From Gemmatimonas sp. (GTDB taxonomy: Bacteria > Gemmatimonadota > Gemmatimonadetes > Gemmatimonadales > Gemmatimonadaceae), in NCBI GenBank assembly GCA_011390885.1, contig JAABRO010000054.1, positions 1 to 64,000 of the forward strand: 64,000 nt of DNA. The letters run 5' to 3'. Position numbers and translations under genes: made by a program. Every line of letters begins with the position of its first letter. Position 1 is the first letter of the stretch. The notes below the pieces were generated by a model, which worked only from the letters and a program-made list of their open reading frames with translations, did no database searches and was not told where the DNA came from. Positions 1-64,000 of the stretch are shown here, piece after piece.

Positions 1-755
1 GAGAAGCCGGTGTCCTGCAGCAGCCGAATGAAGGCCTGCTCGTCCATCGCGCCGGCAATGCACCCCACCCACGCCGACATGCTGCGCCGCACGTCGTCCG
101 GCACGTCGCCGCGCACGAGAATGTCGCTCACCGCAAAGCGGCCGCCGGGCTTGAGTACGCGGAAGGCCTCGCGCAGCACCGTCGCCTTGTCCGCCGACAG
201 GTTGATCACGCAGTTCGAGATGATGACGTCGACCGACGCATCGGGAAGCGGGATGGCCTCGATGTGGCCGCGCAGGAACTCCACGTTCGTGAGCCCGGAC
301 TCCGCCTGATTGCGGCGCGCGAGTTCGAGCATCTCGTCGGTCATGTCGAGGCCATAGGCCTTGCCGGTGGGGCCGACGCGCCGCGCGGAGAGCAACACGT
401 CGATGCCGCCGCCCGAGCCGAGGTCGAGCACGACCTCGCCGGCGTGCAGTTCCGCGAGCGCCGTCGGGTTGCCGCAGCCGAGCGAGGCGAGCACGGCACC
501 GCTGGGGAGCGCGGCCGTCTGGCTCTCGTCGTAGAGGTTGTCCGAGATCGGATCGAGTGCAGCCGCGACCGTGGACCAGGAGGGCGCAGCACCGCCGCAG
601 CACGAGCTGGCGCTCGGGTCGGCGACTGGGCCACAGCACGAAGCGCGCTGTCCCGACGCCGCCATGGAGGCGGCCTGCCCGTAGTGCGCCTGTACCGTTT
701 TCGTGAGGGAGGGCGACGCAGGGGTGGACTCGAGGGTGGGGAGTGGGGTGGACAT
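1..755 (-). CDS. arsM: Arsenite S-adenosylmethionine methyltransferase ArsM (3' end outside the window)
   Basis: Methylates As(III) with SAM to methylated arsenicals; cytosolic detoxification. The readable 251 codons start [10 protein letters not shown]. The SAM-binding motif [10 protein letters not shown] lies at about residues 108-117. The Cys set typical of ArsM is present: Cys-Cys pairs near 40-41 and 52-53, Cys182 in the motif NCVINL and Cys232 in WVGCIAGA. The start is ATG at 755, preceded by a good AGGTGA ribosome site four bases upstream. The gene lies 76 bp downstream of arsR on the same strand, and an ArsR-like palindrome sits between them, so it is probably arsenite-induced. The C terminus is cut by the window edge. 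Family assignment is strong; activity is inferred from family. Confidence 0.93.
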
Positions 756-766
756 GAGATCACCTG

Positions 767-782
767 ATCAAGAAATGTTGAT
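767..782. promoter_or_regulatory. Candidate ArsR operator between arsR and arsM
   Basis: Perfect palindrome ATCAA-N6-TTGAT, 12 bp upstream of the arsM start and just downstream of the arsR stop. Palindromes of this form are typical operators for ArsR/SmtB repressors. It would give arsM its own arsenite-controlled promoter or a roadblock within the operon. Confidence 0.5.
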
Positions 783-831
783 ATGTGGTACCGCGCGAAA
801 CATCGGGGGGGGGGCGAGGGCGGCGTGGCGA

Positions 832-1269
832 TCAGCCGCAGCAGCCAGTCGCGTCGGCCATGCCGACCACCGGCAGGTCGCGACCGAGGCTGGCGCGCGT
901 CGCGCGCGCCGCCGTCCGCGGCGCGCCCACGAGTGACGCGGCCGATCCCGGCACGGCCGCACCCGCGCCTGCACCTACACCCACGCCCGCGACGAAGCCG
1001 TCGAGTGCGTCCTGCAGCGGCCGCATGGCATCGGGCACGATCTGGTACCAGCTCCAGCGCCCGTCCTTGCGGTCCACCACCAGTCCCGCCTCGCGCAGCA
1101 CGCGCAGGTGAAAGGACAGGCGCGACTGCGCGGCCCCGAGCGCTCCCTGCAGGTCGCAGACGCAGCTCTCCCCCCGTTCCAGCAGGCTCAGGATCGCCAG
1201 CCGCGTGGGGTCGGACAGCGCGTGGAAGCGCTTGGCGAGCGTGGTGCGGTCGAAGTGCGTCGTGGCCAT
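832..1269 (-). CDS. arsR: ArsR-family metalloregulatory repressor
   Basis: Winged-helix repressor expected to leave its operator when As(III) binds. The N-terminal half has the ArsR fold, with DPTRLAIL at about 20-27 and the metal motif CVCD at 36-39 at the start of the recognition-helix region. The C terminus is extended by a Gly/Ala-rich tail and ends in a Cys-Cys-Gly motif that could add metal ligands. Upstream is the leader of the arsR-arsM unit, with two palindromes overlapping a promoter. The start ATG at 1269 fits a leaderless promoter. It is a different protein from the second ArsR at 19.7-20.1 kb. Confidence 0.92.
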   Translation of the reverse strand: MATTHFDRTTLAKRFHALSDPTRLAILSLLERGESCVCDLQGALGAAQSRLSFHLRVLREAGLVVDRKDGRWSWYQIVPDAMRPLQDALDGFVAGVGVGAGAGAAVPGSAASLVGAPRTAARATRASLGRDLPVVGMADATGCCG

Positions 1270-1304
1270 GAGATCAACGTATCTAGTTTTGTTGATTTGT
1301 CAAC
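1270..1304 (-). promoter_or_regulatory. arsR promoter with overlapping ArsR palindromes
   Basis: On the minus strand: TTGACA (1298-1303), 16-bp spacer, TACGTT (1276-1281), then six bases to the ATG. That spacing predicts a leaderless transcript. GTTGA-N4-TCAAC (1291-1304) covers the -35 box, and ATCAAC-N12-GTTGAT (1273-1296) spans the -10 box and spacer, so a bound repressor would block RNA polymerase. Confidence 0.6.
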
Positions 1305-1347
1305 GCCAACAGGTACACCTCTGGCCACTCGCCCCCGGGACGCCTCG

Positions 1348-2223
1348 CTACGCGCCGAGCGTGCGCACGAACCCGCGCACCAGCCTCTGGAATCGGTCGG
1401 CGGCTTCGCGGCCCACCTGCAGCACCTCGTCATGCGCGAGCGGCTCCGCGCTCAGCCCGGCCGCCTTGTTCGTGATCAGCGAAATCGCCACCGCGCGCAT
1501 GCCGATCGCGCGCGCCACCACGACTTCCGGCACGGTGGACATGCCCACGGCGTCCGCCCCGAACTTCTCGAGCATGCGCACCTCGGCCGGCGTTTCGTAC
1601 GTGGGGCCGAGCAGCCCCATGTACACGCCGTCCTTGAGGTCGATGCCCAGTTCACCGGCCACCGAGCGCAGGCGCGCGCGGAGTTCGGGATCGTACGGCT
1701 GCGCCATGTCGGGGAACCGCTCGTCGCCGGGCTGCACCGGCCCGTGCAGCGGGTTGCGGAACATGAGGTTGATGTGGTCCGCCACCAGCATCAGGTCTCC
1801 GGGCGCGAACGTGCGGTTGATGCCGCCGGCCGCATTCGACGCGAGGTACACCGGCGCTCCCAGCGCGTGCAGCACGCGCACCGGATAGCCCGCGAGCGCG
1901 GGCGCGTGCCCCTCGTAGAGGTGCAGCCGTCCGGCCAGCATCGCCACGGGCACGCCATCGAGCGTTCCCAGGATCACCTGCCCGGCATGGCCAGCCACCG
2001 TGGCGACCGGAAAGCCCGGCACATCGGCGAACGGAATGGAGATCGCGTCCTCGACCTGCGCGGCGAGTCCGCCGAGCCCGCTCCCGAGCACGATCCCCAC
2101 GGCGGGCACGCGGAACTCCGCACCGGCGCGGCGACGAATCGCCTCGGCGGCGAGTCGCGCATCGTGCGCTCCCGGCTCGTCGGCCGGCACCGCCATGGAG
2201 GAGGTGCGAAACGGCATGCTCAT
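1348..2223 (-). CDS. punA: Purine nucleoside phosphorylase, trimeric type
   Basis: Splits inosine or guanosine with phosphate to base plus ribose-1-phosphate; cytosolic purine salvage. The protein has 291 residues, usual for the family. Visible motifs are the phosphate loop GSGLGG (47-52), HAG (79-81), RLHLYEG (99-105), NAAGGIN (130-136), PTYETPAE (207-214), VGMSTVPE (226-233) and TNKAAG (251-256), whose Asn binds the purine. Its ATG overlaps the adenosine deaminase stop by 4 bp (ATGA), so the two are translationally coupled. Deaminase and phosphorylase together take adenosine through inosine to hypoxanthine. Confidence 0.95.
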   Translation of the reverse strand: MSMPFRTSSMAVPADEPGAHDARLAAEAIRRRAGAEFRVPAVGIVLGSGLGGLAAQVEDAISIPFADVPGFPVATVAGHAGQVILGTLDGVPVAMLAGRLHLYEGHAPALAGYPVRVLHALGAPVYLASNAAGGINRTFAPGDLMLVADHINLMFRNPLHGPVQPGDERFPDMAQPYDPELRARLRSVAGELGIDLKDGVYMGLLGPTYETPAEVRMLEKFGADAVGMSTVPEVVVARAIGMRAVAISLITNKAAGLSAEPLAHDEVLQVGREAADRFQRLVRGFVRTLGA

Positions 2224-3302
2224 GACGGGATTCCTTGTGCCTCTTCGGCGATGGCCTGCAACTCCCGCAGCACCGGCACCATGTCCCGTTCGGCTGCGGC
2301 GCGCAGCGCCTCACGCTCGGGATACGGCAGGAACGCGGCGGAGAACGCAGCGAGCGAGAGCGCGGCGAGGTCGTCGACGCCGAAGCCGAGATGATCGGCG
2401 CACCGCGCGTACTCCTCGGTGAGCGTGACGCCGCTCATGAGCCGGTTGTCGGTGTTGAGCGTGACCAGCACGCCCGCCTCGCGCTGCGCCTTGATCGGGT
2501 GCTCGGCGAACGTGGGCGCGACACGCGTCTGCACGTTGCTGGTGGGACATACTTCGAGGGCGATGCGCCGATCACGCACGTAGGCGAGCAGCGACGCGTC
2601 CTCCGCGAGGCGCGTGCCGTGCCCGATGCGATCGGCGCCGCACAGGTGCACCGCCTCACGGATCGACTCCGCGCCCGCCCCTTCTCCCGCATGCACCGTG
2701 ACGGCCAGGTCGTGCCGGCGGGCGTGCGCGAACGCGTCGGCGTAGTCGCGCGCCGGGTTGCCGGCCTCCCCGCCGGCGAGGTCGAACGCGACCACGCCGA
2801 GCGACCGATGGGCCACGGCCAGCTCCGCCATCTCCTGCCCATGCGCTGCGCCCAGGTTGCGCAGGGCGCAGACGATGCTGTGCGCCACGGTGCCCGTTTC
2901 CCGTTCGCCGCGGCGCAGGCCGCGATGCACGGCGGAGACGACCTCGTCGAGCGAGAGGCCACCGCGCACGTTGAGTGCGGGGCACCAGCGCACCTCCACG
3001 TAGCGCACGCCGTCTTCCGCCGAGTCGATCACGAGCTCGTGCGCGATGCGTTCGAGCGCCTCGGCGTCCTGCATCACCGACAGCGTGATCTCGAAGCGCG
3101 CGAGGTAGTCCTCGAGGTTGCGCGCGTCGTCCACGCGCATGTAGTCGCCAAGCGCCGCGGTGTCGCGCACCGGCAGCGCGACGCCGCGCGCGAACGCCAG
3201 CTCGGCGAGCGTGGCCGGCCGCAGCGAGCCGTCGAGGTGCACGTGCAGCTCCGCCTTCGGCAGGCGCTGCAGCAACGAGTATTCGGTCGCGGTGAGCGTC
3301 AC
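2220..3302 (-). CDS. add: Adenosine deaminase
   Basis: Zinc-dependent hydrolytic deamination of adenosine to inosine. The zinc motif HVH is at residues 20-22, with HAGEG at 204-208, IGHGTR at 226-231, CPTSNVQT at 252-259 and NTDNR at 283-287, the order expected for the family. I chose the GTG at 3302 because it overlaps the upstream stop (GTGA) and gives a 360-aa protein beginning shortly before the first catalytic motif; the open frame continues upstream only as overlap with the previous gene. It is coupled in turn to purine nucleoside phosphorylase. One residue choice in this family separates it from adenine deaminase, so a minor adenine activity is possible. Confidence 0.94.
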   Translation of the reverse strand: MTLTATEYSLLQRLPKAELHVHLDGSLRPATLAELAFARGVALPVRDTAALGDYMRVDDARNLEDYLARFEITLSVMQDAEALERIAHELVIDSAEDGVRYVEVRWCPALNVRGGLSLDEVVSAVHRGLRRGERETGTVAHSIVCALRNLGAAHGQEMAELAVAHRSLGVVAFDLAGGEAGNPARDYADAFAHARRHDLAVTVHAGEGAGAESIREAVHLCGADRIGHGTRLAEDASLLAYVRDRRIALEVCPTSNVQTRVAPTFAEHPIKAQREAGVLVTLNTDNRLMSGVTLTEEYARCADHLGFGVDDLAALSLAAFSAAFLPYPEREALRAAAERDMVPVLRELQAIAEEAQGIPS

Positions 3303-3595
3303 GCGGGCGTGTCCGGGGCAGCCTCGAGTTCGGCTGCCAGTTCGGCGGCCGTCGCGCGCACGGGCAGGGTGCGGTAAATGGCCCCGCCGTGCGCCGGCGC
3401 GGCGGGCTCGATGGGCAGGCCGCGGCTGTCGGTGAGGCGCTGCGTGCCGGCCGCGATGGCATCGGCGATGGCCGGGTCGAACGCCCGCACCACGTCGAGC
3501 GCGGTGCACCCGCGTGGCGCCGACACGCCCCGCTCATTCACGAAGGCGCGCAGGAACTCGGGCTCGGCGGGCGCCGGGGAGGAGCCGACCGTCAT
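3299..3595 (-). CDS. 98-aa protein of unknown function, possibly a beta-grasp fold
   Basis: I do not recognise this family with confidence. It has 98 residues, no signal peptide or membrane segment, and one Cys in the stretch RGCTALDVVRAF. The order 'VNERG...CTALDVVRAFDP...LTDSRGLPI...GGAIYRTL' resembles small ubiquitin-like (ThiS/MoaD-type) beta-grasp domains, but there is no C-terminal Gly-Gly. Its stop overlaps the add GTG and its ATG overlaps the stop of a 20-codon ORF, so it is an integral member of the purine-nucleoside operon. A role in purine salvage is suggested only by position. Confidence 0.72.
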   Translation of the reverse strand: MTVGSSPAPAEPEFLRAFVNERGVSAPRGCTALDVVRAFDPAIADAIAAGTQRLTDSRGLPIEPAAPAHGGAIYRTLPVRATAAELAAELEAAPDTPA

Positions 3596-3654
3596 GACCG
3601 GGGTGCCGGGCGCGACGCCAGCGCCGCCCGCCCCTCGAAGCTTTCAGCGTTCAT
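3592..3654 (-). CDS. 20-codon leader ORF opening the purine-nucleoside operon
   Basis: Codes for MNAESFEGRAALASRPAPRS. The ATG at 3654 lies six bases after a TATACT -10 element, so it would be the first codon of a leaderless mRNA. Its TGA overlaps the ATG of the 98-aa gene (ATGA), placing that start under translational coupling. It may be a regulatory leader peptide or simply the entry point for ribosomes on a leaderless message, since the 98-aa gene has no clear ribosome site of its own. No function can be read from the peptide. Confidence 0.45.
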   Translation of the reverse strand: MNAESFEGRAALASRPAPRS

Positions 3655-3666
3655 GTCCTCAGTATA
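3655..3666 (-). promoter_or_regulatory. -10 element of the purine-nucleoside operon
   Basis: TATACT on the minus strand at 3661-3666, then six bases to an ATG at 3654. This matches the leaderless pattern seen at other genes in the window. No convincing -35 box is visible. Confidence 0.5.
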
Positions 3667-3824
3667 GACGAGCGCCGGAGCGATCGCACCTGCGCCGCGG
3701 CCGCTCCGGTTGCCCGCCGCTTCGATCATGACGAGCTTTCGCCGGTCGCCGCTGCGAGGCGCCCCACTGGCGGTGGCCCGCTGCTGACGGCTGTTCCGCC
3801 TCGGGCGTGCGCCGATACCGAATC

Positions 3825-3837
3825 GTGACCGGATCGT
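3825..3837 (+). promoter_or_regulatory. Candidate PhoB box upstream of udk-phoB-phoR
   Basis: GTGAC-N5-CGT, 67 bp before the udk start. The same spacing is found upstream of three other phosphate-linked units in the window. GTGAC is the complement of the GTCAC part of classical Pho boxes, which repeat every 11 bp. This is an inference from recurrence only. Confidence 0.3.
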
Positions 3838-3903
3838 CGCCGTGCGAACACGCCTTCCCCGCACTCTGCTCATCGTGTCGAGTCCGCGTCGAGACAATCG
3901 CCC

Positions 3904-4545
3904 GTGAAACCGCTGATCTTCGGGATCGCCGGGGGCACGGGCTCCGGCAAGTCCACCGTGGCGCGGAAGGTCGCCGAGTCGCTCCCCCAGGCCTCGGTTG
4001 CCTTCCTCGAAATGGATGCGTACTACCGGGATTTCTCGCACCTCTCGCGGCACGAGTTGCATCACCATGTGAACTGGGACCACCCCGACGCGTTCGACGT
4101 GGCGCTGCTCGCCTCGCACCTGGAGGCGCTGGCGCGCGGCGAGCCGATCGAGGCCCCGGTCTACGAGTTCGCGACACATTCGCGGAGTGCCGAGGTGCGG
4201 CGAGTGGAGCCGGCGGACGTCATCGTCATCGATGGCATCCTGCTGCTCGCCGATGAGCGGTTGCGCGCCGTCTGCGATGTGAAGGTGTACGTGGACGCCG
4301 ATCCCGACATTCGCCTCGTGAGGCGGATCCGTCGCGACGTCGTCGACCGTGGCCGGACGCTGGACTCGATCCTCGATCAATACTTGTCCACGGTCCAGCC
4401 CATGCACCTGCAGTTCGTCGAGCCCAGCAAGCGGTACGCCGACGTGATCGTGCCGCGCGGCGGCAGCAACACGGTGGCGATCGAGATGCTCGTCGCCAAG
4501 ATCCAGCGCCGCCTGGGTGCGCGCAGCGCGCCGGTGACCCGATGA
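3904..4545 (+). CDS. udk: Uridine kinase
   Basis: Phosphorylates uridine or cytidine to the monophosphate; pyrimidine salvage. The P-loop GGTGSGKST is at residues 10-18, followed by the nucleoside-binding stretch MDAYYRDF (38-45) and NWDHPDAFD (56-64). At 213 residues it has normal size. The start is GTG at 3904, immediately before the conserved N terminus KPLIFGIAGG. Its end overlaps phoB by 4 bp (ATGA), so a salvage kinase is translationally linked to a response regulator. A bacterial phosphoribulokinase-like enzyme is the alternative, but size and motifs favour Udk. Confidence 0.93.
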   Translation: MKPLIFGIAGGTGSGKSTVARKVAESLPQASVAFLEMDAYYRDFSHLSRHELHHHVNWDHPDAFDVALLASHLEALARGEPIEAPVYEFATHSRSAEVRRVEPADVIVIDGILLLADERLRAVCDVKVYVDADPDIRLVRRIRRDVVDRGRTLDSILDQYLSTVQPMHLQFVEPSKRYADVIVPRGGSNTVAIEMLVAKIQRRLGARSAPVTR

Positions 4546-5261
4546 ATCCGCCGCCGGTGGTCGCCGACCGGGTGCTCGTCGTGGACGATGAACCCGAGAT
4601 CGTCGCGCTCGTCGCGTATCACCTCGCCAAGGCCGGCTACCGCGTCTCCACCGCCTCGAGTGGCCAGGACGCCATCGAGCTCGCCCGGCGCGAACGGCCC
4701 GCGCTCATCGTGCTCGACCTGATGCTCCCCGGCATGTCCGGCTTCGACGTGCTCGAGAGCCTGCGCGCCGAGGACCAGACGCGCGACCTCGCGGTGCTCA
4801 TGCTCACCGCTCGGCGCGAGGAGGTCGATCGCATCCGTGGCCTCTCCCTCGGCGCCGACGACTACCTCACCAAGCCGTTTTCACCGCAGGAGCTCGTGCT
4901 GCGGGTGGCCGCGATCCTGCGCCGCGTGTCGCAGCCGCAGGCCACGAGCGCCGACCTGCTGCTCATCGGACCGATCAAGATCGACCGCGCGGCGCTCGCG
5001 GTGCACGTGGCCGACCAGCCGGTGGAGCTCACCCCCACCGAGTACAAGCTGCTGCTCACGCTCGCCGAGCGCCGCGGGCGCGTGCAGGGGCGCGGCCACC
5101 TGCTCGAGACGGTCTGGGATGCGGCGCCGGACATCCAGACGCGTACGGTCGACATGCATGTGCAGCGGCTGCGCGCCAAGCTCGGGCCGGCCGGCGACCT
5201 GATCGAGACCGTGCGGGGCTTCGGCTACCGTCTGCGCTCGTCGCCGTCGCGCGGCGCCTGA
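4542..5261 (+). CDS. phoB: PhoB-type response regulator (receiver plus OmpR winged helix)
   Basis: Transcription factor of a two-component system. The receiver domain occupies about residues 10-125, with acidic pocket VVDDE (13-17), phospho-acceptor Asp59 in VLDLMLPG, Thr89 and Lys111. The OmpR/PhoB winged helix fills the C-terminal part, with the recognition-helix stretch TRTVDMHVQRLRAKLG. It lies between udk (4-bp overlap) and the phoR-type kinase. The linked pst, phoU, ppx, ppk and pit genes support phosphate control. The exact ligand is inferred from context. Confidence 0.92.
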   Translation: MNPPPVVADRVLVVDDEPEIVALVAYHLAKAGYRVSTASSGQDAIELARRERPALIVLDLMLPGMSGFDVLESLRAEDQTRDLAVLMLTARREEVDRIRGLSLGADDYLTKPFSPQELVLRVAAILRRVSQPQATSADLLLIGPIKIDRAALAVHVADQPVELTPTEYKLLLTLAERRGRVQGRGHLLETVWDAAPDIQTRTVDMHVQRLRAKLGPAGDLIETVRGFGYRLRSSPSRGA

Positions 5262-5283
5262 GCGCGTCCCGGTCTCGACCTCC

Positions 5284-6684
5284 GTGCGGCTGACGCAACG
5301 GCTCGTCCTGCATTCCGTCGCGACCATCGTCGCGCTGCTGCTCCTCGTCGGCGTGGTCGCGGAGCGCCGGGTCACGTCGCAGGTACGGTCGGCCACGCCG
5401 GCGCTGTTCCCGGCCGACGAATCCGCGCTCGTGGGCTCGCTGCGTCGCGACCTCGCCCTCGCCGGCCTCGGGGCGCTGGTGCTTGGCGTCCTCGCCGCAC
5501 GCCTGCTCGGCCGCTCCATCGCCGCCCCGATCGAGTCGCTGCGCGATGTGTCGCAGGCGCTGGCCGACGGGGATCTCGTGCGCCGGCCGTCACGCGCCGG
5601 CGTCACGGAGGTGCGAGAGCTGGGTGAGGCGCTGCGCCGCCTGGCCGAGCAGTCGAGCGCTCGCGTGGCCGCGCTGCAGGCCGACGAGGCGTTGCTCGCC
5701 GCGCTCACCGAGTCGCTGAACGAGGGCGTGATCGCCGTCGATGCGCGGCAGCGCGTGATGCGCATCAACGAGACGGCGCGACAGATCCTGCGGCTGCGCG
5801 AGGCCGTGCCGTTTCCGGCGGACTACCTGCCCCGCGACCGTGTCATGCGGGAGTCGCTCGCGGCGGTGCTCCGTGGCGAGGACGCGCCGCCATCCGAGGT
5901 GCGGGTGGACGATCGCACCCTCTCCCTCACCGCGCGGCCGCTTCCCGACGGCGGCGCCATCCTCGCGCTGTACGACCTCACACCCTTCCGGCGCCTCGAG
6001 GCGGTGCGTCGCGACTTCGTGGCCAACGTGTCGCACGAACTGCGGACGCCCCTCACCGTGATCACCGGTTTCGTGGAGACGCTCGGCGACGAGGAGTTGC
6101 CGCCGGAGCTGCGTCGGCAGTTCCTCTCCATGACGGCCACGAACGTGCGGCGCATGCAGCGCATCGTGGACGATCTGCTCGACCTCTCGCGCATCGAATC
6201 CGGCGGCTGGCTGCCGAACCCGGCGGAGCTCGATGTGCGCGCGCTGTTCGCGGAGATCATGGCGCCGCTCACCGATGATGCGGCGCGGAAGGGCGTCACG
6301 CTCGACAGCCGCATCGCCGATGCCGCCGGCACGGCCTACGCCGACCCGACCGCCGCGCGCCAGGTGCTGAGCAACCTCGGCGAGAACGCACTGCGTCACA
6401 CCACCAGCGGCTCGGTCACGCTCTTCGCGGAGCACACGGCCGACGGCGTGTGGCTGGGCGTGCGCGACACGGGCAGCGGCATCCCGGATGAGCACCTGCC
6501 GCGCATCTTCGAGCGCTTCTACCGGGCCGACCCGGGGCGCTCACGCGAGGCGGGCGGAACAGGCCTCGGGCTCTCCATCGTGCGGCACCTGGCCGAGGCC
6601 CATGGCGGGCGCGTCCGGGCCGAGAGCACGGTGGGGGTGGGCACGACGATCGCGGCGCTCTTCCCGCACGCCCCGACGATCTGA
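5284..6684 (+). CDS. phoR: PhoR-type membrane sensor histidine kinase
   Basis: Partner kinase of the preceding response regulator. An N-terminal membrane helix (about 8-25) is followed by a short periplasmic stretch and a second helix (about 58-76). Then come HAMP-like sequence (77-130), a PAS domain (about 138-240), the dimerisation helix with phospho-acceptor His251 in SHELRTPL, and an ATPase domain with NLGENALRH, DTGSGIP and GTGLGLSIV. This is the standard PhoR layout in 466 residues. Start is GTG at 5284, 22 bp after phoB. Phosphate signalling through PstSCAB-PhoU encoded 7-12 kb away is likely. Confidence 0.92.
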   Translation: MRLTQRLVLHSVATIVALLLLVGVVAERRVTSQVRSATPALFPADESALVGSLRRDLALAGLGALVLGVLAARLLGRSIAAPIESLRDVSQALADGDLVRRPSRAGVTEVRELGEALRRLAEQSSARVAALQADEALLAALTESLNEGVIAVDARQRVMRINETARQILRLREAVPFPADYLPRDRVMRESLAAVLRGEDAPPSEVRVDDRTLSLTARPLPDGGAILALYDLTPFRRLEAVRRDFVANVSHELRTPLTVITGFVETLGDEELPPELRRQFLSMTATNVRRMQRIVDDLLDLSRIESGGWLPNPAELDVRALFAEIMAPLTDDAARKGVTLDSRIADAAGTAYADPTAARQVLSNLGENALRHTTSGSVTLFAEHTADGVWLGVRDTGSGIPDEHLPRIFERFYRADPGRSREAGGTGLGLSIVRHLAEAHGGRVRAESTVGVGTTIAALFPHAPTI

Positions 6685-6723
6685 CACGCGGCCCGCGCCG
6701 AGCCCGCGCCGCGCCCTTGACGC

Positions 6724-7611
6724 TCAGCGCCGGGCCGGCCAGGCGCGCGCGACGAGTCGCGGCAGCAGAGCCGTCGCACTGCCCGTGAGGGGCACGATGG
6801 ACGGCCCCGTGCGCTGCCCCGCCATGCTGGGATTGACCACCAGCACGGTGGCCCCGTGCGAGGCCGCCAGCCACGGCAGCGAGGCGGCCGGCTCCACCAT
6901 GTTGCTCGTTCCGACGGACAGGAACACGTCGCAGGCGAAGGTGGCACTGCGCGCGCGCTCCAGCGCCTCCGACGGCAGCGGTTCGCCGAACCAGACCACG
7001 TCCGGACGCAGCGGCGCGCCGCAGGCGGCGCACGGCGGCGGCGACGTGGGAGCCTGTTCGCTGCCGCTCACGTCCATCGACTCGGGAGCCACGAAGGCCG
7101 GCGAGCAGTCGGCGCTGCAGCGCACGCGCATGAGGCTGCCGTGCAGCGACACCACGTCCTCGTGACCAGCCGCTTCGTGCAGCCCATCCACGTTCTGGGT
7201 GAGCAGCGTGCAGCGCGGCGACTTGCGTGCCAGCCAGACGAGCGCCTCGTGGGCGGGATTCGGCTGCGCGTGCCGAACCGCGGCGCGCCGGAGCGCATAC
7301 CAGCTCCAGACGCGCGCCGGATCGGACGCGAACGCCTCCGGTGTGGCGAGTTCCTCGGGGCGGAAACGCGCCCACCAGCCCGTGAGGGCGTCACGGAACG
7401 TGGGAATGCCACTCTCGGCGGAGACGCCCGCGCCGGTGAGCACGGTCACCACTTCGGACGACCGCAGCATGGCAGCGGCCGACGTCAGGGCGACATCGAG
7501 ATCCTTGGAAAGGCCCGGGGCGGCAGCCGGCGTCGCCGGCATCGTGACGAGTCGGGCGCGGCCCGCATCGGTCGCCGCCCCTCGGGTCGAGGCAGGGGGA
7601 TTCGAACTCAT
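6724..7611 (-). CDS. cobB: NAD-dependent protein deacylase, sirtuin class III (CobB-like)
   Basis: Removes acyl groups from lysines using NAD. With the ATG at 7611 it has 295 residues: GAGVSAESGIPTFR at 60-73, TQNVDGLH at 138-145, catalytic His157 in HGSL, and zinc cysteines 165, 169, 194 and 197. The substrate pocket has Tyr105-x-x-Arg108 (WYALRR), the signature of sirtuins that prefer succinyl and other acidic acyl groups. ATG codons at 7629 and 7542 are alternative starts; no clear ribosome site decides among them. It is divergent from the TonB receptor gene and convergent with phoR. Confidence 0.88.
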   Translation of the reverse strand: MSSNPPASTRGAATDAGRARLVTMPATPAAAPGLSKDLDVALTSAAAMLRSSEVVTVLTGAGVSAESGIPTFRDALTGWWARFRPEELATPEAFASDPARVWSWYALRRAAVRHAQPNPAHEALVWLARKSPRCTLLTQNVDGLHEAAGHEDVVSLHGSLMRVRCSADCSPAFVAPESMDVSGSEQAPTSPPPCAACGAPLRPDVVWFGEPLPSEALERARSATFACDVFLSVGTSNMVEPAASLPWLAASHGATVLVVNPSMAGQRTGPSIVPLTGSATALLPRLVARAWPARR

Positions 7612-7722
7612 GACCACGCGAAGCTGCATCGGTCCGAGCCCGCTGGCAACGGGTGCCGTGGGGATTTTTTCCGTGCTCCGGTCGCGTCGGCGCCCCAATG
7701 CTCGAGTCCGCTTTCCGCGCTC

Positions 7723-7735
7723 GTGACACAATCGT
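7723..7735 (+). promoter_or_regulatory. Candidate PhoB box upstream of the TonB receptor
   Basis: GTGAC-N5-CGT, about 100 bp before the receptor ATG at 7835. It shares phasing with the motif upstream of udk, the FN3 lipoprotein and pstC. Confidence 0.3.
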
Positions 7736-7834
7736 TGCCGAACCGTGCGGTCCCCGAGACCCAGGTCACGAAGCTTTCTCCCATCGGCCGCGGGGACCTT
7801 CGGCCGGGTCGGGACACTCTTCCGGGATACTCGC

Positions 7835-10648
7835 ATGTCCTTCGTTCGTCTGTCGTCTTTCGTCGCCGTGCGGCGCGCCCTCGCGGGCAGCGCGCGCGGG
7901 ACGTTCTTCGTGTTCACCGTGCTTCTTTCCCTGTTCCTGCCGGCAACCCGTGCAACGGCGCAGGGCACCCCGGTCGGCCGCATCGCGGGCCGCGTGATCG
8001 ACGCCGAGACCGGTCAGGGGATCGCCGGCGTCGGCGTGCAGATCGTCGGCACGACGCTCGGCGCCATGACGGGCGTCGACGGTCGCTATGCGATCGCCCA
8101 GGTGCCCGCCGGCACCGTTACCCTGCAGGTGCGTCGCATCGGCTACGCCCAGAAGACCATCACCGGGATCCTGCTCACCGCCGGCACCACGCTCGAGCAG
8201 AACGTCACCATGGAAGGCGCCAAGGTGGAGCTCACCGCCGTGACCGTCTCCGCCGCCTCGGAGCGCGGCAGCGTGAACTCGGCGCTGGATGCGCAGCGCA
8301 CCGCCACCGGGATCGTGAACGCCATCACCGCCGAGCAGATCAGCAAGAGCCCGGACGGCGACGCGGCCAAGGCGATCCAGCGTGTGAGCGGCGTGACGGT
8401 GCAGGACGGCCGCAGCGTCTTCGTGCGCGGCCTGGGCGAGCGCTACACCGTGACGAACCTGAACGGTGCCCGCATGCCGAGCCCGGAACCCGAGAAGCGT
8501 TTCGTGCCGCTCGACATGTTTCCGTCCGGCCTGCTGCAGTCCATCAACGTGAGCAAGACGTTCACCCCCGACCTCTCCGGCGACTTCTCGGGCGCCTCGG
8601 TCGACATCCAGACGCGCGAGTTTCCGGCGCGTCGCTCGGTGACGTTCAACGCCTCGCTCGGCGCGAACGAACTCGCGACGGGCCGCTCGATCCAGGCAGC
8701 GCCCACGGCAGGCGCCGAGTGGGCCGGCCTCGCGGCCGGCAACCGTCCGCTGCCGTCGCAGCTCGCCACCGCATCGTCGGTCGCGCAGCTCACCACGCGC
8801 CCCGCCGTGAACGGCGCGATCAACGCGCTCCGCAACACGTGGACGCCGGTGCGCCAGAGCGGCCTGCCGAGCGGCTCGCTCGGCGTGTCGGTGGGCGGCC
8901 AGGATCCGTTCTTCGGCCTGCGCATCGGCTACATCGGCTCGTTCACCTACTCCGCCACGCAGGACGTGCGCTCGGGCGACTACCAGGCCAACCCGATCCA
9001 GCGCGACGGTCGTCCGGAAGTGCTCGAGTCCTGGACCGGCGAAGGCAGCAACTTCGGCGTGACGTGGGGCGGCATGTTCAATCTCAGCAGCCTCATCACC
9101 TCGAACACGCGCCTTTCGCTCAACAACACCTACACGCGCAGCGCCGACAACGAGGCCCGCCGCTCGACGGGCGAGGCATTCGCGTTCTCGCTCGCCAACG
9201 TGGAGCGCAACACGCTGCGCTACGTCGAGCGCGCGATCCGCAGCACGCAGCTCAAGGGCGAGCACACGCTCGGCAGCAACGATCAGCTCGACTGGTCGTT
9301 CTCCACCTCCGGCGTGCTGCGCAAGGAGCCCGACCGCTCCGACCTCGTGTATGCGCAGTTCGGTGAGGGGGAGCCGTTCTCGTGGAGCGATGGCAACCCC
9401 GATGTGGCGCGCCGCACGTTCAGCAACCTGGACGAGAGCAACCTCGTCTACGCGGCCAACTACAAGCGCACGCTCGGCAGCGGCGCCAACGCCCCGTCCG
9501 TCAAGCTTGGCGCCACGTTCCGCAACACCGATCGCGATGCCGTGAACCGGCAGTTCTCGATCATCTCCACCTTCGTGCCGCTCGATGCGCGCTCGCGTCC
9601 GGCCGAGGAGCTGTTCGACGGCCGCTTCACGGGCGAGAACGACAATGTCTTCAACGTGCTCAACGTCTCCGAGGACGGCCTGTACACGGCCACGGAGCGC
9701 CTCTCGGCCGGCTACCTCATGGCCGAGCTTCCGGTTGGCGAGCGCCTCAAGTTCATCGGCGGCGCCCGCGTCGAGCAGGCGAAGATCGACGTGAATACGT
9801 CGCTCTCCAACGGCCAGTTCCTGAACTCGTCGCTCGACAACACCGACGTGCTGCCCGCGCTGGTGGTCAACTTCAAGACGGGCGACCGCGGACAGCTCCG
9901 CGCCTCGGCCTCGCAGACGCTCGCACGCCCCGAGTACCGCGAACTCTCGCCCGTGCAGTACCTCGAGGTGGTCGGTGGCCAGATCACGCGCGGCAACAGT
10001 GACCTCGTGCGCACGCTGATCCAGAGCTACGACCTCAAGTACGAACTGTTCCCCAACGCGGGCGAGGTGCTGAGCATCGGCGTGTTCGCGAAGCGCTTCG
10101 ACAAGCCCATCGAGCGCATCGACATCTCCACGGGCGGCCAGCCGTTCGTGTCGTTCTTCAACGCGGCGTCGGCGAGCAACCTCGGCCTCGAGCTCGAGGC
10201 CCGGAAGGGGCTGGGCGGCATCAGCGAGAAGCTGGAACCGATCGCCGTGTTCTCCAACGTGACGCTCATGCAGAGCGACATCGTGGTGGGCGAGGGCGCT
10301 TCGGCGAACACCAATGCGAACCGCCCCATGATGGGCCAGGCCCCGTGGGTGGTGAATGCGGGTGCGACCTACACCGCCTCCACGAGCGGCCTGTCGGCCA
10401 CGCTGCTCTACTCGGCCGTGGGCGAGCGCATCTTCAGCGCGGGCACGGTGCCGTTCCCCGATGTGTACGAGCAGCCGCGGCACATGGTGGACATGTCGCT
10501 GCGCGTGCCGCTCGGCGACCGCTGGACGTGGCGTGTGGACGCGCGCAACCTGCTCGACGCCCCGTTCCGCCTCACGCAGGGCCCGGTGACGCGCGAAGAG
10601 TACCGCACCGGCCGCCAGATCGCGTTCGGCGTGCAGTGGCGCCAGTGA
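7835..10648 (+). CDS. TonB-dependent outer-membrane receptor with N-terminal carboxypeptidase-like domain
   Basis: Outer-membrane energised channel, 937 residues from ATG 7835. A signal peptide ends near ATAQG (about 44). It is followed by a carboxypeptidase-regulatory-like beta sandwich (about 48-135: GRIAGRVIDAETGQGIAG), a plug domain (about 165-290, with VSGVTVQDGRSVFVRGLGER) and a C-terminal barrel ending in a typical aromatic-rich strand. I preferred ATG 7835 over an upstream in-frame start because it directly precedes the signal peptide. It lies between phoBR and pst, next to the FN3 lipoprotein, and has a candidate PhoB box. Uptake of a phosphorus compound is a reasonable inference, not shown. 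A strong terminator follows. Confidence 0.88.
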   Translation: MSFVRLSSFVAVRRALAGSARGTFFVFTVLLSLFLPATRATAQGTPVGRIAGRVIDAETGQGIAGVGVQIVGTTLGAMTGVDGRYAIAQVPAGTVTLQVRRIGYAQKTITGILLTAGTTLEQNVTMEGAKVELTAVTVSAASERGSVNSALDAQRTATGIVNAITAEQISKSPDGDAAKAIQRVSGVTVQDGRSVFVRGLGERYTVTNLNGARMPSPEPEKRFVPLDMFPSGLLQSINVSKTFTPDLSGDFSGASVDIQTREFPARRSVTFNASLGANELATGRSIQAAPTAGAEWAGLAAGNRPLPSQLATASSVAQLTTRPAVNGAINALRNTWTPVRQSGLPSGSLGVSVGGQDPFFGLRIGYIGSFTYSATQDVRSGDYQANPIQRDGRPEVLESWTGEGSNFGVTWGGMFNLSSLITSNTRLSLNNTYTRSADNEARRSTGEAFAFSLANVERNTLRYVERAIRSTQLKGEHTLGSNDQLDWSFSTSGVLRKEPDRSDLVYAQFGEGEPFSWSDGNPDVARRTFSNLDESNLVYAANYKRTLGSGANAPSVKLGATFRNTDRDAVNRQFSIISTFVPLDARSRPAEELFDGRFTGENDNVFNVLNVSEDGLYTATERLSAGYLMAELPVGERLKFIGGARVEQAKIDVNTSLSNGQFLNSSLDNTDVLPALVVNFKTGDRGQLRASASQTLARPEYRELSPVQYLEVVGGQITRGNSDLVRTLIQSYDLKYELFPNAGEVLSIGVFAKRFDKPIERIDISTGGQPFVSFFNAASASNLGLELEARKGLGGISEKLEPIAVFSNVTLMQSDIVVGEGASANTNANRPMMGQAPWVVNAGATYTASTSGLSATLLYSAVGERIFSAGTVPFPDVYEQPRHMVDMSLRVPLGDRWTWRVDARNLLDAPFRLTQGPVTREEYRTGRQIAFGVQWRQ

Positions 10649-10664
10649 CGAGCGCATCGAGCCA

Positions 10665-10704
10665 GTGACGCGTTCGTGACACCACTGTCGTGAACCGATG
10701 ACAG
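10665..10704 (+). promoter_or_regulatory. Candidate PhoB box array upstream of the FN3 lipoprotein
   Basis: Direct repeats at exact 11-bp steps: GTGACGC (10665), GTGACAC (10676), a poor unit (10687) and ATGACAG (10698). The last matches the complement of the enteric Pho half-site. Part of the stretch also forms the palindrome CACTGTC-N10-GACAGTG (10683-10706). The orientation is opposite to enteric Pho boxes, which lowers confidence. Confidence 0.35.
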
Positions 10705-10721
10705 TGTGACGGTAACCTGAG

Positions 10722-10760
10722 GGGATGAGAGCATCGTTGCTCTCATCCCTCTCTTTTTTT
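10722..10760 (+). terminator. Rho-independent terminator after the TonB receptor
   Basis: Perfect 12-bp stem (10722-10733 with 10738-10749), four-base loop, then a T-rich tract with seven consecutive T. It ends only about 20 bp before the ATG of the next gene, so it may also limit or attenuate transcription into it. Confidence 0.88.
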
Positions 10761-10780
10761 CTCGATACCACGGGTTGCTC

Positions 10781-12538
10781 ATGTCCCTCGCCATGACGCG
10801 CTGGCTGCCTCGCTTTGGCGTGCTCGCCAGCCTCCTCTTCGTTGCTGCCTGCAGCGACGACAACACGACCGAGCCGCAGCCGCAGCCGCAGCCGCTGACG
10901 GCGCCGGCCGGTGTGGCCGGCACGTCGCCGTCGCCGACGAGCATTCGCGTCACGTGGTCGGCCGTCACCGGCGCGACCTCGTACGAAGTGGATCGCGCGA
11001 CCGGCACGGGCGCCTTCGCCGCCGCCGGCACGGCCACGACGACGGAGCTCGTCGTCTCGAACCTCTCGCCCGAAACGGACTACCGGTTCCGCGTCCGCGC
11101 GCTGCGTGGCACCGAGCAGGGGCCGTATTCCACCGAAGCCACGGTGCGGACCAGCAACCGCGCCACCGTGCAGGTCTCGGCCGACATCACCACGAACACC
11201 ACCTGGACGTCGACGAACATCTACCAGCTCACCCGCGTGATCTCGGTGGCCAACGGCGCGATCCTCACGATCGAGCCGGGCACGAAGATCATCGGTGGAC
11301 CGATCACGCCGGGCCAGGCCCCGCCGGTGACGGCGCTGATGGTGCTGCGCGGCTCGCGCATCGTGGCGAACGGTACGCGCACCGCGCCGATCGTGATGAC
11401 CTCGTCGGCCGCCGAAGGCCAGCGCGCGCCTGGTGACTGGGGCGGCCTGATCATCGTGGGTAACGCCCGCTCCAACCGCACCGGCCGCGTTGTCGTGGAA
11501 GGCCCGTTCCCGGCCGATACGGTCAGCTGGAATGGTGGCAACAACGACCTCGACAACTCGGGCGAGCTGCGCTACGTGCGTGTCGAGTTCGCCGGCGCCG
11601 CCGCGATCCTGAACGTGGAACTCAACGCCTTCTCCATGTACGCCGTGGGCAGCAGCACGCGCCTGGAGAATCTGCAGGCCATTCGCGGCCTGGACGACAT
11701 GTTCGAGTGGTTCGGCGGCACGGTGGACGGCCGCAACCTGGTGTCGTACGAGTCGGGCGACGACCACTTCGACGGATCGGAAGGCTACCGCGGTCGCAAC
11801 CAGTTCCTGATCGCGCTGCAGACCGGTCCGCGCGTCACGCCGCGCCCCGGCAACCCCGGCGCCCTGTCGTCCGAACAGAGCGGTTTCGAGAATGATGGTT
11901 GCGGCTCGGCCTCCGGCACCTGCGCGCAGGGCTTCAACTCCACGCCCTACAACATGCCGGTGTACGCGAACTTCACCGTCGTGGGCCCGGGCCCGGGCGT
12001 GCTGCCCGCGCGTGCCGGCGGCGACGGCGGCCTCGGCGCCAACATCCGCCGTGGCACGGGTGGCGTGTGGATGAACGGCATCCTCGCCCGCTGGCCGGAA
12101 GCGGCCTTCTCGGTGTTCGATCCGGAGACGAACCAGCGCATCACCGAGGACTCGCTCAACATCCGCAACCTGCTCCTCGCCGACAACAACCGCGACTTCG
12201 ACGCGGTCGGCGCCACGAACCGGTTCGGTCAGGCGGACAAGTTCACGAACAACCAGATCCGGACCACGACCAACGCGGCGCACACGCTCTTCGCGAACGT
12301 GCCCGCGGCTTCGGTCGCGATCGCGAACAACTTCGCCTTCGACTGGCGTCCGGCCACGGGTGCGGCCGGCCAGCTGCTCCGTGAGGGCGGCACGGGCACC
12401 ACGCTCCCCGGTCGCATTCCGGCCCGCGTGACCAACTTCTTCGGTGGCACGATGGCGGGCACCACGTACGTCGGCGCCGTCGACCCGGCCTCGACCGATC
12501 CCTGGTACGCCGGCTGGACCACGTACTACCGCAACTGA
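10781..12538 (+). CDS. Lipoprotein with fibronectin type III domain and beta-helix-like region
   Basis: Predicted lipoprotein of 585 residues. The lipobox is LFVAACSDD with lipid-bearing Cys24. A proline-rich linker precedes an FN3 domain (about 38-125: VTWSAVTGATSYEVDR, then LSPETDYRFRVRAL). The remaining 450 residues are Gly/Asn-rich with repeated strand patterns (ILTIEPGTKIIG, then GDWGGLIIVG), like surface-exposed right-handed beta-helix proteins. Start is ATG 10781, just after the terminator hairpin. Proteins of this type often sit next to TonB receptors in Bacteroidota and Gemmatimonadota. A role as surface partner of the receptor under phosphate limitation is inference from its place. 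Confidence 0.82.
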   Translation: MSLAMTRWLPRFGVLASLLFVAACSDDNTTEPQPQPQPLTAPAGVAGTSPSPTSIRVTWSAVTGATSYEVDRATGTGAFAAAGTATTTELVVSNLSPETDYRFRVRALRGTEQGPYSTEATVRTSNRATVQVSADITTNTTWTSTNIYQLTRVISVANGAILTIEPGTKIIGGPITPGQAPPVTALMVLRGSRIVANGTRTAPIVMTSSAAEGQRAPGDWGGLIIVGNARSNRTGRVVVEGPFPADTVSWNGGNNDLDNSGELRYVRVEFAGAAAILNVELNAFSMYAVGSSTRLENLQAIRGLDDMFEWFGGTVDGRNLVSYESGDDHFDGSEGYRGRNQFLIALQTGPRVTPRPGNPGALSSEQSGFENDGCGSASGTCAQGFNSTPYNMPVYANFTVVGPGPGVLPARAGGDGGLGANIRRGTGGVWMNGILARWPEAAFSVFDPETNQRITEDSLNIRNLLLADNNRDFDAVGATNRFGQADKFTNNQIRTTTNAAHTLFANVPAASVAIANNFAFDWRPATGAAGQLLREGGTGTTLPGRIPARVTNFFGGTMAGTTYVGAVDPASTDPWYAGWTTYYRN

Positions 12539-12554
12539 TCCACGCTAGCTTACT

Positions 12555-12591
12555 CGGGGGCTGGGCCTGCCACGCGCGGGTCCGGCCCCCG
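12555..12591 (+). terminator. Hairpin after the FN3 lipoprotein gene
   Basis: GC-rich stem-loop: a 7-bp outer stem (12555-12561 with 12585-12591), one mismatch, then an 8-bp inner stem with two G-T pairs. It is followed by a weak GTCGTTT tract. It is a probable terminator 33 bp before the next ORF. Confidence 0.55.
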
Positions 12592-12623
12592 CAGTCGTTT
12601 CCCCACCTGCGCTTCGACCGTCA

Positions 12624-13367
12624 ATGATGGCAGCGACCTTTCGCACCCGTTCGCCGCGGCCCCACGCCGCACTCCTCCTGTTCGGACTCGCGCTCCTCGG
12701 CGCCTGCGCCTCGGGCTCGGACACGCCGGACGCCACCGCCTCGCTTCCGCCGCTCGATGCGGGCGCGGTGCGGCAGTCCATCCCCGCCGGCATCGATTCC
12801 GCCATGGTCACGTGGCGCGGTGATGGCGTCCTCATCCCGTCCGACGACTCGCTGCGCAAGACGCCCGGCTATGTCGTGGACAGCATCTTTCCGCCAGAAG
12901 AGATGCTGCGGCGCTTTCAAGCGGAGGCGGGTGCGCCCGTCACCGCTCTCGCCGGAGGAGAAGCATCGGCCGACGCCCTGCTGCGCCGGTACTGGACGCT
13001 GCTCGCCACCGGCGACACCCTCGGCATGACGCCGATCGTCGCCTCCAAGGCGGAGTTCGCGTATCTGTATTTCCCCGAGAGCGCAGAGCTCGCCTCTGGT
13101 GTGCCCCCCGCCGTCTCCTGGCTGCTGCTCGGCAGCAACAGCGGCCGCGGACTCACGCGGGCGCTGCGCGCCGCGAGTACCGGCGACACGGCGCTGCTCG
13201 GCACCACCTGCCAGCCGCTCTCCACGAACGCCGGCGCGAGCCGCATCACGGGCCCATGCGCCGTCATCCGCCGACAGGCGGGACAGCCCGACACCCTCTG
13301 GCTGGTCAAGCATGTGATCGTGCGCGATGGCATGTTCAAGCTCATGAGCTTCGCCAACGATCTCTGA
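12624..13367 (+). CDS. Lipoprotein of unknown function heading the pst operon
   Basis: 247 residues with a lipobox LLGAC (Cys28). No family is recognised. The body contains SADALLRRYWTLLATGDTLG and a C-terminal TLWLVKHVIVRDGMFKL stretch, a layout like small accumulated-phenotype or NTF2-like lipoproteins, but I cannot assign it. Two cysteines (in TTCQPL and GPCAVI) could pair. It ends 16 bp before pstS on the same strand, so it is probably cotranscribed. A helper role in phosphate capture is suggested only by position. Confidence 0.8.
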   Translation: MMAATFRTRSPRPHAALLLFGLALLGACASGSDTPDATASLPPLDAGAVRQSIPAGIDSAMVTWRGDGVLIPSDDSLRKTPGYVVDSIFPPEEMLRRFQAEAGAPVTALAGGEASADALLRRYWTLLATGDTLGMTPIVASKAEFAYLYFPESAELASGVPPAVSWLLLGSNSGRGLTRALRAASTGDTALLGTTCQPLSTNAGASRITGPCAVIRRQAGQPDTLWLVKHVIVRDGMFKLMSFANDL

Positions 13368-13383
13368 TTTCGTCGCGCCCCCG

Positions 13384-14502
13384 ATGCCGTCCTGCCCCTT
13401 CCCGACCCGTCCGGCGCCCCGCCGCCTCGTCCTGCTGCTCTCGGCCGCGCTGATGGCCGCGTGCACACCCGGCGCCGATGAGGCGGCCGAGCGCGCGACC
13501 CGGCTCGCGCGTGCCAACGTGGACCTGCTGGGCGCGGGCGCGACGTTCCCGTATCCCTTGTACGCGCGCTGGTTCAACACGTACGCGCAGGAGACCGGCG
13601 TGCGCATCAACTATCAGTCCATCGGATCCGGCGGCGGCATCCGTCAGCTCATTGCGGGTACCGTCGATTTTGGCGCCACCGACGTGCCGATGACCGATGA
13701 GGAGATTGCGCGCATCCCGAGCGGACGCGTCATCCACGTGCCCACCGTGCTCGGCGCCGTCGTGATCACGTACAACCTGCCCGGCCTCTCTCGTCCGCTC
13801 CGCCTCGCGCCCGATGTGCTCGCCGACCTCTTCCTCGGCGTGATCACCCGCTGGGACGATCCGCGCATCGCGGCGCTCAACCCCGGCGTGGCCCTCCCCG
13901 ATCGCGACGTGCTCGTGGTGCATCGCTCCGACGGCAGCGGCACGTCGTACATCTTCACCGACTATCTCGCCAGCGTCAGCCCCGCGTGGGCCGCGGGCCC
14001 CGGCCGCAGCAAGGATGTGCGCTGGCCCGTCGGGCTCGGGGGCAAGGGCAACGAGGGAGTGGCAGGTCAGGTGAAGCAGATGCCCGGCGCCGTCGGCTAT
14101 GTGGAGGCGACCTATGCACGCCAGAACCGCCTGCCGACGGCCCTGCTCCGGAATGCCGCAGGCAACTTCGTGTCGCCGACCGCCTTCGAGGTGGCGGCCG
14201 CGGCCACGAGCGCGCTCGAGGCCGCCGGCGATTCCGCCGACCTGCGACGCTCGATCGTGAACGCGCCCGGCGCGCAGGCGTATCCGATCGCCAGCTTCAC
14301 CTGGATGCTCGTGGCCCCGGAGCTGATCGGTGCCGAGAAGACCGCATCGCTCTATCGCTTCGTGCACTGGGCGCTGCACAGCGGCGATCAGCTGGCGCGG
14401 GAGCTCGGCTATGAGCCCCTGCCGACGGACCTCGTGGATCGCCTGCTCCCCATGCTCGACCGGCAACTCGGCCTGCCCGACGATTCCGCAGCGCCGCGTT
14501 GA
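13384..14502 (+). CDS. pstS: Phosphate ABC transporter substrate-binding lipoprotein PstS
   Basis: Binds phosphate outside the inner membrane for PstCAB. It is a lipoprotein (MAACTP, Cys27) of 372 residues. Phosphate-contact loops are visible: GAGATFP (50-56), SIGSGGG (79-85), FGATDVPM (96-103) and RSDGSGTSYIF (from about 181). That order is diagnostic for PstS. It follows the lipoprotein gene by 16 bp and is followed by a 119-bp gap with a separate promoter for pstC, so binding protein and permease can be expressed at different levels. Confidence 0.95.
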   Translation: MPSCPFPTRPAPRRLVLLLSAALMAACTPGADEAAERATRLARANVDLLGAGATFPYPLYARWFNTYAQETGVRINYQSIGSGGGIRQLIAGTVDFGATDVPMTDEEIARIPSGRVIHVPTVLGAVVITYNLPGLSRPLRLAPDVLADLFLGVITRWDDPRIAALNPGVALPDRDVLVVHRSDGSGTSYIFTDYLASVSPAWAAGPGRSKDVRWPVGLGGKGNEGVAGQVKQMPGAVGYVEATYARQNRLPTALLRNAAGNFVSPTAFEVAAAATSALEAAGDSADLRRSIVNAPGAQAYPIASFTWMLVAPELIGAEKTASLYRFVHWALHSGDQLARELGYEPLPTDLVDRLLPMLDRQLGLPDDSAAPR

Positions 14503-14561
14503 TCGGCTCCAGCCGCGTCGTAGCGCCGGCGCTCATCCCGAGCCAGCCACGACCGCGCCCC

Positions 14562-14574
14562 GTGACCAACCCGT
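14562..14574 (+). promoter_or_regulatory. Candidate PhoB box upstream of pstC
   Basis: GTGAC-N5-CGT; the 11-bp-spaced units read GTGACCA and GTTACGG. It lies 48 bp before the start codon and 36 bp before a TAGAAT -10 element that has no good -35 box, as expected for an activator-dependent promoter. Confidence 0.4.
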
Positions 14575-14609
14575 TACGGCCTGCCTGACGGCGTCCTGCC
14601 AGGGGCGGG

Positions 14610-14621
14610 TAGAATACAGCG
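14610..14621 (+). promoter_or_regulatory. Leaderless -10 element of pstC
   Basis: TAGAAT (14610-14615) is followed by six bases and the pstC ATG at 14622. The spacing predicts that transcription starts at the ATG itself. Confidence 0.5.
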
Positions 14622-15608
14622 ATGACTGCCCCCACCCTGCCGCCGGTCGCCCATCGCCGTCCCGTCCGCACCGACGTGCGCGTCGACGCGACGCCGGCGC
14701 GCGGGTACGGAGACCGTGTCTACGGCGTGTTCATCACGACCTGTGCACTCGCCGTGCCGGCGCTCCTCGTGCTGGTGGCTGCGGTGATTGCGCGCTCGGC
14801 GTGGCCCGCCATCGAGCAGGTGGGAACGGAGCTGCTCGTGGGCCGTACCTGGGACGTGCCCCGTGGCCAGTTCGGCGCGCTGCCGGCCCTGCTCGGCACG
14901 CTCGCGTCGTCGCTGTTCGCGCTCCTGCTCGCGACGCCGCTCGCTCTCGGCGTCGCTATTTACGTCACGGAGCTGGCGCCGCTTCGGCTGCGCAAGCCGG
15001 TCGCATTCCTGGTCGACGTGCTCGCCGCCATTCCCAGCGTGGTCTACGGTCTCTGGGCGTTGTACGTGCTCGTGCCGTTCCTGCGCGAGCACGCCATGCC
15101 ATTCCTTGGCGAGACCCTTGGGCTGCGCGAACTGGCGCTGTTCCGCGGCCCGGCCTACGGGCCAAGCCTGCTGGCCGCGTCGCTCGTGCTGGCGATCATG
15201 GTCCTCCCCTACATCGCGTCCGTCGCGCGCGAGGTGCTGCAGGCCGTGCCGCGCGCACAGCGCGAAGCGGCGCTCGCACTCGGGGCCACCCGCTGGGAGA
15301 TGGTGCGCGACGCGGTGCTGCCGTACGCGCGCTCCGGGCTGGTCGGCGCGGTCATCCTCGGCCTCGGGCGCGCACTCGGCGAGACGATGGCCGTCACCAT
15401 GGTGATCGGCAACCGGCACGAAGTCCCCACCTCGCTGTTCCAGCCGGCGTACACCATGGCGTCGCTGCTCGCCAACGAGTTCGCGGAAGCCTCGGGCGAA
15501 CTGCACCTCTCGGCGCTCATGGCCGTCGCCGGCCTCCTGCTGGCCATCACGCTCGTGGTCAACGCCATTGCCCGGTGGCTCGTGTGGCGCATGGAGCGGC
15601 GCGCATGA
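14622..15608 (+). CDS. pstC: Phosphate ABC transporter permease PstC
   Basis: Inner-membrane permease half of PstSCAB, 328 residues with about six membrane helices. The cytoplasmic coupling loop reads EAALALGATRWEM, with GRALGETMAVTMVIGN after it, both typical of PstC. The PstC-type interhelical region YGLWALYVLVPFLRE is present. ATG 14622 has its own -10 element. Its stop overlaps the pstA ATG by 4 bp. The N terminus has about 38 extra residues before the first helix. Confidence 0.95.
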   Translation: MTAPTLPPVAHRRPVRTDVRVDATPARGYGDRVYGVFITTCALAVPALLVLVAAVIARSAWPAIEQVGTELLVGRTWDVPRGQFGALPALLGTLASSLFALLLATPLALGVAIYVTELAPLRLRKPVAFLVDVLAAIPSVVYGLWALYVLVPFLREHAMPFLGETLGLRELALFRGPAYGPSLLAASLVLAIMVLPYIASVAREVLQAVPRAQREAALALGATRWEMVRDAVLPYARSGLVGAVILGLGRALGETMAVTMVIGNRHEVPTSLFQPAYTMASLLANEFAEASGELHLSALMAVAGLLLAITLVVNAIARWLVWRMERRA

Positions 15609-16528
15609 CCGTGCCGGACGCAGCGCGGACGGCGGGTGCCGCTTCCTCCCGCGCACTGGGCGCCACGCGGGCCATGCAGCGGCGACGACGCGCCGGCTCG
15701 ACCATGACCGTGCTGATCTGGGCAGCCGCCGGCCTCAGCCTGCTGCCGCTCGTGCTCATCGCCGGCCACCTGCTCGTCGGCGGCGTACGCGTGCTGACAC
15801 CCACCTTCTTCACGGCGCTCCCCGCGCCGCCGGGCGTGGCGGGTGGCGGAGTGGCCAATGGCATTGCGGGGACGCTCGTCCTGATCGCGCTCGCGTCGGT
15901 GATCGGGCTGCCGGTCGGGCTGGGTGCCGGATTGTACCTCGCGGAGCATCGCAGCACGCGTCTGGCCACGATTGTGCGCTACCTGAGCGACGTGCTCAGC
16001 GGCCTCCCCTCCATCGTGCTCGGCATCTTCGCGTGGGAGGTGGTGGTGCGGCCGAGCGGACAGTTCTCGGCATTGGCCGGCGGGTTTGCGCTGGGCATGA
16101 TCATGATCCCGCTGGTCGCGCGCGCCACGGAGGAGATGGTCCGCCTCGTGCCGGTCGCGCTGAGCGAGGCAGCCCTCGCACTCGGCTTCACCCGCTGGCG
16201 CACCTCGCTCTCCATCGTGTTGCGCACCGCGCTCCCCGGCATCGTCACGGCAGCCCTCGTCGCCGTGGCGCGCGTCGCTGGCGAGACGGCACCGCTGCTC
16301 TTCACCGCATTCGGCACGCCGTACTGGTCGCTGCGGGTCGATCAGCCGATCGCCGCCCTGCCGCTGCAGATCTACAACTACGCCATGAGCCCGTACGACG
16401 ACTGGCGTGCCCAGGCGTGGGGCGGCGCGCTGGTGCTCATCGTGCTCGTGCTCGTCATCAGCATGCTGGCGCGTCGCGCAACGCGGTCCCGCTTCGCGTC
16501 GGCGAGCGGTGGCGCCGTGAATGACTGA
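15605..16528 (+). CDS. pstA: Phosphate ABC transporter permease PstA
   Basis: Second permease subunit, 307 residues. The start ATG 15605 overlaps the pstC stop (ATGA) and precedes a short basic N terminus and six helices. Conserved PstA features are LPSIVLGIFAWEVVV, EEMVRLVPVALSEAALALGFTRWRT (coupling loop) and ARVAGETAPLLFTAFG. The last 8 bp overlap pstB1, consistent with balanced translation of the complex. Confidence 0.94.
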   Translation: MTVPDAARTAGAASSRALGATRAMQRRRRAGSTMTVLIWAAAGLSLLPLVLIAGHLLVGGVRVLTPTFFTALPAPPGVAGGGVANGIAGTLVLIALASVIGLPVGLGAGLYLAEHRSTRLATIVRYLSDVLSGLPSIVLGIFAWEVVVRPSGQFSALAGGFALGMIMIPLVARATEEMVRLVPVALSEAALALGFTRWRTSLSIVLRTALPGIVTAALVAVARVAGETAPLLFTAFGTPYWSLRVDQPIAALPLQIYNYAMSPYDDWRAQAWGGALVLIVLVLVISMLARRATRSRFASASGGAVND

Positions 16529-17408
16529 CGTGTCGCGTCCGGTCACCGCCAGTGCGCCGTCTGAAGCTGGCAGCGCGGCGAGGGCGCACCTCACCCCGGC
16601 CGTCGCGCTGCGCGCCGTCGACGCCGCCGAGGACACGCGTAGCGGCAGCGCCGTGCCCATCAGCACGCACGGCCTCGAGGCCTCATACGGATCCGTACGC
16701 GCGGTGCGCGAAGCGACGCTCACGTTCACGGCCGGCCGCGTGACGGCCATCATCGGCCCGTCCGGCTGCGGGAAGTCCACGCTGCTGCGCTGCCTCAACC
16801 GGCTGCACGAAACCGTTCCGTCGGCACGCGTGCGCGGCGACGTGCGGATCGGCGGCGAGAGCATCTATGCGGCCGGCGTGAACGCGATCGCCGTGCGCCG
16901 CGGCATCGGGTTCGTCGCGCAGCGGCCCACCCCCTTCCCGACGATGTCCATTCGCGAGAACGTGGTGGCTGGACTGCAGGTGCTCGGCATCCGTGCAACC
17001 GGCAGTGAACTCGACGACCGGGTGGAGGAGGTGCTGCAGCGTACCGGGCTGTGGAACGAGGTCGCCGACCGACTCGACGGCAACCCGATGTCGCTCTCAG
17101 GCGGACAGCAGCAGCGCCTCTGCCTCGCGCGGGCCCTCGCACCGGCCCCGCGCGTGCTGCTGCTCGACGAACCCACTGCGGCCCTCGATCCGGGGAGCAC
17201 GCAGCGCATCGAGGAACTGGTCTACGCCCTGCGCGGCGACGTCACGGTCGTGATCGTCACGCACAACATGCAGCAGGCCGCGCGCGTCTCCGATCACACG
17301 GCCTTCATGCTCGCCGGTGAGCTCGTGGAGGTGGGACCGACGCGGCTCCTGTTCACTGCGCCGGTCGATCGGCGCACCGAGGCCTACGTGACGGGCCGCT
17401 TCGGGTGA
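16521..17408 (+). CDS. pstB: Phosphate ABC transporter ATPase PstB, first copy
   Basis: ATPase of the Pst importer, 295 residues. Residues 1-45 are a non-conserved, disordered-looking extension absent from the second copy. Walker [10 protein letters not shown] is at 79-87, Q-loop [12 protein letters not shown] is unusual (the second copy has [11 protein letters not shown]), followed by signature LSGGQQQR and Walker [13 protein letters not shown]. It overlaps pstA by 8 bp and pstB2 by 4 bp. The two copies share the ending TEAYxTGRFG, so they arose by duplication and then diverged. Confidence 0.93.
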
Positions 17409-18205
17409 CCGCGCCTCTCGACCGGCCGGACGCATCCGCCCGCCCCGCCGCGCGCGGTCGCGTCGAACTCGATCAGTGGTCCGTGTGGTTCGGCGCGACG
17501 GCCGCGCTGCAGGACGTGTCCCTCGCCATCGCACCCGGCGGCGTGACGGCGCTGATCGGCCCGTCGGGGTGCGGCAAGTCCACCCTGCTCCGCTCGATCA
17601 ACCGGCTCGACGACGCCACCGTCGGCATCCGCCACGCCGGCCACATCCGGCTCGATGGCGAGGATGTGCACGACCCGCGCACCGACACCTCCGTGCTCCG
17701 GCAGCGGGTCGGGATGGTGTTCCAGCGCTCGAACCCATTCCCGCGCTCGGTCTTCGACAACGTCGTCTACGGCCCGCGCCTCAACGGCGAGACGGACCGG
17801 CGCACCCTCGAGGAGATCGCCGAGCGGTCCCTGCGCCGCGCCGCACTGTGGGACGAGGTGAAGGACCGACTGCGCGACTCGGCGCTGCGCCTCTCCGGCG
17901 GCCAGCAGCAGCGACTCTGCATCGCGCGCGCCCTCGCCAACGATCCGGGCGTCCTGCTCCTCGACGAACCCGCCAGCGCGCTTGATCCGCTCGCCACGAC
18001 GCGCATCGAGGAATTGCTTTACGACTTGCGGCGCGAGGTCACGATCGTCATCGTGACGCACAACCTGCAGCAGGCCGCCCGCGTGAGCGATCGCACGGCC
18101 TTCCTGCTCGCCGGCCGCCTCGTCGAAGTGGACGAGACCGCGCGGCTCTTCACGAGCCCGCGCGAGGCGCGCACGGAAGCCTACATCACGGGACGGTTCG
18201 GCTGA
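17405..18205 (+). CDS. pstB: Phosphate ABC transporter ATPase PstB, second copy
   Basis: 266 residues, closer to the standard PstB length and sequence than its neighbour. Walker [10 protein letters not shown] (52-60), Q-loop [19 protein letters not shown], signature [15 protein letters not shown] and Walker [13 protein letters not shown] are intact. GTG 17405 overlaps the pstB1 stop (GTGA) and its own stop shares one base with the phoU ATG (TGATG). Having both ATPases between one pstA and one phoU suggests either a PstB1-PstB2 heterodimer or two alternative ATPases. Confidence 0.93.
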
Positions 18206-18897
18206 TGGTCGATGCACCGGGCGGCTACCGCCACTTTCACGACGATCTCGCGCTCCTCAAGACGCGCCTGCTCGAGATGTCGGAGCGCGCCGAGTCGCTG
18301 GTCGAGCTGGCCATCGACTCCCTGCTCGAGCGTGATCGTGCTAAGGCGGAGGCCGTCATCGAGAGCGACCGCGAACTCGATCGCATGGAAGTGGAGGTCG
18401 AGCAGCTCGCGATCTCGCTGCTGGCGCTGCAGCAGCCCATGGCGCGCGACCTGCGCTTCCTCATCGGCGCGATCAAGGTGTCGAGCGACGTGGAGCGCAT
18501 CGGCGACCACGCCGTGAACATCGCGCAGTGCACCGAACGCCTCGTGGACCAGCGCCTCGCGGTGCCCCCCACGCCCGCACTAGCCGACATGGCGCGCCGC
18601 GCCCGTCGCATGCTGAGCGACGCGCTCGACGCCTTCATTCGCGGCGATGGCGCGCTGGGCCGCGCCATCGGCAAGGCCGATGACGAAGTCGATGCCTTTC
18701 ACGAAGGCATCTTCCGGCTGCTGCTCACGCACATGATGTCCGACGCGCGCACGATCAACGCGTCGCTCGAACTGCTGCTCGTCTCGCGCAACCTCGAGCG
18801 CGTGGCCGACCTGGCCACCAACATCGGCGAGAACGCCGTATACCTCGCCGAGGGGAAGCAGATCCGTCACCGCTTCGACGAGATCGCCGAGCGGTAG
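18205..18897 (+). CDS. phoU: Phosphate signalling protein PhoU
   Basis: Links PstSCAB to the PhoR kinase and keeps the Pho regulon off in phosphate excess. Its 230 residues form two repeats of a three-helix bundle. Metal-cluster motifs of the type ExxxDxxxD are visible (VIESDRELDRME and IGKADDEVDAFHE), with SSDVERIGDHAVNIA and SRNLERVADLATNIGE in the two halves. It is the last gene of the pst operon and is coupled to pstB2. Confidence 0.96.
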   Translation: MVDAPGGYRHFHDDLALLKTRLLEMSERAESLVELAIDSLLERDRAKAEAVIESDRELDRMEVEVEQLAISLLALQQPMARDLRFLIGAIKVSSDVERIGDHAVNIAQCTERLVDQRLAVPPTPALADMARRARRMLSDALDAFIRGDGALGRAIGKADDEVDAFHEGIFRLLLTHMMSDARTINASLELLLVSRNLERVADLATNIGENAVYLAEGKQIRHRFDEIAER

Positions 18898-18951
18898 CGC
18901 GGCGGCCTCGTTCGCCGCAGGGTGCGATCGGCGGACCGGGCGCCGTCGGTC

Positions 18952-19707
18952 TCAGCCGCGCCCGCCGCTCCGCAGGAAGTCCGCGAACTCCGCCGGGAGG
19001 CCGGCCGCGATCACCTTGGCCGCGGCGCGTTCCACGTCGTACGCCACGCGTTCGATCCGCACCTGCAGCGCCCCCAGCTCGCTCACCGTGACGAGCACGT
19101 AGCCGGCGCGCGGGTCACCGTCCTTGGGGCGCCCGACGCTTCCGGTGTTCACGTAGTGCACGCCGTCCACCACGCGATGCCAGGGCTTGTGCGTGTGACC
19201 AAACGCCACGAGGTCGCCGTCTCGTGCCTCGACGGACGCGCCCATCTTGCGCAGGAAGTCGTCGGGTCGGTCTTCCGTCACGTAGATGAGGTTGCTGCTC
19301 GGATGGGCGTGCAGCAGCACCACGCGTGGCCCCGCGGTGTGGCCGCCGAGCGGTCGCAGGTCGAGCCGGAACGGCAGTGCGGCGAGCCGCGCCTTCGACG
19401 CGTCGCTCGTGTTCGCGAGCGTCCACGCGAAACTCTGGTGGGCGAGCTCCTCCTGGCGCGCATTCTCCGACCGGCAGCCGCAGTGCTTGTACGCGTGCGC
19501 CACCGTGCTGTCGTAGTTGCCGGCCACGCCCGGAATCGCTTCGGCGTCGAGGCGCGCGATCACGGCGTCCGGCTCGGCGGAGTATCCCACGAGGTCACCG
19601 AGGTGATACCGCGAGGCCGCAGGGTGTCGCGCACGGAGGTCGGCGAGCACGGCCTCGAGGGCGTCGAGATTCGCGTGGATGTCGGAGAGCAGCGCGAGGA
19701 TCGGCAT
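18952..19707 (-). CDS. Calcineurin-like metallophosphoesterase
   Basis: Two-metal phosphoesterase, 251 residues. Metal ligands appear in order: SDIHAN (8-13), GDLVGY (37-42), GNYD, HAHPS and GHTH. The YfcE/MJ0936-like layout suggests small phosphodiesters or phosphoproteins as substrates, but the substrate cannot be read from sequence. A Cys pair (HCGCRSE) is unusual. It is convergent with phoU and lies just downstream of an arsR gene on the same strand, 25 bp away, so the two may be cotranscribed. Its neighbours suggest a phosphate-related role. Confidence 0.9.
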   Translation of the reverse strand: MPILALLSDIHANLDALEAVLADLRARHPAASRYHLGDLVGYSAEPDAVIARLDAEAIPGVAGNYDSTVAHAYKHCGCRSENARQEELAHQSFAWTLANTSDASKARLAALPFRLDLRPLGGHTAGPRVVLLHAHPSSNLIYVTEDRPDDFLRKMGASVEARDGDLVAFGHTHKPWHRVVDGVHYVNTGSVGRPKDGDPRAGYVLVTVSELGALQVRIERVAYDVERAAAKVIAAGLPAEFADFLRSGGRG

Positions 19708-19732
19708 GACGCAGCGTTGGGGGTGACGAGAA

Positions 19733-20134
19733 TCAGCAGGGTGAGCGGCGGCGCAGGTCGCACGCCACGGCGCCCTCGGCGCGCTCAGCGGCCAGCCCGG
19801 CCTGCGAGGGCAGCGCCTCGCGCACCCACGCGAGCAGGCCGGCGTGCAGCGCGTCCACGGGCTCGCTCAGGCGGTAGTGCGCCAGCCGCGGCCCGCGCGT
19901 GGCCTCCACCCACCCGATCCGCCGCAGGTAGGCGAGGTGACGGGAGACGGTGGGCTGCGGCAGCCCGAGCACACCCACCAGGTCGCACACGCAGAGCTCC
20001 CCGGCGGCCAGCAGGTTGAGCAGGCGCACGCGCGTGGGATCGGCAAGGCCGGCCGCCAGTTCAGCGGCCCGCGCGGCGACCGACGGACTCTGCGCGTCGG
20101 CGGTTACCTGACTTTCATATTCGGCTAGACGCAT
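19733..20134 (-). CDS. arsR: ArsR-family metalloregulatory repressor, second copy
   Basis: 133-aa winged-helix repressor with DPTRVRLL, metal motif CVCD and helix LPQPTVSRHLAYLRR. A third and fourth Cys lie at the C terminus (VACDL and RRSPC). I chose ATG 20134 over an in-frame TTG four codons earlier because GGAG lies six bases upstream of the ATG. Divergent from arsD-arsA, so it probably controls both directions from the 64-bp gap. It resembles arsR at 0.8-1.3 kb only in family-level motifs. Confidence 0.92.
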   Translation of the reverse strand: MRLAEYESQVTADAQSPSVAARAAELAAGLADPTRVRLLNLLAAGELCVCDLVGVLGLPQPTVSRHLAYLRRIGWVEATRGPRLAHYRLSEPVDALHAGLLAWVREALPSQAGLAAERAEGAVACDLRRRSPC

Positions 20135-20198
20135 ATATTTCTCCAAAGCGAATACTATCCGCCGCAGTCCTGCTCACGCAATCAGCCGAGGTCGTTCC
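20117..20198. promoter_or_regulatory. Divergent arsR / arsD-arsA control region
   Basis: It holds a TATTCG...CGAATA inverted pair (20118-20123 and 20149-20154), which overlaps the first codons and leader of arsR. On the minus strand there is a TAGTAT -10 candidate (complement at 20152-20157) and the GGAG ribosome site of arsR. A GAGG ribosome site precedes the arsD GTG. The inverted pair is a possible but imperfectly spaced ArsR operator. Confidence 0.35.
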
Positions 20199-20564
20199 GT
20201 GACACGCCGAGCCCTCCCTCAGTTCGACATCGCGCCCGGGCACACGCTCGACGGCGAGGTCGTGGTCTTCGACCCGGCCATGTGCTGCGAAACGGGCGTC
20301 TGCGGCCCCAGCGTCGACGAGTCACTGCTCACGGCGGCGCGCGACCTGCGCTGGCTCACGGCCCAGGGGGCAACCGTCACGCGCCACAACCTCGGGCAGG
20401 AGCCGACCGCCTTCGTGCACTACGAGCCGGTCCGTACGCTGCTCGCAGAGCGCGGCATGGACGCCTTGCCGGCCACCTGGGTGAACGGGCGGCTGCTCGT
20501 GTCCGGCCGCCACGCCACGCGCGACGAACTCCTCGCCGCCCTCGCACCCACGGCGACCGCGTGA
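20199..20564 (+). CDS. arsD: Arsenite metallochaperone ArsD
   Basis: Passes As(III) to the ArsA ATPase. 121 residues. The transfer site is intact: FDPAMCCETGVCG with Cys29, Cys30 and Cys35 matching the essential Cys12/13/18 of plasmid ArsD. The N terminus is about 17 residues longer than in the plasmid protein. The start is GTG 20199. Its stop overlaps the arsA GTG (GTGA), giving the tight coupling usual for arsD-arsA. Confidence 0.95.
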   Translation: MTRRALPQFDIAPGHTLDGEVVVFDPAMCCETGVCGPSVDESLLTAARDLRWLTAQGATVTRHNLGQEPTAFVHYEPVRTLLAERGMDALPATWVNGRLLVSGRHATRDELLAALAPTATA

Positions 20565-22369
20565 GCGCTGCCGAGCATCAGCACGTCGCCACGGCAATGG
20601 CCACCCGCGCGGCGTCGGTGTCCACCTCGGCTGACATCGCCGAGCAACTCGGCCTGACCACGCGCTTCAGCTTCTTCACCGGCAAGGGCGGTGTCGGCAA
20701 GACGACGACCGCCGCCGCCGTCGCCATCGCACTGGCTCGCCGCGGCGCGCCCACGCTGCTGGTGAGCACCGACCCTGCCTCGAATCTCGGCGACCTGCTC
20801 GGCATCGAGCGGGCCCGCGTGCCGACGCCCGTGCCGGAGCTCCCCGCGCTCTCGCTGCTCGACATCGACCCGGTCGCCGCGGCCGACGCCTATCGCGAGC
20901 GGGTGGTTGGGCCGGTGCGCGGCCTGCTCCCGGACGCCGCCATCCGGCAGATGGAGGAGCAACTATCGGGTGCATGCACCGTGGAAATCGCCGCCTTCGA
21001 CGAGTTCACGGCGCTGCTCACCGATCCGGCACTCTCCGAGCGTTTCGCGCACATCGTCTTCGACACCGCGCCCACCGGCCACACGCTGCGCCTTCTCGCG
21101 CTCCCCACCGCGTGGACCGGCTTCCTCGACACCGCGCAGCACGGCGCGTCGTGCCTCGGCCCGATGGCCGGCCTCGAGAAGCAGCGCGAGCGATACGCCG
21201 AGGCGGTGGCCGCACTCGCCGACCGGGCGCGCACCACGGTGGTCCTCGTCACGCGCGCCGAGACGTCGCCATTGGCGGAGGCGGCGCGCGCGTCGCACGA
21301 GCTCGCGGCGCTGGGCATGCGCGCGCAGCGCCTCGTGATCAACGCGATGCTCGACGCCGACCATGGCGACGCGGTGGCCCGCCAGTGGATCGCCCGGCAG
21401 CGGGCCGCCCTGCACGACATGCCGGCAGCGCTCCGCCCCCTGCCCACGCTCGAGCTGCCGGTGCGTGCCGGCTCACTGACAGGACTCGCCCCGCTCACCG
21501 CGCTCGCGCTCGCGCCCACGCAGCCGCCCCTCGAGGACAGCGACGCTTTGACCGCCGCGGACGCTTCCGCCGCGCCGTCGATCCCGGAGCTCCCCTCGAT
21601 CGAGGCGCTCGCGGCGGAACTCGCGGCGATCGGCCACGGCGCAGTGCTCACGATGGGCAAGGGAGGCGTCGGCAAGACCCGCGTCGCGACCACGCTCGCG
21701 GTGGCCCTCGCGGAGCGCGGCGTGCGCGTGCACCTGTCCACCACCGATCCCGCGGGACGCGCCTTCGAACTGCCTCTCGAGACATTGCCCACGCTGCGCG
21801 TGTCCCGCATCGACCCGGTGGTCGAAACCGCACGCTACGCCGACGAGGTGCTGGGAGCAGCCGGCACGCTGTCGCCGGAGGAACGCGCGCTCATCGAGGA
21901 GGACCTGCGATCGCCGTGCACCGAGGAGATCGCCGTGTTCAAGGCGTTTGCGCGCGTGCTCGCCGAGGCGACGCATGACATCGTGGTCCTCGACACGGCG
22001 CCCACCGGACACACGATCCTCCTGCTCGACGCCGCGCAGGCATACCATCGCGACGTGCTGCGAGGCAGCGGCACCATGCCCGCCGAGGTGACTGCGCTGC
22101 TGCCTCGCCTGCGCGATCCGTCGTTCACGCGCGTGCTCGTGGTTGCCCTCGCCGAGGCGACGCCGGTGGCGGAGGCCGAGCGCCTCGAGCTGGACTTGGT
22201 GCGCGCCGGAATCCATCCGTTCGGCTGGGTGCTGAACAGCCTGCTTTCGCGCACCGACACGCGGCACCCTGCGCTGCAGGCCCGCGCGGCCGGCGAAGCG
22301 GTGCACGTGGCACGAGCGTGTGCGAACGGCCGACGTGTCTGGGCGATGCCCTGGTCGGCGCACCCGTGA
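20561..22369 (+). CDS. arsA: Arsenite-stimulated ATPase ArsA (two-domain)
   Basis: Soluble ATPase that energises arsenite efflux. About 602 residues with two homologous halves, each with a P-loop: GKGGVGKTTTAAA and GKGGVGKTRVATT. The three As(III) ligands of ArsA are in place: Cys in SGACTVEIAAFDEF, in GASCLGPMAG, and in RSPCTEEIAVFKAF. The signature DTAPTGHT occurs in both halves. The start GTG 20561 overlaps the arsD stop; an ATG 36 bp later is an alternative. No ArsB or Acr3 pump gene is present nearby, so the membrane partner must be elsewhere. Confidence 0.95.
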   Translation: MSAAEHQHVATAMATRAASVSTSADIAEQLGLTTRFSFFTGKGGVGKTTTAAAVAIALARRGAPTLLVSTDPASNLGDLLGIERARVPTPVPELPALSLLDIDPVAAADAYRERVVGPVRGLLPDAAIRQMEEQLSGACTVEIAAFDEFTALLTDPALSERFAHIVFDTAPTGHTLRLLALPTAWTGFLDTAQHGASCLGPMAGLEKQRERYAEAVAALADRARTTVVLVTRAETSPLAEAARASHELAALGMRAQRLVINAMLDADHGDAVARQWIARQRAALHDMPAALRPLPTLELPVRAGSLTGLAPLTALALAPTQPPLEDSDALTAADASAAPSIPELPSIEALAAELAAIGHGAVLTMGKGGVGKTRVATTLAVALAERGVRVHLSTTDPAGRAFELPLETLPTLRVSRIDPVVETARYADEVLGAAGTLSPEERALIEEDLRSPCTEEIAVFKAFARVLAEATHDIVVLDTAPTGHTILLLDAAQAYHRDVLRGSGTMPAEVTALLPRLRDPSFTRVLVVALAEATPVAEAERLELDLVRAGIHPFGWVLNSLLSRTDTRHPALQARAAGEAVHVARACANGRRVWAMPWSAHP

Positions 22370-22452
22370 TGCGTCAGCGCCGCACTGGCGTCCGGTCCCG
22401 ATCGTCGGCATGATGCAGGCATGACCCTGCCCCTCGCCCACACGCTCCGCGC

Positions 22453-24036
22453 ATGACCGACGCCCCCACCGCCGACCAGCGCATCGCGGCCATCGACATC
22501 GGGTCGAACTCCGTCCGACAGATCGTGGCCGACGTCTCCCCGACCGGGCAGATCCGGGTGGTGGACGAAATGAAGGCCATGCCACGTCTCGGTGAGGGGA
22601 TCGAGGCCACGGGGGCGCTGCAGCGCGCGGCGATCGACACCGGCACCGCGGCCGTGCACCGGATGGTCACGCTCGCGCGCACGCTGGGCGCCGAGCGCAT
22701 CGAGATCGTGGCCACGAGCGCCGTGCGCGATGCCTCGAACGCGCTCGACTTCACCAGCCGCATCCTGGCCGACACCGGCATTCCGGTGCGCGTGCTCAGC
22801 GGCGAGGAGGAGGCGCTGCTCTGCTTCCGCAGCGCGCTCGCGCACTTCGAACTTGGGGCAGGCCGCTCGCTCGTCATGGACATCGGCGGCGGGTCGCTGG
22901 AGCTCGTGCTCGCCAAGGACGGCCTCATCGAGCGCCTCGCGTCCCTGCCCTACGGCGCGGTGCGCATGACCGAGAAGTTCCTCGGTCCCGAGATCCGCCC
23001 ACGTGGCGTGCGTCGCCTGCGCGAACATGTGCGCGACGGACTGCGCCGCGCGATGCCGGTGAAGGACTGGCGCGGCGCGCAGGTGATCGGGTCGGGCGGC
23101 ACGTTCACCAACCTGGCCGGCATCGTGCTCAATCGCTCGAGCGTCTCGGCGCGCTCCACGCACGGCACGCGCATCACGCGCGTCGAACTCGAGCATGTAC
23201 TCGACTGGCTGCAGCGGCTCTCGCCGGAAGAGCGCGCCACGGTGCCCGGCCTCAATCCGGCACGCTCCGAGATCATCGTGGCCGGCCTCGCGGTGGCCGC
23301 CGAGGTGCTCGCGCGCTTCGACCCACGCGACCTGCTGGTGTCGGGCTACGGCATTCGCGAGGGGCTGCTGCTCGAGTCGGCGCGCGTGAAGCCCACCGTG
23401 GCCGATCCCGGCGCGGCGCGCGAACGCTCGGTGCGCCAGTTCGCGGAGCGCTGCCATTACGAGGCACCGCACGCGCTGCAGGTGCGCAAGCTGGCCCTGC
23501 AGCTGTTCGACGCATTGTCACCCCGTCTCGGGCTGCAGCCGGTGGACCGGCAAGTGCTGGCCGACGCGGCGCTGCTGCACGATGTGGGCTACCACATCAA
23601 CTACGAGAACCACCACAAGCACTCGTACCACCTGATCTCCCACGCGGAGCTGCTCGGCATGACGCCGGCGGAACAGGTGGCGATCGCGCACGTGGCGCGC
23701 TATCACCGCGGCGCGCCGCCCAAGCGCAAGCACCGGGCGTTCGCGCAGCTCGACCGCGTGCTGCGCGCCCGCATCGTGAAGCTGTCGGCGCTCCTGCGCT
23801 TCGCCGATGGTTTCGATCGCGGCCACGTGTGCGCCGTGGACCGCCTCGAGGTGCGCTGGACCGACGAGGCGGTGCGCGTGCAGGCGTTCCCCGCCGAGGG
23901 CGCACTCACGCTGCGCCTGGAGCTCTGGGGTGCGAGCCGCAAGCGGCAACTGCTCGAGGCGATTCTCGGACACCCGGTCACGGTCGTCGCCCCCGACGGC
24001 TCGGAGATCACCAGCTCCGACGACGAGGGCGAGTAG
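22453..24036 (+). CDS. ppx: Exopolyphosphatase / guanosine pentaphosphate phosphatase family (Ppx/GppA) with HD domain
   Basis: Cleaves terminal phosphate from polyphosphate, or pppGpp. 527 residues: an actin-like ATPase fold with DIGSNSVR (15-22), SGEEEALLCF, MDIGGGSLELV and GSGGTFTNLA, then a C-terminal HD-type domain (from about 325) with DAALLHDVGYHINY and HSYHLI. This is the long Ppx form. It is convergent with ppk, so the enzymes that make and break polyphosphate are adjacent but separately transcribed. Polyphosphate or pppGpp preference cannot be settled from sequence. Confidence 0.92.
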   Translation: MTDAPTADQRIAAIDIGSNSVRQIVADVSPTGQIRVVDEMKAMPRLGEGIEATGALQRAAIDTGTAAVHRMVTLARTLGAERIEIVATSAVRDASNALDFTSRILADTGIPVRVLSGEEEALLCFRSALAHFELGAGRSLVMDIGGGSLELVLAKDGLIERLASLPYGAVRMTEKFLGPEIRPRGVRRLREHVRDGLRRAMPVKDWRGAQVIGSGGTFTNLAGIVLNRSSVSARSTHGTRITRVELEHVLDWLQRLSPEERATVPGLNPARSEIIVAGLAVAAEVLARFDPRDLLVSGYGIREGLLLESARVKPTVADPGAARERSVRQFAERCHYEAPHALQVRKLALQLFDALSPRLGLQPVDRQVLADAALLHDVGYHINYENHHKHSYHLISHAELLGMTPAEQVAIAHVARYHRGAPPKRKHRAFAQLDRVLRARIVKLSALLRFADGFDRGHVCAVDRLEVRWTDEAVRVQAFPAEGALTLRLELWGASRKRQLLEAILGHPVTVVAPDGSEITSSDDEGE

Positions 24037-24049
24037 CCCCCGATCGTCG

Positions 24050-24078
24050 CGCGCGCGCCATCGGTCCGGGCGCGCGCG
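24050..24078. terminator. Bidirectional hairpin between ppx and ppk
   Basis: A 10-bp CG-repeat stem (24050-24059 with 24069-24078) with a 9-base loop lies in the 49-bp gap between two convergent genes. No T tract is visible on either side. Confidence 0.5.
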
Positions 24079-24085
24079 TGGTGAT

Positions 24086-26299
24086 TCAGCGCGGACGCGC
24101 GGACCGCCCCTTCGCCCCGGACTTCTTGCGCGAGCGCGCCGCGCGGCCGCCATCGGGCACGGCCTCGGGCGGCGGGCTGCCCGACTCGTCCCCTTCCCAC
24201 GGAACGGCCCCCGTGCCGCCCGCGTCGCCGCCGATGCCCCACGGATCCCGCATGAGCAGCGGCTGTGTGGCGCGCTCCGGGTCGTTGCCGGGGTACTGCC
24301 GTTCATAGGTGCCATCGGCCTGCAGCACCCAGGCCTGCCGGTTGTCCCGCAGGCACGTCTCGAGCACGCCGCGGATGTGCCGGTGCAGCGCCGGATCCTC
24401 GATCGGCGCCATGACTTCCACGCGTCGGTCGAGGTTGCGCGGCATCCAGTCGGCGGACCCGATGTAGTACTCCGGATGCCCTGCGTTCCCGAACATCACC
24501 ACACGCGAGTGTTCGAGAAAGCGACCGATGATCGAGCGCACGCGAATGCGCTCACTCACGCCCTCCATGCCCGGGCGCAGGCAGCAGATGCCGCGAATGA
24601 TCAGGTCGATCTCCGCACCGGCGCTCGAGGCATCGTAGAGCGCGGCGATGATCTCCGCATCGACGAGGGCGTTCATCTTCGCGATGATCCGCCCGCCTCG
24701 ACCGGCACGCGCGTGCTGCGCCTCGCGCGCGATCAGTTCGAGCATGCGCTCGCGCAGGTTCGCCGGTGCCACGAGCAGCTTGCGGTAGAACTTCTGCCGC
24801 GACACGCCGGTGAGCGAGTTGAACAGGTCGCTGAGGTCGGCGCCGATGGAGGGGTTGCAGGTGAGCAGCCCCATGTCGGTGTAGAGGCGGGCCGTCTTGG
24901 AGTTGTAGTTGCCGGTGCCGATGTGCACGTAGCGGCGGATGCCGTCGCCGTCGCGGCGCACCACCAGCACCGTCTTCGCATGCGTCTTGAGCCCCGGCAG
25001 GCCGTAGGCCACATGAATGCCGTAGCTCTCGAGCGTGCGCGCCCAGGCGATGTTGTTCTGCTCGTCGAAGCGCGCCTGCAGTTCGATGAGCACGGCCACC
25101 TGCTTGCCGCGAAGCGCCGCCTCCGTGAGCGCGCGCACGATCGCCGTGTCGCCGCTCGTGCGATAGAGCGTGAGCTTGATGGCCAGCACCTGCGGGTCGA
25201 TGGCGGCCGCCTCCAGGAACTGCTCCACCGACGCCCCGAACGACTCGAACGGATGGTGCACCAGCACGTCACGCTCCCGGATGACCTCGAAGATCGAGCG
25301 CCCTTCACGCAGGCGCTCCGGCACGCGCGGCGTGAACGGCGCATCGTGCAGCTCCGGCAGGTCGAGACCGGCCACGGACATCAGGTCGCCCAGTTCGAGC
25401 AGGGCGTCCTCGGCGTGCACGTCGGCCTCGGTCAGCGGCGCCACCTCCTGCTGTTCGCCGGCACCGAGCTCCTCGAGCAGCAGCGACCGGATGCCTTCCG
25501 GCATCCCATCCTGGACCTCGAGCCGCACCACCTCGCCGAAGCGGCGCTGGAACACCTGCTGCTCGATGCTCGCGAGCAGATCTTCCGGCTGCTCCATCTG
25601 CCCGAGGTCGAGGTCGGAATAGCGCGTGATGCGGAAGGTGAACCAGCGCAGCACCTCCATGCCCGGAAAGAGCGCGCTCAGGTTCGCCCCGATCACCTCT
25701 TCCAGCGGCACGAAATGGTGCACGCGTCCCACCGGCACCCAGCGCGGCAGCGAACGCGGCACCTTCACGCGCGCGAAGTGCTCGGCCCCCGTCACCGGGT
25801 CGCGCACCTCGACGGCGAGCGACAGCGACAGGTTGGAGATGTACGGGAACGGATGTCCCGGATCGACCGCCAGCGGCGTGAGCACCGGGAACACCTGCGA
25901 TTCGAAGAACCGGTCCACCGTGGACCACTCGGTGGCCGTGAGGTCGTTCATGCCCACGAGCCGCACGCCGTGCGTGGCGAGCGCCGGCAGCAGGTCGTCG
26001 TGCAGCAGGCGGCGGCGCTCGGCCAGCAGGCCACGCACGCGCGCGCCGATGGCCTGGAGCTGGTCGGCGGGCGGCAGCGGATCCGGCGGCTCGGGCGGCG
26101 CCCCCGAGGCCACGCGGCGGCGCAGTCCCGCCACGCGCACCATGTAGAACTCATCGAGGTTCGTGCTGAAGATCGCGAGGAACTTCAGGCGCTCGAGCAA
26201 CGGCACGCGCGCGTCCATCGCCTCTGCGAGCACGCGCGCGTTGAAGTCGAGCCAGCTCAGCTCACGATTCAGGTACGGCAACGGACCGACGTTGGACAT
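24086..26299 (-). CDS. ppk: Polyphosphate kinase 1
   Basis: Makes polyphosphate reversibly from ATP. 737 residues with the four-domain PPK1 layout. The N terminus reads YLNRELSWLDFNARVL, followed by FLAIFSTNLDEFYMVR. The phospho-acceptor His440 is in GLKTHAK and the second catalytic His459 is in VHIGTGNYN, 19 residues apart as in the enteric enzyme. The C-terminal part has IVRGICCLRPG-like sequence (IIRGICCLRPGMEG). A Lys/Arg/Ser-rich tail of about 35 residues is extra. It is the first gene downstream of pit on this strand. Confidence 0.96.
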   Translation of the reverse strand: MSNVGPLPYLNRELSWLDFNARVLAEAMDARVPLLERLKFLAIFSTNLDEFYMVRVAGLRRRVASGAPPEPPDPLPPADQLQAIGARVRGLLAERRRLLHDDLLPALATHGVRLVGMNDLTATEWSTVDRFFESQVFPVLTPLAVDPGHPFPYISNLSLSLAVEVRDPVTGAEHFARVKVPRSLPRWVPVGRVHHFVPLEEVIGANLSALFPGMEVLRWFTFRITRYSDLDLGQMEQPEDLLASIEQQVFQRRFGEVVRLEVQDGMPEGIRSLLLEELGAGEQQEVAPLTEADVHAEDALLELGDLMSVAGLDLPELHDAPFTPRVPERLREGRSIFEVIRERDVLVHHPFESFGASVEQFLEAAAIDPQVLAIKLTLYRTSGDTAIVRALTEAALRGKQVAVLIELQARFDEQNNIAWARTLESYGIHVAYGLPGLKTHAKTVLVVRRDGDGIRRYVHIGTGNYNSKTARLYTDMGLLTCNPSIGADLSDLFNSLTGVSRQKFYRKLLVAPANLRERMLELIAREAQHARAGRGGRIIAKMNALVDAEIIAALYDASSAGAEIDLIIRGICCLRPGMEGVSERIRVRSIIGRFLEHSRVVMFGNAGHPEYYIGSADWMPRNLDRRVEVMAPIEDPALHRHIRGVLETCLRDNRQAWVLQADGTYERQYPGNDPERATQPLLMRDPWGIGGDAGGTGAVPWEGDESGSPPPEAVPDGGRAARSRKKSGAKGRSARPR

Positions 26300-26326
26300 C
26301 AGGCCTCGTGGAGGACACGCCGCGGC

Positions 26327-26354
26327 CCGCCGTCCGGGACGATCCGGACGGCGG
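26327..26354 (-). terminator. Hairpin between pit and ppk
   Basis: Perfect 11-bp stem (26327-26337 with 26344-26354) with a 6-base loop, right after the pit stop codon and 28 bp before the ppk ATG. No T tract follows, so it may be a weak terminator or an mRNA-stabilising hairpin. Confidence 0.45.
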
Positions 26355-26362
26355 TCGCGCGA

Positions 26363-27403
26363 CTACTGGAGCGGGACGATGGCCGCGAGCACGCGGTAGC
26401 TGATCGCCGCCATCAGCGCGGCCGCGGGGATCGTCACGACCCACGCCCAGACGATGCGTCCGGCCAGCCCCCAGCGCACGGCGCGCAGGCGCGTCGTCGC
26501 GCCCACGCCCACGATCGCACCGGTGATGGTGTGCGTGGTCGAGATCGGGATGCCGAGCTTGGACGCGATGAGAATCACGACGGCACCGCCCGCCTCGGCG
26601 CAGAAGCCGCCGACGGGTCGCAGCTTGGTGATGCGCGTGCCCATGGTGTGCACGATGCGCCAGCCACCGAACAGCGTGCCGAGCGAGATCATGGTGTACG
26701 CGCTCAGCTCCACCCAGAGCGGCACCACGTCGCTGTTCTCGACGTAAAAGAAGCCGAAGAAGCCCGCCTGCCCGGCAAAGAGCGATTGCGAGGCCACGAG
26801 CAGGCCAAGGATGATGCCCATCGTCTTCTGCGCGTCGTTGGCGCCGTGCGCCAGCGAGAGCGCCGCGGAACTGACCAGCTGCATCACCCGGAAGACCCGG
26901 TCACTCGTGGCGTATCGCACGTTCTTGAAGACGTTGAACACGATCACCATGAGGATGAAGCCCACGAGGATCCCGCCCAGCGGCGACAGGATGATCGCGC
27001 TGAGCGTCTCGATCCACTTCTTGCCCCACGTGAGCGCGACCAGCCCCGCCTTCGACACGGCCGCCCCCGCGTACCCGCCGATGAGCGCGTGCGACGAGCT
27101 CGAGGGGATGCCGAACCACCACGTGATGAGGTTCCACACGATGGCCCCGATGAGCCCGCCGAAGACCACGTTCTGGTCCACGATGCTCACGTCGACGAAC
27201 CCGGTGGCGACCGCCTTCGCCACGGCCGTGCCGACAACGAAGGCGGCTGCGAAGTTGAACGTCGCCGCCCACACCACGGCCGCCAGCGGGCTCAGCACGC
27301 GGGTACCCACGATCGTGGCGATCGAGTTCGCCGAATCGTGGAAGCCGTTGATGAAGTCGAAGATCAGCGCGACGACGACGATCAGGAGGACGTAGTACTC
27401 CAC
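26363..27403 (-). CDS. pit: Low-affinity phosphate permease, PiT family
   Basis: Inner-membrane inorganic phosphate carrier, 346 residues. Both PiT signature repeats are present: FINGFHDSANSIAT near the N terminus and SLAHGANDAQKTMGI in the second half, with SSSSHALIG and ISTTHTITGA as the matching re-entrant segments. I chose GTG 27403 because the conserved helix EYYVLLIVVVALIFDF follows at once and it sits 10 bp after the stop of the DUF47 gene. The DUF47-pit pair is a standard operon. Confidence 0.93.
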   Translation of the reverse strand: MEYYVLLIVVVALIFDFINGFHDSANSIATIVGTRVLSPLAAVVWAATFNFAAAFVVGTAVAKAVATGFVDVSIVDQNVVFGGLIGAIVWNLITWWFGIPSSSSHALIGGYAGAAVSKAGLVALTWGKKWIETLSAIILSPLGGILVGFILMVIVFNVFKNVRYATSDRVFRVMQLVSSAALSLAHGANDAQKTMGIILGLLVASQSLFAGQAGFFGFFYVENSDVVPLWVELSAYTMISLGTLFGGWRIVHTMGTRITKLRPVGGFCAEAGGAVVILIASKLGIPISTTHTITGAIVGVGATTRLRAVRWGLAGRIVWAWVVTIPAAALMAAISYRVLAAIVPLQ

Positions 27404-27413
27404 GGTCGGCCGC

Positions 27414-28025
27414 TCAGCTGTTCTTGAGCGCGATGCTCTCGAGCACGTTCGAGACGTCCTCGCACTGATCGATCGCTTCCTCGAGCGCGTCGAAGATGTC
27501 CTTCCACGCGAGCACCTCCAGCGCGTCGGCACCGCTGCGGAAGAGCGCGCTCACCGACTCGGCGTATCGCGCATCCCCCTCCTCCTCCAGCGCCTTCATG
27601 GCCTTGCCATGCTCCATCATGCGCGAGCGCTTCTTGATGTCGATGACCGACGCGTCGATCACCTTCGCGGCGCGGATGAGGATGTCGGCCAGCTCGACGG
27701 CGCCGGGACGTACCGACTTCACGTTGAACATGACGGTGCGGCGCGCCACGCCATTGACGATGTCGATGACATTGTCGAGTCGCTTGGCGAGCGTGTGGAT
27801 GTCTTCGCGGTCGAGCGGCGTGACGAAGCTCGTGTCGATGCGCTGGTTGATGGTGTGCGCGATCGTGTCGCCGTCGGATTCCACCTTCTTGATCTTCGCC
27901 GCGATGGCCGGCGCCTGGTCGAGCTGGCCGAAGAGCTGGTGCAGCAGGTTGGCCGACGTACCGATGTGTTCGGCCAGCTGCGCGAAGTAGGCGAAGAAAC
28001 CCTCGTCGCGGGGAATGAAACGCAC
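27414..28025 (-). CDS. DUF47 / PhoU-like accessory protein of the Pit transporter
   Basis: Cytosolic helical-bundle protein, 203 residues from GTG 28025 (MRFIPRDEGFFAYF), the family's usual size; the open frame upstream is not conserved-looking. Typical stretches are VESDGDTIAHTINQRIDTSFVTPLDREDI and EEAIDQCEDVSNVLE. In other bacteria the DUF47 partner is needed for, or controls, Pit activity. It is distantly related to PhoU. No clear ribosome site decides the start. Confidence 0.88.
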   Translation of the reverse strand: MRFIPRDEGFFAYFAQLAEHIGTSANLLHQLFGQLDQAPAIAAKIKKVESDGDTIAHTINQRIDTSFVTPLDREDIHTLAKRLDNVIDIVNGVARRTVMFNVKSVRPGAVELADILIRAAKVIDASVIDIKKRSRMMEHGKAMKALEEEGDARYAESVSALFRSGADALEVLAWKDIFDALEEAIDQCEDVSNVLESIALKNS

Positions 28026-28377
28026 GGGAATTGGGTCAGGGTCGAAAGAGGCGCGACTGCGAGCGGGAATCGGTCCCCCCGCGCGCCAACTGGAAAAAAG
28101 CGGCGCACCGGGGTGTCGCGATACGTCGCAGCACGTAACGATCACGCGATCGCGCCCATTGCGCCATGGGCAGTCGACGACACGCCAGGGCGCACCCGTT
28201 CGCCGCCGAACAGGCCGCACTGGCAGATCGCGCGCACTCCAATCGCAGCACCCTGCCATTCCAGCAGCCCGCCTCGCCGTCTCGGCAGTTCGCGCGCGGC
28301 CCGGAGCTTGCCATTGAACGGAGCATCAGGCGGCGCCATGACGGCGCGCCCCTTACCCGTCTCTTCCAGAGGTTGCA
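28026..28377. other. Intergenic region between DUF47-pit and dnaK
   Basis: 352 bp between divergent genes. AGAGG five to six bases before ATG 28378 is the dnaK ribosome site. I see no CIRCE element (TTAGCACTC-N9-GAGTGCTAA), no clear heat-shock sigma promoter, no repeat and no credible small gene. Confidence 0.5.
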
Positions 28378-30303
<1,926 letters not shown>

Positions 30304-30320
30304 GTCGCGGCGGTCCCGTG

Positions 30321-30350
30321 ACGCCCGCCGCTGGAAACAGCGGCGGGCGT
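30321..30350 (+). terminator. Hairpin after dnaK
   Basis: Perfect 13-bp GC-rich stem (30321-30333 with 30338-30350) with a GAAA tetraloop. It is followed by TCTGGTGT rather than a T tract. A TATACT sequence at 30361-30366 could be the -10 box of the following protease gene. Confidence 0.65.
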
Positions 30351-30409
30351 TCTGGTGTCATATACTCAGGTCCCAGACATTTCCTTTCGCAGCAACCTCG
30401 GAATCGACC

Positions 30410-31996
30410 ATGGCAGCATCTGCTCCTTCACGCACAGTCCGTCTCTCCCTGGCGCTCACCGCCGCCTTTGCGTGCGGCGTCGTGTTCGCGTCCGGGCTCG
30501 ATCTCACCCGCTTCAGCTGGGCGCAGTCCGGTCCGTCGGCCAGCCCCACCGTGCTCACGCCGGTGAGCGGTGCGCTCCCCGAGGGCACGGCGTCCATCGC
30601 CGACGTCGCCGAGCGCGTGACGCCAGCCGTCGTGTCCATCCGTGCCACCCGCACCACCCGGCCGCGTGCCAATGCGCGCCCCATGCCGCCGGGCGCCATG
30701 CCCCCGGGCATGGAGGAGTTCCTCGAGCAGTTCGAGCGGCAGCAACAGCAGCCGCGTGAGCAGTCGGGAGACGGCTCCGGCTTCATCGTGAGCCCGGATG
30801 GCTACATCCTCACCAACAACCACGTCGTGGCCGGCGCGTCGATCCTCGAGGTCACGCTCGCCGATCGCCGCAAGTTCCGCGCGCGCATCATCGGCACCGA
30901 CTCCACCACCGACGTGGCGGTCATCAAGATCGACGGGGACACGTTCCCCACGATCCCCTTCGGCGACGACTACGACGCGCGGATCGGTGAATGGGTGGTC
31001 GCGGTGGGCAATCCGCTCGGCCTCGACTTCACGGTCACGGCGGGCATCATCTCCGCGAAGAGCCGCGGCACGGAGATCCGCCTGCCGAACAGCGGCAGCC
31101 TCACGATCAATGATTTCCTGCAGACCGACGCGGCGATCAACCCCGGCAACTCGGGCGGTCCGCTCATCAACCTGCGCGGCGAAGTGATCGGCGTGAACTC
31201 GGCCATCGCCAGCCAGACCGGCTTCTACAGCGGCTACGGCTTTGCGATTCCGATCACGCTCGCCAAGGCGGTCATGGAAGACCTCATCCGCGATGGCAAG
31301 GTGCGCCTCCCCGTGATCGGCATCCAGGTGAGCGAGGTGGACGCTGACGACGCCGGCCTGGCCGGTCTCTCACGCATCACCGGCGTGAAGGTGCAGACGG
31401 TGACCAGCGGCGGTCCGGCGGCGAAGGCGGGCCTCGAATCCGGTGACGTGGTGGTCACCGTGGCGGGCCGCGAAGTCGATCGCGTGAGTGCGCTGCAGCG
31501 CACGGTGCGCCTGCACAACGTGGGCGAGACCATTCCGGTGGAAGTCATGCGCTTCGGCAAGAAGCGCACCTTCAACGTCAAGCTCGAGAGCGCGGAGCAG
31601 GTGCCGGCGCTGCTGGCTGGCGCGACGCCCGCCGACAGCGTCCCCGCCGTGCGTGCGCCGGCCGAGCCGGCGCGGGTCCCCGCGAGCAAGCTTGGCATCA
31701 CCGTGGAGACGCTCACCCCCGAGACGATCGCGCGGCTCCGGCTCGAGGGGCGCAGCGGTGTGCGGGTCACGGACGTGCAGAGCGACGGCCCCGCGCGCGG
31801 CAAGCTCGCCCCGGGGCAGGATGTGATCCTCGAGATCACCTACCCCGGCACCCGCCGCCCCGTGAAGTCGGTGGCGGACCTGCAGTCCGTGGTGGAAACG
31901 CTCAAGCCCGGCGACTACATCGGACTCAACGTGCTGCGCATCTTCGCCAACGGGCAGCAGGAGCAGGCGATCACGCTGCGCGTGCCGCCGCGCTGA
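30410..31996 (+). CDS. degP: Periplasmic serine protease of the DegP/HtrA family
   Basis: Envelope quality-control protease-chaperone, 528 residues. A signal or anchor helix occupies about residues 10-30. The trypsin-like domain has His in LTNNHVV (about 138), Asp in STTDVAVIKI (about 168) and Ser in PGNSGGP (about 249). Two PDZ domains follow, the first from about 300 (IGIQVSEVD) and the second from about 430. A Pro/Met-rich loop with a QQQQ run precedes the protease domain. It follows dnaK but is separated by a hairpin, so it is probably a separate transcript. Confidence 0.93.
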   Translation: MAASAPSRTVRLSLALTAAFACGVVFASGLDLTRFSWAQSGPSASPTVLTPVSGALPEGTASIADVAERVTPAVVSIRATRTTRPRANARPMPPGAMPPGMEEFLEQFERQQQQPREQSGDGSGFIVSPDGYILTNNHVVAGASILEVTLADRRKFRARIIGTDSTTDVAVIKIDGDTFPTIPFGDDYDARIGEWVVAVGNPLGLDFTVTAGIISAKSRGTEIRLPNSGSLTINDFLQTDAAINPGNSGGPLINLRGEVIGVNSAIASQTGFYSGYGFAIPITLAKAVMEDLIRDGKVRLPVIGIQVSEVDADDAGLAGLSRITGVKVQTVTSGGPAAKAGLESGDVVVTVAGREVDRVSALQRTVRLHNVGETIPVEVMRFGKKRTFNVKLESAEQVPALLAGATPADSVPAVRAPAEPARVPASKLGITVETLTPETIARLRLEGRSGVRVTDVQSDGPARGKLAPGQDVILEITYPGTRRPVKSVADLQSVVETLKPGDYIGLNVLRIFANGQQEQAITLRVPPR

Positions 31997-32018
31997 CGGC
32001 GTTCGGCCCGCACGGCCG

Positions 32019-32057
32019 CCACGGGCCCGGACCTGCGTTGCAGGTTCGGGCCCGTGG
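32019..32057 (+). terminator. Hairpin after degP
   Basis: An 11-bp perfect GC stem (32019-32029 with 32047-32057) continues into a 7-bp inner stem with a 3-base loop. No T tract follows. It separates degP from the tRNA gene. Confidence 0.6.
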
Positions 32058-32106
32058 TGCGTCTTGGCGGCGTGGCGGATCCGGATAACTTCCCCGGTGT
32101 TCGTCC

Positions 32107-32188
32107 GCGCTCGTGGCGAAATTGGTAGACGCGCAAGCCTTAGGAGCTTGTGGGGCAACCCGTCCCGGTTCGAGTCCGGGCGAGCGCA
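32107..32188 (+). tRNA. tRNA-Leu (anticodon UAG)
   Basis: Full cloverleaf of 82 nt. The acceptor stem GCGCTCG pairs with CGAGCGC (discriminator A at 32188). The anticodon stem CAAGC/GCTTG holds the loop CTTAGGA, so the anticodon is TAG. A class-II variable arm and a T arm with GGTTCGAGTCC are present. The 3' CCA is not encoded. It would read CUA and, by wobble, other CUN leucine codons. Confidence 0.96.
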
Positions 32189-32344
32189 TGGATGAGTTCG
32201 GTTCGACGGTGCGACCGAGACGGGTTCGGGAGCCCGACGCGGGGTGAAAAGGGGAGCAGGGCGTTCGGACTCGAACGTCTTGCGGAGTGTTTCCATGATC
32301 TCCATGATCTGGCACGCGACAACCCCATCAACCTCGGAGGCATC

Positions 32345-35299
32345 GTGGGCATTCGGGCGTTCATAGTCCCAGCCCTCCTCGCGCTCGCACTGGTCGAGCC
32401 CGGAGAGCTGCACGCACAGGAACGGCGGATCACGGGTACCGTGACCCGTCAGGACACCAGACAGCCGCTGCAGGGCGCGACAGTCTCCCTGCTGGGCACG
32501 GCACGCGCGGTGCAGGTCATCACGGCCGAGAACGGCCGCTTCGCCATCAGCGTGCCGTCCGGCGACGTGCGACTGCGAGTGCGCGCCCTTGGCTACGCAC
32601 CCAAGGAAGTGACCGTGGCCGCCAACGAGTCCACGGTCGACGTGGAGCTGGCGCAGGACGTCTTCGAACTCGGTGGCGTGGTCGTGAGCGGCCAGGCCAC
32701 CACGATCGACCGCCGCAGCGCCACCACCGCCGTCGCGCTCGTGACGGGTGACGAGGTCGCACGCGTCTCGTCGCCCACCGTGCTCAATGCCATGACTGGC
32801 AAGATCACCGGCGTGAACCTGCAGACGAACTCCGGCGCTCCCGGCGGCGGCATCCAGATGCAGATCCGCGGCAACGTCACGCTGCTGGGCGGTTCGGATC
32901 CGCTCTACGTCGTGGATGGCGTGATCTACTCGAACGCTTCGATTCCGAGCGGACGCGGCCTCACGAACAACGCCGCCAGCCCGTCGACGGAAGCCGATGC
33001 GGTGAATCGCATCGCCGACCTCAACCCGGCCGACATCGCGAGCATCGAGGTGCTCAAGGGCGCCGCCGCTTCGTCGATCTACGGCTCCAAGGCCTCCAAC
33101 GGCGTCGTGGTCATCACCACCGTGCGCGGGCAGCAGGGCGCACCGCGCGCGAACATCACGCAGCGCGTCGGCCAGTTCACCCCGCTCCGCCTGCTCGACG
33201 GGCGGCGCTTCACGCGCGACGAGGCCGTGGCGCGCTACGGCGCCGCCGCCGGCCAGTTCTTCGACGGGAACGCGTCGCCGTTCTTCGATCACTACGAAAC
33301 GGTGTTCGCCAACCGCGACCTGTCCCACGAGACCATCGCCGACGTGAGCGGTGGCACGGAGAACACCCGTTACTTCCTCTCCGGCAACTGGAAGCGGGAC
33401 GAGGGCGTCGAGCTGCGCACCTTCGCGGCCCGCCAGAACCTGCGCGCCAACATCGACCAGAAGCTTGGCGACAAGGTGAACCTGCAGTTCTCCAGCACCT
33501 TCTCCCGCAACGAGAACGCGCGCGGCTGGAACAACAACTGCAACAACTTCGGCTGCCACGGCTACGCCATGGCCTACCTGCCGAGCTTCATCAACCTCGA
33601 CAACCGCAACGCGGACGGCACCTTCGTCGCGCCCGTACCGGGCGTGGGCGTGCTCTCCAACCCGCTGCAGCTCGCCGAGCTCGGCGTCAACGAAGAGCTC
33701 ACCAACCGCTTCACGGGCGGCCTGTCGCTGTCGTGGGACGCCTACGCCTCCGACCGGCAGACATTCCGCGTCGTGGGAGCCGGCGGCTACGATGGTTTCA
33801 GCCAGTCGAACAACGTCTGGACCCGCAACGAGCTCTTCTTCGAGGCGCCCCAGGCGCTCCCCGGTGAATCGGTCGAGAGCGGCGGACGCAGCTCGTTCTT
33901 CAACTGGAACCTGAACGGCATCCACGACTGGGCCGGCAGCGGCTGGTCGCTGAACACGTCGTTCGGCCTGCAGTACGAGGATCGCCGCCTCAACACGTTC
34001 CAGATCCGCACGCAGAACCTGCTGCCGGGCCAGCAGAACGTGAACCAGGGCACGAACATCACCGTGGCCGAAGCGCTCACGCAGGAGCGCACGATCGCGC
34101 TCTACGCCCAGGAAGCGCTGCGCCTGCTCGATGACCGCCTGCTTCTGCAGGCCGGTCTGCGCGCCGAGCGCAGCAGCGTCAACGGTGACATCGACAAGTA
34201 CTACGTCTTCCCGAAGGCGTCTGCGTCCTACCGTTTCATCGACCTGCTCGGCAGCGGCAGTGAACTGAAGCTGCGCGGCGCGTACGGCGAGACGGGCAAC
34301 CAGCCGCTCTTCGGCCAGAAGTTCACCAACCTCGGCACGCCGCAACTCGGCGGCCAGCAGGGGCTCACGGTCTCCACGGCCGCCGGCTTCTCCGGCATCG
34401 AGCCCGAGCGGCTCAAGGAGTGGGAGGGCGGCGTGGACGGCCAGATGCAGGACGGCCGGCTCACGTTCGAGTTCACCGGATTCGTTCGCAACATCACCAA
34501 CCTGCTGCTGCAGCGGGTGCCGCCGCCGTCGTCGGGCTTCACCAGCCAGTCGTTCAACGGTGGTGAGATGCAGGTCACCGGCATCGAGGCCGGGCTCGGC
34601 TACGCGATCCTCCAGCGCGCCGCCACCCAGTGGATCTCGCGCGTGACCTTCACGCACTTCGACAGCGAGGTGAAGGACCTCGCCGGCTTGCCGCCCTTCT
34701 TCCCGCCCTCCTCGGGCTTCGGCAATCTGGGCCGCACGCGCATCGAGGTGGGCCAGCCGATCACGCAGCTCGTCGGCTTCGACCTCAACGAGGACGGCAC
34801 GCGCGCCGGCACGCTCACCCAGCTCGGCAACACGGCCCCCGACTTCCGCATGGGCTTCGTGAACGACTTCACGTTCGGCAACCTGTCCATGAACGTGGTG
34901 GTCGACTGGCAGAAGGGAGGCAACGTGATCAACCTCACGCAATATCTGTACGATGCCGCGCAGAACTCGGCTGACTTCGGGACGCCGACCCACACCGAGC
35001 GGCTCCGCTTCTTCAGCGCCGGTTCCATCAAGCCCTACATCGAGGACGCCTCCTTCGTGAAGCTCCGCGAGGTGGCCATCAACTACGATGTGCCGGCGAG
35101 CCTGCGCGACAAGTTCGGCATGGCCACGCGCTCCATGCGCGTCGGTCTGCAGGGCCGCAACCTGGCCATGTGGGCGCCCTACACCGGACTCGATCCGGAG
35201 GTCGCGAACTTCGGCGCCGCGGCAATCCGCAACAACCTCGACATCGCGCCGTATCCGCCGTCACGCGCCTTCTTCTTCACCCTGTCCGTGGGATTCTGA
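32345..35299 (+). CDS. SusC/RagA-type TonB-dependent outer-membrane transporter
   Basis: Outer-membrane channel that works with a SusD lipoprotein, 984 residues. GTG 32345 has GGAGG four bases upstream and directly precedes a signal peptide ending in LHAQE. Next come a carboxypeptidase-like domain (ITGTVTRQDTRQPLQGATVSL), a plug with the SusC signature (MQIRGNVTLLGGSDPLYVVDGV, IEVLKGAAASSIYGSKASNGVVVITT), and a barrel ending in FFFTLSVGF. It starts 156 bp after tRNA-Leu and is followed within 4 bp by its SusD partner. The substrate is unknown; no glycan-degrading enzymes flank it. Confidence 0.93.
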   Translation: MGIRAFIVPALLALALVEPGELHAQERRITGTVTRQDTRQPLQGATVSLLGTARAVQVITAENGRFAISVPSGDVRLRVRALGYAPKEVTVAANESTVDVELAQDVFELGGVVVSGQATTIDRRSATTAVALVTGDEVARVSSPTVLNAMTGKITGVNLQTNSGAPGGGIQMQIRGNVTLLGGSDPLYVVDGVIYSNASIPSGRGLTNNAASPSTEADAVNRIADLNPADIASIEVLKGAAASSIYGSKASNGVVVITTVRGQQGAPRANITQRVGQFTPLRLLDGRRFTRDEAVARYGAAAGQFFDGNASPFFDHYETVFANRDLSHETIADVSGGTENTRYFLSGNWKRDEGVELRTFAARQNLRANIDQKLGDKVNLQFSSTFSRNENARGWNNNCNNFGCHGYAMAYLPSFINLDNRNADGTFVAPVPGVGVLSNPLQLAELGVNEELTNRFTGGLSLSWDAYASDRQTFRVVGAGGYDGFSQSNNVWTRNELFFEAPQALPGESVESGGRSSFFNWNLNGIHDWAGSGWSLNTSFGLQYEDRRLNTFQIRTQNLLPGQQNVNQGTNITVAEALTQERTIALYAQEALRLLDDRLLLQAGLRAERSSVNGDIDKYYVFPKASASYRFIDLLGSGSELKLRGAYGETGNQPLFGQKFTNLGTPQLGGQQGLTVSTAAGFSGIEPERLKEWEGGVDGQMQDGRLTFEFTGFVRNITNLLLQRVPPPSSGFTSQSFNGGEMQVTGIEAGLGYAILQRAATQWISRVTFTHFDSEVKDLAGLPPFFPPSSGFGNLGRTRIEVGQPITQLVGFDLNEDGTRAGTLTQLGNTAPDFRMGFVNDFTFGNLSMNVVVDWQKGGNVINLTQYLYDAAQNSADFGTPTHTERLRFFSAGSIKPYIEDASFVKLREVAINYDVPASLRDKFGMATRSMRVGLQGRNLAMWAPYTGLDPEVANFGAAAIRNNLDIAPYPPSRAFFFTLSVGF

Positions 35300-35302
35300 C
35301 CG

Positions 35303-36754
35303 ATGACCACGACCACTCCGGACATCCGACCGACCATGCGCACGCGACTCGCGCGCACCGCCGCGCTCCTGCTCGGCTTCTCGGTGATCGCCTCGTGCGG
35401 CGACCTCGACATCGTCAACACGAACGCGCCCACCGTCGAGACGCTCACGAACGCGCCGGGCCGCCTGGTGCTCGCCCGCGCGGCCACGGGCATCTTCTCG
35501 CAGACCTACAACGACATCGGCACCGAGATCCAGTTCTACGCGCTCTACGGGCGCGAAGGCTACAACCTGCTCGGCAATGACCCTCGCGAAACAGGCGAGC
35601 AGATCCGCGGGCCGGCCGACCCGACCGGTCGCCAGAGTGGCATCTGGACCGGCCTCTACGCGGCCATTCGCACGATCAACACGTACCTGTCGGCGCTGGA
35701 AACCGGCACGGGGCTCACCGACGCCGAACGTCGCGCATCGGCGGGCTTCGCCAAGACCATGAAGGCATGGCATCTGCACCGGCTGGCCGTGCGCACAGGC
35801 CAGCTCGGCATCCCGATCGACACGGACCGCCCGATCGACGGCGAGCCGGCGCCGTTCGTGTCGTTCTCCGCAGCGATGGAGGCCGCGTCCGCCCTCATGG
35901 ACGAGGCGTTCGCCGACCTGCAGGCGGGCGGTTCGGCGTTCCCGTTCACGGTGCCACCGGGCTACACCGGCTTCAGCACACCGAGCACGTTCGCCCAGTT
36001 CAATCGGGCGCTCGCCGCGAAGATCCTCGTGCACCGGGCCACGTTCGTCGGCTGCGCGGCCTGCTGGGCGCAGGCGAACACGGCACTCGGTGCGTCGTTC
36101 GTGACCGACGCCGGCCTGCCGGCCAACCTGTCGCGGGGCGTGAACTACGCGTACTCCACGACGGCCAACGAGCCGGCGAACCCGGTCTCCGAGCCGATCG
36201 GCAACAATCGGCTCTGGGTGCATCCGTCGATCGTGGGCGGCGCGCAGCTCAAGGCCGATGGGCAGCCTGACAACCGGCTCACGTCGAAGGTGACGAACGC
36301 GGGTCGCGTCCAGCGCCTCGAGGACCTCACCGGCACGCACAAGCCCACGATGTTCAACGCGGTGGGCAATCCGGCGGTGGCGAACCTCGGTGCGCCGATC
36401 CCGTGGATCAACAACGAGGAGCTGCTGCTGCTCCGCGCCGAGATCCGCTGGAACACGGCAAACCGCGCCGGCGCGGTGTCGGACATCAACCTCATCCGGC
36501 AGCACGCGGGTGGACTGCCGGCGGCTGGTGTCACGGCGGCCAGCAGCGACGACGCCTTCGTGACGGAGCTGCTGTACAATCGGCTGTACTCGCTCATGTG
36601 GCAGCAGGGCACGCGATGGATCGATGCGCGGCGCTACAACCGGCTGGCCGACCTGCCGCGCGATCGCGCGGGGGACACGGTCTTTCCGAACATGATCGTC
36701 CCGGCATCCGAGTGCGACGCGCGCGGCCTGCCGTCGCCGTGCACGCCGCTGTGA
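35303..36754 (+). CDS. SusD/RagB-type outer-membrane lipoprotein
   Basis: Surface-exposed substrate-binding partner of the preceding SusC transporter. 483 residues; a lipoprotein signal from about Met12 has the lipobox VIASC. The body has the RagB/SusD helix pattern, with the C-terminal stretch NEELLLLRAEIRWNTANRAGAVSDINLIRQ (TPR-like) and MWQQGTRWIDARRYN. The gene starts 4 bp after the susC stop, so both come from one transcript. A 25-bp perfect inverted repeat follows the stop codon. Confidence 0.92.
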   Translation: MTTTTPDIRPTMRTRLARTAALLLGFSVIASCGDLDIVNTNAPTVETLTNAPGRLVLARAATGIFSQTYNDIGTEIQFYALYGREGYNLLGNDPRETGEQIRGPADPTGRQSGIWTGLYAAIRTINTYLSALETGTGLTDAERRASAGFAKTMKAWHLHRLAVRTGQLGIPIDTDRPIDGEPAPFVSFSAAMEAASALMDEAFADLQAGGSAFPFTVPPGYTGFSTPSTFAQFNRALAAKILVHRATFVGCAACWAQANTALGASFVTDAGLPANLSRGVNYAYSTTANEPANPVSEPIGNNRLWVHPSIVGGAQLKADGQPDNRLTSKVTNAGRVQRLEDLTGTHKPTMFNAVGNPAVANLGAPIPWINNEELLLLRAEIRWNTANRAGAVSDINLIRQHAGGLPAAGVTAASSDDAFVTELLYNRLYSLMWQQGTRWIDARRYNRLADLPRDRAGDTVFPNMIVPASECDARGLPSPCTPL

Positions 36755-36787
36755 CCTGACCTCATCACCGCCGCGGCAGAGGGCGGT

Positions 36788-36841
36788 GCGATGTGAAACG
36801 GGCGCCCGGGATCGACATCCCGGGCGCCCGTTTCACATCGC
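36788..36841. terminator. 25-bp perfect inverted repeat between susD and paaZ
   Basis: Arms 36788-36812 and 36817-36841 are perfectly complementary around the loop CGAC. The stem contains AAA/TTT near its base, so on either strand the hairpin is followed by a short T run inside the arm. It lies between two convergent genes and probably stops transcription from both sides. Confidence 0.75.
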
Positions 36842-36879
36842 GCGTCGGCGACGTCCCGCCGCACTCAGCTCCGCCGCAC

Positions 36880-38916
36880 TCAGTTCCGCCGCACCAGCGT
36901 AAGGATCGAGTACACCGCCACCGGCTCCTCGTCCTGGTTGCGCACCTCGACATCCCACTCCACCACGCCCTGCGGGATCTCCCCCTCGCGCGGGTCCTTG
37001 GCCGTCTTCCGCTTCACCGTCAACTGCACCTTGATGGTGTCGCCGGGATACACCGGCTTGGTGAAGCGCAGGTTCTCGAGGCCGTAGTTGGCGAGCACCG
37101 GGCCAAGCGCCGGATCGACGAACAGGCCCGCCGCCGCGGACACGATGAAGTAGCCGTGCGCCACGCGCCCGGTGAAGACACCGTTCGAGCGCGCCTCTTC
37201 GTCATTCATGTGGGCGTAGAACTTGTCGCCGCTCAGCTCGGCGAACTTCACCACGTCCTCGAGCGTGATCGTGCGCGTGCCGGTGATGATGGTGTCGCCC
37301 ACCTCGAGCTCGTCGAACGTCTTGCGGAACGGATGCACCGCGTCGGTGTGCGCCTCGGCGCCCTTCGTCCACTCGCGCGTGACGGCCGTGAGCATGCTGG
37401 GGCTTCCCTGCACCGCCGCGCGCTGCATGTAGTGCATGACGCCGCGCGCGCCGCCCATCTCCTCGCCGCCTCCCGCGCGGCCCGGGCCGCCATGCACGAG
37501 GTTCGGCAGGGGCGAGCCGTGGCCCGTGCTTTCCTTGGCGCTCGTGCGGTCGAGCACGAGCAGGCGCCCGTGGTACGGCGCCACGCCGAGGATCACATCG
37601 CGCGCCACCTTCGGATCGTGCGTGACCAGCGAGCCGCACAGCGAACCCTTGCCGCGACGCGCGAGCGCCACGGCCTCGCTCAGGTCGCGATAGGCCATGA
37701 TCGTGTTCACCGGCCCGAACGCCTCGATGTCGTGCGGCTCGTCGCGCGTGAACGGGTCGGAGCACACCATGAGTTGCGGGCCGAAGAACGAGCCCTTCTC
37801 ACGATCGGCGCCCACGACCTCGAAGTCGCCGCCGCCGTACACGAGCTCCGCACCCGCGCGAATGCGGCTCGCTGCATCACCCACGTCACGCACTTGGCCA
37901 CGCGTGGCCAGCGGTCCCATGCGCACCCCGTCCACGCTCGGGTCACCGATCACCGTCTTCGCAAGGCGCGCGGAGAGCGCCTTCACCACCGCCTCCTCGA
38001 GGCCGGCCGGTACGATGGTGCGACGGATGGCCGTGCACTTCTGCCCCGCCTTCGTGGTCATCTCGCGCACGACTTCCTTGATGAAGAGGTCGAACTCCTC
38101 CGTGCCCGGCGTCGCGTCGGGGCCAAGGATCGAGCAGTTGAGCGAGTCGGCCTCCATGTTGAAGCGCACGGAGTGCTTGAGGATGGCCGGGTTCGCCTTG
38201 AGCATCTGCCCCGTGGCCGCCGAACCGGTGAAGGCCACGCTGTCCTGCTCCGTCACGTGATCGAGCAGGTCGCCGGCGCTCCCGCAGATGAGCTGGATCG
38301 CGCCAGCCGGGAAGATCTTCGCGTCCACCATCGCACGGAACACGAGTTCCGTGAGGTAGCTGGTGGCCGTGGCCGGCTTCACGATGCACGGCACACCGGC
38401 GAGCAGCGCCGGCGCGAGCTTCTCGAGCATGCCCCAGACGGGGAAGTTGAAGGCGTTGATGTGAATGGCCACGCCCTCGAGCGGCACGCAGATGTGCCGG
38501 CCCACGAAGCTGCCTCCCTTGGACAGCGGCTCCGTGGGCCCCTCCACGTGGAACGTCTCGTTCGGGAACTCGCGGCGCCCGCGGCTCGAGTAGGCGAAGA
38601 ACGTGGCGATGCCGCCTTCGATGTCCACCCACGAATCCGAGCGCGTGGCACCGGTGGCCGCCGAGAGCGCGTAGAACGTTTCCTTGCGCTCCATGAGGTA
38701 CACGGCCATCGCCTTGAGCATGGCCGCGCGCTGATGGAATGTGAGGCGGCGCATCGCGGGGCCGCCCACGGTGCGCGCGTAATCCGCCATGGCCGCGAAG
38801 TCGATGCCGCCGCTCGAGGCCTCGCCGATCACCTCGCCGGTCACGGCGTGCACGAGGGACGCGGTCTTGCCGGTGCCGAGCACCCATTCACCAAGTGCGT
38901 AGTTGCCAAGCTGCAT
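36880..38916 (-). CDS. paaZ: Bifunctional oxepin-CoA hydrolase / 3-oxo-5,6-dehydrosuberyl-CoA semialdehyde dehydrogenase PaaZ
   Basis: Opens the oxepin-CoA ring and oxidises the resulting aldehyde in phenylacetate degradation. 678 residues with two domains. The N-terminal aldehyde dehydrogenase (about 1-520) has FTGSAATGQ, Glu in FNMEADSLN and catalytic Cys in [10 protein letters not shown]. The C-terminal MaoC-like hydratase (about 535-678) has [10 protein letters not shown] and GRVAHGYF with its Asp/His pair. Both active sites look complete. It is the last gene of the paaG-H-I-J-Y-Z operon, 3 bp after paaY, with AGGAG upstream of the start. Confidence 0.95.
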
Positions 38917-38919
38917 GAT

Positions 38920-39531
38920 CTATCGCTCCTGTCGCGGTTGAGTACGCGTCTGGTTCCAGGTCTTGAGCATGGCCGACTGCGTGGGCCGGTCGGCCGGCAC
39001 CTCGCGCAGCGGCTCCACGGGCTGCCACCCCTGCCGCATGGCCGCGGGCAGCTGCTGATACAGTGCCGTGCCCTCGGTCTTCCACGCGAGCATCTCGTCG
39101 CTCACGTCCTTCACGATGCGCGCCGGGTTGCCCACCACCACCTTGCGGTCGGGCACCTCGAAGTCGGCCGGCACGAAGCAGAGCGCGCCCACGATGCAGC
39201 CGGCGCCGATCACGGCGTTGTCCATGATCACCGCGTTCATGCCGATCAGCGTATTCGCGCCGATGCGCGCGCCGTGCACGATCGCGCCATGCCCGATGTG
39301 CGCGCCGGGCTCGAGCACCACCGTCACGCCGGGAAACATGTGGATCGTGCAGTTCTCCTGCACGTTGCAGCCGTCGCCGATCTCGATGCCGCCCCAGTCG
39401 CCGCGCAGCGCCGCGCCGGGGCCGATGTACACGTCCCGCCCGATGATCACGTTGCCCGTGACCGCCGCCTGCGGATGCACGAACGCCGTCTCGTGCACCA
39501 CCGGCACGAAGCCCTCGAAGGCGTAGATCAC
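38920..39531 (-). CDS. paaY: PaaY, hexapeptide-repeat thioesterase of the gamma-carbonic-anhydrase fold
   Basis: 203 residues, GTG start four bases after the paaJ stop. The N terminus MIYAFEGFVPVVHETAFVHP and the left-handed beta-helix repeats (VIIGRDVYIGPGAALRGDWGGIEIG) match PaaY. Metal-binding His residues are in NCTIHMFPG and GAHIGHGAIVHG. In the paa pathway PaaY clears dead-end CoA esters. A general gamma-carbonic anhydrase is the alternative, but the length, C-terminal helix and operon place favour PaaY. Confidence 0.92.
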   Translation of the reverse strand: MIYAFEGFVPVVHETAFVHPQAAVTGNVIIGRDVYIGPGAALRGDWGGIEIGDGCNVQENCTIHMFPGVTVVLEPGAHIGHGAIVHGARIGANTLIGMNAVIMDNAVIGAGCIVGALCFVPADFEVPDRKVVVGNPARIVKDVSDEMLAWKTEGTALYQQLPAAMRQGWQPVEPLREVPADRPTQSAMLKTWNQTRTQPRQER

Positions 39532-39535
39532 GCGC

Positions 39536-40762
39536 TCACACCCGCTCGAGGATCATGGCGTACCCCTGCCCCACGCCCACGCACATGGTGCACAGCGCGT
39601 AGCGGCCGCCACGCGCGTGCAGCTCGTGCGTGGCGGTGAGCGCGAGGCGCGCCCCGCTCATGCCCAGCGGATGGCCCAGCGCGATCGCGCCGCCGTTGGG
39701 GTTCACGCGCGGATCGTCATCGGCCAGGCCAAGCTCGCGCACGCACGCGAGCGACTGCGCGGCGAACGCTTCGTTGAGCTCGATCACGTCGACCTGGTCG
39801 AGCGTGAGGCCGGCGCGCTCCAGCACGAGTCGCGTGGCCGGCACCGGGCCGATGCCCATGATGCGCGGCTCCACGCCCGCCGCGGCGGCAGCCACCACGC
39901 GCGCGCGCGGCGTGAGCCCGAACTCGTTCACCGCCCGCTCCGAAGCCACCAGCAGCGCCGCGGCACCATCGTTGAGCCCCGACGCGTTGCCGGCCGTGAC
40001 CGAGCCCTTGCCGTCGCTTCGAAACGCCGGCCGCAGTTTCGCCAGCCCCTCGAGCGTCGTGTCGGGGCGCAGGAACTCGTCCTCCGCGACGACCACAGCC
40101 GGCCCGCGCTTCTGCGCGATCTCCACCGGGGCGATCTCCAACGCGAAGCGCCCCGCAGCGCGCGCCGCGGCCGCCTTCTGCTGCGAGCGCAGCGCGAACT
40201 GGTCCTGGTGCTCGCGCGAGATCCCGAACTGCTCGGCCACGTGCTCCGCCGTCTCGCCCATCGCGTCGGTGCCGTACAGTGCCTTCATGGCCGGGTTCAC
40301 GAAGCGCCAGCCGAGGCTCGTGTCGAACAGCTGCACATCACGCCCGAACGCGCTGCTGGCCTTCGACATCACGAATGGCGCCCGCGTCATGCTCTCCACG
40401 CCGCCGGCGAGGTACAGCTCGCCCTCGCCCACCTTGACGGCGCGCGCCGCGTTGGCCACGGCACTCAGGCCGCTCGCGCACAGACGGTTCACCGTCTCGC
40501 CGGGCACGCTCGTGGACAGCCCCGCCAGCAGTGCCGCCATGCGGGCCACGTCGCGATTGTCCTCACCGGCCTGGTTGGCGCAACCCAGGATCACGTCGGC
40601 AATGCGCGAGGCGTCGAGCGACGGGAAACGGGCCACGAGCACACGCAGCACGTGCGCGGCCATGTCGTCGGGACGGACGGCGCTCAGCGCGCCGCCGAGG
40701 TTGCCGATCGGCGTGCGCACGCCGTCGACGATGTACGCGGAAGTCAGGGAAGCAGCGCTCAT
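39536..40762 (-). CDS. paaJ: Beta-ketoadipyl-CoA / 3-oxo-5,6-dehydrosuberyl-CoA thiolase PaaJ
   Basis: Thiolase giving acetyl-CoA and succinyl-CoA at the end of the phenylacetate pathway. 408 residues from ATG 40762. The nucleophilic Cys is in [11 protein letters not shown], the histidine motif is [16 protein letters not shown] and the second Cys is in [26 protein letters not shown] at the N terminus is typical of PaaJ/PcaF. It starts 7 bp after the paaI stop. Confidence 0.93.
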
Positions 40763-40769
40763 GCGCGGG

Positions 40770-41246
40770 TCAGTCGGACGAGGGTGAAGGCGCGGCCGAC
40801 GACGCGGGGGCGTCGTCAGGCAGCGCATGCTGGCGATGCGTGCGGTACACGGTGCCGCGGAAGTGCGCGACGATCGTGCCGTCGGCGCGCCGCACGGTGA
40901 CGCGGCAGAAGCCCATGCGGTTGGTGCTGCTCTCCTCCACCGCCTCGGCTTCGAGCACCTCGCCCACGCGCACGGCCGCGGGAAAGGAGATGGTGCAGTC
41001 GAGCGCCACGCTGAGCGTGCCGGAAGCGTTGGTGCAGAAGGCGAGCGCGCTGTCGGCGAGCGAGAACACCACGCCACCGTGCGCGATGCCGAATCCGTTC
41101 ACCATGTCGTCGCGCACCGTCATGCGCAGCGTGGAACGCCCCATCGCCGCCTCGACCACTTCAATGCCGAGCCACTGTGAGAACGCGTCCTGCGCCATGA
41201 GGTGCGAGACCAGGCGCGCCGGCCGGTCGGCCGCCGCGCCGCTCAT
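40770..41246 (-). CDS. paaI: Hotdog-fold acyl-CoA thioesterase PaaI
   Basis: Removes CoA from hydroxylated phenylacetyl-CoA side products, freeing CoA. 158 residues from ATG 41246. The hotdog signature is [24 protein letters not shown], with the catalytic Asp in LADSA and the HGG loop; the N-terminal part has [16 protein letters not shown]. The start is not settled: an ATG 45 bp downstream (MAQDAF) is also possible. It lies between paaH and paaJ on the same strand. Confidence 0.9.
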
Positions 41247-41298
41247 GACCGTAGGCGGCGTGTCACCCAGCGCGAGATGCGCTGCGACATCCGGCGCG

Positions 41299-42489
41299 TC
41301 ACGCGCGCAGGCTCCCGCCCTGCTGGGCGACACGGCGCAGGCGCACGCTCGGACGGTAGCGATCCTCGAGATACTCCTGCTGCAGGCGCTCCAGCGTGAC
41401 CAGCACATGAGACGGCCCGATGGCGTCGCCCCATTCGAGCAGGCCGCGCGGGTAGTTCACGCCCTTCGTCATGGCGAGCTCGATGTCCGCCACCGTGGCC
41501 ACGCCGTAGTGCAGCGCATCCACGGCCTCGTTCACCAGCATGGCCAATATGCGGTCCACGATCTCGCGGCCGAGCGCCACGTCCTGCACCGCCTCCGGGC
41601 GCTCGGCGCCCTCACGGTAGTCGTAGTAGCCACGTCCCGTCTTGCGCCCGAGCCAGCCGGCCTCGACCAGACGCCGCTGCGTGAGCGCCGGCTTGTAGCG
41701 CGGGTCGTACGACATGGCCTCGAACACCGACGCGGTGACCGCGTAGTTCACGTCGTTGCCGATGAAGTCCATGAGCTCGAACGGTCCCATGCGAAACCCT
41801 CCCAGCTCACGCATGGCCCAGTCGATCGTGGCGCAATCGGCGACCTGCTCCTCGCGCAGGCGCAGCGCCTCACCGTAGAACGGACGCGCGATGCGGTTCA
41901 CGATGAACCCCGGCGTGTCCGACGCCATGACGGTGACCTTGCCCCACGTGTCGACCAGGGCGCGCACCTCGCCGGCGAGCGCCGCGTCGGTGCCGAGCGC
42001 GGGAATGATCTCCACGAGCGGCATGACCGGCGCCGGATTGAAGAAGTGCACCCCGAGCACGCGATCGCCGTGCTTGCAGGCGCCCGCGATGGCCGCAATG
42101 GCGAGCGACGAGGTGTTGCTCGCGAGCACGGCGTGCGGAGCCACGATCTGCTCGAGCGTGGCGAACAGCGCCCGCTTCGCCTCGAGCTGCTCCACGATGG
42201 CCTCGATCACCAGCGCGCAGGGGGCGAACGCGGCGAGCGCCGCGGCGTCAGCACCGTGCACGTACTCGAGGCGCGCCAGCAGCGCGTCGGCGTCGTCGCG
42301 CGTGCGCCGGCCCTTCTCGACCTCGCGCGCCATGGCTTTCGCGTGCCCGGCGCGCGCGCGATCGACGGACGCGGCGAAGGCGTCGGCAAGCACTACCCGA
42401 TGGCCAGCCGCCGCAGCGACCTGGGCGATGCCCGCACCCATCGCGCCCGCACCCACCACACCGATCACGGAGTCTGCGCTGAATCGCAT
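41299..42489 (-). CDS. paaH: 3-hydroxyacyl-CoA dehydrogenase PaaH
   Basis: NAD-dependent oxidation of the 3-hydroxyadipyl-CoA type intermediate. 396 residues from ATG 42489. The Rossmann motif is VIGVVGAGAMGAGIAQ, with EAIVEQLEAK and ASNTSSLAIA for catalysis and GVHFFNPAPVMPLVEI after it. The C-terminal domain has NRIARPFYGEAL and KTGRGYYDY. It follows paaG by 11 bp and precedes paaI. Confidence 0.93.
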   Translation of the reverse strand: MRFSADSVIGVVGAGAMGAGIAQVAAAAGHRVVLADAFAASVDRARAGHAKAMAREVEKGRRTRDDADALLARLEYVHGADAAALAAFAPCALVIEAIVEQLEAKRALFATLEQIVAPHAVLASNTSSLAIAAIAGACKHGDRVLGVHFFNPAPVMPLVEIIPALGTDAALAGEVRALVDTWGKVTVMASDTPGFIVNRIARPFYGEALRLREEQVADCATIDWAMRELGGFRMGPFELMDFIGNDVNYAVTASVFEAMSYDPRYKPALTQRRLVEAGWLGRKTGRGYYDYREGAERPEAVQDVALGREIVDRILAMLVNEAVDALHYGVATVADIELAMTKGVNYPRGLLEWGDAIGPSHVLVTLERLQQEYLEDRYRPSVRLRRVAQQGGSLRA

Positions 42490-42500
42490 CAGGCCCCCCG

Positions 42501-43280
42501 CTACACCGGCTTCCGCTTCTCGAGGAACGCGCGCACGCCTTCCTCGTAGTCCGCCGTGCGCCCCGCCTCCTGCATGCACGCCGCCTCGAGCTCCAGCTGC
42601 TGGTCGAGCGTGTTGGTGAACGACGCCGCGAGCGCGCGCTTGGTGAGCCCGAAGCCGCGCGTGGCCTGCGTGGCCAGCGAGCGCGCCAGCGTCGTGGCCC
42701 GGTCGAGCAGCTGGTCGGGGGGCACCACGTCCCAGATCAGCCCCCACTCCTTGGCGCGCACCGCGGGCACCTTGTCGCCCAGGAAGAAGAGTCCCGTGGC
42801 GCGCTGCATCCCCACCAGCCGCGGCACGAAGTAGGTGCCGCTCGTGTCGGGAATGAGCCCCAGCTTCGCGAAGCTCTCCACGAACACCACCTCCTCCGCC
42901 GCCAGCGTGAGATCGCAGGCGAAGGCGAGGTTCGCGCCGGCCCCCGCGGCCACGCCGTTCACGGCGCAGATCACCGGCTTCTCGAGGAAGCGGATGGCGC
43001 GAATGATCGGGTTGTAGCTCTCGCGCACGATCTCGCTGATGTCCGGCATGGGGCCATCGCCCTCCGGCAGCACCTCCGAGAGATCCTGGCCGGCGCAGAA
43101 GCCGCGGCCGGCGCCGGTGAGCAGCACCGCCCGGATCTCAGGGTTCCGCGCGGCTTCGGCCAGCGCGTCCTGCACCTCGCGCGCCATGGCGCGCGTGAAG
43201 CTGTTGAGCACATCGGGGCGATTGAGCGTAATGGTGAGAACGCCCTCCGCCACTCCCGCGAGGATGAACTGGTAGGTCAT
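42501..43280 (-). CDS. paaG: 1,2-epoxyphenylacetyl-CoA isomerase PaaG (enoyl-CoA hydratase superfamily)
   Basis: Converts the ring epoxide to oxepin-CoA. 259 residues from ATG 43280. The crotonase oxyanion loop is in GRGFCAGQDLSE and NGVAAGAGANLAFACDLTLA. The sequence FAKLGLIPDTSGTYFVPRLVG, with its Asp, is characteristic of PaaG. I chose the ATG rather than an upstream GTG because a TATCTT element ends six bases before it. It is the first gene of the paaG-H-I-J-Y-Z operon. PaaF-type hydratase is the alternative. Confidence 0.88.
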   Translation of the reverse strand: MTYQFILAGVAEGVLTITLNRPDVLNSFTRAMAREVQDALAEAARNPEIRAVLLTGAGRGFCAGQDLSEVLPEGDGPMPDISEIVRESYNPIIRAIRFLEKPVICAVNGVAAGAGANLAFACDLTLAAEEVVFVESFAKLGLIPDTSGTYFVPRLVGMQRATGLFFLGDKVPAVRAKEWGLIWDVVPPDQLLDRATTLARSLATQATRGFGLTKRALAASFTNTLDQQLELEAACMQEAGRTADYEEGVRAFLEKRKPV

Positions 43281-43292
43281 ACTACCAAGATA
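43281..43292 (-). promoter_or_regulatory. Leaderless -10 element of the paaG operon
   Basis: TATCTT on the minus strand (43287-43292), then six bases to the paaG ATG. No good -35 box is visible. Confidence 0.5.
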
Positions 43293-43369
43293 CCGGGTGT
43301 ACACGTCCGACGCCCGCGCCCGATCCGAGTCGTCCGCCCGCGCCGCGGGCCGCCCCGAAACCGAGTCCC

Positions 43370-45520
43370 ATGGCCGAAACCCGCCGTCCGCGCCGCGCCG
43401 CCGCGCCGCGAGCCGTCGCCCCGAACGCGTCCTCCTCCGAGCGTGCCCCGCTCGATGGCTTCGACTGGCGCCGCATCGCGTATCACACGCTCTGCTCGCG
43501 CGCCCTCGACGAGGTGGAAGAGTCCACCAACCGGAACCGCGCCTCGGTCCCCAAGGACCACGTGGTGCTCTACCAGTTCTCGGCGCGCGGCCACGACATG
43601 GCGCAGGTGATCCTCGGCTCGCTGCTCACCGGCCGGCGGGACGCGGCCGGCGCGTACTATCGCAGCCGCCCCCTCCTGCTCTCCCTCGGCTTGCCGCTCG
43701 ACGACGCCCTCGGCTCGCCCCTCGGCCGCGCCGGCGGCTTCTCCGATGGCCGCGACATCGGCGTGGTGTGCAACCTGCCCAACCGCGACGGCACGGTGGT
43801 GCTCCCCATGTCGGGCGACGTGGGCTCGCAATACACGCCGATCGCCGGTTGGGCGCAGGGCATCACGTACCACCGCGACTCGCTGCAGGACGCGTCGTAC
43901 GACGGCGCGATCGCCGTGGCGCTGGGAGGCGATGGCTCCGTGGCCACCAACGGCTTCTGGGCGTCGCTCACCATGGCGACCACGCTCAAGTTGCCCATGC
44001 TGTTCTACATCGAGGACAACGACCTCGGCATCTCCGTGCGCGGCGACATGCAGACGCCCGGCGGCAACATCGCGAAGAACCTGGCCGCGTTCGGCAACCT
44101 GTTCATCCGCGATGGCGACGGCACCGATCCGCACGAGACGGCGTCGCTGCTCGCCGAGTGCGTGGCGCACGTGCGCAGCGGTGCGGGTCCGGCGCTCGTG
44201 CACCTCACCGTGCCGCGTCTGTCGAGCCACTCCGGCCCCGACAACCAGAAGGGCTATCGCACCGACGAGGAGATCGCCGCCGACATCGCGCGCGACCCGG
44301 TGCCGCGCCTTCGCGAGTACCTCGTGCCGGCGCAGCTGTCGGAGGCGCAGTGGGCCGAGCTCGAGGCCGAGGTGGAACGCGACGTGCAGGCGGCGCTCGA
44401 GGCCGCGCGCGCGCGCGCCATTCCGGACCCGTCGCGCATTGCGCAGCACCTCTACGCCGACGAGACCGCCGACGATGCCTTCGGCGGCCTCACACGGAGC
44501 GAGCGACAGGCGCTTGGCGGCTCGGACGAACCGGCGGCGGAGGGCGAACTGCTCCGCTTCGCCGAGGCGGTGCGTCGCACGCTGCGTCACGAGCTGTCGG
44601 TGAACCCCAAGCTCGTCGTGTTCGGCGAGGACGTGGGCCGCAAGGGCGGCGTGCATCTCGTCACCGAAGGGCTCCAGAAGCAGTTCGGCGCCGACCGCGT
44701 GTTCGACACGAGCCTCAGCGAGGAAGGCATCATCGGCCGCGCGTCCGGGCTGGCCATCGCGGGCCTCATGCCGGTGGCCGAAATCCAGTTCCGCAAGTAC
44801 GCCGATCCGGCCACCGAGCAGCTCAACAACACGGGTACCATGCGGTGGCGCACGAACAATCGCTTCGCGGCACCGATGGTGGTGCGCATGCCGGGCGGTT
44901 TCGGCAAGGATGTCGGCGACCCGTGGCACAGCCTCAGCGACGAGGTGCGCTTCGCGCACGCGTATGGCTGGCAGGTCGTGATGCCGTCCAACGCATCCGA
45001 CGCGGTCGGCCTGCTACGCGCGGCCATGCGCAGCCCGAACCCGACCATCTTCTTCGAGCACCGCGCGCTGCTCATGACGGGCGACGGTAGTGGCCGCTAT
45101 CCTGGTGACGATTACGTGCTGCCGCTCGGCCGCGCGCGCGTGGTGCGCGAGGGCGATGCGCTCACGCTGGTCACGTGGGGCGCGATGGTGCATCGCTGCG
45201 CGGAGGCCGCCGCGTCCTTCGGCGACTCGGTGGAGCTCATCGACCTGCGCACGATCGCCCCGTGGGACCGCGAGGCGGTGCTGGCCTCGGTGAAGAAGAC
45301 CGGCCGCTGCCTGGTGGTGCACGAGGACAACCTCACGGCGGGCTTCGGCGCCGAGATCGCAGCCACGCTCGCACAGGAGGCGTTCTGGTTCCTCGACGCT
45401 CCGGTGGAACGTCTGGCGCCGCGCGACATCCCGATGCCGTACCACCCCGTGCTGCTCGACGCGGTGCTGCCGGACGTGGATGAGATCGCGGCCAGCGTGG
45501 AGCGGTTGCTGAGGACCTGA
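43370..45520 (+). CDS. Fused 2-oxoacid dehydrogenase E1 (alpha plus beta in one chain)
   Basis: Thiamine-diphosphate-dependent decarboxylating part of a branched-chain or related 2-oxoacid dehydrogenase. 716 residues. The alpha part (about 30-350) has the ThDP motif GGDGSVATNGFW ending in IEDND. The beta part (about 385-715) begins RTLRHELSVNPKLVVFGEDVG, then RVFDTSLSEEGIIGRASGLAIAG and TVKKTGRCLVVHEDN-like sequence. In most bacteria these are two genes. E2 and E3 are not nearby. It is divergent from paaG; whether it serves the paa pathway is not clear. Confidence 0.88.
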   Translation: MAETRRPRRAAAPRAVAPNASSSERAPLDGFDWRRIAYHTLCSRALDEVEESTNRNRASVPKDHVVLYQFSARGHDMAQVILGSLLTGRRDAAGAYYRSRPLLLSLGLPLDDALGSPLGRAGGFSDGRDIGVVCNLPNRDGTVVLPMSGDVGSQYTPIAGWAQGITYHRDSLQDASYDGAIAVALGGDGSVATNGFWASLTMATTLKLPMLFYIEDNDLGISVRGDMQTPGGNIAKNLAAFGNLFIRDGDGTDPHETASLLAECVAHVRSGAGPALVHLTVPRLSSHSGPDNQKGYRTDEEIAADIARDPVPRLREYLVPAQLSEAQWAELEAEVERDVQAALEAARARAIPDPSRIAQHLYADETADDAFGGLTRSERQALGGSDEPAAEGELLRFAEAVRRTLRHELSVNPKLVVFGEDVGRKGGVHLVTEGLQKQFGADRVFDTSLSEEGIIGRASGLAIAGLMPVAEIQFRKYADPATEQLNNTGTMRWRTNNRFAAPMVVRMPGGFGKDVGDPWHSLSDEVRFAHAYGWQVVMPSNASDAVGLLRAAMRSPNPTIFFEHRALLMTGDGSGRYPGDDYVLPLGRARVVREGDALTLVTWGAMVHRCAEAAASFGDSVELIDLRTIAPWDREAVLASVKKTGRCLVVHEDNLTAGFGAEIAATLAQEAFWFLDAPVERLAPRDIPMPYHPVLLDAVLPDVDEIAASVERLLRT

Positions 45521-45549
45521 TCCGCTTGCCTCCCCCGCCGAGCCGAGCG

Positions 45550-45561
45550 TACGCTATGGGC
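45550..45561 (+). promoter_or_regulatory. Leaderless -10 element of the Uma2-family gene
   Basis: TACGCT (45550-45555) lies six bases before ATG 45562. It overlaps the first possible ATG (45556), so it favours the second. Confidence 0.45.
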
Positions 45562-46131
45562 ATGCCCGCACCGTTGCAGGAGTGGACCGCCGAGATGGCC
45601 CGTGCATTGCCGGACGACGGCAACCGCTACGAGGTGCTCGACGGAGAACTGTTCGTGACGCCCGCGCCGCGGCTCCGGCATCAGTGGGCGTTGCTCGACC
45701 TGCTGCACCAGGTGCATGCGTACGTGGAGCGCGAGCAGCTGGGGCGCACGCTACTTTCTCCTGCCGACATCGAGTACTCGCCCCGCCGGCTCGTGCAGCC
45801 GGACCTGTTCGTGGTGCCCTTCGCTCCGGGCAAGCCACCACGAGACTGGCGCGAGATCCGCGACCTCCTGCTCGTGGTGGAGGTGCTCTCCCCCGGCACC
45901 GCGTACGCCGACCGGCACAGCAAGCGGCGGATCTATCCCGAGGAAGGCGTGCCCGAGTACTGGATCGTGGACCTCGACGCGCGGCTGATCGAGCGACGGC
46001 ACCCTGGCGAGGATCGCCCGCAAATCTGCGACGAACAGATCGTGTGGCAGCCGCGTGCGGATCGGGATCCGCTCACGATCGCCCTGCCAGCATTCTTCGC
46101 GGCCCTTCCCGGGACAGACGGCGAGCGCTGA
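45562..46131 (+). CDS. Uma2-family protein (DUF820, PD-(D/E)XK nuclease fold)
   Basis: 189 residues. The N-terminal part GNRYEVLDGELFVTPAP, the central QPDLFVVP, and the motif LLLVVEVLSP followed by KRRIYPEEGVPEYWIVDLDARLIE are typical of DUF820/Uma2 proteins. The Asp (PDLFVV) and Glu-x-Leu (VEVLS) plus Lys residues form the nuclease-like site. These proteins are common in cyanobacteria and other phyla, often many per genome, and their role is unknown. ATG 45556 is the alternative start. It sits between E1 and the MATE exporter, each with its own promoter signal. Confidence 0.88.
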   Translation: MPAPLQEWTAEMARALPDDGNRYEVLDGELFVTPAPRLRHQWALLDLLHQVHAYVEREQLGRTLLSPADIEYSPRRLVQPDLFVVPFAPGKPPRDWREIRDLLLVVEVLSPGTAYADRHSKRRIYPEEGVPEYWIVDLDARLIERRHPGEDRPQICDEQIVWQPRADRDPLTIALPAFFAALPGTDGER

Positions 46132-46133
46132 CG

Positions 46134-46145
46134 TAAGCTTCTGCC
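46134..46145 (+). promoter_or_regulatory. Leaderless -10 element of the MATE exporter gene
   Basis: TAAGCT (46134-46139) lies six bases before the GTG start at 46146, just after the stop of the Uma2-family gene. Confidence 0.45.
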
Positions 46146-47582
46146 GTGCCCGAAGAACACGCTCCCGTCGACGCCGACGCTGCCCCGCCGCCGTTTCGCC
46201 GCGTCTTCTGGCGCGACATTCGCGACGCCCTGCGTGGCTCCGCGCACGACTACACCGCCGGCACGATCGGCCGCGCCATCTTCCTCCTCGCCATCCCCAT
46301 GGTGGTGGAGATGTCGATGGAGAGCATCTTCGCCGTCGTCGACGTGTTCTTCGTGGGGCGCCTTGGCGCGGCCGCCGTCGCCACGGTGGGGCTGACCGAA
46401 TCGCTCATGATCGTGATCTACACGCTTGCGTTCGGGCTCAGCATCGGTGCGTCGGCCACGGTGGCGCGACGCATCGGGGAGAAGGAGCACGACGCCGCAG
46501 CGCGGGCCGCCGTGCAGGTGCTGCTGCTGGGAGTGCTCGTGTCCGGCCTGCTCTCGCTCGCGGGCGCCATCTGGACGACGGAGCTGCTCGCGCTCATGGG
46601 CGCCGACGCGGCCGTGCTGGAGACGGGCACCATGTACGCGCGCATCTCGCTCGCCGGCAGCGCCACGGCGTTCCTGCTCTTCCTGGTGAACGCGGTCTTT
46701 CGTGGCGCGGGTGATGCCGCAGTGGCCATGCGCGTGCTCATCCTGGCCAACGCCATCAACTGCGTGCTCGATCCGGCGCTGATCTTCGGCCTCGGGCCGT
46801 TTCCCGAACTCGGTCTCACCGGCGCCGCGATCGCCACCACGTTCGGCCGAGGCATCGGCCTGCTCTACGCGCTCTGGCTGCTCTCGCGCGGCACCGGCCA
46901 TCTCGCGGTGCGCGGACATCACGTGCGCGTGGAGCCGGCCACCATGTGGAGCATCGCGCAGCTCTCCGGTTGGGGCACGGTGCAGGTGGCCATCAGTTCG
47001 GCCAGCTGGATGGGGCTGGTGCGGGTCATCGCCATGTTCGGCAGCACGGCCATGGCGGGCTACACGATCGCCATTCGCATCCTGATCTTCGCCCTCATGC
47101 CGGCGTACGGCATCGGTGCCGCCGCGGCCACGATGGTGGGCCAATCGCTGGGCGCGAAGTTGCCAGAGCGCGCCGAGACCGCCGTGTGGACGGCGGCGAA
47201 GTTCAACATGCTCGTGCTCGGCGCCATCGGCGTGGTAATCCTGCTGTTCACCACGCCGCTCGTGCGCCTGTTCACGCAGGAGCAGGCCGTGGTGGATGTG
47301 GCGGTGTTCGGTCTGCGCGTGGTCTCGCTCGGCTTCCCGCTCTACGCGCTCGGCATGGTCCTCGAGCAATCGTTCAACGGCGCGGGTGATACGCAGACAC
47401 CCACCTGGATCAACGTGCTCGCCTTCTGGGTGGTGCAGATTCCGCTGGCGTGGGTGCTGGCCACACGCGCGGGGCTCAACGAACGCGGCGTCTTCATTGC
47501 GGTGCCGATTGCCTACATCGTGCTGGCCGCCGTGAGCGCCGTGCTGTTCAAGCGTGGGCGCTGGAAGTTGCGCGCGGTGTAG
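46146..47582 (+). CDS. MATE-family multidrug/sodium antiporter
   Basis: Inner-membrane cation-coupled exporter with about 12 helices in 478 residues. Two MatE repeats are visible, the first beginning IFLLAIPMVVEMSMESIF and the second near IAQLSGWGTVQVAISS. Family stretches include FRGAGDAAVAMRVLI, GIGAAAATMVGQSLGA and EQSFNGAGDTQTPTW. The start is GTG 46146. The substrate is unknown. It may protect against aromatic compounds, given the flanking paa genes, but that is only position. Confidence 0.93.
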   Translation: MPEEHAPVDADAAPPPFRRVFWRDIRDALRGSAHDYTAGTIGRAIFLLAIPMVVEMSMESIFAVVDVFFVGRLGAAAVATVGLTESLMIVIYTLAFGLSIGASATVARRIGEKEHDAAARAAVQVLLLGVLVSGLLSLAGAIWTTELLALMGADAAVLETGTMYARISLAGSATAFLLFLVNAVFRGAGDAAVAMRVLILANAINCVLDPALIFGLGPFPELGLTGAAIATTFGRGIGLLYALWLLSRGTGHLAVRGHHVRVEPATMWSIAQLSGWGTVQVAISSASWMGLVRVIAMFGSTAMAGYTIAIRILIFALMPAYGIGAAAATMVGQSLGAKLPERAETAVWTAAKFNMLVLGAIGVVILLFTTPLVRLFTQEQAVVDVAVFGLRVVSLGFPLYALGMVLEQSFNGAGDTQTPTWINVLAFWVVQIPLAWVLATRAGLNERGVFIAVPIAYIVLAAVSAVLFKRGRWKLRAV

Positions 47583-47586
47583 CGTC

Positions 47587-47765
47587 CAACGGCGAAAGAC
47601 GCGATGGCGCGACAAGCGCGATTGACGCGAACACTTCACGCAGGACGTGCCGCGTCGCTTCTCCTCCAGAATCGCGAGCGCCGCTGCGGAGCGACGTCGG
47701 TGGAAGGCGCCTGCAGTGTTCGCGCTGTTTTCGCGCCGCTCGCGCCATCGCGCCTTTCGCCGTTG
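47587..47765. repeat. Long imperfect palindrome, about 180 bp, with 26-bp terminal inverted repeats
   Basis: Outer arms 47587-47612 and 47740-47765 match at 25 of 26 positions. The inner flanks also pair in part: CGCGAACACT near 47627 with AGTGTTCGCG near 47716, and further inward blocks. The element starts 4 bp after the MATE stop codon. It may be a MITE-like or REP-like element or a very large terminator hairpin. No coding potential is evident in it. Confidence 0.6.
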
Positions 47766-47801
47766 CGGTTGCGGGTCGCTGCGATCGAAGTGATGGCTGA
47801 C

Positions 47802-47987
47802 CTACGCGGAGGGGCGATTGCGAGCGGCCTTGGGTCGCTCCGCACTCGGCTTCTCGCTCTCCTTCGGCTGCGCGCCCCAGTCGCGCTTGGGGTCACCCTT
47901 CTTGCGACCGCTACCGCGCGGCGCGTCCTTCGTGGGCCCCTGCACCAGGGGGCGCTGTCGGCCGCGTCCTCCCTTCCCACCTTTCAT
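47802..47987 (-). CDS. Small basic, low-complexity protein (61 aa)
   Basis: Sequence begins MKGGKGGRGRQRPLVQGP and is rich in Lys, Arg, Gly, Pro and Ser, with no hydrophobic core, so it is probably disordered. An AGAAGG ribosome site lies five bases before ATG 47987. It could bind nucleic acid or be a ribosome-associated tail-like protein; no family is recognised. It lies 64 bp downstream of paaD on the same strand. It may be a real small gene or chance coding. Confidence 0.42.
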   Translation of the reverse strand: MKGGKGGRGRQRPLVQGPTKDAPRGSGRKKGDPKRDWGAQPKESEKPSAERPKAARNRPSA

Positions 47988-48051
47988 GCGGCCTTCTGCG
48001 TAATTCGTGGCGTGCACGGCACGCACAGCCGAACGGACTGTGCGGGGACGA

Positions 48052-48561
48052 TCAGATCGCCTTGAACTCGTCGAACGGCTGACGGCAGGCGTTGCAGGTG
48101 TGAATGGCCTTGCAGGCCGTGCTGCCGAACTCACTCTGCAGGCGCGTATCGCTCGAGCCGCAGAAGGGACACGGCACGGGCGCACGGCGCCTCGTGAGCG
48201 CGATGAGCCCGCCCTGCTCGGCGCGCCCCGGCGGCGCGATGCCGTAGGCGCGCAGCTTCTCGCGCGCCTCGGCGCCGATCCAGTCGGTGGTCCAGGCCGG
48301 TGCGAACACCATGTGCACCGTGACCTCGCGCGCGCCCGCCGCGAGCAGCGCGCTCCGAATGTCGTCCTCGATCTCGCGCATGGCCGGACACCCGGAGTAC
48401 GTGGGCGTCACGGTCACGGTCACGTGCCCGTCCCGCACCTCGGCATCGCGCACGATGCCAAGCTCGACCACGCTGATGACCGGGACCTCCGGGTCCTTCA
48501 CCGTCTCGAGCACGGCAAACACGTCGTCGCGTGACACGAGCGAACCCACCGTGGCGTTCAC
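48052..48561 (-). CDS. paaD: PaaD, DUF59-domain assembly factor of the phenylacetyl-CoA epoxidase
   Basis: Needed for maturation of the PaaABCE epoxidase. 169 residues. The N-terminal DUF59 domain has VKDPEVPVISVVELGIVRD and TYSGCPAM. The C-terminal zinc ribbon has CPFCGSSDT, then CKAIHTCNACRQPFD. The start GTG 48561 follows the paaC stop by 7 bp; a later in-frame GTG is possible. It is the last gene of the paaA-B-C-D operon. Confidence 0.92.
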   Translation of the reverse strand: MNATVGSLVSRDDVFAVLETVKDPEVPVISVVELGIVRDAEVRDGHVTVTVTPTYSGCPAMREIEDDIRSALLAAGAREVTVHMVFAPAWTTDWIGAEAREKLRAYGIAPPGRAEQGGLIALTRRRAPVPCPFCGSSDTRLQSEFGSTACKAIHTCNACRQPFDEFKAI

Positions 48562-48568
48562 GGCGTAA

Positions 48569-49432
48569 TCACCAGCTCGCGCCGGGGTGCGCCCGCGCAA
48601 CGCTCTGCATGACGGACAGCAGGTGCCCGAGGTGCTCCGTGTGCCGACCCCGCCGTCCGCCGCTCGCCATGAGCTTGACCTGCGGCACCTCGAGCGTGGC
48701 GCGCTGCAGCACGTCGTGCACGATCGCATCCCAGCGCGCCTTCGCCGCGTCGTGGTCGAACACGATGCCGTGCGCCTCGACGCCCGCGTCGATCGCGTCG
48801 CGCTCGAACAGCTCACCCGTGTAGCGCCACAGCGCGTTCAGCGCCTCCTGCACACGGCGGTGGCTCTCTTCGGTGCCATCGCCAAGGCGCACGACCCACT
48901 CGCTGCTGTGCCGCAGGTGGTACTTGTCCTCCTTGAGGGACTTCGCGGCGACGGCCGCGAGCTCCGCGTGGCCGCACGACGCGAGCGCATCGAGCTGCAC
49001 CACGCTGAAGGCGTCGAAGAGGAACTGGCGCACCATCGTGAAGCCGAAGTCGCCGCGTGGCAGCTCCACGAGCAGCGCGTTGCGGAAGCGCGTGTTGTCG
49101 CGGAAGAACGCGAGCGCGTCGGCGTCGCGTCCCTGTCCCTCGACCTGACCGGCGAGGCCGAGGAACATGTTGGCCTGCCCAATCAGGTCGAGCGCGAAGT
49201 TGGCCACGGCGATGTCCTCTTCGAGGATGGGGCCGTGCCCGCACCACTCCGACAGCCGGTGCCCCAGCACGAGGCGGTCGTCACCGAGGCGCAGCAGGTA
49301 CTCGAACAGCGGGTCGCCGAAGGCGGGACCGCGCGATCCCGCCACATTGTACGGCGCGACGTCGAGCGCCGCCGACGTCTCGGCGGCCGCGCTGTCTTCG
49401 TGCGTCTCGTCCAGCTCCTGGTCCGTCGCCAT
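48569..49432 (-). CDS. paaC: Phenylacetyl-CoA 1,2-epoxidase structural subunit PaaC
   Basis: Ferritin-like subunit that supports PaaA in the epoxidase. 287 residues, about 35 longer than usual at the N terminus. Conserved stretches are LRLGDDRLVLGHRLSEWCGHGPILEEDIAVANFALDLIGQA and KEDKYHLRHSSEWVVRLGDG. The ATG shares one base with the paaB stop (TGATG), so translation is coupled. Some nomenclatures call this subunit PaaI. Confidence 0.94.
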   Translation of the reverse strand: MATDQELDETHEDSAAAETSAALDVAPYNVAGSRGPAFGDPLFEYLLRLGDDRLVLGHRLSEWCGHGPILEEDIAVANFALDLIGQANMFLGLAGQVEGQGRDADALAFFRDNTRFRNALLVELPRGDFGFTMVRQFLFDAFSVVQLDALASCGHAELAAVAAKSLKEDKYHLRHSSEWVVRLGDGTEESHRRVQEALNALWRYTGELFERDAIDAGVEAHGIVFDHDAAKARWDAIVHDVLQRATLEVPQVKLMASGGRRGRHTEHLGHLLSVMQSVARAHPGASW

Positions 49433-49782
49433 CAGAACACCCGCACGCCTTGCGGCACCTTGTAGAAGTGCGGATGCCGATAGGCCTTGTCGTTGCCGGG
49501 ATCGAAGAACGGGCCCGCATCACCAGGTGCCGACGCCACGATGGCGCTCGCCGGCACCACCCACAGGCTCACGGCCTCACCGCGGCGCGTGTACACGTCG
49601 CGCGCGTTCTGCATGGCGTGTTCCGCATCGGTGGCGTGCACGCTGCCCGCATGCTCGTGCGGCGCGCCCTTGCCCGCCTGGGTGAACACTTCCCAGAGGG
49701 GCCACTGGGTCTTGCCGGTGACGACCAGACCGTCGGCGCTGACGTCGCCCTCGTAGCGCATCGTGCTGTCGGAGGCGCTCAT
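49432..49782 (-). CDS. paaB: Phenylacetyl-CoA 1,2-epoxidase subunit PaaB
   Basis: Small bridging subunit of the epoxidase, 116 residues. Typical sequence is WPLWEVFTQAGKGAPHEHAGSVHA, then NARDVYTRRGEAVSLWVVPA, and a C-terminal DKAYRHPHFYKVP. About 20 extra residues precede the conserved start of the domain. It begins 2 bp after the paaA stop. Confidence 0.95.
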   Translation of the reverse strand: MSASDSTMRYEGDVSADGLVVTGKTQWPLWEVFTQAGKGAPHEHAGSVHATDAEHAMQNARDVYTRRGEAVSLWVVPASAIVASAPGDAGPFFDPGNDKAYRHPHFYKVPQGVRVF

Positions 49783-49784
49783 GC

Positions 49785-50753
49785 TCAGGCCGCCTGGGTG
49801 CCGCTGCGCTGCTGCTTCGCCGCGTGGGCCGCCGCGGCTTCACGCACCCACGCGCCTTCGTCGTGCGCCTCTCGGCGCGCGGCCAACCGCTCGCGATTGC
49901 ACGGCCCCTCGCCACCGATCACCTGGAAGAACTCCGTCCAGTCGATCTCGCCGAACTCCCAGTTGCCCGTCGCCTCGTTGAACGCGAGGTCCGGATCGGG
50001 GAGCGTGATGCCGATGGCGATCGCCTGCGGCACCGTGAGGTTCACGAAGCGCTGGCGCAGTTCGTCGTTCGTCTTGCGCTTGACGCGCCACTTGAGCAGC
50101 TCGGCCGAGTTCGGCGAGTCCGTGTCGCTCGGACCGAACATCATGAGCGCCGGCCACCAGAAGCGGTTCACGGCGTCCTGCAGCATCTCGCGCTGCGCCG
50201 GCGTGCCGCGGGCGAGCGTGGCGCAGATCTCGTAGCCCTGACGCTTGTGGAAGTTCTCTTCCTTGCAGATGCGCACCATGGCGCGCGCATACGGGCCGTA
50301 CGAGGTCTTCGCGAGGATCGTCTGGTTCACGATCGCCGCGCCGTCCACGAGCCAGCCGATCACGCCCATGTCAGCCCACGACAGCGTCGGGTAGTTGAAG
50401 ATGCTGGAGTACTTGGCGCGACCGTCGACGAGCTGCTCGATGAGCTCCTGGCGATCGACGCCGAGCGTCTCCGTGCCGCAGTAGATGTACAGTCCATGGC
50501 CGGCCTCATCCTGCACCTTGGCGATGAGCGACATCTTCCGGCGCAGCGAGGGCGCGCGCGTGATCCAGTTGCCCTCGGGCAGCATGCCCACCACCTCGGA
50601 GTGCGCATGCTGCGACATCATGCGCACGAGTTGCTTGCGGTAGCGTTCGGGCATCCAGTCCTTGGGCTCGATGCTCTCACCGGCGGCGATGCGCGCCTCG
50701 AAGGCGGCGACGAGTGCGGACTCGTCCTGCGGGGCAATCGTTGACTGTTCCAT
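49785..50753 (-). CDS. paaA: Phenylacetyl-CoA 1,2-epoxidase catalytic subunit PaaA
   Basis: Diiron monooxygenase that epoxidises the aromatic ring of phenylacetyl-CoA. 322 residues. Both iron-binding E-x-x-H pairs are visible: [10 protein letters not shown] and [20 protein letters not shown]-like sequence ([23 protein letters not shown]) at the N terminus is typical. The start ATG 50753 is six bases after a TACATT -10 element, with a TTGTCG -35 box 18 bp further up. It heads paaA-B-C-D. The reductase PaaE that should feed it electrons is not in the window. Confidence 0.96.
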
Positions 50754-50789
50754 AGACGGAATGTACCGGTCGCGACGGGGATTCGACAA
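50754..50789 (-). promoter_or_regulatory. paaA promoter, leaderless
   Basis: Minus strand: TTGTCG (50784-50789), 18-bp spacer, TACATT (50760-50765), six bases, ATG. Its -35 box overlaps that of the divergent gene at 50817, so the two promoters are likely to be controlled together or to compete. Confidence 0.55.
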
Positions 50790-50816
50790 TCGGGACGCCG
50801 CGCTATGTTTCGCGGC
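50782..50816 (+). promoter_or_regulatory. Promoter of the divergent enoyl-CoA hydratase gene, leaderless
   Basis: TTCGAC (50782-50787), 16-bp spacer, TATGTT (50804-50809), seven bases, ATG 50817. The -10 box contains the earlier in-frame ATG (50805), which argues for the later start. Confidence 0.45.
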
Positions 50817-51599
50817 ATGTCCACTGACAACGCTACCAATCCGGTGCCTGCGGGTCGGGTTTCCGTGACCGTCGCCGATGGCATCGGCACGGTCGAGTTC
50901 TTTCATCCCAAGGGGAACTCGCTCCCCGGCGCCCTGCTGCGGCAGCTGGCTGCCGAGATCACCACCCTTGGAGAGGATACGGCGGCGCGCGTGATCGTGT
51001 TGCGGAGCGCCGGGTCCGGACCGTTCTGTGCGGGCGCCTCCTTCGACGAGTTCACGTCGATCACCAGCGCCGAGCAGGGAACGGAGTTCTTCAGCGGCTT
51101 CTCCCGCGTGATCCTGGCCATGATCCGCGCGCCGAAGTTCGTGGTCACACGGGTGCACGGGAAGGCGGCTGGCGGGGCGGTCGGTCTCATCTCCGCCTCC
51201 GACTACGCCATCGCCACGCGCGGCGCCTCGGCGCGGCTGAGCGAGCTGGCCGTGGGCATCGGTCCGTTCGTGGTGGGCACGGTGGTCGAGCGGCGCGTCG
51301 GGCGCGGGCCGTTCGCGGCCATGTCGGTGGACGCCGACTGGCGCAGCGCCGAATGGGGCGAGCAGCACGGGCTGTACGCCCGGATCGCGGAAACCCCGGA
51401 GGCGCTCGACGCCGCGGTCGACGCCCTCGCCACGACGCTGGCGGCCTCCAACCCCGAGGCCATGGCCGAGCTCAAGCGGGTGTTCTGGGCGGGCACCGAG
51501 GCGTGGGAGCCGCTGCTGGCCGAGCGCGCCGCCATGAGCGGCCGCATGGTGCTCTCGGAGTTCACCTCGCGCGCGCTGGCGGCGTTCCGGGCGCGCTGA
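50817..51599 (+). CDS. Enoyl-CoA hydratase/isomerase family protein
   Basis: Crotonase-fold protein of 260 residues. The oxyanion loops are [13 protein letters not shown] and [20 protein letters not shown]. The usual catalytic Glu positions are not clearly conserved: the second loop region reads [13 protein letters not shown]. It is divergent from paaA with overlapping promoters, which suggests a role in phenylacetate or related CoA-ester metabolism, perhaps the PaaF step. Substrate cannot be read from sequence. Confidence 0.85.
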
Positions 51600-51900
51600 C
51601 CGCCGCGCCTCCGCGGGGGAGCGGCGGGTCGGTCCGGCCGACCAGCCGCCGTGTGCCCGCCACCCGCCACGAAGCTGTCAAGAACGGTTGACACCATCCC
51701 CCGGCGAGTCCACTGTAGGGCAGCCGAGCAACGAGCGGCGTCGCCTTCGGTCCGGATGGGAACGCGGCGCGGCATCGTGCGTTCACCTTGCGATGCTCCG
51801 TGCGCGGGGCGTCACCATCGACGGCGGGAGCTCCGCCCCGCCGCCTTCGACCGGAACCCCTCCGCATGGCCTGTCAACTCGCGCCGGTTCAGCAGCCCGC
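51600..51900. other. 301-bp region upstream of crtB
   Basis: It contains the palindrome TGTCAA-N6-TTGACA (51676-51693). Its right half could be a -35 box with ACTGTA 18 bp downstream (51712-51717). The rest shows no repeat, hairpin or credible ORF; an in-frame upstream extension of crtB is open from 51688 but does not look conserved. Confidence 0.4.
51676..51693. promoter_or_regulatory. Palindromic operator candidate upstream of crtB
   Basis: Perfect 6+6 palindrome around a 6-bp centre. It fits the TGT-N12-ACA consensus of PpsR/CrtJ, the repressor of carotenoid and photosynthesis genes in several phototrophs. The right arm is a consensus -35 hexamer. Assignment is from motif form only. Confidence 0.4.
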
Positions 51901-52977
51901 ATGACCGATCGTGACGTCGCCCTTCGCCCGACCGGGCTGATCGGCCATGCCGACGTGCCCTTGGCGCCCCGATCAGGGCCGCCAGCCCCCGCGTCCCCGA
52001 TCGCGTCCAGCGCCACCACGCCCGACGCCGCGCACTGCGCGGACATCGTCAAGACGCACGCCCGGACCTTCACGCTGGCCAGCTACCTGCTGCCCGCGAC
52101 GAAGCGCCGTGCGTCGTACGCGCTCTACGCGTTCTGTCGCGTGGCCGACGACCTCGTCGACCGAGCCACCCCCGGCACGGAGCACGAACTCGCGCAGCAG
52201 CTCGCCGACTACGAGCGGCAGCTGGCCGCAGCGCTGGCCGGACGGCCCAGCGGGCCGGTGTTCCGTGAGGTGGCGTGGGTGGCCCGCGAGTACGAAGTGC
52301 CGCCCGAGCCGCTGTTCGAGCTGCTCGAGGGTGTGGGCCGCGACCTCCGCCCCACCGAGTATCGCACGTGGCGCGAGCTCGAGGTCTACTGCGAGGGCGT
52401 GGCCAGCTCGGTCGGCGAGATGTGCACGCACATCTTCGGCGTGCCGGGTGGCTCCGAGGCCCGGACCCGCGCGGTGCGCTACGCGCGCACGCTGGGGGTG
52501 GCCATGCAGCTGACCAACATCCTGCGGGACATCGGCGAGGACGTGCACCGCGGGCGGTGCTACCTCCCCGACGAAGACCTCGAGATGTTCGGCCTCTCGC
52601 GCAAGGACGTGCTCACCAACCCGGCGCTCTCGCGCGACGAGCGCTGGCGGCCGATGATGGCGTTCGAGGTCGGCCGCGCCAAGGCGCTCTACGAAGCGGC
52701 CATGCCCGGCATCGCCCTGCTCTCGCACGACGCGCACCGCTGCGCGCGCGCCTGCGCCACCGGCTACGCCGGCATCCTCGGCGCCATCGAGGCACAGGGC
52801 TATGATACGATTGCCTCGCGCGCGCGGCTCGGCCGCGTCGCGCGCATGAACGTGCTGTGGGACGCGTGGCGCTTCCGCGCAGCGCCCCTCGACACGGCGA
52901 CCGTCGGCGACGGGCCCATCCTCCGATGGGACGGCGCGGCCCCGGTCGCCACGAAAGACCACGTGCGCCTCGCCTGA
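51901..52977 (+). CDS. crtB: Phytoene/squalene synthase family protein CrtB
   Basis: Head-to-head condensation of two GGPP to phytoene, first step of carotenoid synthesis. 358 residues from ATG 51901. The two Asp-rich motifs are AFCRVADDLVD and NILRDIGED, with YCEGVASSVGEM between them. About 45 non-conserved residues precede the domain, so a later start is possible, though no better one is seen. It opens a same-strand block with cruF, a small membrane protein and crtI. Squalene or diapophytoene synthase is the alternative; the neighbours favour carotenoids. Confidence 0.92.
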   Translation: MTDRDVALRPTGLIGHADVPLAPRSGPPAPASPIASSATTPDAAHCADIVKTHARTFTLASYLLPATKRRASYALYAFCRVADDLVDRATPGTEHELAQQLADYERQLAAALAGRPSGPVFREVAWVAREYEVPPEPLFELLEGVGRDLRPTEYRTWRELEVYCEGVASSVGEMCTHIFGVPGGSEARTRAVRYARTLGVAMQLTNILRDIGEDVHRGRCYLPDEDLEMFGLSRKDVLTNPALSRDERWRPMMAFEVGRAKALYEAAMPGIALLSHDAHRCARACATGYAGILGAIEAQGYDTIASRARLGRVARMNVLWDAWRFRAAPLDTATVGDGPILRWDGAAPVATKDHVRLA

Positions 52978-53001
52978 GCGCGCACGCGACCCTGATCTCC
53001 C

Positions 53002-53979
53002 ATGACCACTGCGTCTGCTGCTCTTCCGTCCCAGGACCGCGACACCACCGCGGTCCTCCTCAAGGCGGCCCTGATCTGCCTCGTGGCGCACTCGATCCTG
53101 AGTGCGTTTTCCGCCTTCGCGTTCGCCACGTTCCTCTCGCCGCCGCTTCCCGCGTGGCTGGCCACGCCCACCAATGCCAAGGCGTACGCCATCGGCTACC
53201 AGTGGGGCGGTCAGACCACCGTCGTGCTCGGCGCGCTCGCGGGCATTCTGCACGCCATGGGCCGCCTCGGCAGCCGCACGGCGCTGACGATCTTCGCCGT
53301 GAGCTTCACGGTCTCGCTGGGCTCGGAGCTGCTGGGCACGTACACCGGCCTGCCGTTCGGCGTGTACGGTTACACCAACCTGCTCGGCTACAAGATCCTG
53401 GATCTCGTGCCGTTCAACATCCCCACGAGCTGGTTCTTCATGCTGTACGCGTCGCTGGCCATCTGCGCGCGGCTGCTGCCGGCCAAGGATGACGCGACGT
53501 CCCGCTGGTGGTGGGCGCTCATGGCAGGCGTGGTGCTCACCGCGTGGGACGTGTCGATGGACCCCGCCATGGTGAAGACGCGCCACTGGATCTGGTCGAT
53601 CCCCGACCTGAGCGGCGAGTCGGCGTTCTCGCAGTTCATCGGGCGCGAGATGTTCTACGGCATGCCGCTCACGAACTGGATGGGCTGGCTGCTCACGGGC
53701 ATCATCGTGGCTCGTCTCATGCTGATCATCGTGCCGCCCACGCGCTGGGCGCGCGATGTGGCGCCGAGCCGGTTCCCGCTCGTGCTCTACGGCGTGAATG
53801 GCCTGCTGCCGATCGCCATCTGCCTGCGGCAGGACATGCCCTGGGCGGGCGTGCTCGGCTTCATCGCCATGGCCATCCCGCTCGGGCTTGCGTGGCGCGC
53901 CGGTGCGCCGGCGGTTGCCCCCGCGCCCGCGCGCGGCGGGTCGCTCGACATGCGCAGCGTCGCCGTCGCCGGCGACTGA
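53002..53979 (+). CDS. cruF: Carotenoid biosynthesis membrane protein, CruF type (carotenoid 1',2'-hydratase)
   Basis: Integral membrane protein with about seven helices in 325 residues. FTVSLGSELLGTYTGLPFGVYGYT and the acidic stretch TAWDVSMDPAMVKTRHWIW, with GREMFYGMPLTNWMGW, are the conserved motifs of the DUF422/CruF family. The enzyme adds water to the psi end of carotenoids. It starts 24 bp after crtB. A bisanhydrobacterioruberin-type substrate is possible. Function is from family and context. Confidence 0.9.
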   Translation: MTTASAALPSQDRDTTAVLLKAALICLVAHSILSAFSAFAFATFLSPPLPAWLATPTNAKAYAIGYQWGGQTTVVLGALAGILHAMGRLGSRTALTIFAVSFTVSLGSELLGTYTGLPFGVYGYTNLLGYKILDLVPFNIPTSWFFMLYASLAICARLLPAKDDATSRWWWALMAGVVLTAWDVSMDPAMVKTRHWIWSIPDLSGESAFSQFIGREMFYGMPLTNWMGWLLTGIIVARLMLIIVPPTRWARDVAPSRFPLVLYGVNGLLPIAICLRQDMPWAGVLGFIAMAIPLGLAWRAGAPAVAPAPARGGSLDMRSVAVAGD

Positions 53980-54048
53980 CGCCGATCGGCGCGCGGCCCC
54001 GAGGTCCATGCCTCGCCGCCGCGCGCCGTTCTCCACCACGACATCGCC

Positions 54049-54327
54049 ATGGGTGACTTCGCCGCGTTCGTCGCCTCACCACCGTTCCTGCTTGCCGTGA
54101 TGGCAGCGGTGGTGCTCGAAGCGGGCGCGCTCGTCGTGTGGCACCGGCGGACCGGACGCGGACCGCGCCCGGCGCTGGTGTGCTCGTTTCTGGGAGCCGG
54201 CCTCGCGTTCCTGGCGGCGTTGTACACGTTGCGGGCACACGACGCGCCGTCCGTGGCGTTTCTCCTCGCGCTGACGTCGGCGCTCGTTTTCCACGTGTGG
54301 CACCTCGCGCTCATCGCGCGGCGCTGA
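54049..54327 (+). CDS. Small three-helix membrane protein in the carotenoid block
   Basis: 92 residues with three hydrophobic segments (about 8-28, 42-62 and 66-88). No family is recognised. A basic stretch (HRRTGRGPRP) lies between helices 1 and 2. It sits between cruF and crtI, with 69 and 28 bp gaps, on the same strand, so it is probably cotranscribed. It could help anchor or assemble the pigment enzymes, but that is only position. Confidence 0.75.
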   Translation: MGDFAAFVASPPFLLAVMAAVVLEAGALVVWHRRTGRGPRPALVCSFLGAGLAFLAALYTLRAHDAPSVAFLLALTSALVFHVWHLALIARR

Positions 54328-54355
54328 CGCGTGTCATCTCCAGCATTCGCCTGAC

Positions 54356-55876
54356 ATGCGCATTCTCGTCATCGGCAGCGGCTTCGGCGGACTTGCCGCC
54401 GCCATCCGGTTGCAGGCCCAGGGGCACGACGTCACGATCGTCGAAAAGCTCGACAAGCCGGGCGGCCGCGCCTACGTGTTCGAGCAGGACGGCTTCACCT
54501 TCGACGCCGGCCCCACGATCATCACCGCCCCGTGGCTGCTGCACGACCTGTTCGAACTGTGCGGCGCGCGCACGAGCGACTACGTCGACCTCAAGCTGCT
54601 CGACCCTTTCTACAACATTCGGTTCGAGGACGGCAGCGTCTTCCACTACAACGGGGATCCCGAGCACCTGCGCCGCGAGGTGGGCCGGTTCAACCCCGAT
54701 GACGTGGCCGGCTACGACCGGTTCGTGGGCCGCACGCGCGAGATCTTCAAGACGGGCATGGCGCTCATCGACAAGCCGTTCCCCACGTACGCGTCGATGC
54801 TGAAGGTGCTCCCCGACCTCGTGCGGCTGCGCGCCGACCAGAGCGTGGCCGCCTACGCGTCGAAGTTCGTGCGCGACGAGCGACTGCGGCAGGTGTTCAG
54901 CTTCCACCCGCTGCTCGTGGGCGGCAATCCGTTCTCGTCGTCGTCGATCTACGCGCTCATCCACACGCTCGAGCGCGAGTGGGGCGTGTGGTTCGCCATG
55001 GGGGGCACGGGGGCGCTCGTGAAGGCGCTGGTGCGCCTGTTCACGGACATCGGCGGCACGATCCGCTACGACAGCGAAGTCGCGTCGATCGACGTGGACC
55101 GCGCCACGAAGAAGGCCACCGGGGTCACGCTGGCCGACGGTGAACGGATCACCGCCGATGCGGTCGTCTCCAACGGTGACACCGCGCAGACCTACCGCCA
55201 GCTCGTGCCGGCGTGGGCGCGCCCGCGCATGACCGACAAGCGCATCGAGAAGTACGACTACTCCATGTCGCTGTTCGTGATCTACTTCGGCACGAACCGG
55301 CAGTACGACAACGTGGCGCACCACGAGATCATCATGGGCCCGCGCTACAAGGCCCTGCTCGAGGACATCTTCGAGCGGAAGCTGCTCGCCGACGACTTCT
55401 CGCTGTACCTGCACCGCCCCACGGCCACCGACCCGTCGCTCGCGCCGGCCGGCCACGACTGCTGGTACGTGCTCTCGCCGGTGCCGCACCTCGGCGGCGA
55501 GGTGGACTGGGAGCGCGTGGGCGACCGGTACCGCGACCGCATCATGTCGTACCTCGAGGAGCGCTACCTGCCCGACCTGCGTCAGCACATCGTGACGGAG
55601 CGTCGCGTCGACCCGCGCTACTTCCGCGATTCGCTCAACAGCTACCTTGGCAGCGCGTTCTCGGTGCAGCCCACGCTCTTCCAGTCCGCGTACTGGCGTC
55701 CGCACAACCAGGATCGGGACATCCCGAACCTCTACCTCTGCGGCGCCGGCACGCACCCGGGCGCCGGCCTGCCCGGCGTCATCAGCTCGGGCAAGATCGT
55801 GGCCGACACGATCGGGCCCGCGGCGGGTCGCCGCGGTCGCACCGTGAGCGGTCGCGAGGTCGCCGCCGCCCGCTGA
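54356..55876 (+). CDS. crtI: Phytoene desaturase family oxidoreductase CrtI
   Basis: FAD-dependent desaturation of phytoene toward lycopene or a related product. 506 residues. The dinucleotide motif VIGSGFGGLAAAIRL is at 5-19, followed by EKLDKPGGRAYVFEQDGFTFDAGPTI. The C-terminal FAD motif is LYLCGAGTHPGAGLPGVISSGKI. All are diagnostic for CrtI. A CrtD-like 3,4-desaturase or a ketolase of this family is the alternative. It is the last gene of the carotenoid block and a strong hairpin follows. Confidence 0.92.
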   Translation: MRILVIGSGFGGLAAAIRLQAQGHDVTIVEKLDKPGGRAYVFEQDGFTFDAGPTIITAPWLLHDLFELCGARTSDYVDLKLLDPFYNIRFEDGSVFHYNGDPEHLRREVGRFNPDDVAGYDRFVGRTREIFKTGMALIDKPFPTYASMLKVLPDLVRLRADQSVAAYASKFVRDERLRQVFSFHPLLVGGNPFSSSSIYALIHTLEREWGVWFAMGGTGALVKALVRLFTDIGGTIRYDSEVASIDVDRATKKATGVTLADGERITADAVVSNGDTAQTYRQLVPAWARPRMTDKRIEKYDYSMSLFVIYFGTNRQYDNVAHHEIIMGPRYKALLEDIFERKLLADDFSLYLHRPTATDPSLAPAGHDCWYVLSPVPHLGGEVDWERVGDRYRDRIMSYLEERYLPDLRQHIVTERRVDPRYFRDSLNSYLGSAFSVQPTLFQSAYWRPHNQDRDIPNLYLCGAGTHPGAGLPGVISSGKIVADTIGPAAGRRGRTVSGREVAAAR

Positions 55877-55909
55877 GCCAGCGCCCGGAATCGGCCGACG
55901 GCGTGCGCG

Positions 55910-55946
55910 TCGGGCCGGGGGACCCGCTCGGGGTCTCCCGGCCCGA
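55910..55946 (+). terminator. Hairpin after crtI
   Basis: A 16-bp stem (55910-55925 with 55931-55946) with one G-T pair and a 5-base loop lies 33 bp after the crtI stop. A T-poor tail follows. TATCAT at 55974-55979 could then serve as the -10 box of the trigger-factor gene. Confidence 0.65.
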
Positions 55947-56015
55947 TGTCTGTGCCCCACCGGCCCAACCGAGTATCATTCAGGATTACCTCATCCTGTG
56001 TCCCTACCAGTTCCC

Positions 56016-57257
56016 ATGACGATCACCATCACGCCGACCGAGACCACGGGCGTTTCGCGCCGACTGCAGGTCGCCGTCCCCGCCGAGACGGTCTCGGCCG
56101 CCGAAGACAAGGCCGCGCGCAAGTACGCCGGCAAGGTGCGCCTCCCCGGCTTCCGCGAGGGCAAGGCCCCGGCCGCCGTCGTGCGCAAGAAGTTCGCCGA
56201 GGCGATCCGCCAGGAAGCGCTCGAGGCGCTGGTCAACGACGCCTTCAAGCAGGCGGTCGACGACTCGATCAAGCTGGCCGCTCAGCCGCACGTGCACGAC
56301 CTCAAGTTCGAGCCCGGCGCCGACCTCACCTTCGAGATCCATTTCGAGGTGCGCCCCGAGATCACGCTCGAGAAGGTCGAGGGCTTCGCGCTCACGCGGA
56401 AGGAAGCGGCCGTCACCGACGACGCGCTCACCGAACAGCTCGAGCGGCTGCGCGAACAGCGCGCCGACTGGACGCCGGTCACCGAGAAGGCCCTCCCGGG
56501 CGACATGGTCACCGTGCTGCTCGCCACCTCGGAGCCGGATGGCTCCATGCCCGAGGGGCGCGAGTACAAGCTCACGCTCGGCGGCGGACAGGCGATCCCC
56601 GGCATCGAGGAGCTCATCATGGAAGTGACGCCCGGCGAGACCGCCGAGCGTCCCGTGAAGTGGCCCGACGACTTCCCCGACGAGAGCCAGCGCGGCGTGG
56701 CCAAGCTCACGCGCGTCACGCTCGTGGACGTCAAGCGCAAGCTGCTCCCGGAGCTCGACGATGCGTTCGCGCGCGAACTCGGCGACTTCGAGACCGTCGA
56801 CGCGCTCCGCGACGCGGTGCGCACCGACATGGGTGCCCACGCCACGCGTGAGGCCGACGCGGAACTCCGCGCGCAGCTCATGGAGCAGATCCTGGAGGCC
56901 AACCCGTTCGAGGTGCCCGGCGCGTGGGTGCGCCAGCTCATCGAGGGCTACGCCCGCATGTACCAGATCCCGGAGGAGGAGCTGCCGCGCTTCGCCGAGG
57001 AGTTCCGCCCGATGGCCGTGCGGCAGGTGCAGCGCGACGTGGTGATCGACACGCTGGCCGAGCGCGAGTCGCTCAAGGCCTCGGAGTCGGACATCGACGC
57101 CCGCATCGAAGAGATGGCGAAGGCCCGGAACGTGGACCCCGGGCAGGTGTACGCGCAGCTCCAGAAGGGCGGCCGTCTCCCCGAGATCGAGCGGGAGCTG
57201 ACCGAAGAACGTGTGTTCACCTGGCTTCTCGAACGCAATACCGTGACCGCGGGCTGA
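56016..57257 (+). CDS. tig: Trigger factor
   Basis: Ribosome-associated chaperone and prolyl isomerase, 413 residues from ATG 56016. The ribosome-binding loop is in RLPGFREGKAPAAVVRKKF. An FKBP-like domain spans about 150-235 (PGDMVTVLLATSEPDG), and the helical C domain follows. GTG 55998 is an alternative start. It is followed by clpP and clpX, the classical tig-clpPX order. Confidence 0.95.
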   Translation: MTITITPTETTGVSRRLQVAVPAETVSAAEDKAARKYAGKVRLPGFREGKAPAAVVRKKFAEAIRQEALEALVNDAFKQAVDDSIKLAAQPHVHDLKFEPGADLTFEIHFEVRPEITLEKVEGFALTRKEAAVTDDALTEQLERLREQRADWTPVTEKALPGDMVTVLLATSEPDGSMPEGREYKLTLGGGQAIPGIEELIMEVTPGETAERPVKWPDDFPDESQRGVAKLTRVTLVDVKRKLLPELDDAFARELGDFETVDALRDAVRTDMGAHATREADAELRAQLMEQILEANPFEVPGAWVRQLIEGYARMYQIPEEELPRFAEEFRPMAVRQVQRDVVIDTLAERESLKASESDIDARIEEMAKARNVDPGQVYAQLQKGGRLPEIERELTEERVFTWLLERNTVTAG

Positions 57258-57284
57258 CGCCTGCCACACCCCCGTTACGCGCCC

Positions 57285-57899
57285 ATGGCCACCATCTACA
57301 CGCCGTACATCATCGAACGCTCGTCCCGCGGTGAGCGGTCGTACGACATCTTCTCGCGGTTGCTCATGGACCGCATCGTCTTCCTCGGCACGCCGATCAA
57401 CGACGATGTGGCCAACGTGATCATCGCGCAGCTGCTGTTCCTGTACGCCGACAACCCGGACAAGCCCATCAACCTGTACATCAACTCGCCGGGCGGCAGC
57501 GTCTCGGCGGGCATGGCCATCTACGACACGATGCAGTTCATCAAGTCGCCCGTGCACACCACGTGCATGGGAATGGCCGCCAGCATGGGTGCCTTCCTGC
57601 TCTGCTCCGGCGCCGCCGGCAAGCGCAGCGCCCTGCCGCACGCGCGCATCATGATCCACCAGCCGCACCAGTCCGGCGGCGGCGGTCAGGCCAGCGACAT
57701 CGAGATCCAGGCCAAGGAAATCCTGTATCTCAAGGCCAAGATGAACGAACTCATGGCCAAGCACACCAACCGCCCCATCGAGCAGATCGAACGCGACACC
57801 GATCGCGACCGGTACATGTCGTCGGAGGAGGCCAAGCTGTACGGACTCATCGACAACGTGATCACCACTGAGGCGGATCTGGCGGTCGCCGCCAAGTAA
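57285..57899 (+). CDS. clpP: ATP-dependent Clp protease proteolytic subunit ClpP
   Basis: Serine peptidase that forms the 14-mer chamber used by ClpX. 204 residues. The catalytic triad is Ser100 in [11 protein letters not shown], His125 in MIHQP and an Asp in [10 protein letters not shown] (about 171). The N-terminal axial-loop region begins [20 protein letters not shown]. It starts 27 bp after tig. Confidence 0.97.
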
Positions 57900-57921
57900 T
57901 CGCGCGTTCCCTGCGCACACG

Positions 57922-57948
57922 ACGGCCGTCCCCACCCGGGGCGGCCGT
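57922..57948 (+). terminator. Hairpin between clpP and clpX
   Basis: A 7-bp outer stem and a 4-bp inner stem, with one bulged base, lie 22 bp after the clpP stop. A TGTCGTTT tract follows. It is a weak terminator; clpX may have its own promoter in the remaining 180 bp. Confidence 0.5.
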
Positions 57949-58127
57949 TGTCGTTTGGGACACCCGACGTACCCGGGGGTACCACGAGGCTACGCTTCCC
58001 GGGCGCGCCTGCCGAGACTCCCAGCGAGCCCCGGACCGGCCGCGTTCGCTTGACCCTGCGCCACCGCCGGGGTTAGTTCATATCCGTAACGGGGGTTCCC
58101 CCCGCTCCCCGTCTCCTGCTCGCCGAC

Positions 58128-59395
<1,268 letters not shown>

Positions 59396-59399
<4 letters not shown>

Positions 59400-61858
59400 C
59401 CGCTCGCCCTGCCCCGCGCTCCGGTCCCCGACCGACGCGGTATCCCGTTCTGCCGCTCCGGGATGTCGTGATGTTTCCGCACGTCGCCATGCCGCTGCTC
59501 GTGGGACGGGCGCGCTCGCTGGCGGCGGTCACGGCGGCGTCCGAGGGAACGCGCGACCTGCTGCTCGTCTCGCAACGGAACCCGGAAGAGCAGCATCCCA
59601 CGTCCGGCACGCTGCACCGCGTGGGCGTGGTGGCGCGCATCCAGCAGGTCACACGCCTCCCCAACGGCACCACGCGCATCCTCGTGGACGCGCGCGAGCG
59701 CGTGCACATCAAGCGATTCAGCATGCCGCGCGTGGGCGAGGACACCGAACCGGCCACGGTCGCACGCTCGGCCTCCGCCGCCATCGTGGCCGCGACGCAG
59801 CCGTTTCCGCTCGACCTGTCCGACGTGCCCGCGGCCACGCTCGTGCGGCTCCGGCACACGCTGTCGCTCTTCGAGGAGTACGCCGGACTGCAGCGACGGG
59901 TGCCCGCCGAGATCGTGGGCGTGCTGCAGGCGCTCGACGATCCGGAACGGCTCGTGTTCGGCATCGCGGCGCACCTGCAGATCCCGCTCGAGGCGCGACA
60001 GGAGCTGCTCGCCATGCCGTCGCTGGGGACGCTGGTGGACCGTCTCACGCACGTGCTCGTGACCGAGCTCGAGCTGCTGCGCCTCGAGCGACGCATCGAC
60101 GAGCAGGTGCGTGGCTCGCTCTTCCAGAACCAGCGCGAGTTCTTCCTGCAGGAGCAACTCAAGGCGATCCACCGCGAGCTGGGGCACGACGAGGGGGACG
60201 AGTTCGAGGAGCTGGACGCCAAGCTCAAGGCACGCGGGCTTCCGGAGGCCGTCGAAGTGCGCGCCTCGCGCGAACTGCGCCGGCTGCGCAAGCTCTCGCC
60301 CATGTCGCCGGAGGCGGCCGTCTCGCGCAGCTGGCTCGACTGGATCGCTGCGCTCCCGTGGCACGAGCGCTCTGCCGACACGCTCGACATCCACACCGCG
60401 CACGACGTGCTCGAGGCCGACCATCACGGCCTCACCGACGTGAAGGAACGCATCCTCGACCACATCGCGGTGCTCTCACGCGTGGGCACGGTGCGCGGCC
60501 CCATCCTGTGCCTCGTCGGCCCGCCCGGCGTGGGCAAGACGTCGCTGGCGCGCAGCATCGCGCGCGCGATGGGACGCACCTTCGAGCGCCTCTCGCTCGG
60601 CGGGGTGCGCGACGAAGCCGAGATCCGTGGGCATCGGCGTACCTACGTGGGCGCGCTCCCCGGTCGCATCATCCAGGCCATGCGCCGCGCCGAGGTCGTC
60701 AATCCGGTGCTCCTGCTCGACGAGTTGGACAAGCTGGGCAGCGACTGGCGAGGCGATCCGGCGGCCGCGCTGCTCGAGGTGCTCGACCCCGAACAGCATC
60801 GCGCCTTCGCCGACCACTACCTCGAAGTGGATTACGACCTCTCGCAGGTGCTGTTCATCACGACGGCGAACTCGCTGCAGGGCATTCCGGAGGCGCTGCG
60901 CGACCGGCTCGAGATCGTGCGCCTGCCCGGCTACCTGGAGCCCGAAAAGGTGGCGATCGCCACGCGCTACCTGCTGCCCCGCCAGCTCGAGGCCCATGGC
61001 CTCGCGGCAGGCGACGTGCAGCTGCGCGAGGACGTGCTGGTCACCATGCTGCGCGGCTGGACGCGGGAAGCGGGCGTGCGCGACCTCGAGCGCCGCATCG
61101 CCCGCCTCGTGCGCAAGATCACGCGCGCCGTGACCGAGCGCGGTGACGCGGCGCTCCCCATCACGGTGACGACGGACGACCTCACGGAGTGGCTGGGCGT
61201 CGCGCCGTACGACCTCGAGGACGTGAGCACCGAGGATCGCGTGGGCGTGGCCAACGGCCTCGCCTACACCAGCGTCGGGGGCGAAGTGCTCGAGGTGGAG
61301 GTGAGCGTGGTCCCTGGCCGCGGTCGTCTGCAGCTCACGGGTACGCTTGGCGACGTGATGAAGGAATCGGCGTCGGCGGCGCTCACGTGGGTGCGCTCGC
61401 GCCTCGACGCCTTCGGCGTGGCCCCCGACCTGCTTCAGCGGCACGACCTGCACGTGCACGTGCCCGCCGGCGCGACGCCGAAGGATGGTCCGTCGGCCGG
61501 CATCGCCCTCGCCACCGCCATGGTGAGCGCCCTCACCGGTCGCGCAGTGCGCGGCGATGTGGCCATGACGGGCGAGGTGACACTGCGCGGACGCGTGCTT
61601 CCGATCGGTGGCGTGCGTGAAAAAGGTGTCGCCGCCCATCGGCAGCACATGCAGCGCGTGATCCTTCCCGCTGGCAACGCGCGTGACCTCACCGAACTGC
61701 CGGACGACGCGCGCCGCGGCGTGGACTGGCACACCGTCCGGACCATGGACGAGGTGCTCGACCTCGCGCTCCGCCCAGCATCCAGCGCCGCGAGCGACAC
61801 CGCACCCTCCCGTCCCAAGCGATCCACTGCCCGTGCGCGCCCCGAGAAGTATGCCTGA
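59396..61858 (+). CDS. lon: ATP-dependent protease Lon, probable CTG start
   Basis: Cytosolic AAA+ protease, 820 residues from CTG 59396. The N-terminal substrate domain starts [19 protein letters not shown]. Walker A GPPGVGKT is at 375-382 and the catalytic dyad is Ser700 in KDGPSAG and Lys743 in VREKGV, 43 residues apart as in the enteric enzyme. No ATG, GTG or TTG occurs in frame between the end of clpX and the conserved N terminus. The CTG overlaps the clpX stop (CTGA), with GAAGG just upstream. The next in-frame starts (GTG 59468, ATG 59471) would remove the conserved first strand. Confidence 0.94.
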
Positions 61859-62510
61859 GACACCGTCGTCCGCCGATCCGCTCGTCATTCGCTCGCTCGA
61901 GTTCATCGGCCCGATGGCCGAAGCCGGCGGGTGGCGCCCGGACTCCCTGCTCCCCGAGATCGCCTTCGTGGGGCGCTCGAACGTGGGCAAGTCGTCGCTG
62001 CTCAACAAGCTGGTGCGCCGCAAGGCGTTCGCGCGCGTATCCAACACGCCGGGACGCACGCGCGAGATCAACTTCTTCAAGGTGAACGGCACCTTCGTGC
62101 TCGCCGACCTGCCGGGCTACGGCTACGCACGCATCTCGAAGGAGCGGAAGGCCGCGTGGCGGCCGCTGATCGAGGGATTCCTGCGCGACAGCCCGATGCT
62201 GCGCGGTGTGGTGCAGCTGCTCGATGTGCGGCACGACCCCACCGACGACGACCGCCACATGCTCGACTTTCTCGCCGACGTGGGCGTGCCCACGCTGGTG
62301 GTGTTCACCAAGGTGGACAAGCTGCGGCCGGCCGAGCGCGCGGAGCGCCTGCCGGCCCTGCTCGCCTCACTCGAACTCGAGGAGGAGCAGGCGCTCGTGT
62401 TCTCCGCGCGCACCGGCGAAGGGCGCGACGAGCTGGCCGAGGCCGTGGTCTCGCTGGTGACCGGACCCTCGTGGCGTGAGCCGGAGGGGTCGGCGGAGAC
62501 GGAGGCATGA
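61851..62510 (+). CDS. engB: Ribosome-biogenesis GTPase EngB (YsxC/YihA)
   Basis: GTPase for assembly of the large ribosomal subunit, 219 residues. G1 is GRSNVGKSS (41-49), G2 lies in [13 protein letters not shown]3 is DLPGYGYA and G4 is TKVDK. ATG 61851 overlaps the end of lon by 8 bp, and its own stop overlaps the following lipoprotein gene by 4 bp. lon-engB adjacency is common in bacteria. Confidence 0.96.
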
Positions 62511-63217
62511 GGCCCGCCGCGTGCAGTCGCACTCGGCCGCGTGCGGCGGCGCTCGGTGCGCTCGCGTGCCTCGTGGGCGCCGCCGGATGCGCGTCCATGC
62601 CGATCGGCGCGGAGGGCACCGCGACGACCTCCGCGCCCACCACGGCGCCGGCGATCGGCCAGGAAGCGCTGCTCGTGCCCGTCGGCTTCGGCACACTTCG
62701 CCAGGACGACATCGCGATCCGTCTGTCACTCGCCGGCGGCTTGCAGGTGCGCGCGGCCCCGCTCGACGAGTCGTTCATCCGACTGCTGTCGCCCGACTCG
62801 CACCGCGCCATGCGCGAGTTGATCGCCAGCAAGCAGCCGGACATCGACCGGCTGCAGCAGCGCGTGCGCATGCCGTCGTACTCGCTGTGGGTGGTGAACT
62901 TCTTCGCGCAGGAGCAGGGCGAGACGCGATTCAGTCCGCTGGAGATCGTGATCCGCAACGTGGGCCGTGACTTCCGGCCGATCGAGGTGTTTCCCATGAC
63001 GCCCGGCTTTGGCGAATACCGGCTGCGTCAGCGCGAGACCCAGTCCGCCGTGCTGGCCTTCGACGGGCTGCTCGACCCCAATCAGCCGCTGTCGATGATC
63101 GTGGAGACCACCGAGAGCAGCGGCTGGCAGGTCGTGCTGCAGCGCGTGGAGCGCGAGCGGGCGCTGGTGCGCTCGCGCGCGAACGCACCCTCGCGCCGGG
63201 ACACCGTCGGCGGCTGA
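62507..63217 (+). CDS. Lipoprotein of unknown function downstream of engB
   Basis: 236 residues with an Ala-rich signal and lipobox VGAAGC (Cys28). No family is recognised. The body is a beta-rich single domain with PVGFGTLRQDDIAIRLSLAGGLQVRA, then SYSLWVVNFFAQEQGETRFSPLEIVIRN and a Gln/Arg-rich C terminus. That pattern suggests an immunoglobulin-like or outer-membrane accessory fold. Its ATG overlaps the engB stop (ATGA), so it is coupled to the lon-engB unit. Confidence 0.83.
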   Translation: MRPAACSRTRPRAAALGALACLVGAAGCASMPIGAEGTATTSAPTTAPAIGQEALLVPVGFGTLRQDDIAIRLSLAGGLQVRAAPLDESFIRLLSPDSHRAMRELIASKQPDIDRLQQRVRMPSYSLWVVNFFAQEQGETRFSPLEIVIRNVGRDFRPIEVFPMTPGFGEYRLRQRETQSAVLAFDGLLDPNQPLSMIVETTESSGWQVVLQRVERERALVRSRANAPSRRDTVGG

Positions 63218-63226
63218 CCGACGCGT

Positions 63227-63265
63227 CGCGCATCGCGCACCGCGCATCGCGCATCGCGCACCGCG
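63227..63265 (+). repeat. Short tandem repeat, 7-bp unit
   Basis: Five full units CGCGCAT or CGCGCAC in the order T, C, T, T, C (last base), plus four bases. It lies between the lipoprotein stop and the end of the Nudix gene, in a convergent gap. It could form hairpin or slipped structures, and copy number may vary between strains. Confidence 0.85.
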
Positions 63266-63288
63266 GGGCACGCGCTGCCGGCCTCGGG

Positions 63289-63816
63289 TCAACGCACCCG
63301 CAGCACGTCCTCGGCCACGCCCGCGTCGCCCGATCGCAGCAGGTGCCCGATGTGCCCGAGCGCCTCACGCTCCCGCGGCCAGGTGACCGAACGCGACGCC
63401 ACCGGCATGGTGAGCCAGCGGCTGCGCACATGCTCCGGCCCGAGCACCACGGTCGGTGGCGGTCCGTCCTCCCCAACGATCGCCGCGAACACGATCGCGG
63501 TCTTGATGTCGCGGCCGGCGAGGTAGAAGGCGTTCACGGTGACGCAGTAGAGCCGCAGCACATCGAGGCCGGTCTCCTCGCGTACCTCGCGCACCGCGGC
63601 GTCCTCCGGACGCTCTGCCGGCTCGATCCGCCCGTGCACGAGTTCCCACGAGCCCGGGCAGCGCGCGGCGGCCCCGCGCTCCAGGAGCAGCACGCGCCAG
63701 CGGCGCCCCGCCCCCGCGTCGGCGCGCACGCGGCCCGGTGCACGCTCGCGATGCAGCACGCACACATCCACGACGTCGGGCGTGATCGGTGTTCGTCCGT
63801 CGATAGGAGTCCACAT
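63289..63816 (-). CDS. Nudix hydrolase
   Basis: Hydrolyses a nucleoside diphosphate linked to another group. 175 residues. The Nudix box GRIEPAERPEDAAVREVREETGLDV fits G-x5-E-x7-R-E-U-x-E-E-x-G-U. LLLERGAAARCPGSWELVHG before it is typical of NTP- or NDP-sugar-type hydrolases. Substrate is unknown. ATG 63816 follows a TAGCTT element by six bases, so the mRNA is probably leaderless. Confidence 0.92.
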   Translation of the reverse strand: MWTPIDGRTPITPDVVDVCVLHRERAPGRVRADAGAGRRWRVLLLERGAAARCPGSWELVHGRIEPAERPEDAAVREVREETGLDVLRLYCVTVNAFYLAGRDIKTAIVFAAIVGEDGPPPTVVLGPEHVRSRWLTMPVASRSVTWPREREALGHIGHLLRSGDAGVAEDVLRVR

Positions 63817-63828
63817 CCCGCCAAGCTA
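63817..63828 (-). promoter_or_regulatory. Leaderless -10 element of the Nudix gene
   Basis: TAGCTT on the minus strand (63823-63828), then six bases to the ATG at 63816. Confidence 0.5.
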
Positions 63829-63873
63829 GCCGCGGTGCTTGCCGAGCGGGGAGCGGGACGGCGAGTTTTGAAG

Positions 63874-64000
63874 GTGACTTCTCGTGACACTTTCCTGACG
63901 CGCGCCGCCGCCTGCCGGACCGACGGTGGCCTCGTGCCCGTCTGGCGCGATTGCCTGCTCGACCTCGACACGCCGGTCGCCGCCTACGCGAAGCTGCGGC
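63874..64000 (+). CDS. trpE: Anthranilate synthase component I (N-terminal fragment, cut by the window edge)
   Basis: First 42 codons of an open frame starting GTG 63874 (a TTG two codons earlier is an alternative). The sequence contains GGLVPVWRDCLLDLDTPVAAYAKL, which matches the N terminus of TrpE (VPVYRELLADLETPVSAF-type). Only this tryptophan-feedback-site region is visible, so PabB is less likely but not excluded. The gene continues beyond the window. Confidence 0.78.
   Translation, partial: MTSRDTFLTRAAACRTDGGLVPVWRDCLLDLDTPVAAYAKLR

Follow-up and report, generated by a model that had tools for sequence, protein, structure and literature searches.

Why should a TonB-dependent receptor (TBDT) and a lipoprotein be encoded amid the genes for phosphate regulation and uptake? 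The question is raised by a 64-kb stretch of DNA from Gemmatimonas sp., hereafter called the window, in which the original prediction had placed a TBDT and an FN3/beta-helix lipoprotein between phoBR and pst, each preceded by a candidate PhoB motif. Pfam and NCBIfam models located both genes there, and a Pho-box-like repeat lies upstream of each of them (Table 1). On balance, we favour the reading that the two proteins are this phylum's version of the ElpS/CC_0171 module, that is, a PhoB-controlled lipoprotein with a dedicated TBDT acting in phosphorus acquisition.

Table 1. Features of the phosphate cluster in the 64-kb window.
Feature	Position	Strand	Evidence
Pho-box-like 11-bp direct repeat before udk-phoB-phoR	3813..3853	+	score 28.9; second-best site of the window, outside the training set
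udk, uridine kinase-like; end overlaps phoB start	3904..4545	+	PF00485, 153 bits
phoB, response regulator	4542..5261	+	best NCBIfam model TIGR02154 PhoB, 242 bits, under its cut-off of 296
phoR-like sensor kinase	5284..6684	+	TIGR02966 phoR_proteo, 263 bits (cut-off 334); NF046044 PnpS, 297 bits (cut-off 400)
SIR2 gene between phoR and TBDT	about 6724-7611	-	
Pho-box-like repeat before TBDT	7722..7762	+	score 16.9 against a 99.9% null level of 16.1; outside the training set
TBDT, 937 aa, ATG at 7835	7835..10648	+	Pfam CarboxypepD_reg, Plug, TonB_dep_Rec_b-barrel
Pho-box-like repeat before lipoprotein, four units 11 bp apart	10664..10704	+	score 30.0 with the site left out; best of the window
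GC-rich hairpin then seven T, between repeat and lipoprotein start	10721..10757	+	
ElpS-type lipoprotein, 585 aa, ATG at 10781	10781..12538	+	lipobox, FN3, predicted right-handed beta-helix, conserved carboxylates
ORF3, small lipoprotein, conserved 3' of the lipoprotein gene	12624..13367	+	match in 37/60 loci
pstS, phosphate-binding protein	13384..14502	+	TIGR00975, 362 bits, above its cut-off of 205
pstC, permease	14622..15608	+	PF00528
pstA, permease	15605..16528	+	PF00528
Two adjoining pstB-like ATPase genes	16521-17408, 17405-18205	+	PF00005
phoU	18205..18897	+	PF01895, two stretches

A supposed gene at 18922-20019 proved to be a phosphoesterase gene read on the wrong strand and was left out of all counts. 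ORF3 had no Pfam match at E<=0.1, and its single-sequence structure model reached a mean pLDDT of 37.2.

Conservation of the neighbourhood within the phylum

Of 200 genomes sampled from the same phylum, 77 had a match to the lipoprotein, and from these 77 we took 60 loci (59 genomes, one with two places), a set biased to genomes having the gene, each fetched with up to 9 kb on either side of it. The TBDT gene was present in 57 of the 60 loci; in 56 it immediately precedes the lipoprotein gene on the same strand, at a distance of at most 1.5 kb. Co-occurrence of the pair with pst across genomes had been proposed as a check, and the loci bear it out for the phosphate genes taken together: phoB was found in 41 of the 60, phoR in 36 and either in 44, any pst or phoU gene in 28, and phoB/phoR or pst in 48, counts that are lowered by contig ends cutting several loci and are not independent, the sampled genomes being related. 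In the other 12 loci, some of them on short contigs, no pho or pst gene scored above thresholds. Linkage to pho genes exceeds chance, since a single one of the 26 PF00593 match places in this genome (24 of them above cut-off) falls inside the pho cluster, as read from the listed positions, against 48 of 60 loci with pho or pst genes around the lipoprotein. None of 61 loci held both GspD and GspE of type II secretion, and no GspD scored above cut-off in this genome.

An 11-bp repeat before the pair and before phosphate genes

The motif TGAC-N7-TGAC occurred 30 times in 61 regions upstream of the lipoprotein gene and 8 times in 58 regions upstream of the TBDT gene, against 0.4 in dinucleotide shuffles in either case; it was absent from 38 regions upstream of ORF3. 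When 25 lipoprotein sites were aligned, two further units (3 and 4) at the 11-bp step, lying outside the search seed, proved to be conserved as well. A repeat model of 41 columns was trained only on lipoprotein sites, each site being left out when scored. At the 1% null level, set by first-order resampling and applied to related genomes, it found sites before 26 of 61 lipoprotein, 38 of 58 TBDT, 4 of 23 pstS and 4 of 48 phoB genes, and before none of 38 ORF3 and none of 38 phoR genes. The opposite strand of the same regions gave 5, 11, 4, 5, 1 and 0 sites, respectively, the lipoprotein and TBDT counts again exceeding the null, which is thus too lenient.

Stand-alone pstS genes were scored separately, 8 of 30 loci being dropped where ORF3 or the lipoprotein gene adjoins; of the remaining 62, two were duplicates (L274=L240 and L281=L248). 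The 1% level was passed by 25 of the 60 distinct regions and the 0.1% level by 8, compared with 7 of 62 on the opposite strand before duplicate removal. Within the window, scores of at least 16 on either strand were confined to 10664 (a training site), 3813 and 7722. The 43 loci from nearer families contained 77 strong sites, compared with 4.8 predicted by the null; 18 of the 77 had no assigned pho gene, and by position about six of these 18 (L052, L056, L062, L063, L067 and L069) immediately precede lipoprotein genes of the short form. Among the other TBDTs of this genome, 3 of 20 carried a site at the 1% level.

The repeat resembles the E. coli Pho box in reverse. The E. coli-type box itself, CTGTCAT-N5-CTGTCAT with up to one mismatch, was not found in this genome. 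GTGAC-N6-GTGAC occurred at 12 places in the genome and its reversed control at 1, but the majority of those that could be read fall inside reading frames, so that so short a pattern is by itself no marker of the regulon.

Together, these counts give strong support, rather than exact probabilities, to one putative regulatory element common to udk-phoBR, the TBDT, the lipoprotein and stand-alone pstS. Since the element precedes phoB and pstS, we infer that PhoB binds it, and the cis evidence supports membership of both genes of the pair in the Pho regulon.

The lipoprotein and its receptor

The lipoprotein is the sole copy in the genome (one match). Its hydrophobic stretch ends in AAC with the lipobox cysteine at C24 (translation judged by eye), and it is followed by an FN3 domain at residues 41-122 (Pfam fn3). 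No Pfam model is specific to the family, the generic Beta_helix model being reached by 2 of 48 members. Structure prediction, which had been suggested as a further check, agrees with the claimed beta-helix: the AlphaFold2 model, built with 48 sequences, has a mean pLDDT of 74.8, mostly above 90 for residues 131-350 and poor for the FN3 and C-terminal parts, and its core is a predicted right-handed parallel beta-helix from about residue 127 to about residue 500.

The best structural matches of the model, all about equal (Z 23.5 to 18.6), are phage tailspikes, alginate epimerases and lyases, NosD, pectate lyases and polygalacturonases, and Foldseek returned nothing at E<=0.001 (best E 3.7e-3). 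Because no Foldseek match was significant and non-enzymes such as NosD stand among the top rows, the fold alone names no activity; an enzyme assignment from the fold was rejected as undecided, many beta-helix families scoring alike. A sequence comparison with solved structures returned 43 matches for the lipoprotein at E values of up to 1, almost all of them confined to the FN3 region. A weak match to PglA (E 4.7e-5, 22 of 600 bits) covers residues 79-223, outside the conserved acidic turns.

In the alignment of 48 diverse sequences, acidic residues make up at least 80% of 12 columns (E240, D258, E280, E296, D305, D306, E309, D327, D328, D331, E370 and D372) and basic residues at least 80% of just two (R318 and R423), and no His is conserved. 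The pairs DD305-306 and DD327-328 are invariant and 22 residues apart; the same spacing separates D258 from E280 and D305-D306-E309 from D327-D328-D331. As 22 residues correspond to about one helix turn, the carboxylates on successive turns of the modelled helix probably stack. Direct phosphate binding by the lipoprotein is disfavoured by this core of carboxylates, in which few basic residues are conserved, and the acidic surface read from the alignment appears better suited to metal binding or acid catalysis.

An alternative is that the lipoprotein is a surface lyase or hydrolase of the pectin-lyase fold that cuts phosphorylated or phosphate-hiding polysaccharide, with the TBDT importing the pieces and phosphate capture being no part of the lipoprotein's job. 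Polysaccharide lyases, epimerases and polygalacturonases are indeed among the best structural matches (Z 19 to 23.5), the invariant acidic pairs stand one turn apart, and the Flavobacterium lipoproteins FI-FIII, which are related to the Caulobacter lipoprotein, were modelled on polygalacturonase (available portions of PMC8115612). The empty Foldseek result at its threshold, the non-enzymes in the top structural rows, the missing His, the scarcity of conserved basic residues and the position of the PglA match off the acidic turns all speak against such an enzyme, which we regard as rather unlikely.

Metal binding leads to another possibility, drawn from the 12 carboxylate against 2 basic columns and the 22-residue spacing: the lipoprotein might be a calcium-dependent phosphate trap in which stacked carboxylates hold divalent cations; it is these cations, rather than basic residues, that would bind phosphate, polyphosphate or phytate, and the metal-phosphate complex would go on to the receptor. 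We give this little credence. If true, it would constitute, in several phyla, an outer-membrane phosphorus route unrelated to SusD, porins and periplasmic binding proteins.

The original prediction had also called the pair SusCD-like, a likeness that fails as kinship. The SusC/RagA model TIGR04056 gave the TBDT 43 bits against a cut-off of 368.25, and the SusD Pfam domain was absent from the window lipoprotein and from the 48 aligned family members. SusD lipoproteins form a different, helical family. These model scores and the predicted right-handed beta-helix led us to reject SusCD by descent. The nearest NCBIfam model of the TBDT is TIGR01782 TonB-Xanth-Caul (242.8 bits, under the cut-off of 310).

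A FastTree phylogeny was built from 135 linked TBDTs taken from the loci, the window's own and 15 other TBDTs of this genome. The linked TBDTs (n=136) formed one clade with support 1.0 that contained none of the other 15. Linked TBDTs were also the seeds with which the linked set was collected, two or three members are several kb distant rather than adjacent, and the outgroup consisted solely of TBDTs of this genome; the tree therefore shows a common receptor type, putatively dedicated to the lipoprotein, and not strict exclusivity.

Relatives in other phyla and comparison with known systems

A tblastn search of plasmid records with the lipoprotein gave 21 records, including Indioceanicola and Sphingomonas, in which the lipoprotein gene is followed by a TBDT gene and then by type II secretion genes. 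When named genomes were scanned with an alignment of 15 sequences, the best 80 loci were kept; being ranked by likeness to a Sphingomonas sequence, they lean to that group. A TBDT gene lies no more than 1.5 kb from the lipoprotein gene in 72 of them (14 upstream, 58 downstream), GspD and GspE occur together in 26, and pho or pst genes are close by in 9. The family profile matched in all of the best 80 loci, with 120 beta-helix domains, one to three per protein. By record titles, among the matches listed, the lipoprotein family and its receptor clade occur in Pseudomonadota, Bacteroidota, Poribacteria and others.

Judged by its Caulobacteraceae relatives, the pair is the counterpart of ElpS/CC_0171 of Caulobacter. 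Over 442 columns the window lipoprotein shares 30% identity with a Brevundimonas protein (E 3e-26), and a Phenylobacterium protein is matched by the family profile with probability 100 (E 2e-55). Both genera show the order lipoprotein-TBDT-gspC-gspD-gspE (L119, L120 and L123 in Brevundimonas, L121 in Phenylobacterium), and the order printed for Caulobacter crescentus is cc0170 (ElpS, CCNA_00169)-cc0171-gspC (available portions of PMC2996285). In Caulobacter, elpS is reported to be induced by phosphate starvation and its product anchored in the outer membrane (PMC2996285 and PMC5172544, in the portions available). In Flavobacterium, Fjoh_0545/0546, a TBDT and a lipoprotein, form part of a phoBR operon and are strongly induced by phosphate depletion, and such depletion-induced SusCD-like and TBDT/lipoprotein clusters were published as 'phosphate utilisation systems' (available portions of PMC8115612). 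Fjoh_0545/0546 (PUSIV) is probably a second counterpart of the pair.

A phosphate-starvation pair of TBDT and beta-helix lipoprotein is thus a kind already known from Caulobacter and Flavobacterium. As far as our searches went, the novel points are that in this phylum the pair stands between phoBR and pst, that a repeat is shared with phosphate genes, that the receptors fall in a single clade, and that carboxylate turns and the third partner ORF3 are conserved; literature searches found no paper on the pair in Gemmatimonadota, an absence that is not proof.

The pair might sit in the Pho cluster by history and import a phosphorus-free ligand, for example a glycan or a metal chelate, in demand under phosphate starvation. 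The nearest curated receptor family, TonB-Xanth-Caul, has an unspecified substrate, and pho or pst genes are as sparse outside the phylum as stated above, both of which would suit a cargo of this kind. It is made very unlikely by the repeat that the pair has in common with phoB and pstS and by the Flavobacterium homologues, which the available text of PMC8115612 describes as induced by phosphate depletion and not by N or Fe limitation.

The authors of the ElpS study instead read the lipoprotein as a protein that helps a phosphatase, secreted or on the surface, in which case the TBDT would import something else. Alkaline phosphatase activity in supernatants rose when ElpS, itself inactive, was overproduced, but elpS deletion left phosphatase activity unchanged in the same assay (PMC2996285, portions available). 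A dedicated TBDT clade, moreover, accompanies the lipoprotein across phyla and would not be needed by a helper alone, so we think a helper role improbable here.

Returning to phosphorus acquisition by lipoprotein and receptor together, we propose that PhoB would switch on the pair together with udk-phoBR and, through a shared operon, pst. By analogy with ElpS and the Flavobacterium proteins, the lipoprotein would be lipidated and exposed on the cell surface. There it may bind or trim a phosphorus-bearing ligand, such as an organophosphate, a phosphorylated glycan fragment or a metal-phosphate complex, and hand it to the receptor, which would import it with TonB energy; periplasmic phosphatases would then free phosphate for uptake by PstSCAB. 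Induction of this pair by phosphate starvation is carried over from the same homologues, and the import of a phosphorus compound is our inference. The role in phosphorus acquisition given to the two proteins by the original prediction hence gains support by analogy with lipoproteins induced by phosphate starvation in Caulobacter and Flavobacterium, in the available portions of those reports. Results from Caulobacter also speak against phosphorus import: besides the unchanged phosphatase activity, cc0171 deletion was without effect on ElpS, no change in cell phosphate was seen in the deletion study, and cc0171 was constitutive, being expressed alike in rich and poor medium (all in the available portions of PMC2996285).

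Compared with known systems, the lipoprotein resembles the beta-helix polysaccharide lyases, epimerases and polygalacturonases in overall fold, but has no sequence match to them and conserves other residues. PusCD and SusCD are alike in their working parts, a TBDT and a surface lipoprotein, whereas their SusC and SusD models are not matched here. PUSIV of Flavobacterium johnsoniae shares a TBDT with Plug and CarboxypepD_reg domains and a lipoprotein of the pectin-lyase superfamily (IPR011050), FII (Fjoh_0546), beside phoBR; it belongs to Bacteroidota, and the available portions of PMC8115612 do not describe pst beside it. This likeness is by description, the sequences compared being those of Bacteroidota relatives (L154, L158 and L169-L173).

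ElpS/CC_0171 offers the same lipoprotein domain family beside a TBDT together with phosphate starvation, matched through Caulobacteraceae relatives and the printed gene order. The lipoprotein gene precedes the TBDT gene in Caulobacter, whereas it follows the TBDT gene here; type II secretion genes lie beside the Caulobacter pair, but neither beside the Flavobacterium pair nor here. In contrast to ElpS/CC_0171, the lipoprotein here has an FN3 domain and the pair sits between phoBR and pst. The wiring of the pair into the phosphate cluster is more direct in this phylum than in Caulobacter, and the repeat involved is also a mark of phoB and pstS. This wiring makes a fifteen-year-old question, the cargo of ElpS and its receptor, testable, with the acidic turns, the shared repeat and ORF3 as concrete targets.

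Pho-like repeat and hairpin elements

The strong Pho-like repeat preceding udk, together with the overlap between this uridine kinase gene and phoB, suggests that udk and phoBR form a single self-regulated operon. The GC-rich hairpin preceding the large lipoprotein gene may terminate transcription of the TonB-dependent receptor gene, or it may be a hairpin at the 5′ end of an mRNA. Four close relatives (L031-L033 and L057) carry hairpins at the equivalent position, with differing sequences and the T run mostly absent.

Coordinates of features in the window
Feature	Position	Strand	Location
Pho-like repeat, strong	3813-3853	+	upstream of udk
GC-rich hairpin with T run	10721-10757	+	between Pho-like repeat and start of large lipoprotein gene
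ORF3, small lipoprotein (247 aa)	12624-13367	+	downstream of large lipoprotein gene
Two adjacent pstB-like ATPase genes	16521-18205	+	within pst operon
ArsA-like ATPase gene	20282-22369		downstream of pst operon
Ppx/GppA gene	22453-24036		downstream of pst operon
Polyphosphate kinase gene	24086-26299	minus	downstream of pst operon

ORF3 and the large lipoprotein

ORF3 may be a third component of the receptor-lipoprotein module. It follows the large lipoprotein gene in 37 of 60 same-phylum loci, all chosen for having that gene, and two cysteines are invariant in its alignment (A4); a Pfam search of ORF3 returned no match. Among the matches listed from other phyla (L130-L160), the lipoprotein of many Alpha- and Gammaproteobacteria has its beta-helix domain repeated in tandem, in two or three copies that all bear the conserved acidic motif.

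The pst operon and polyphosphate genes

Since Ppx/GppA and polyphosphate kinase genes follow the pst operon, polyphosphate genes lie in the same neighbourhood (20282-26299). The pstB-like tandem recurs in many nearer relatives, while more distant loci have a single copy.
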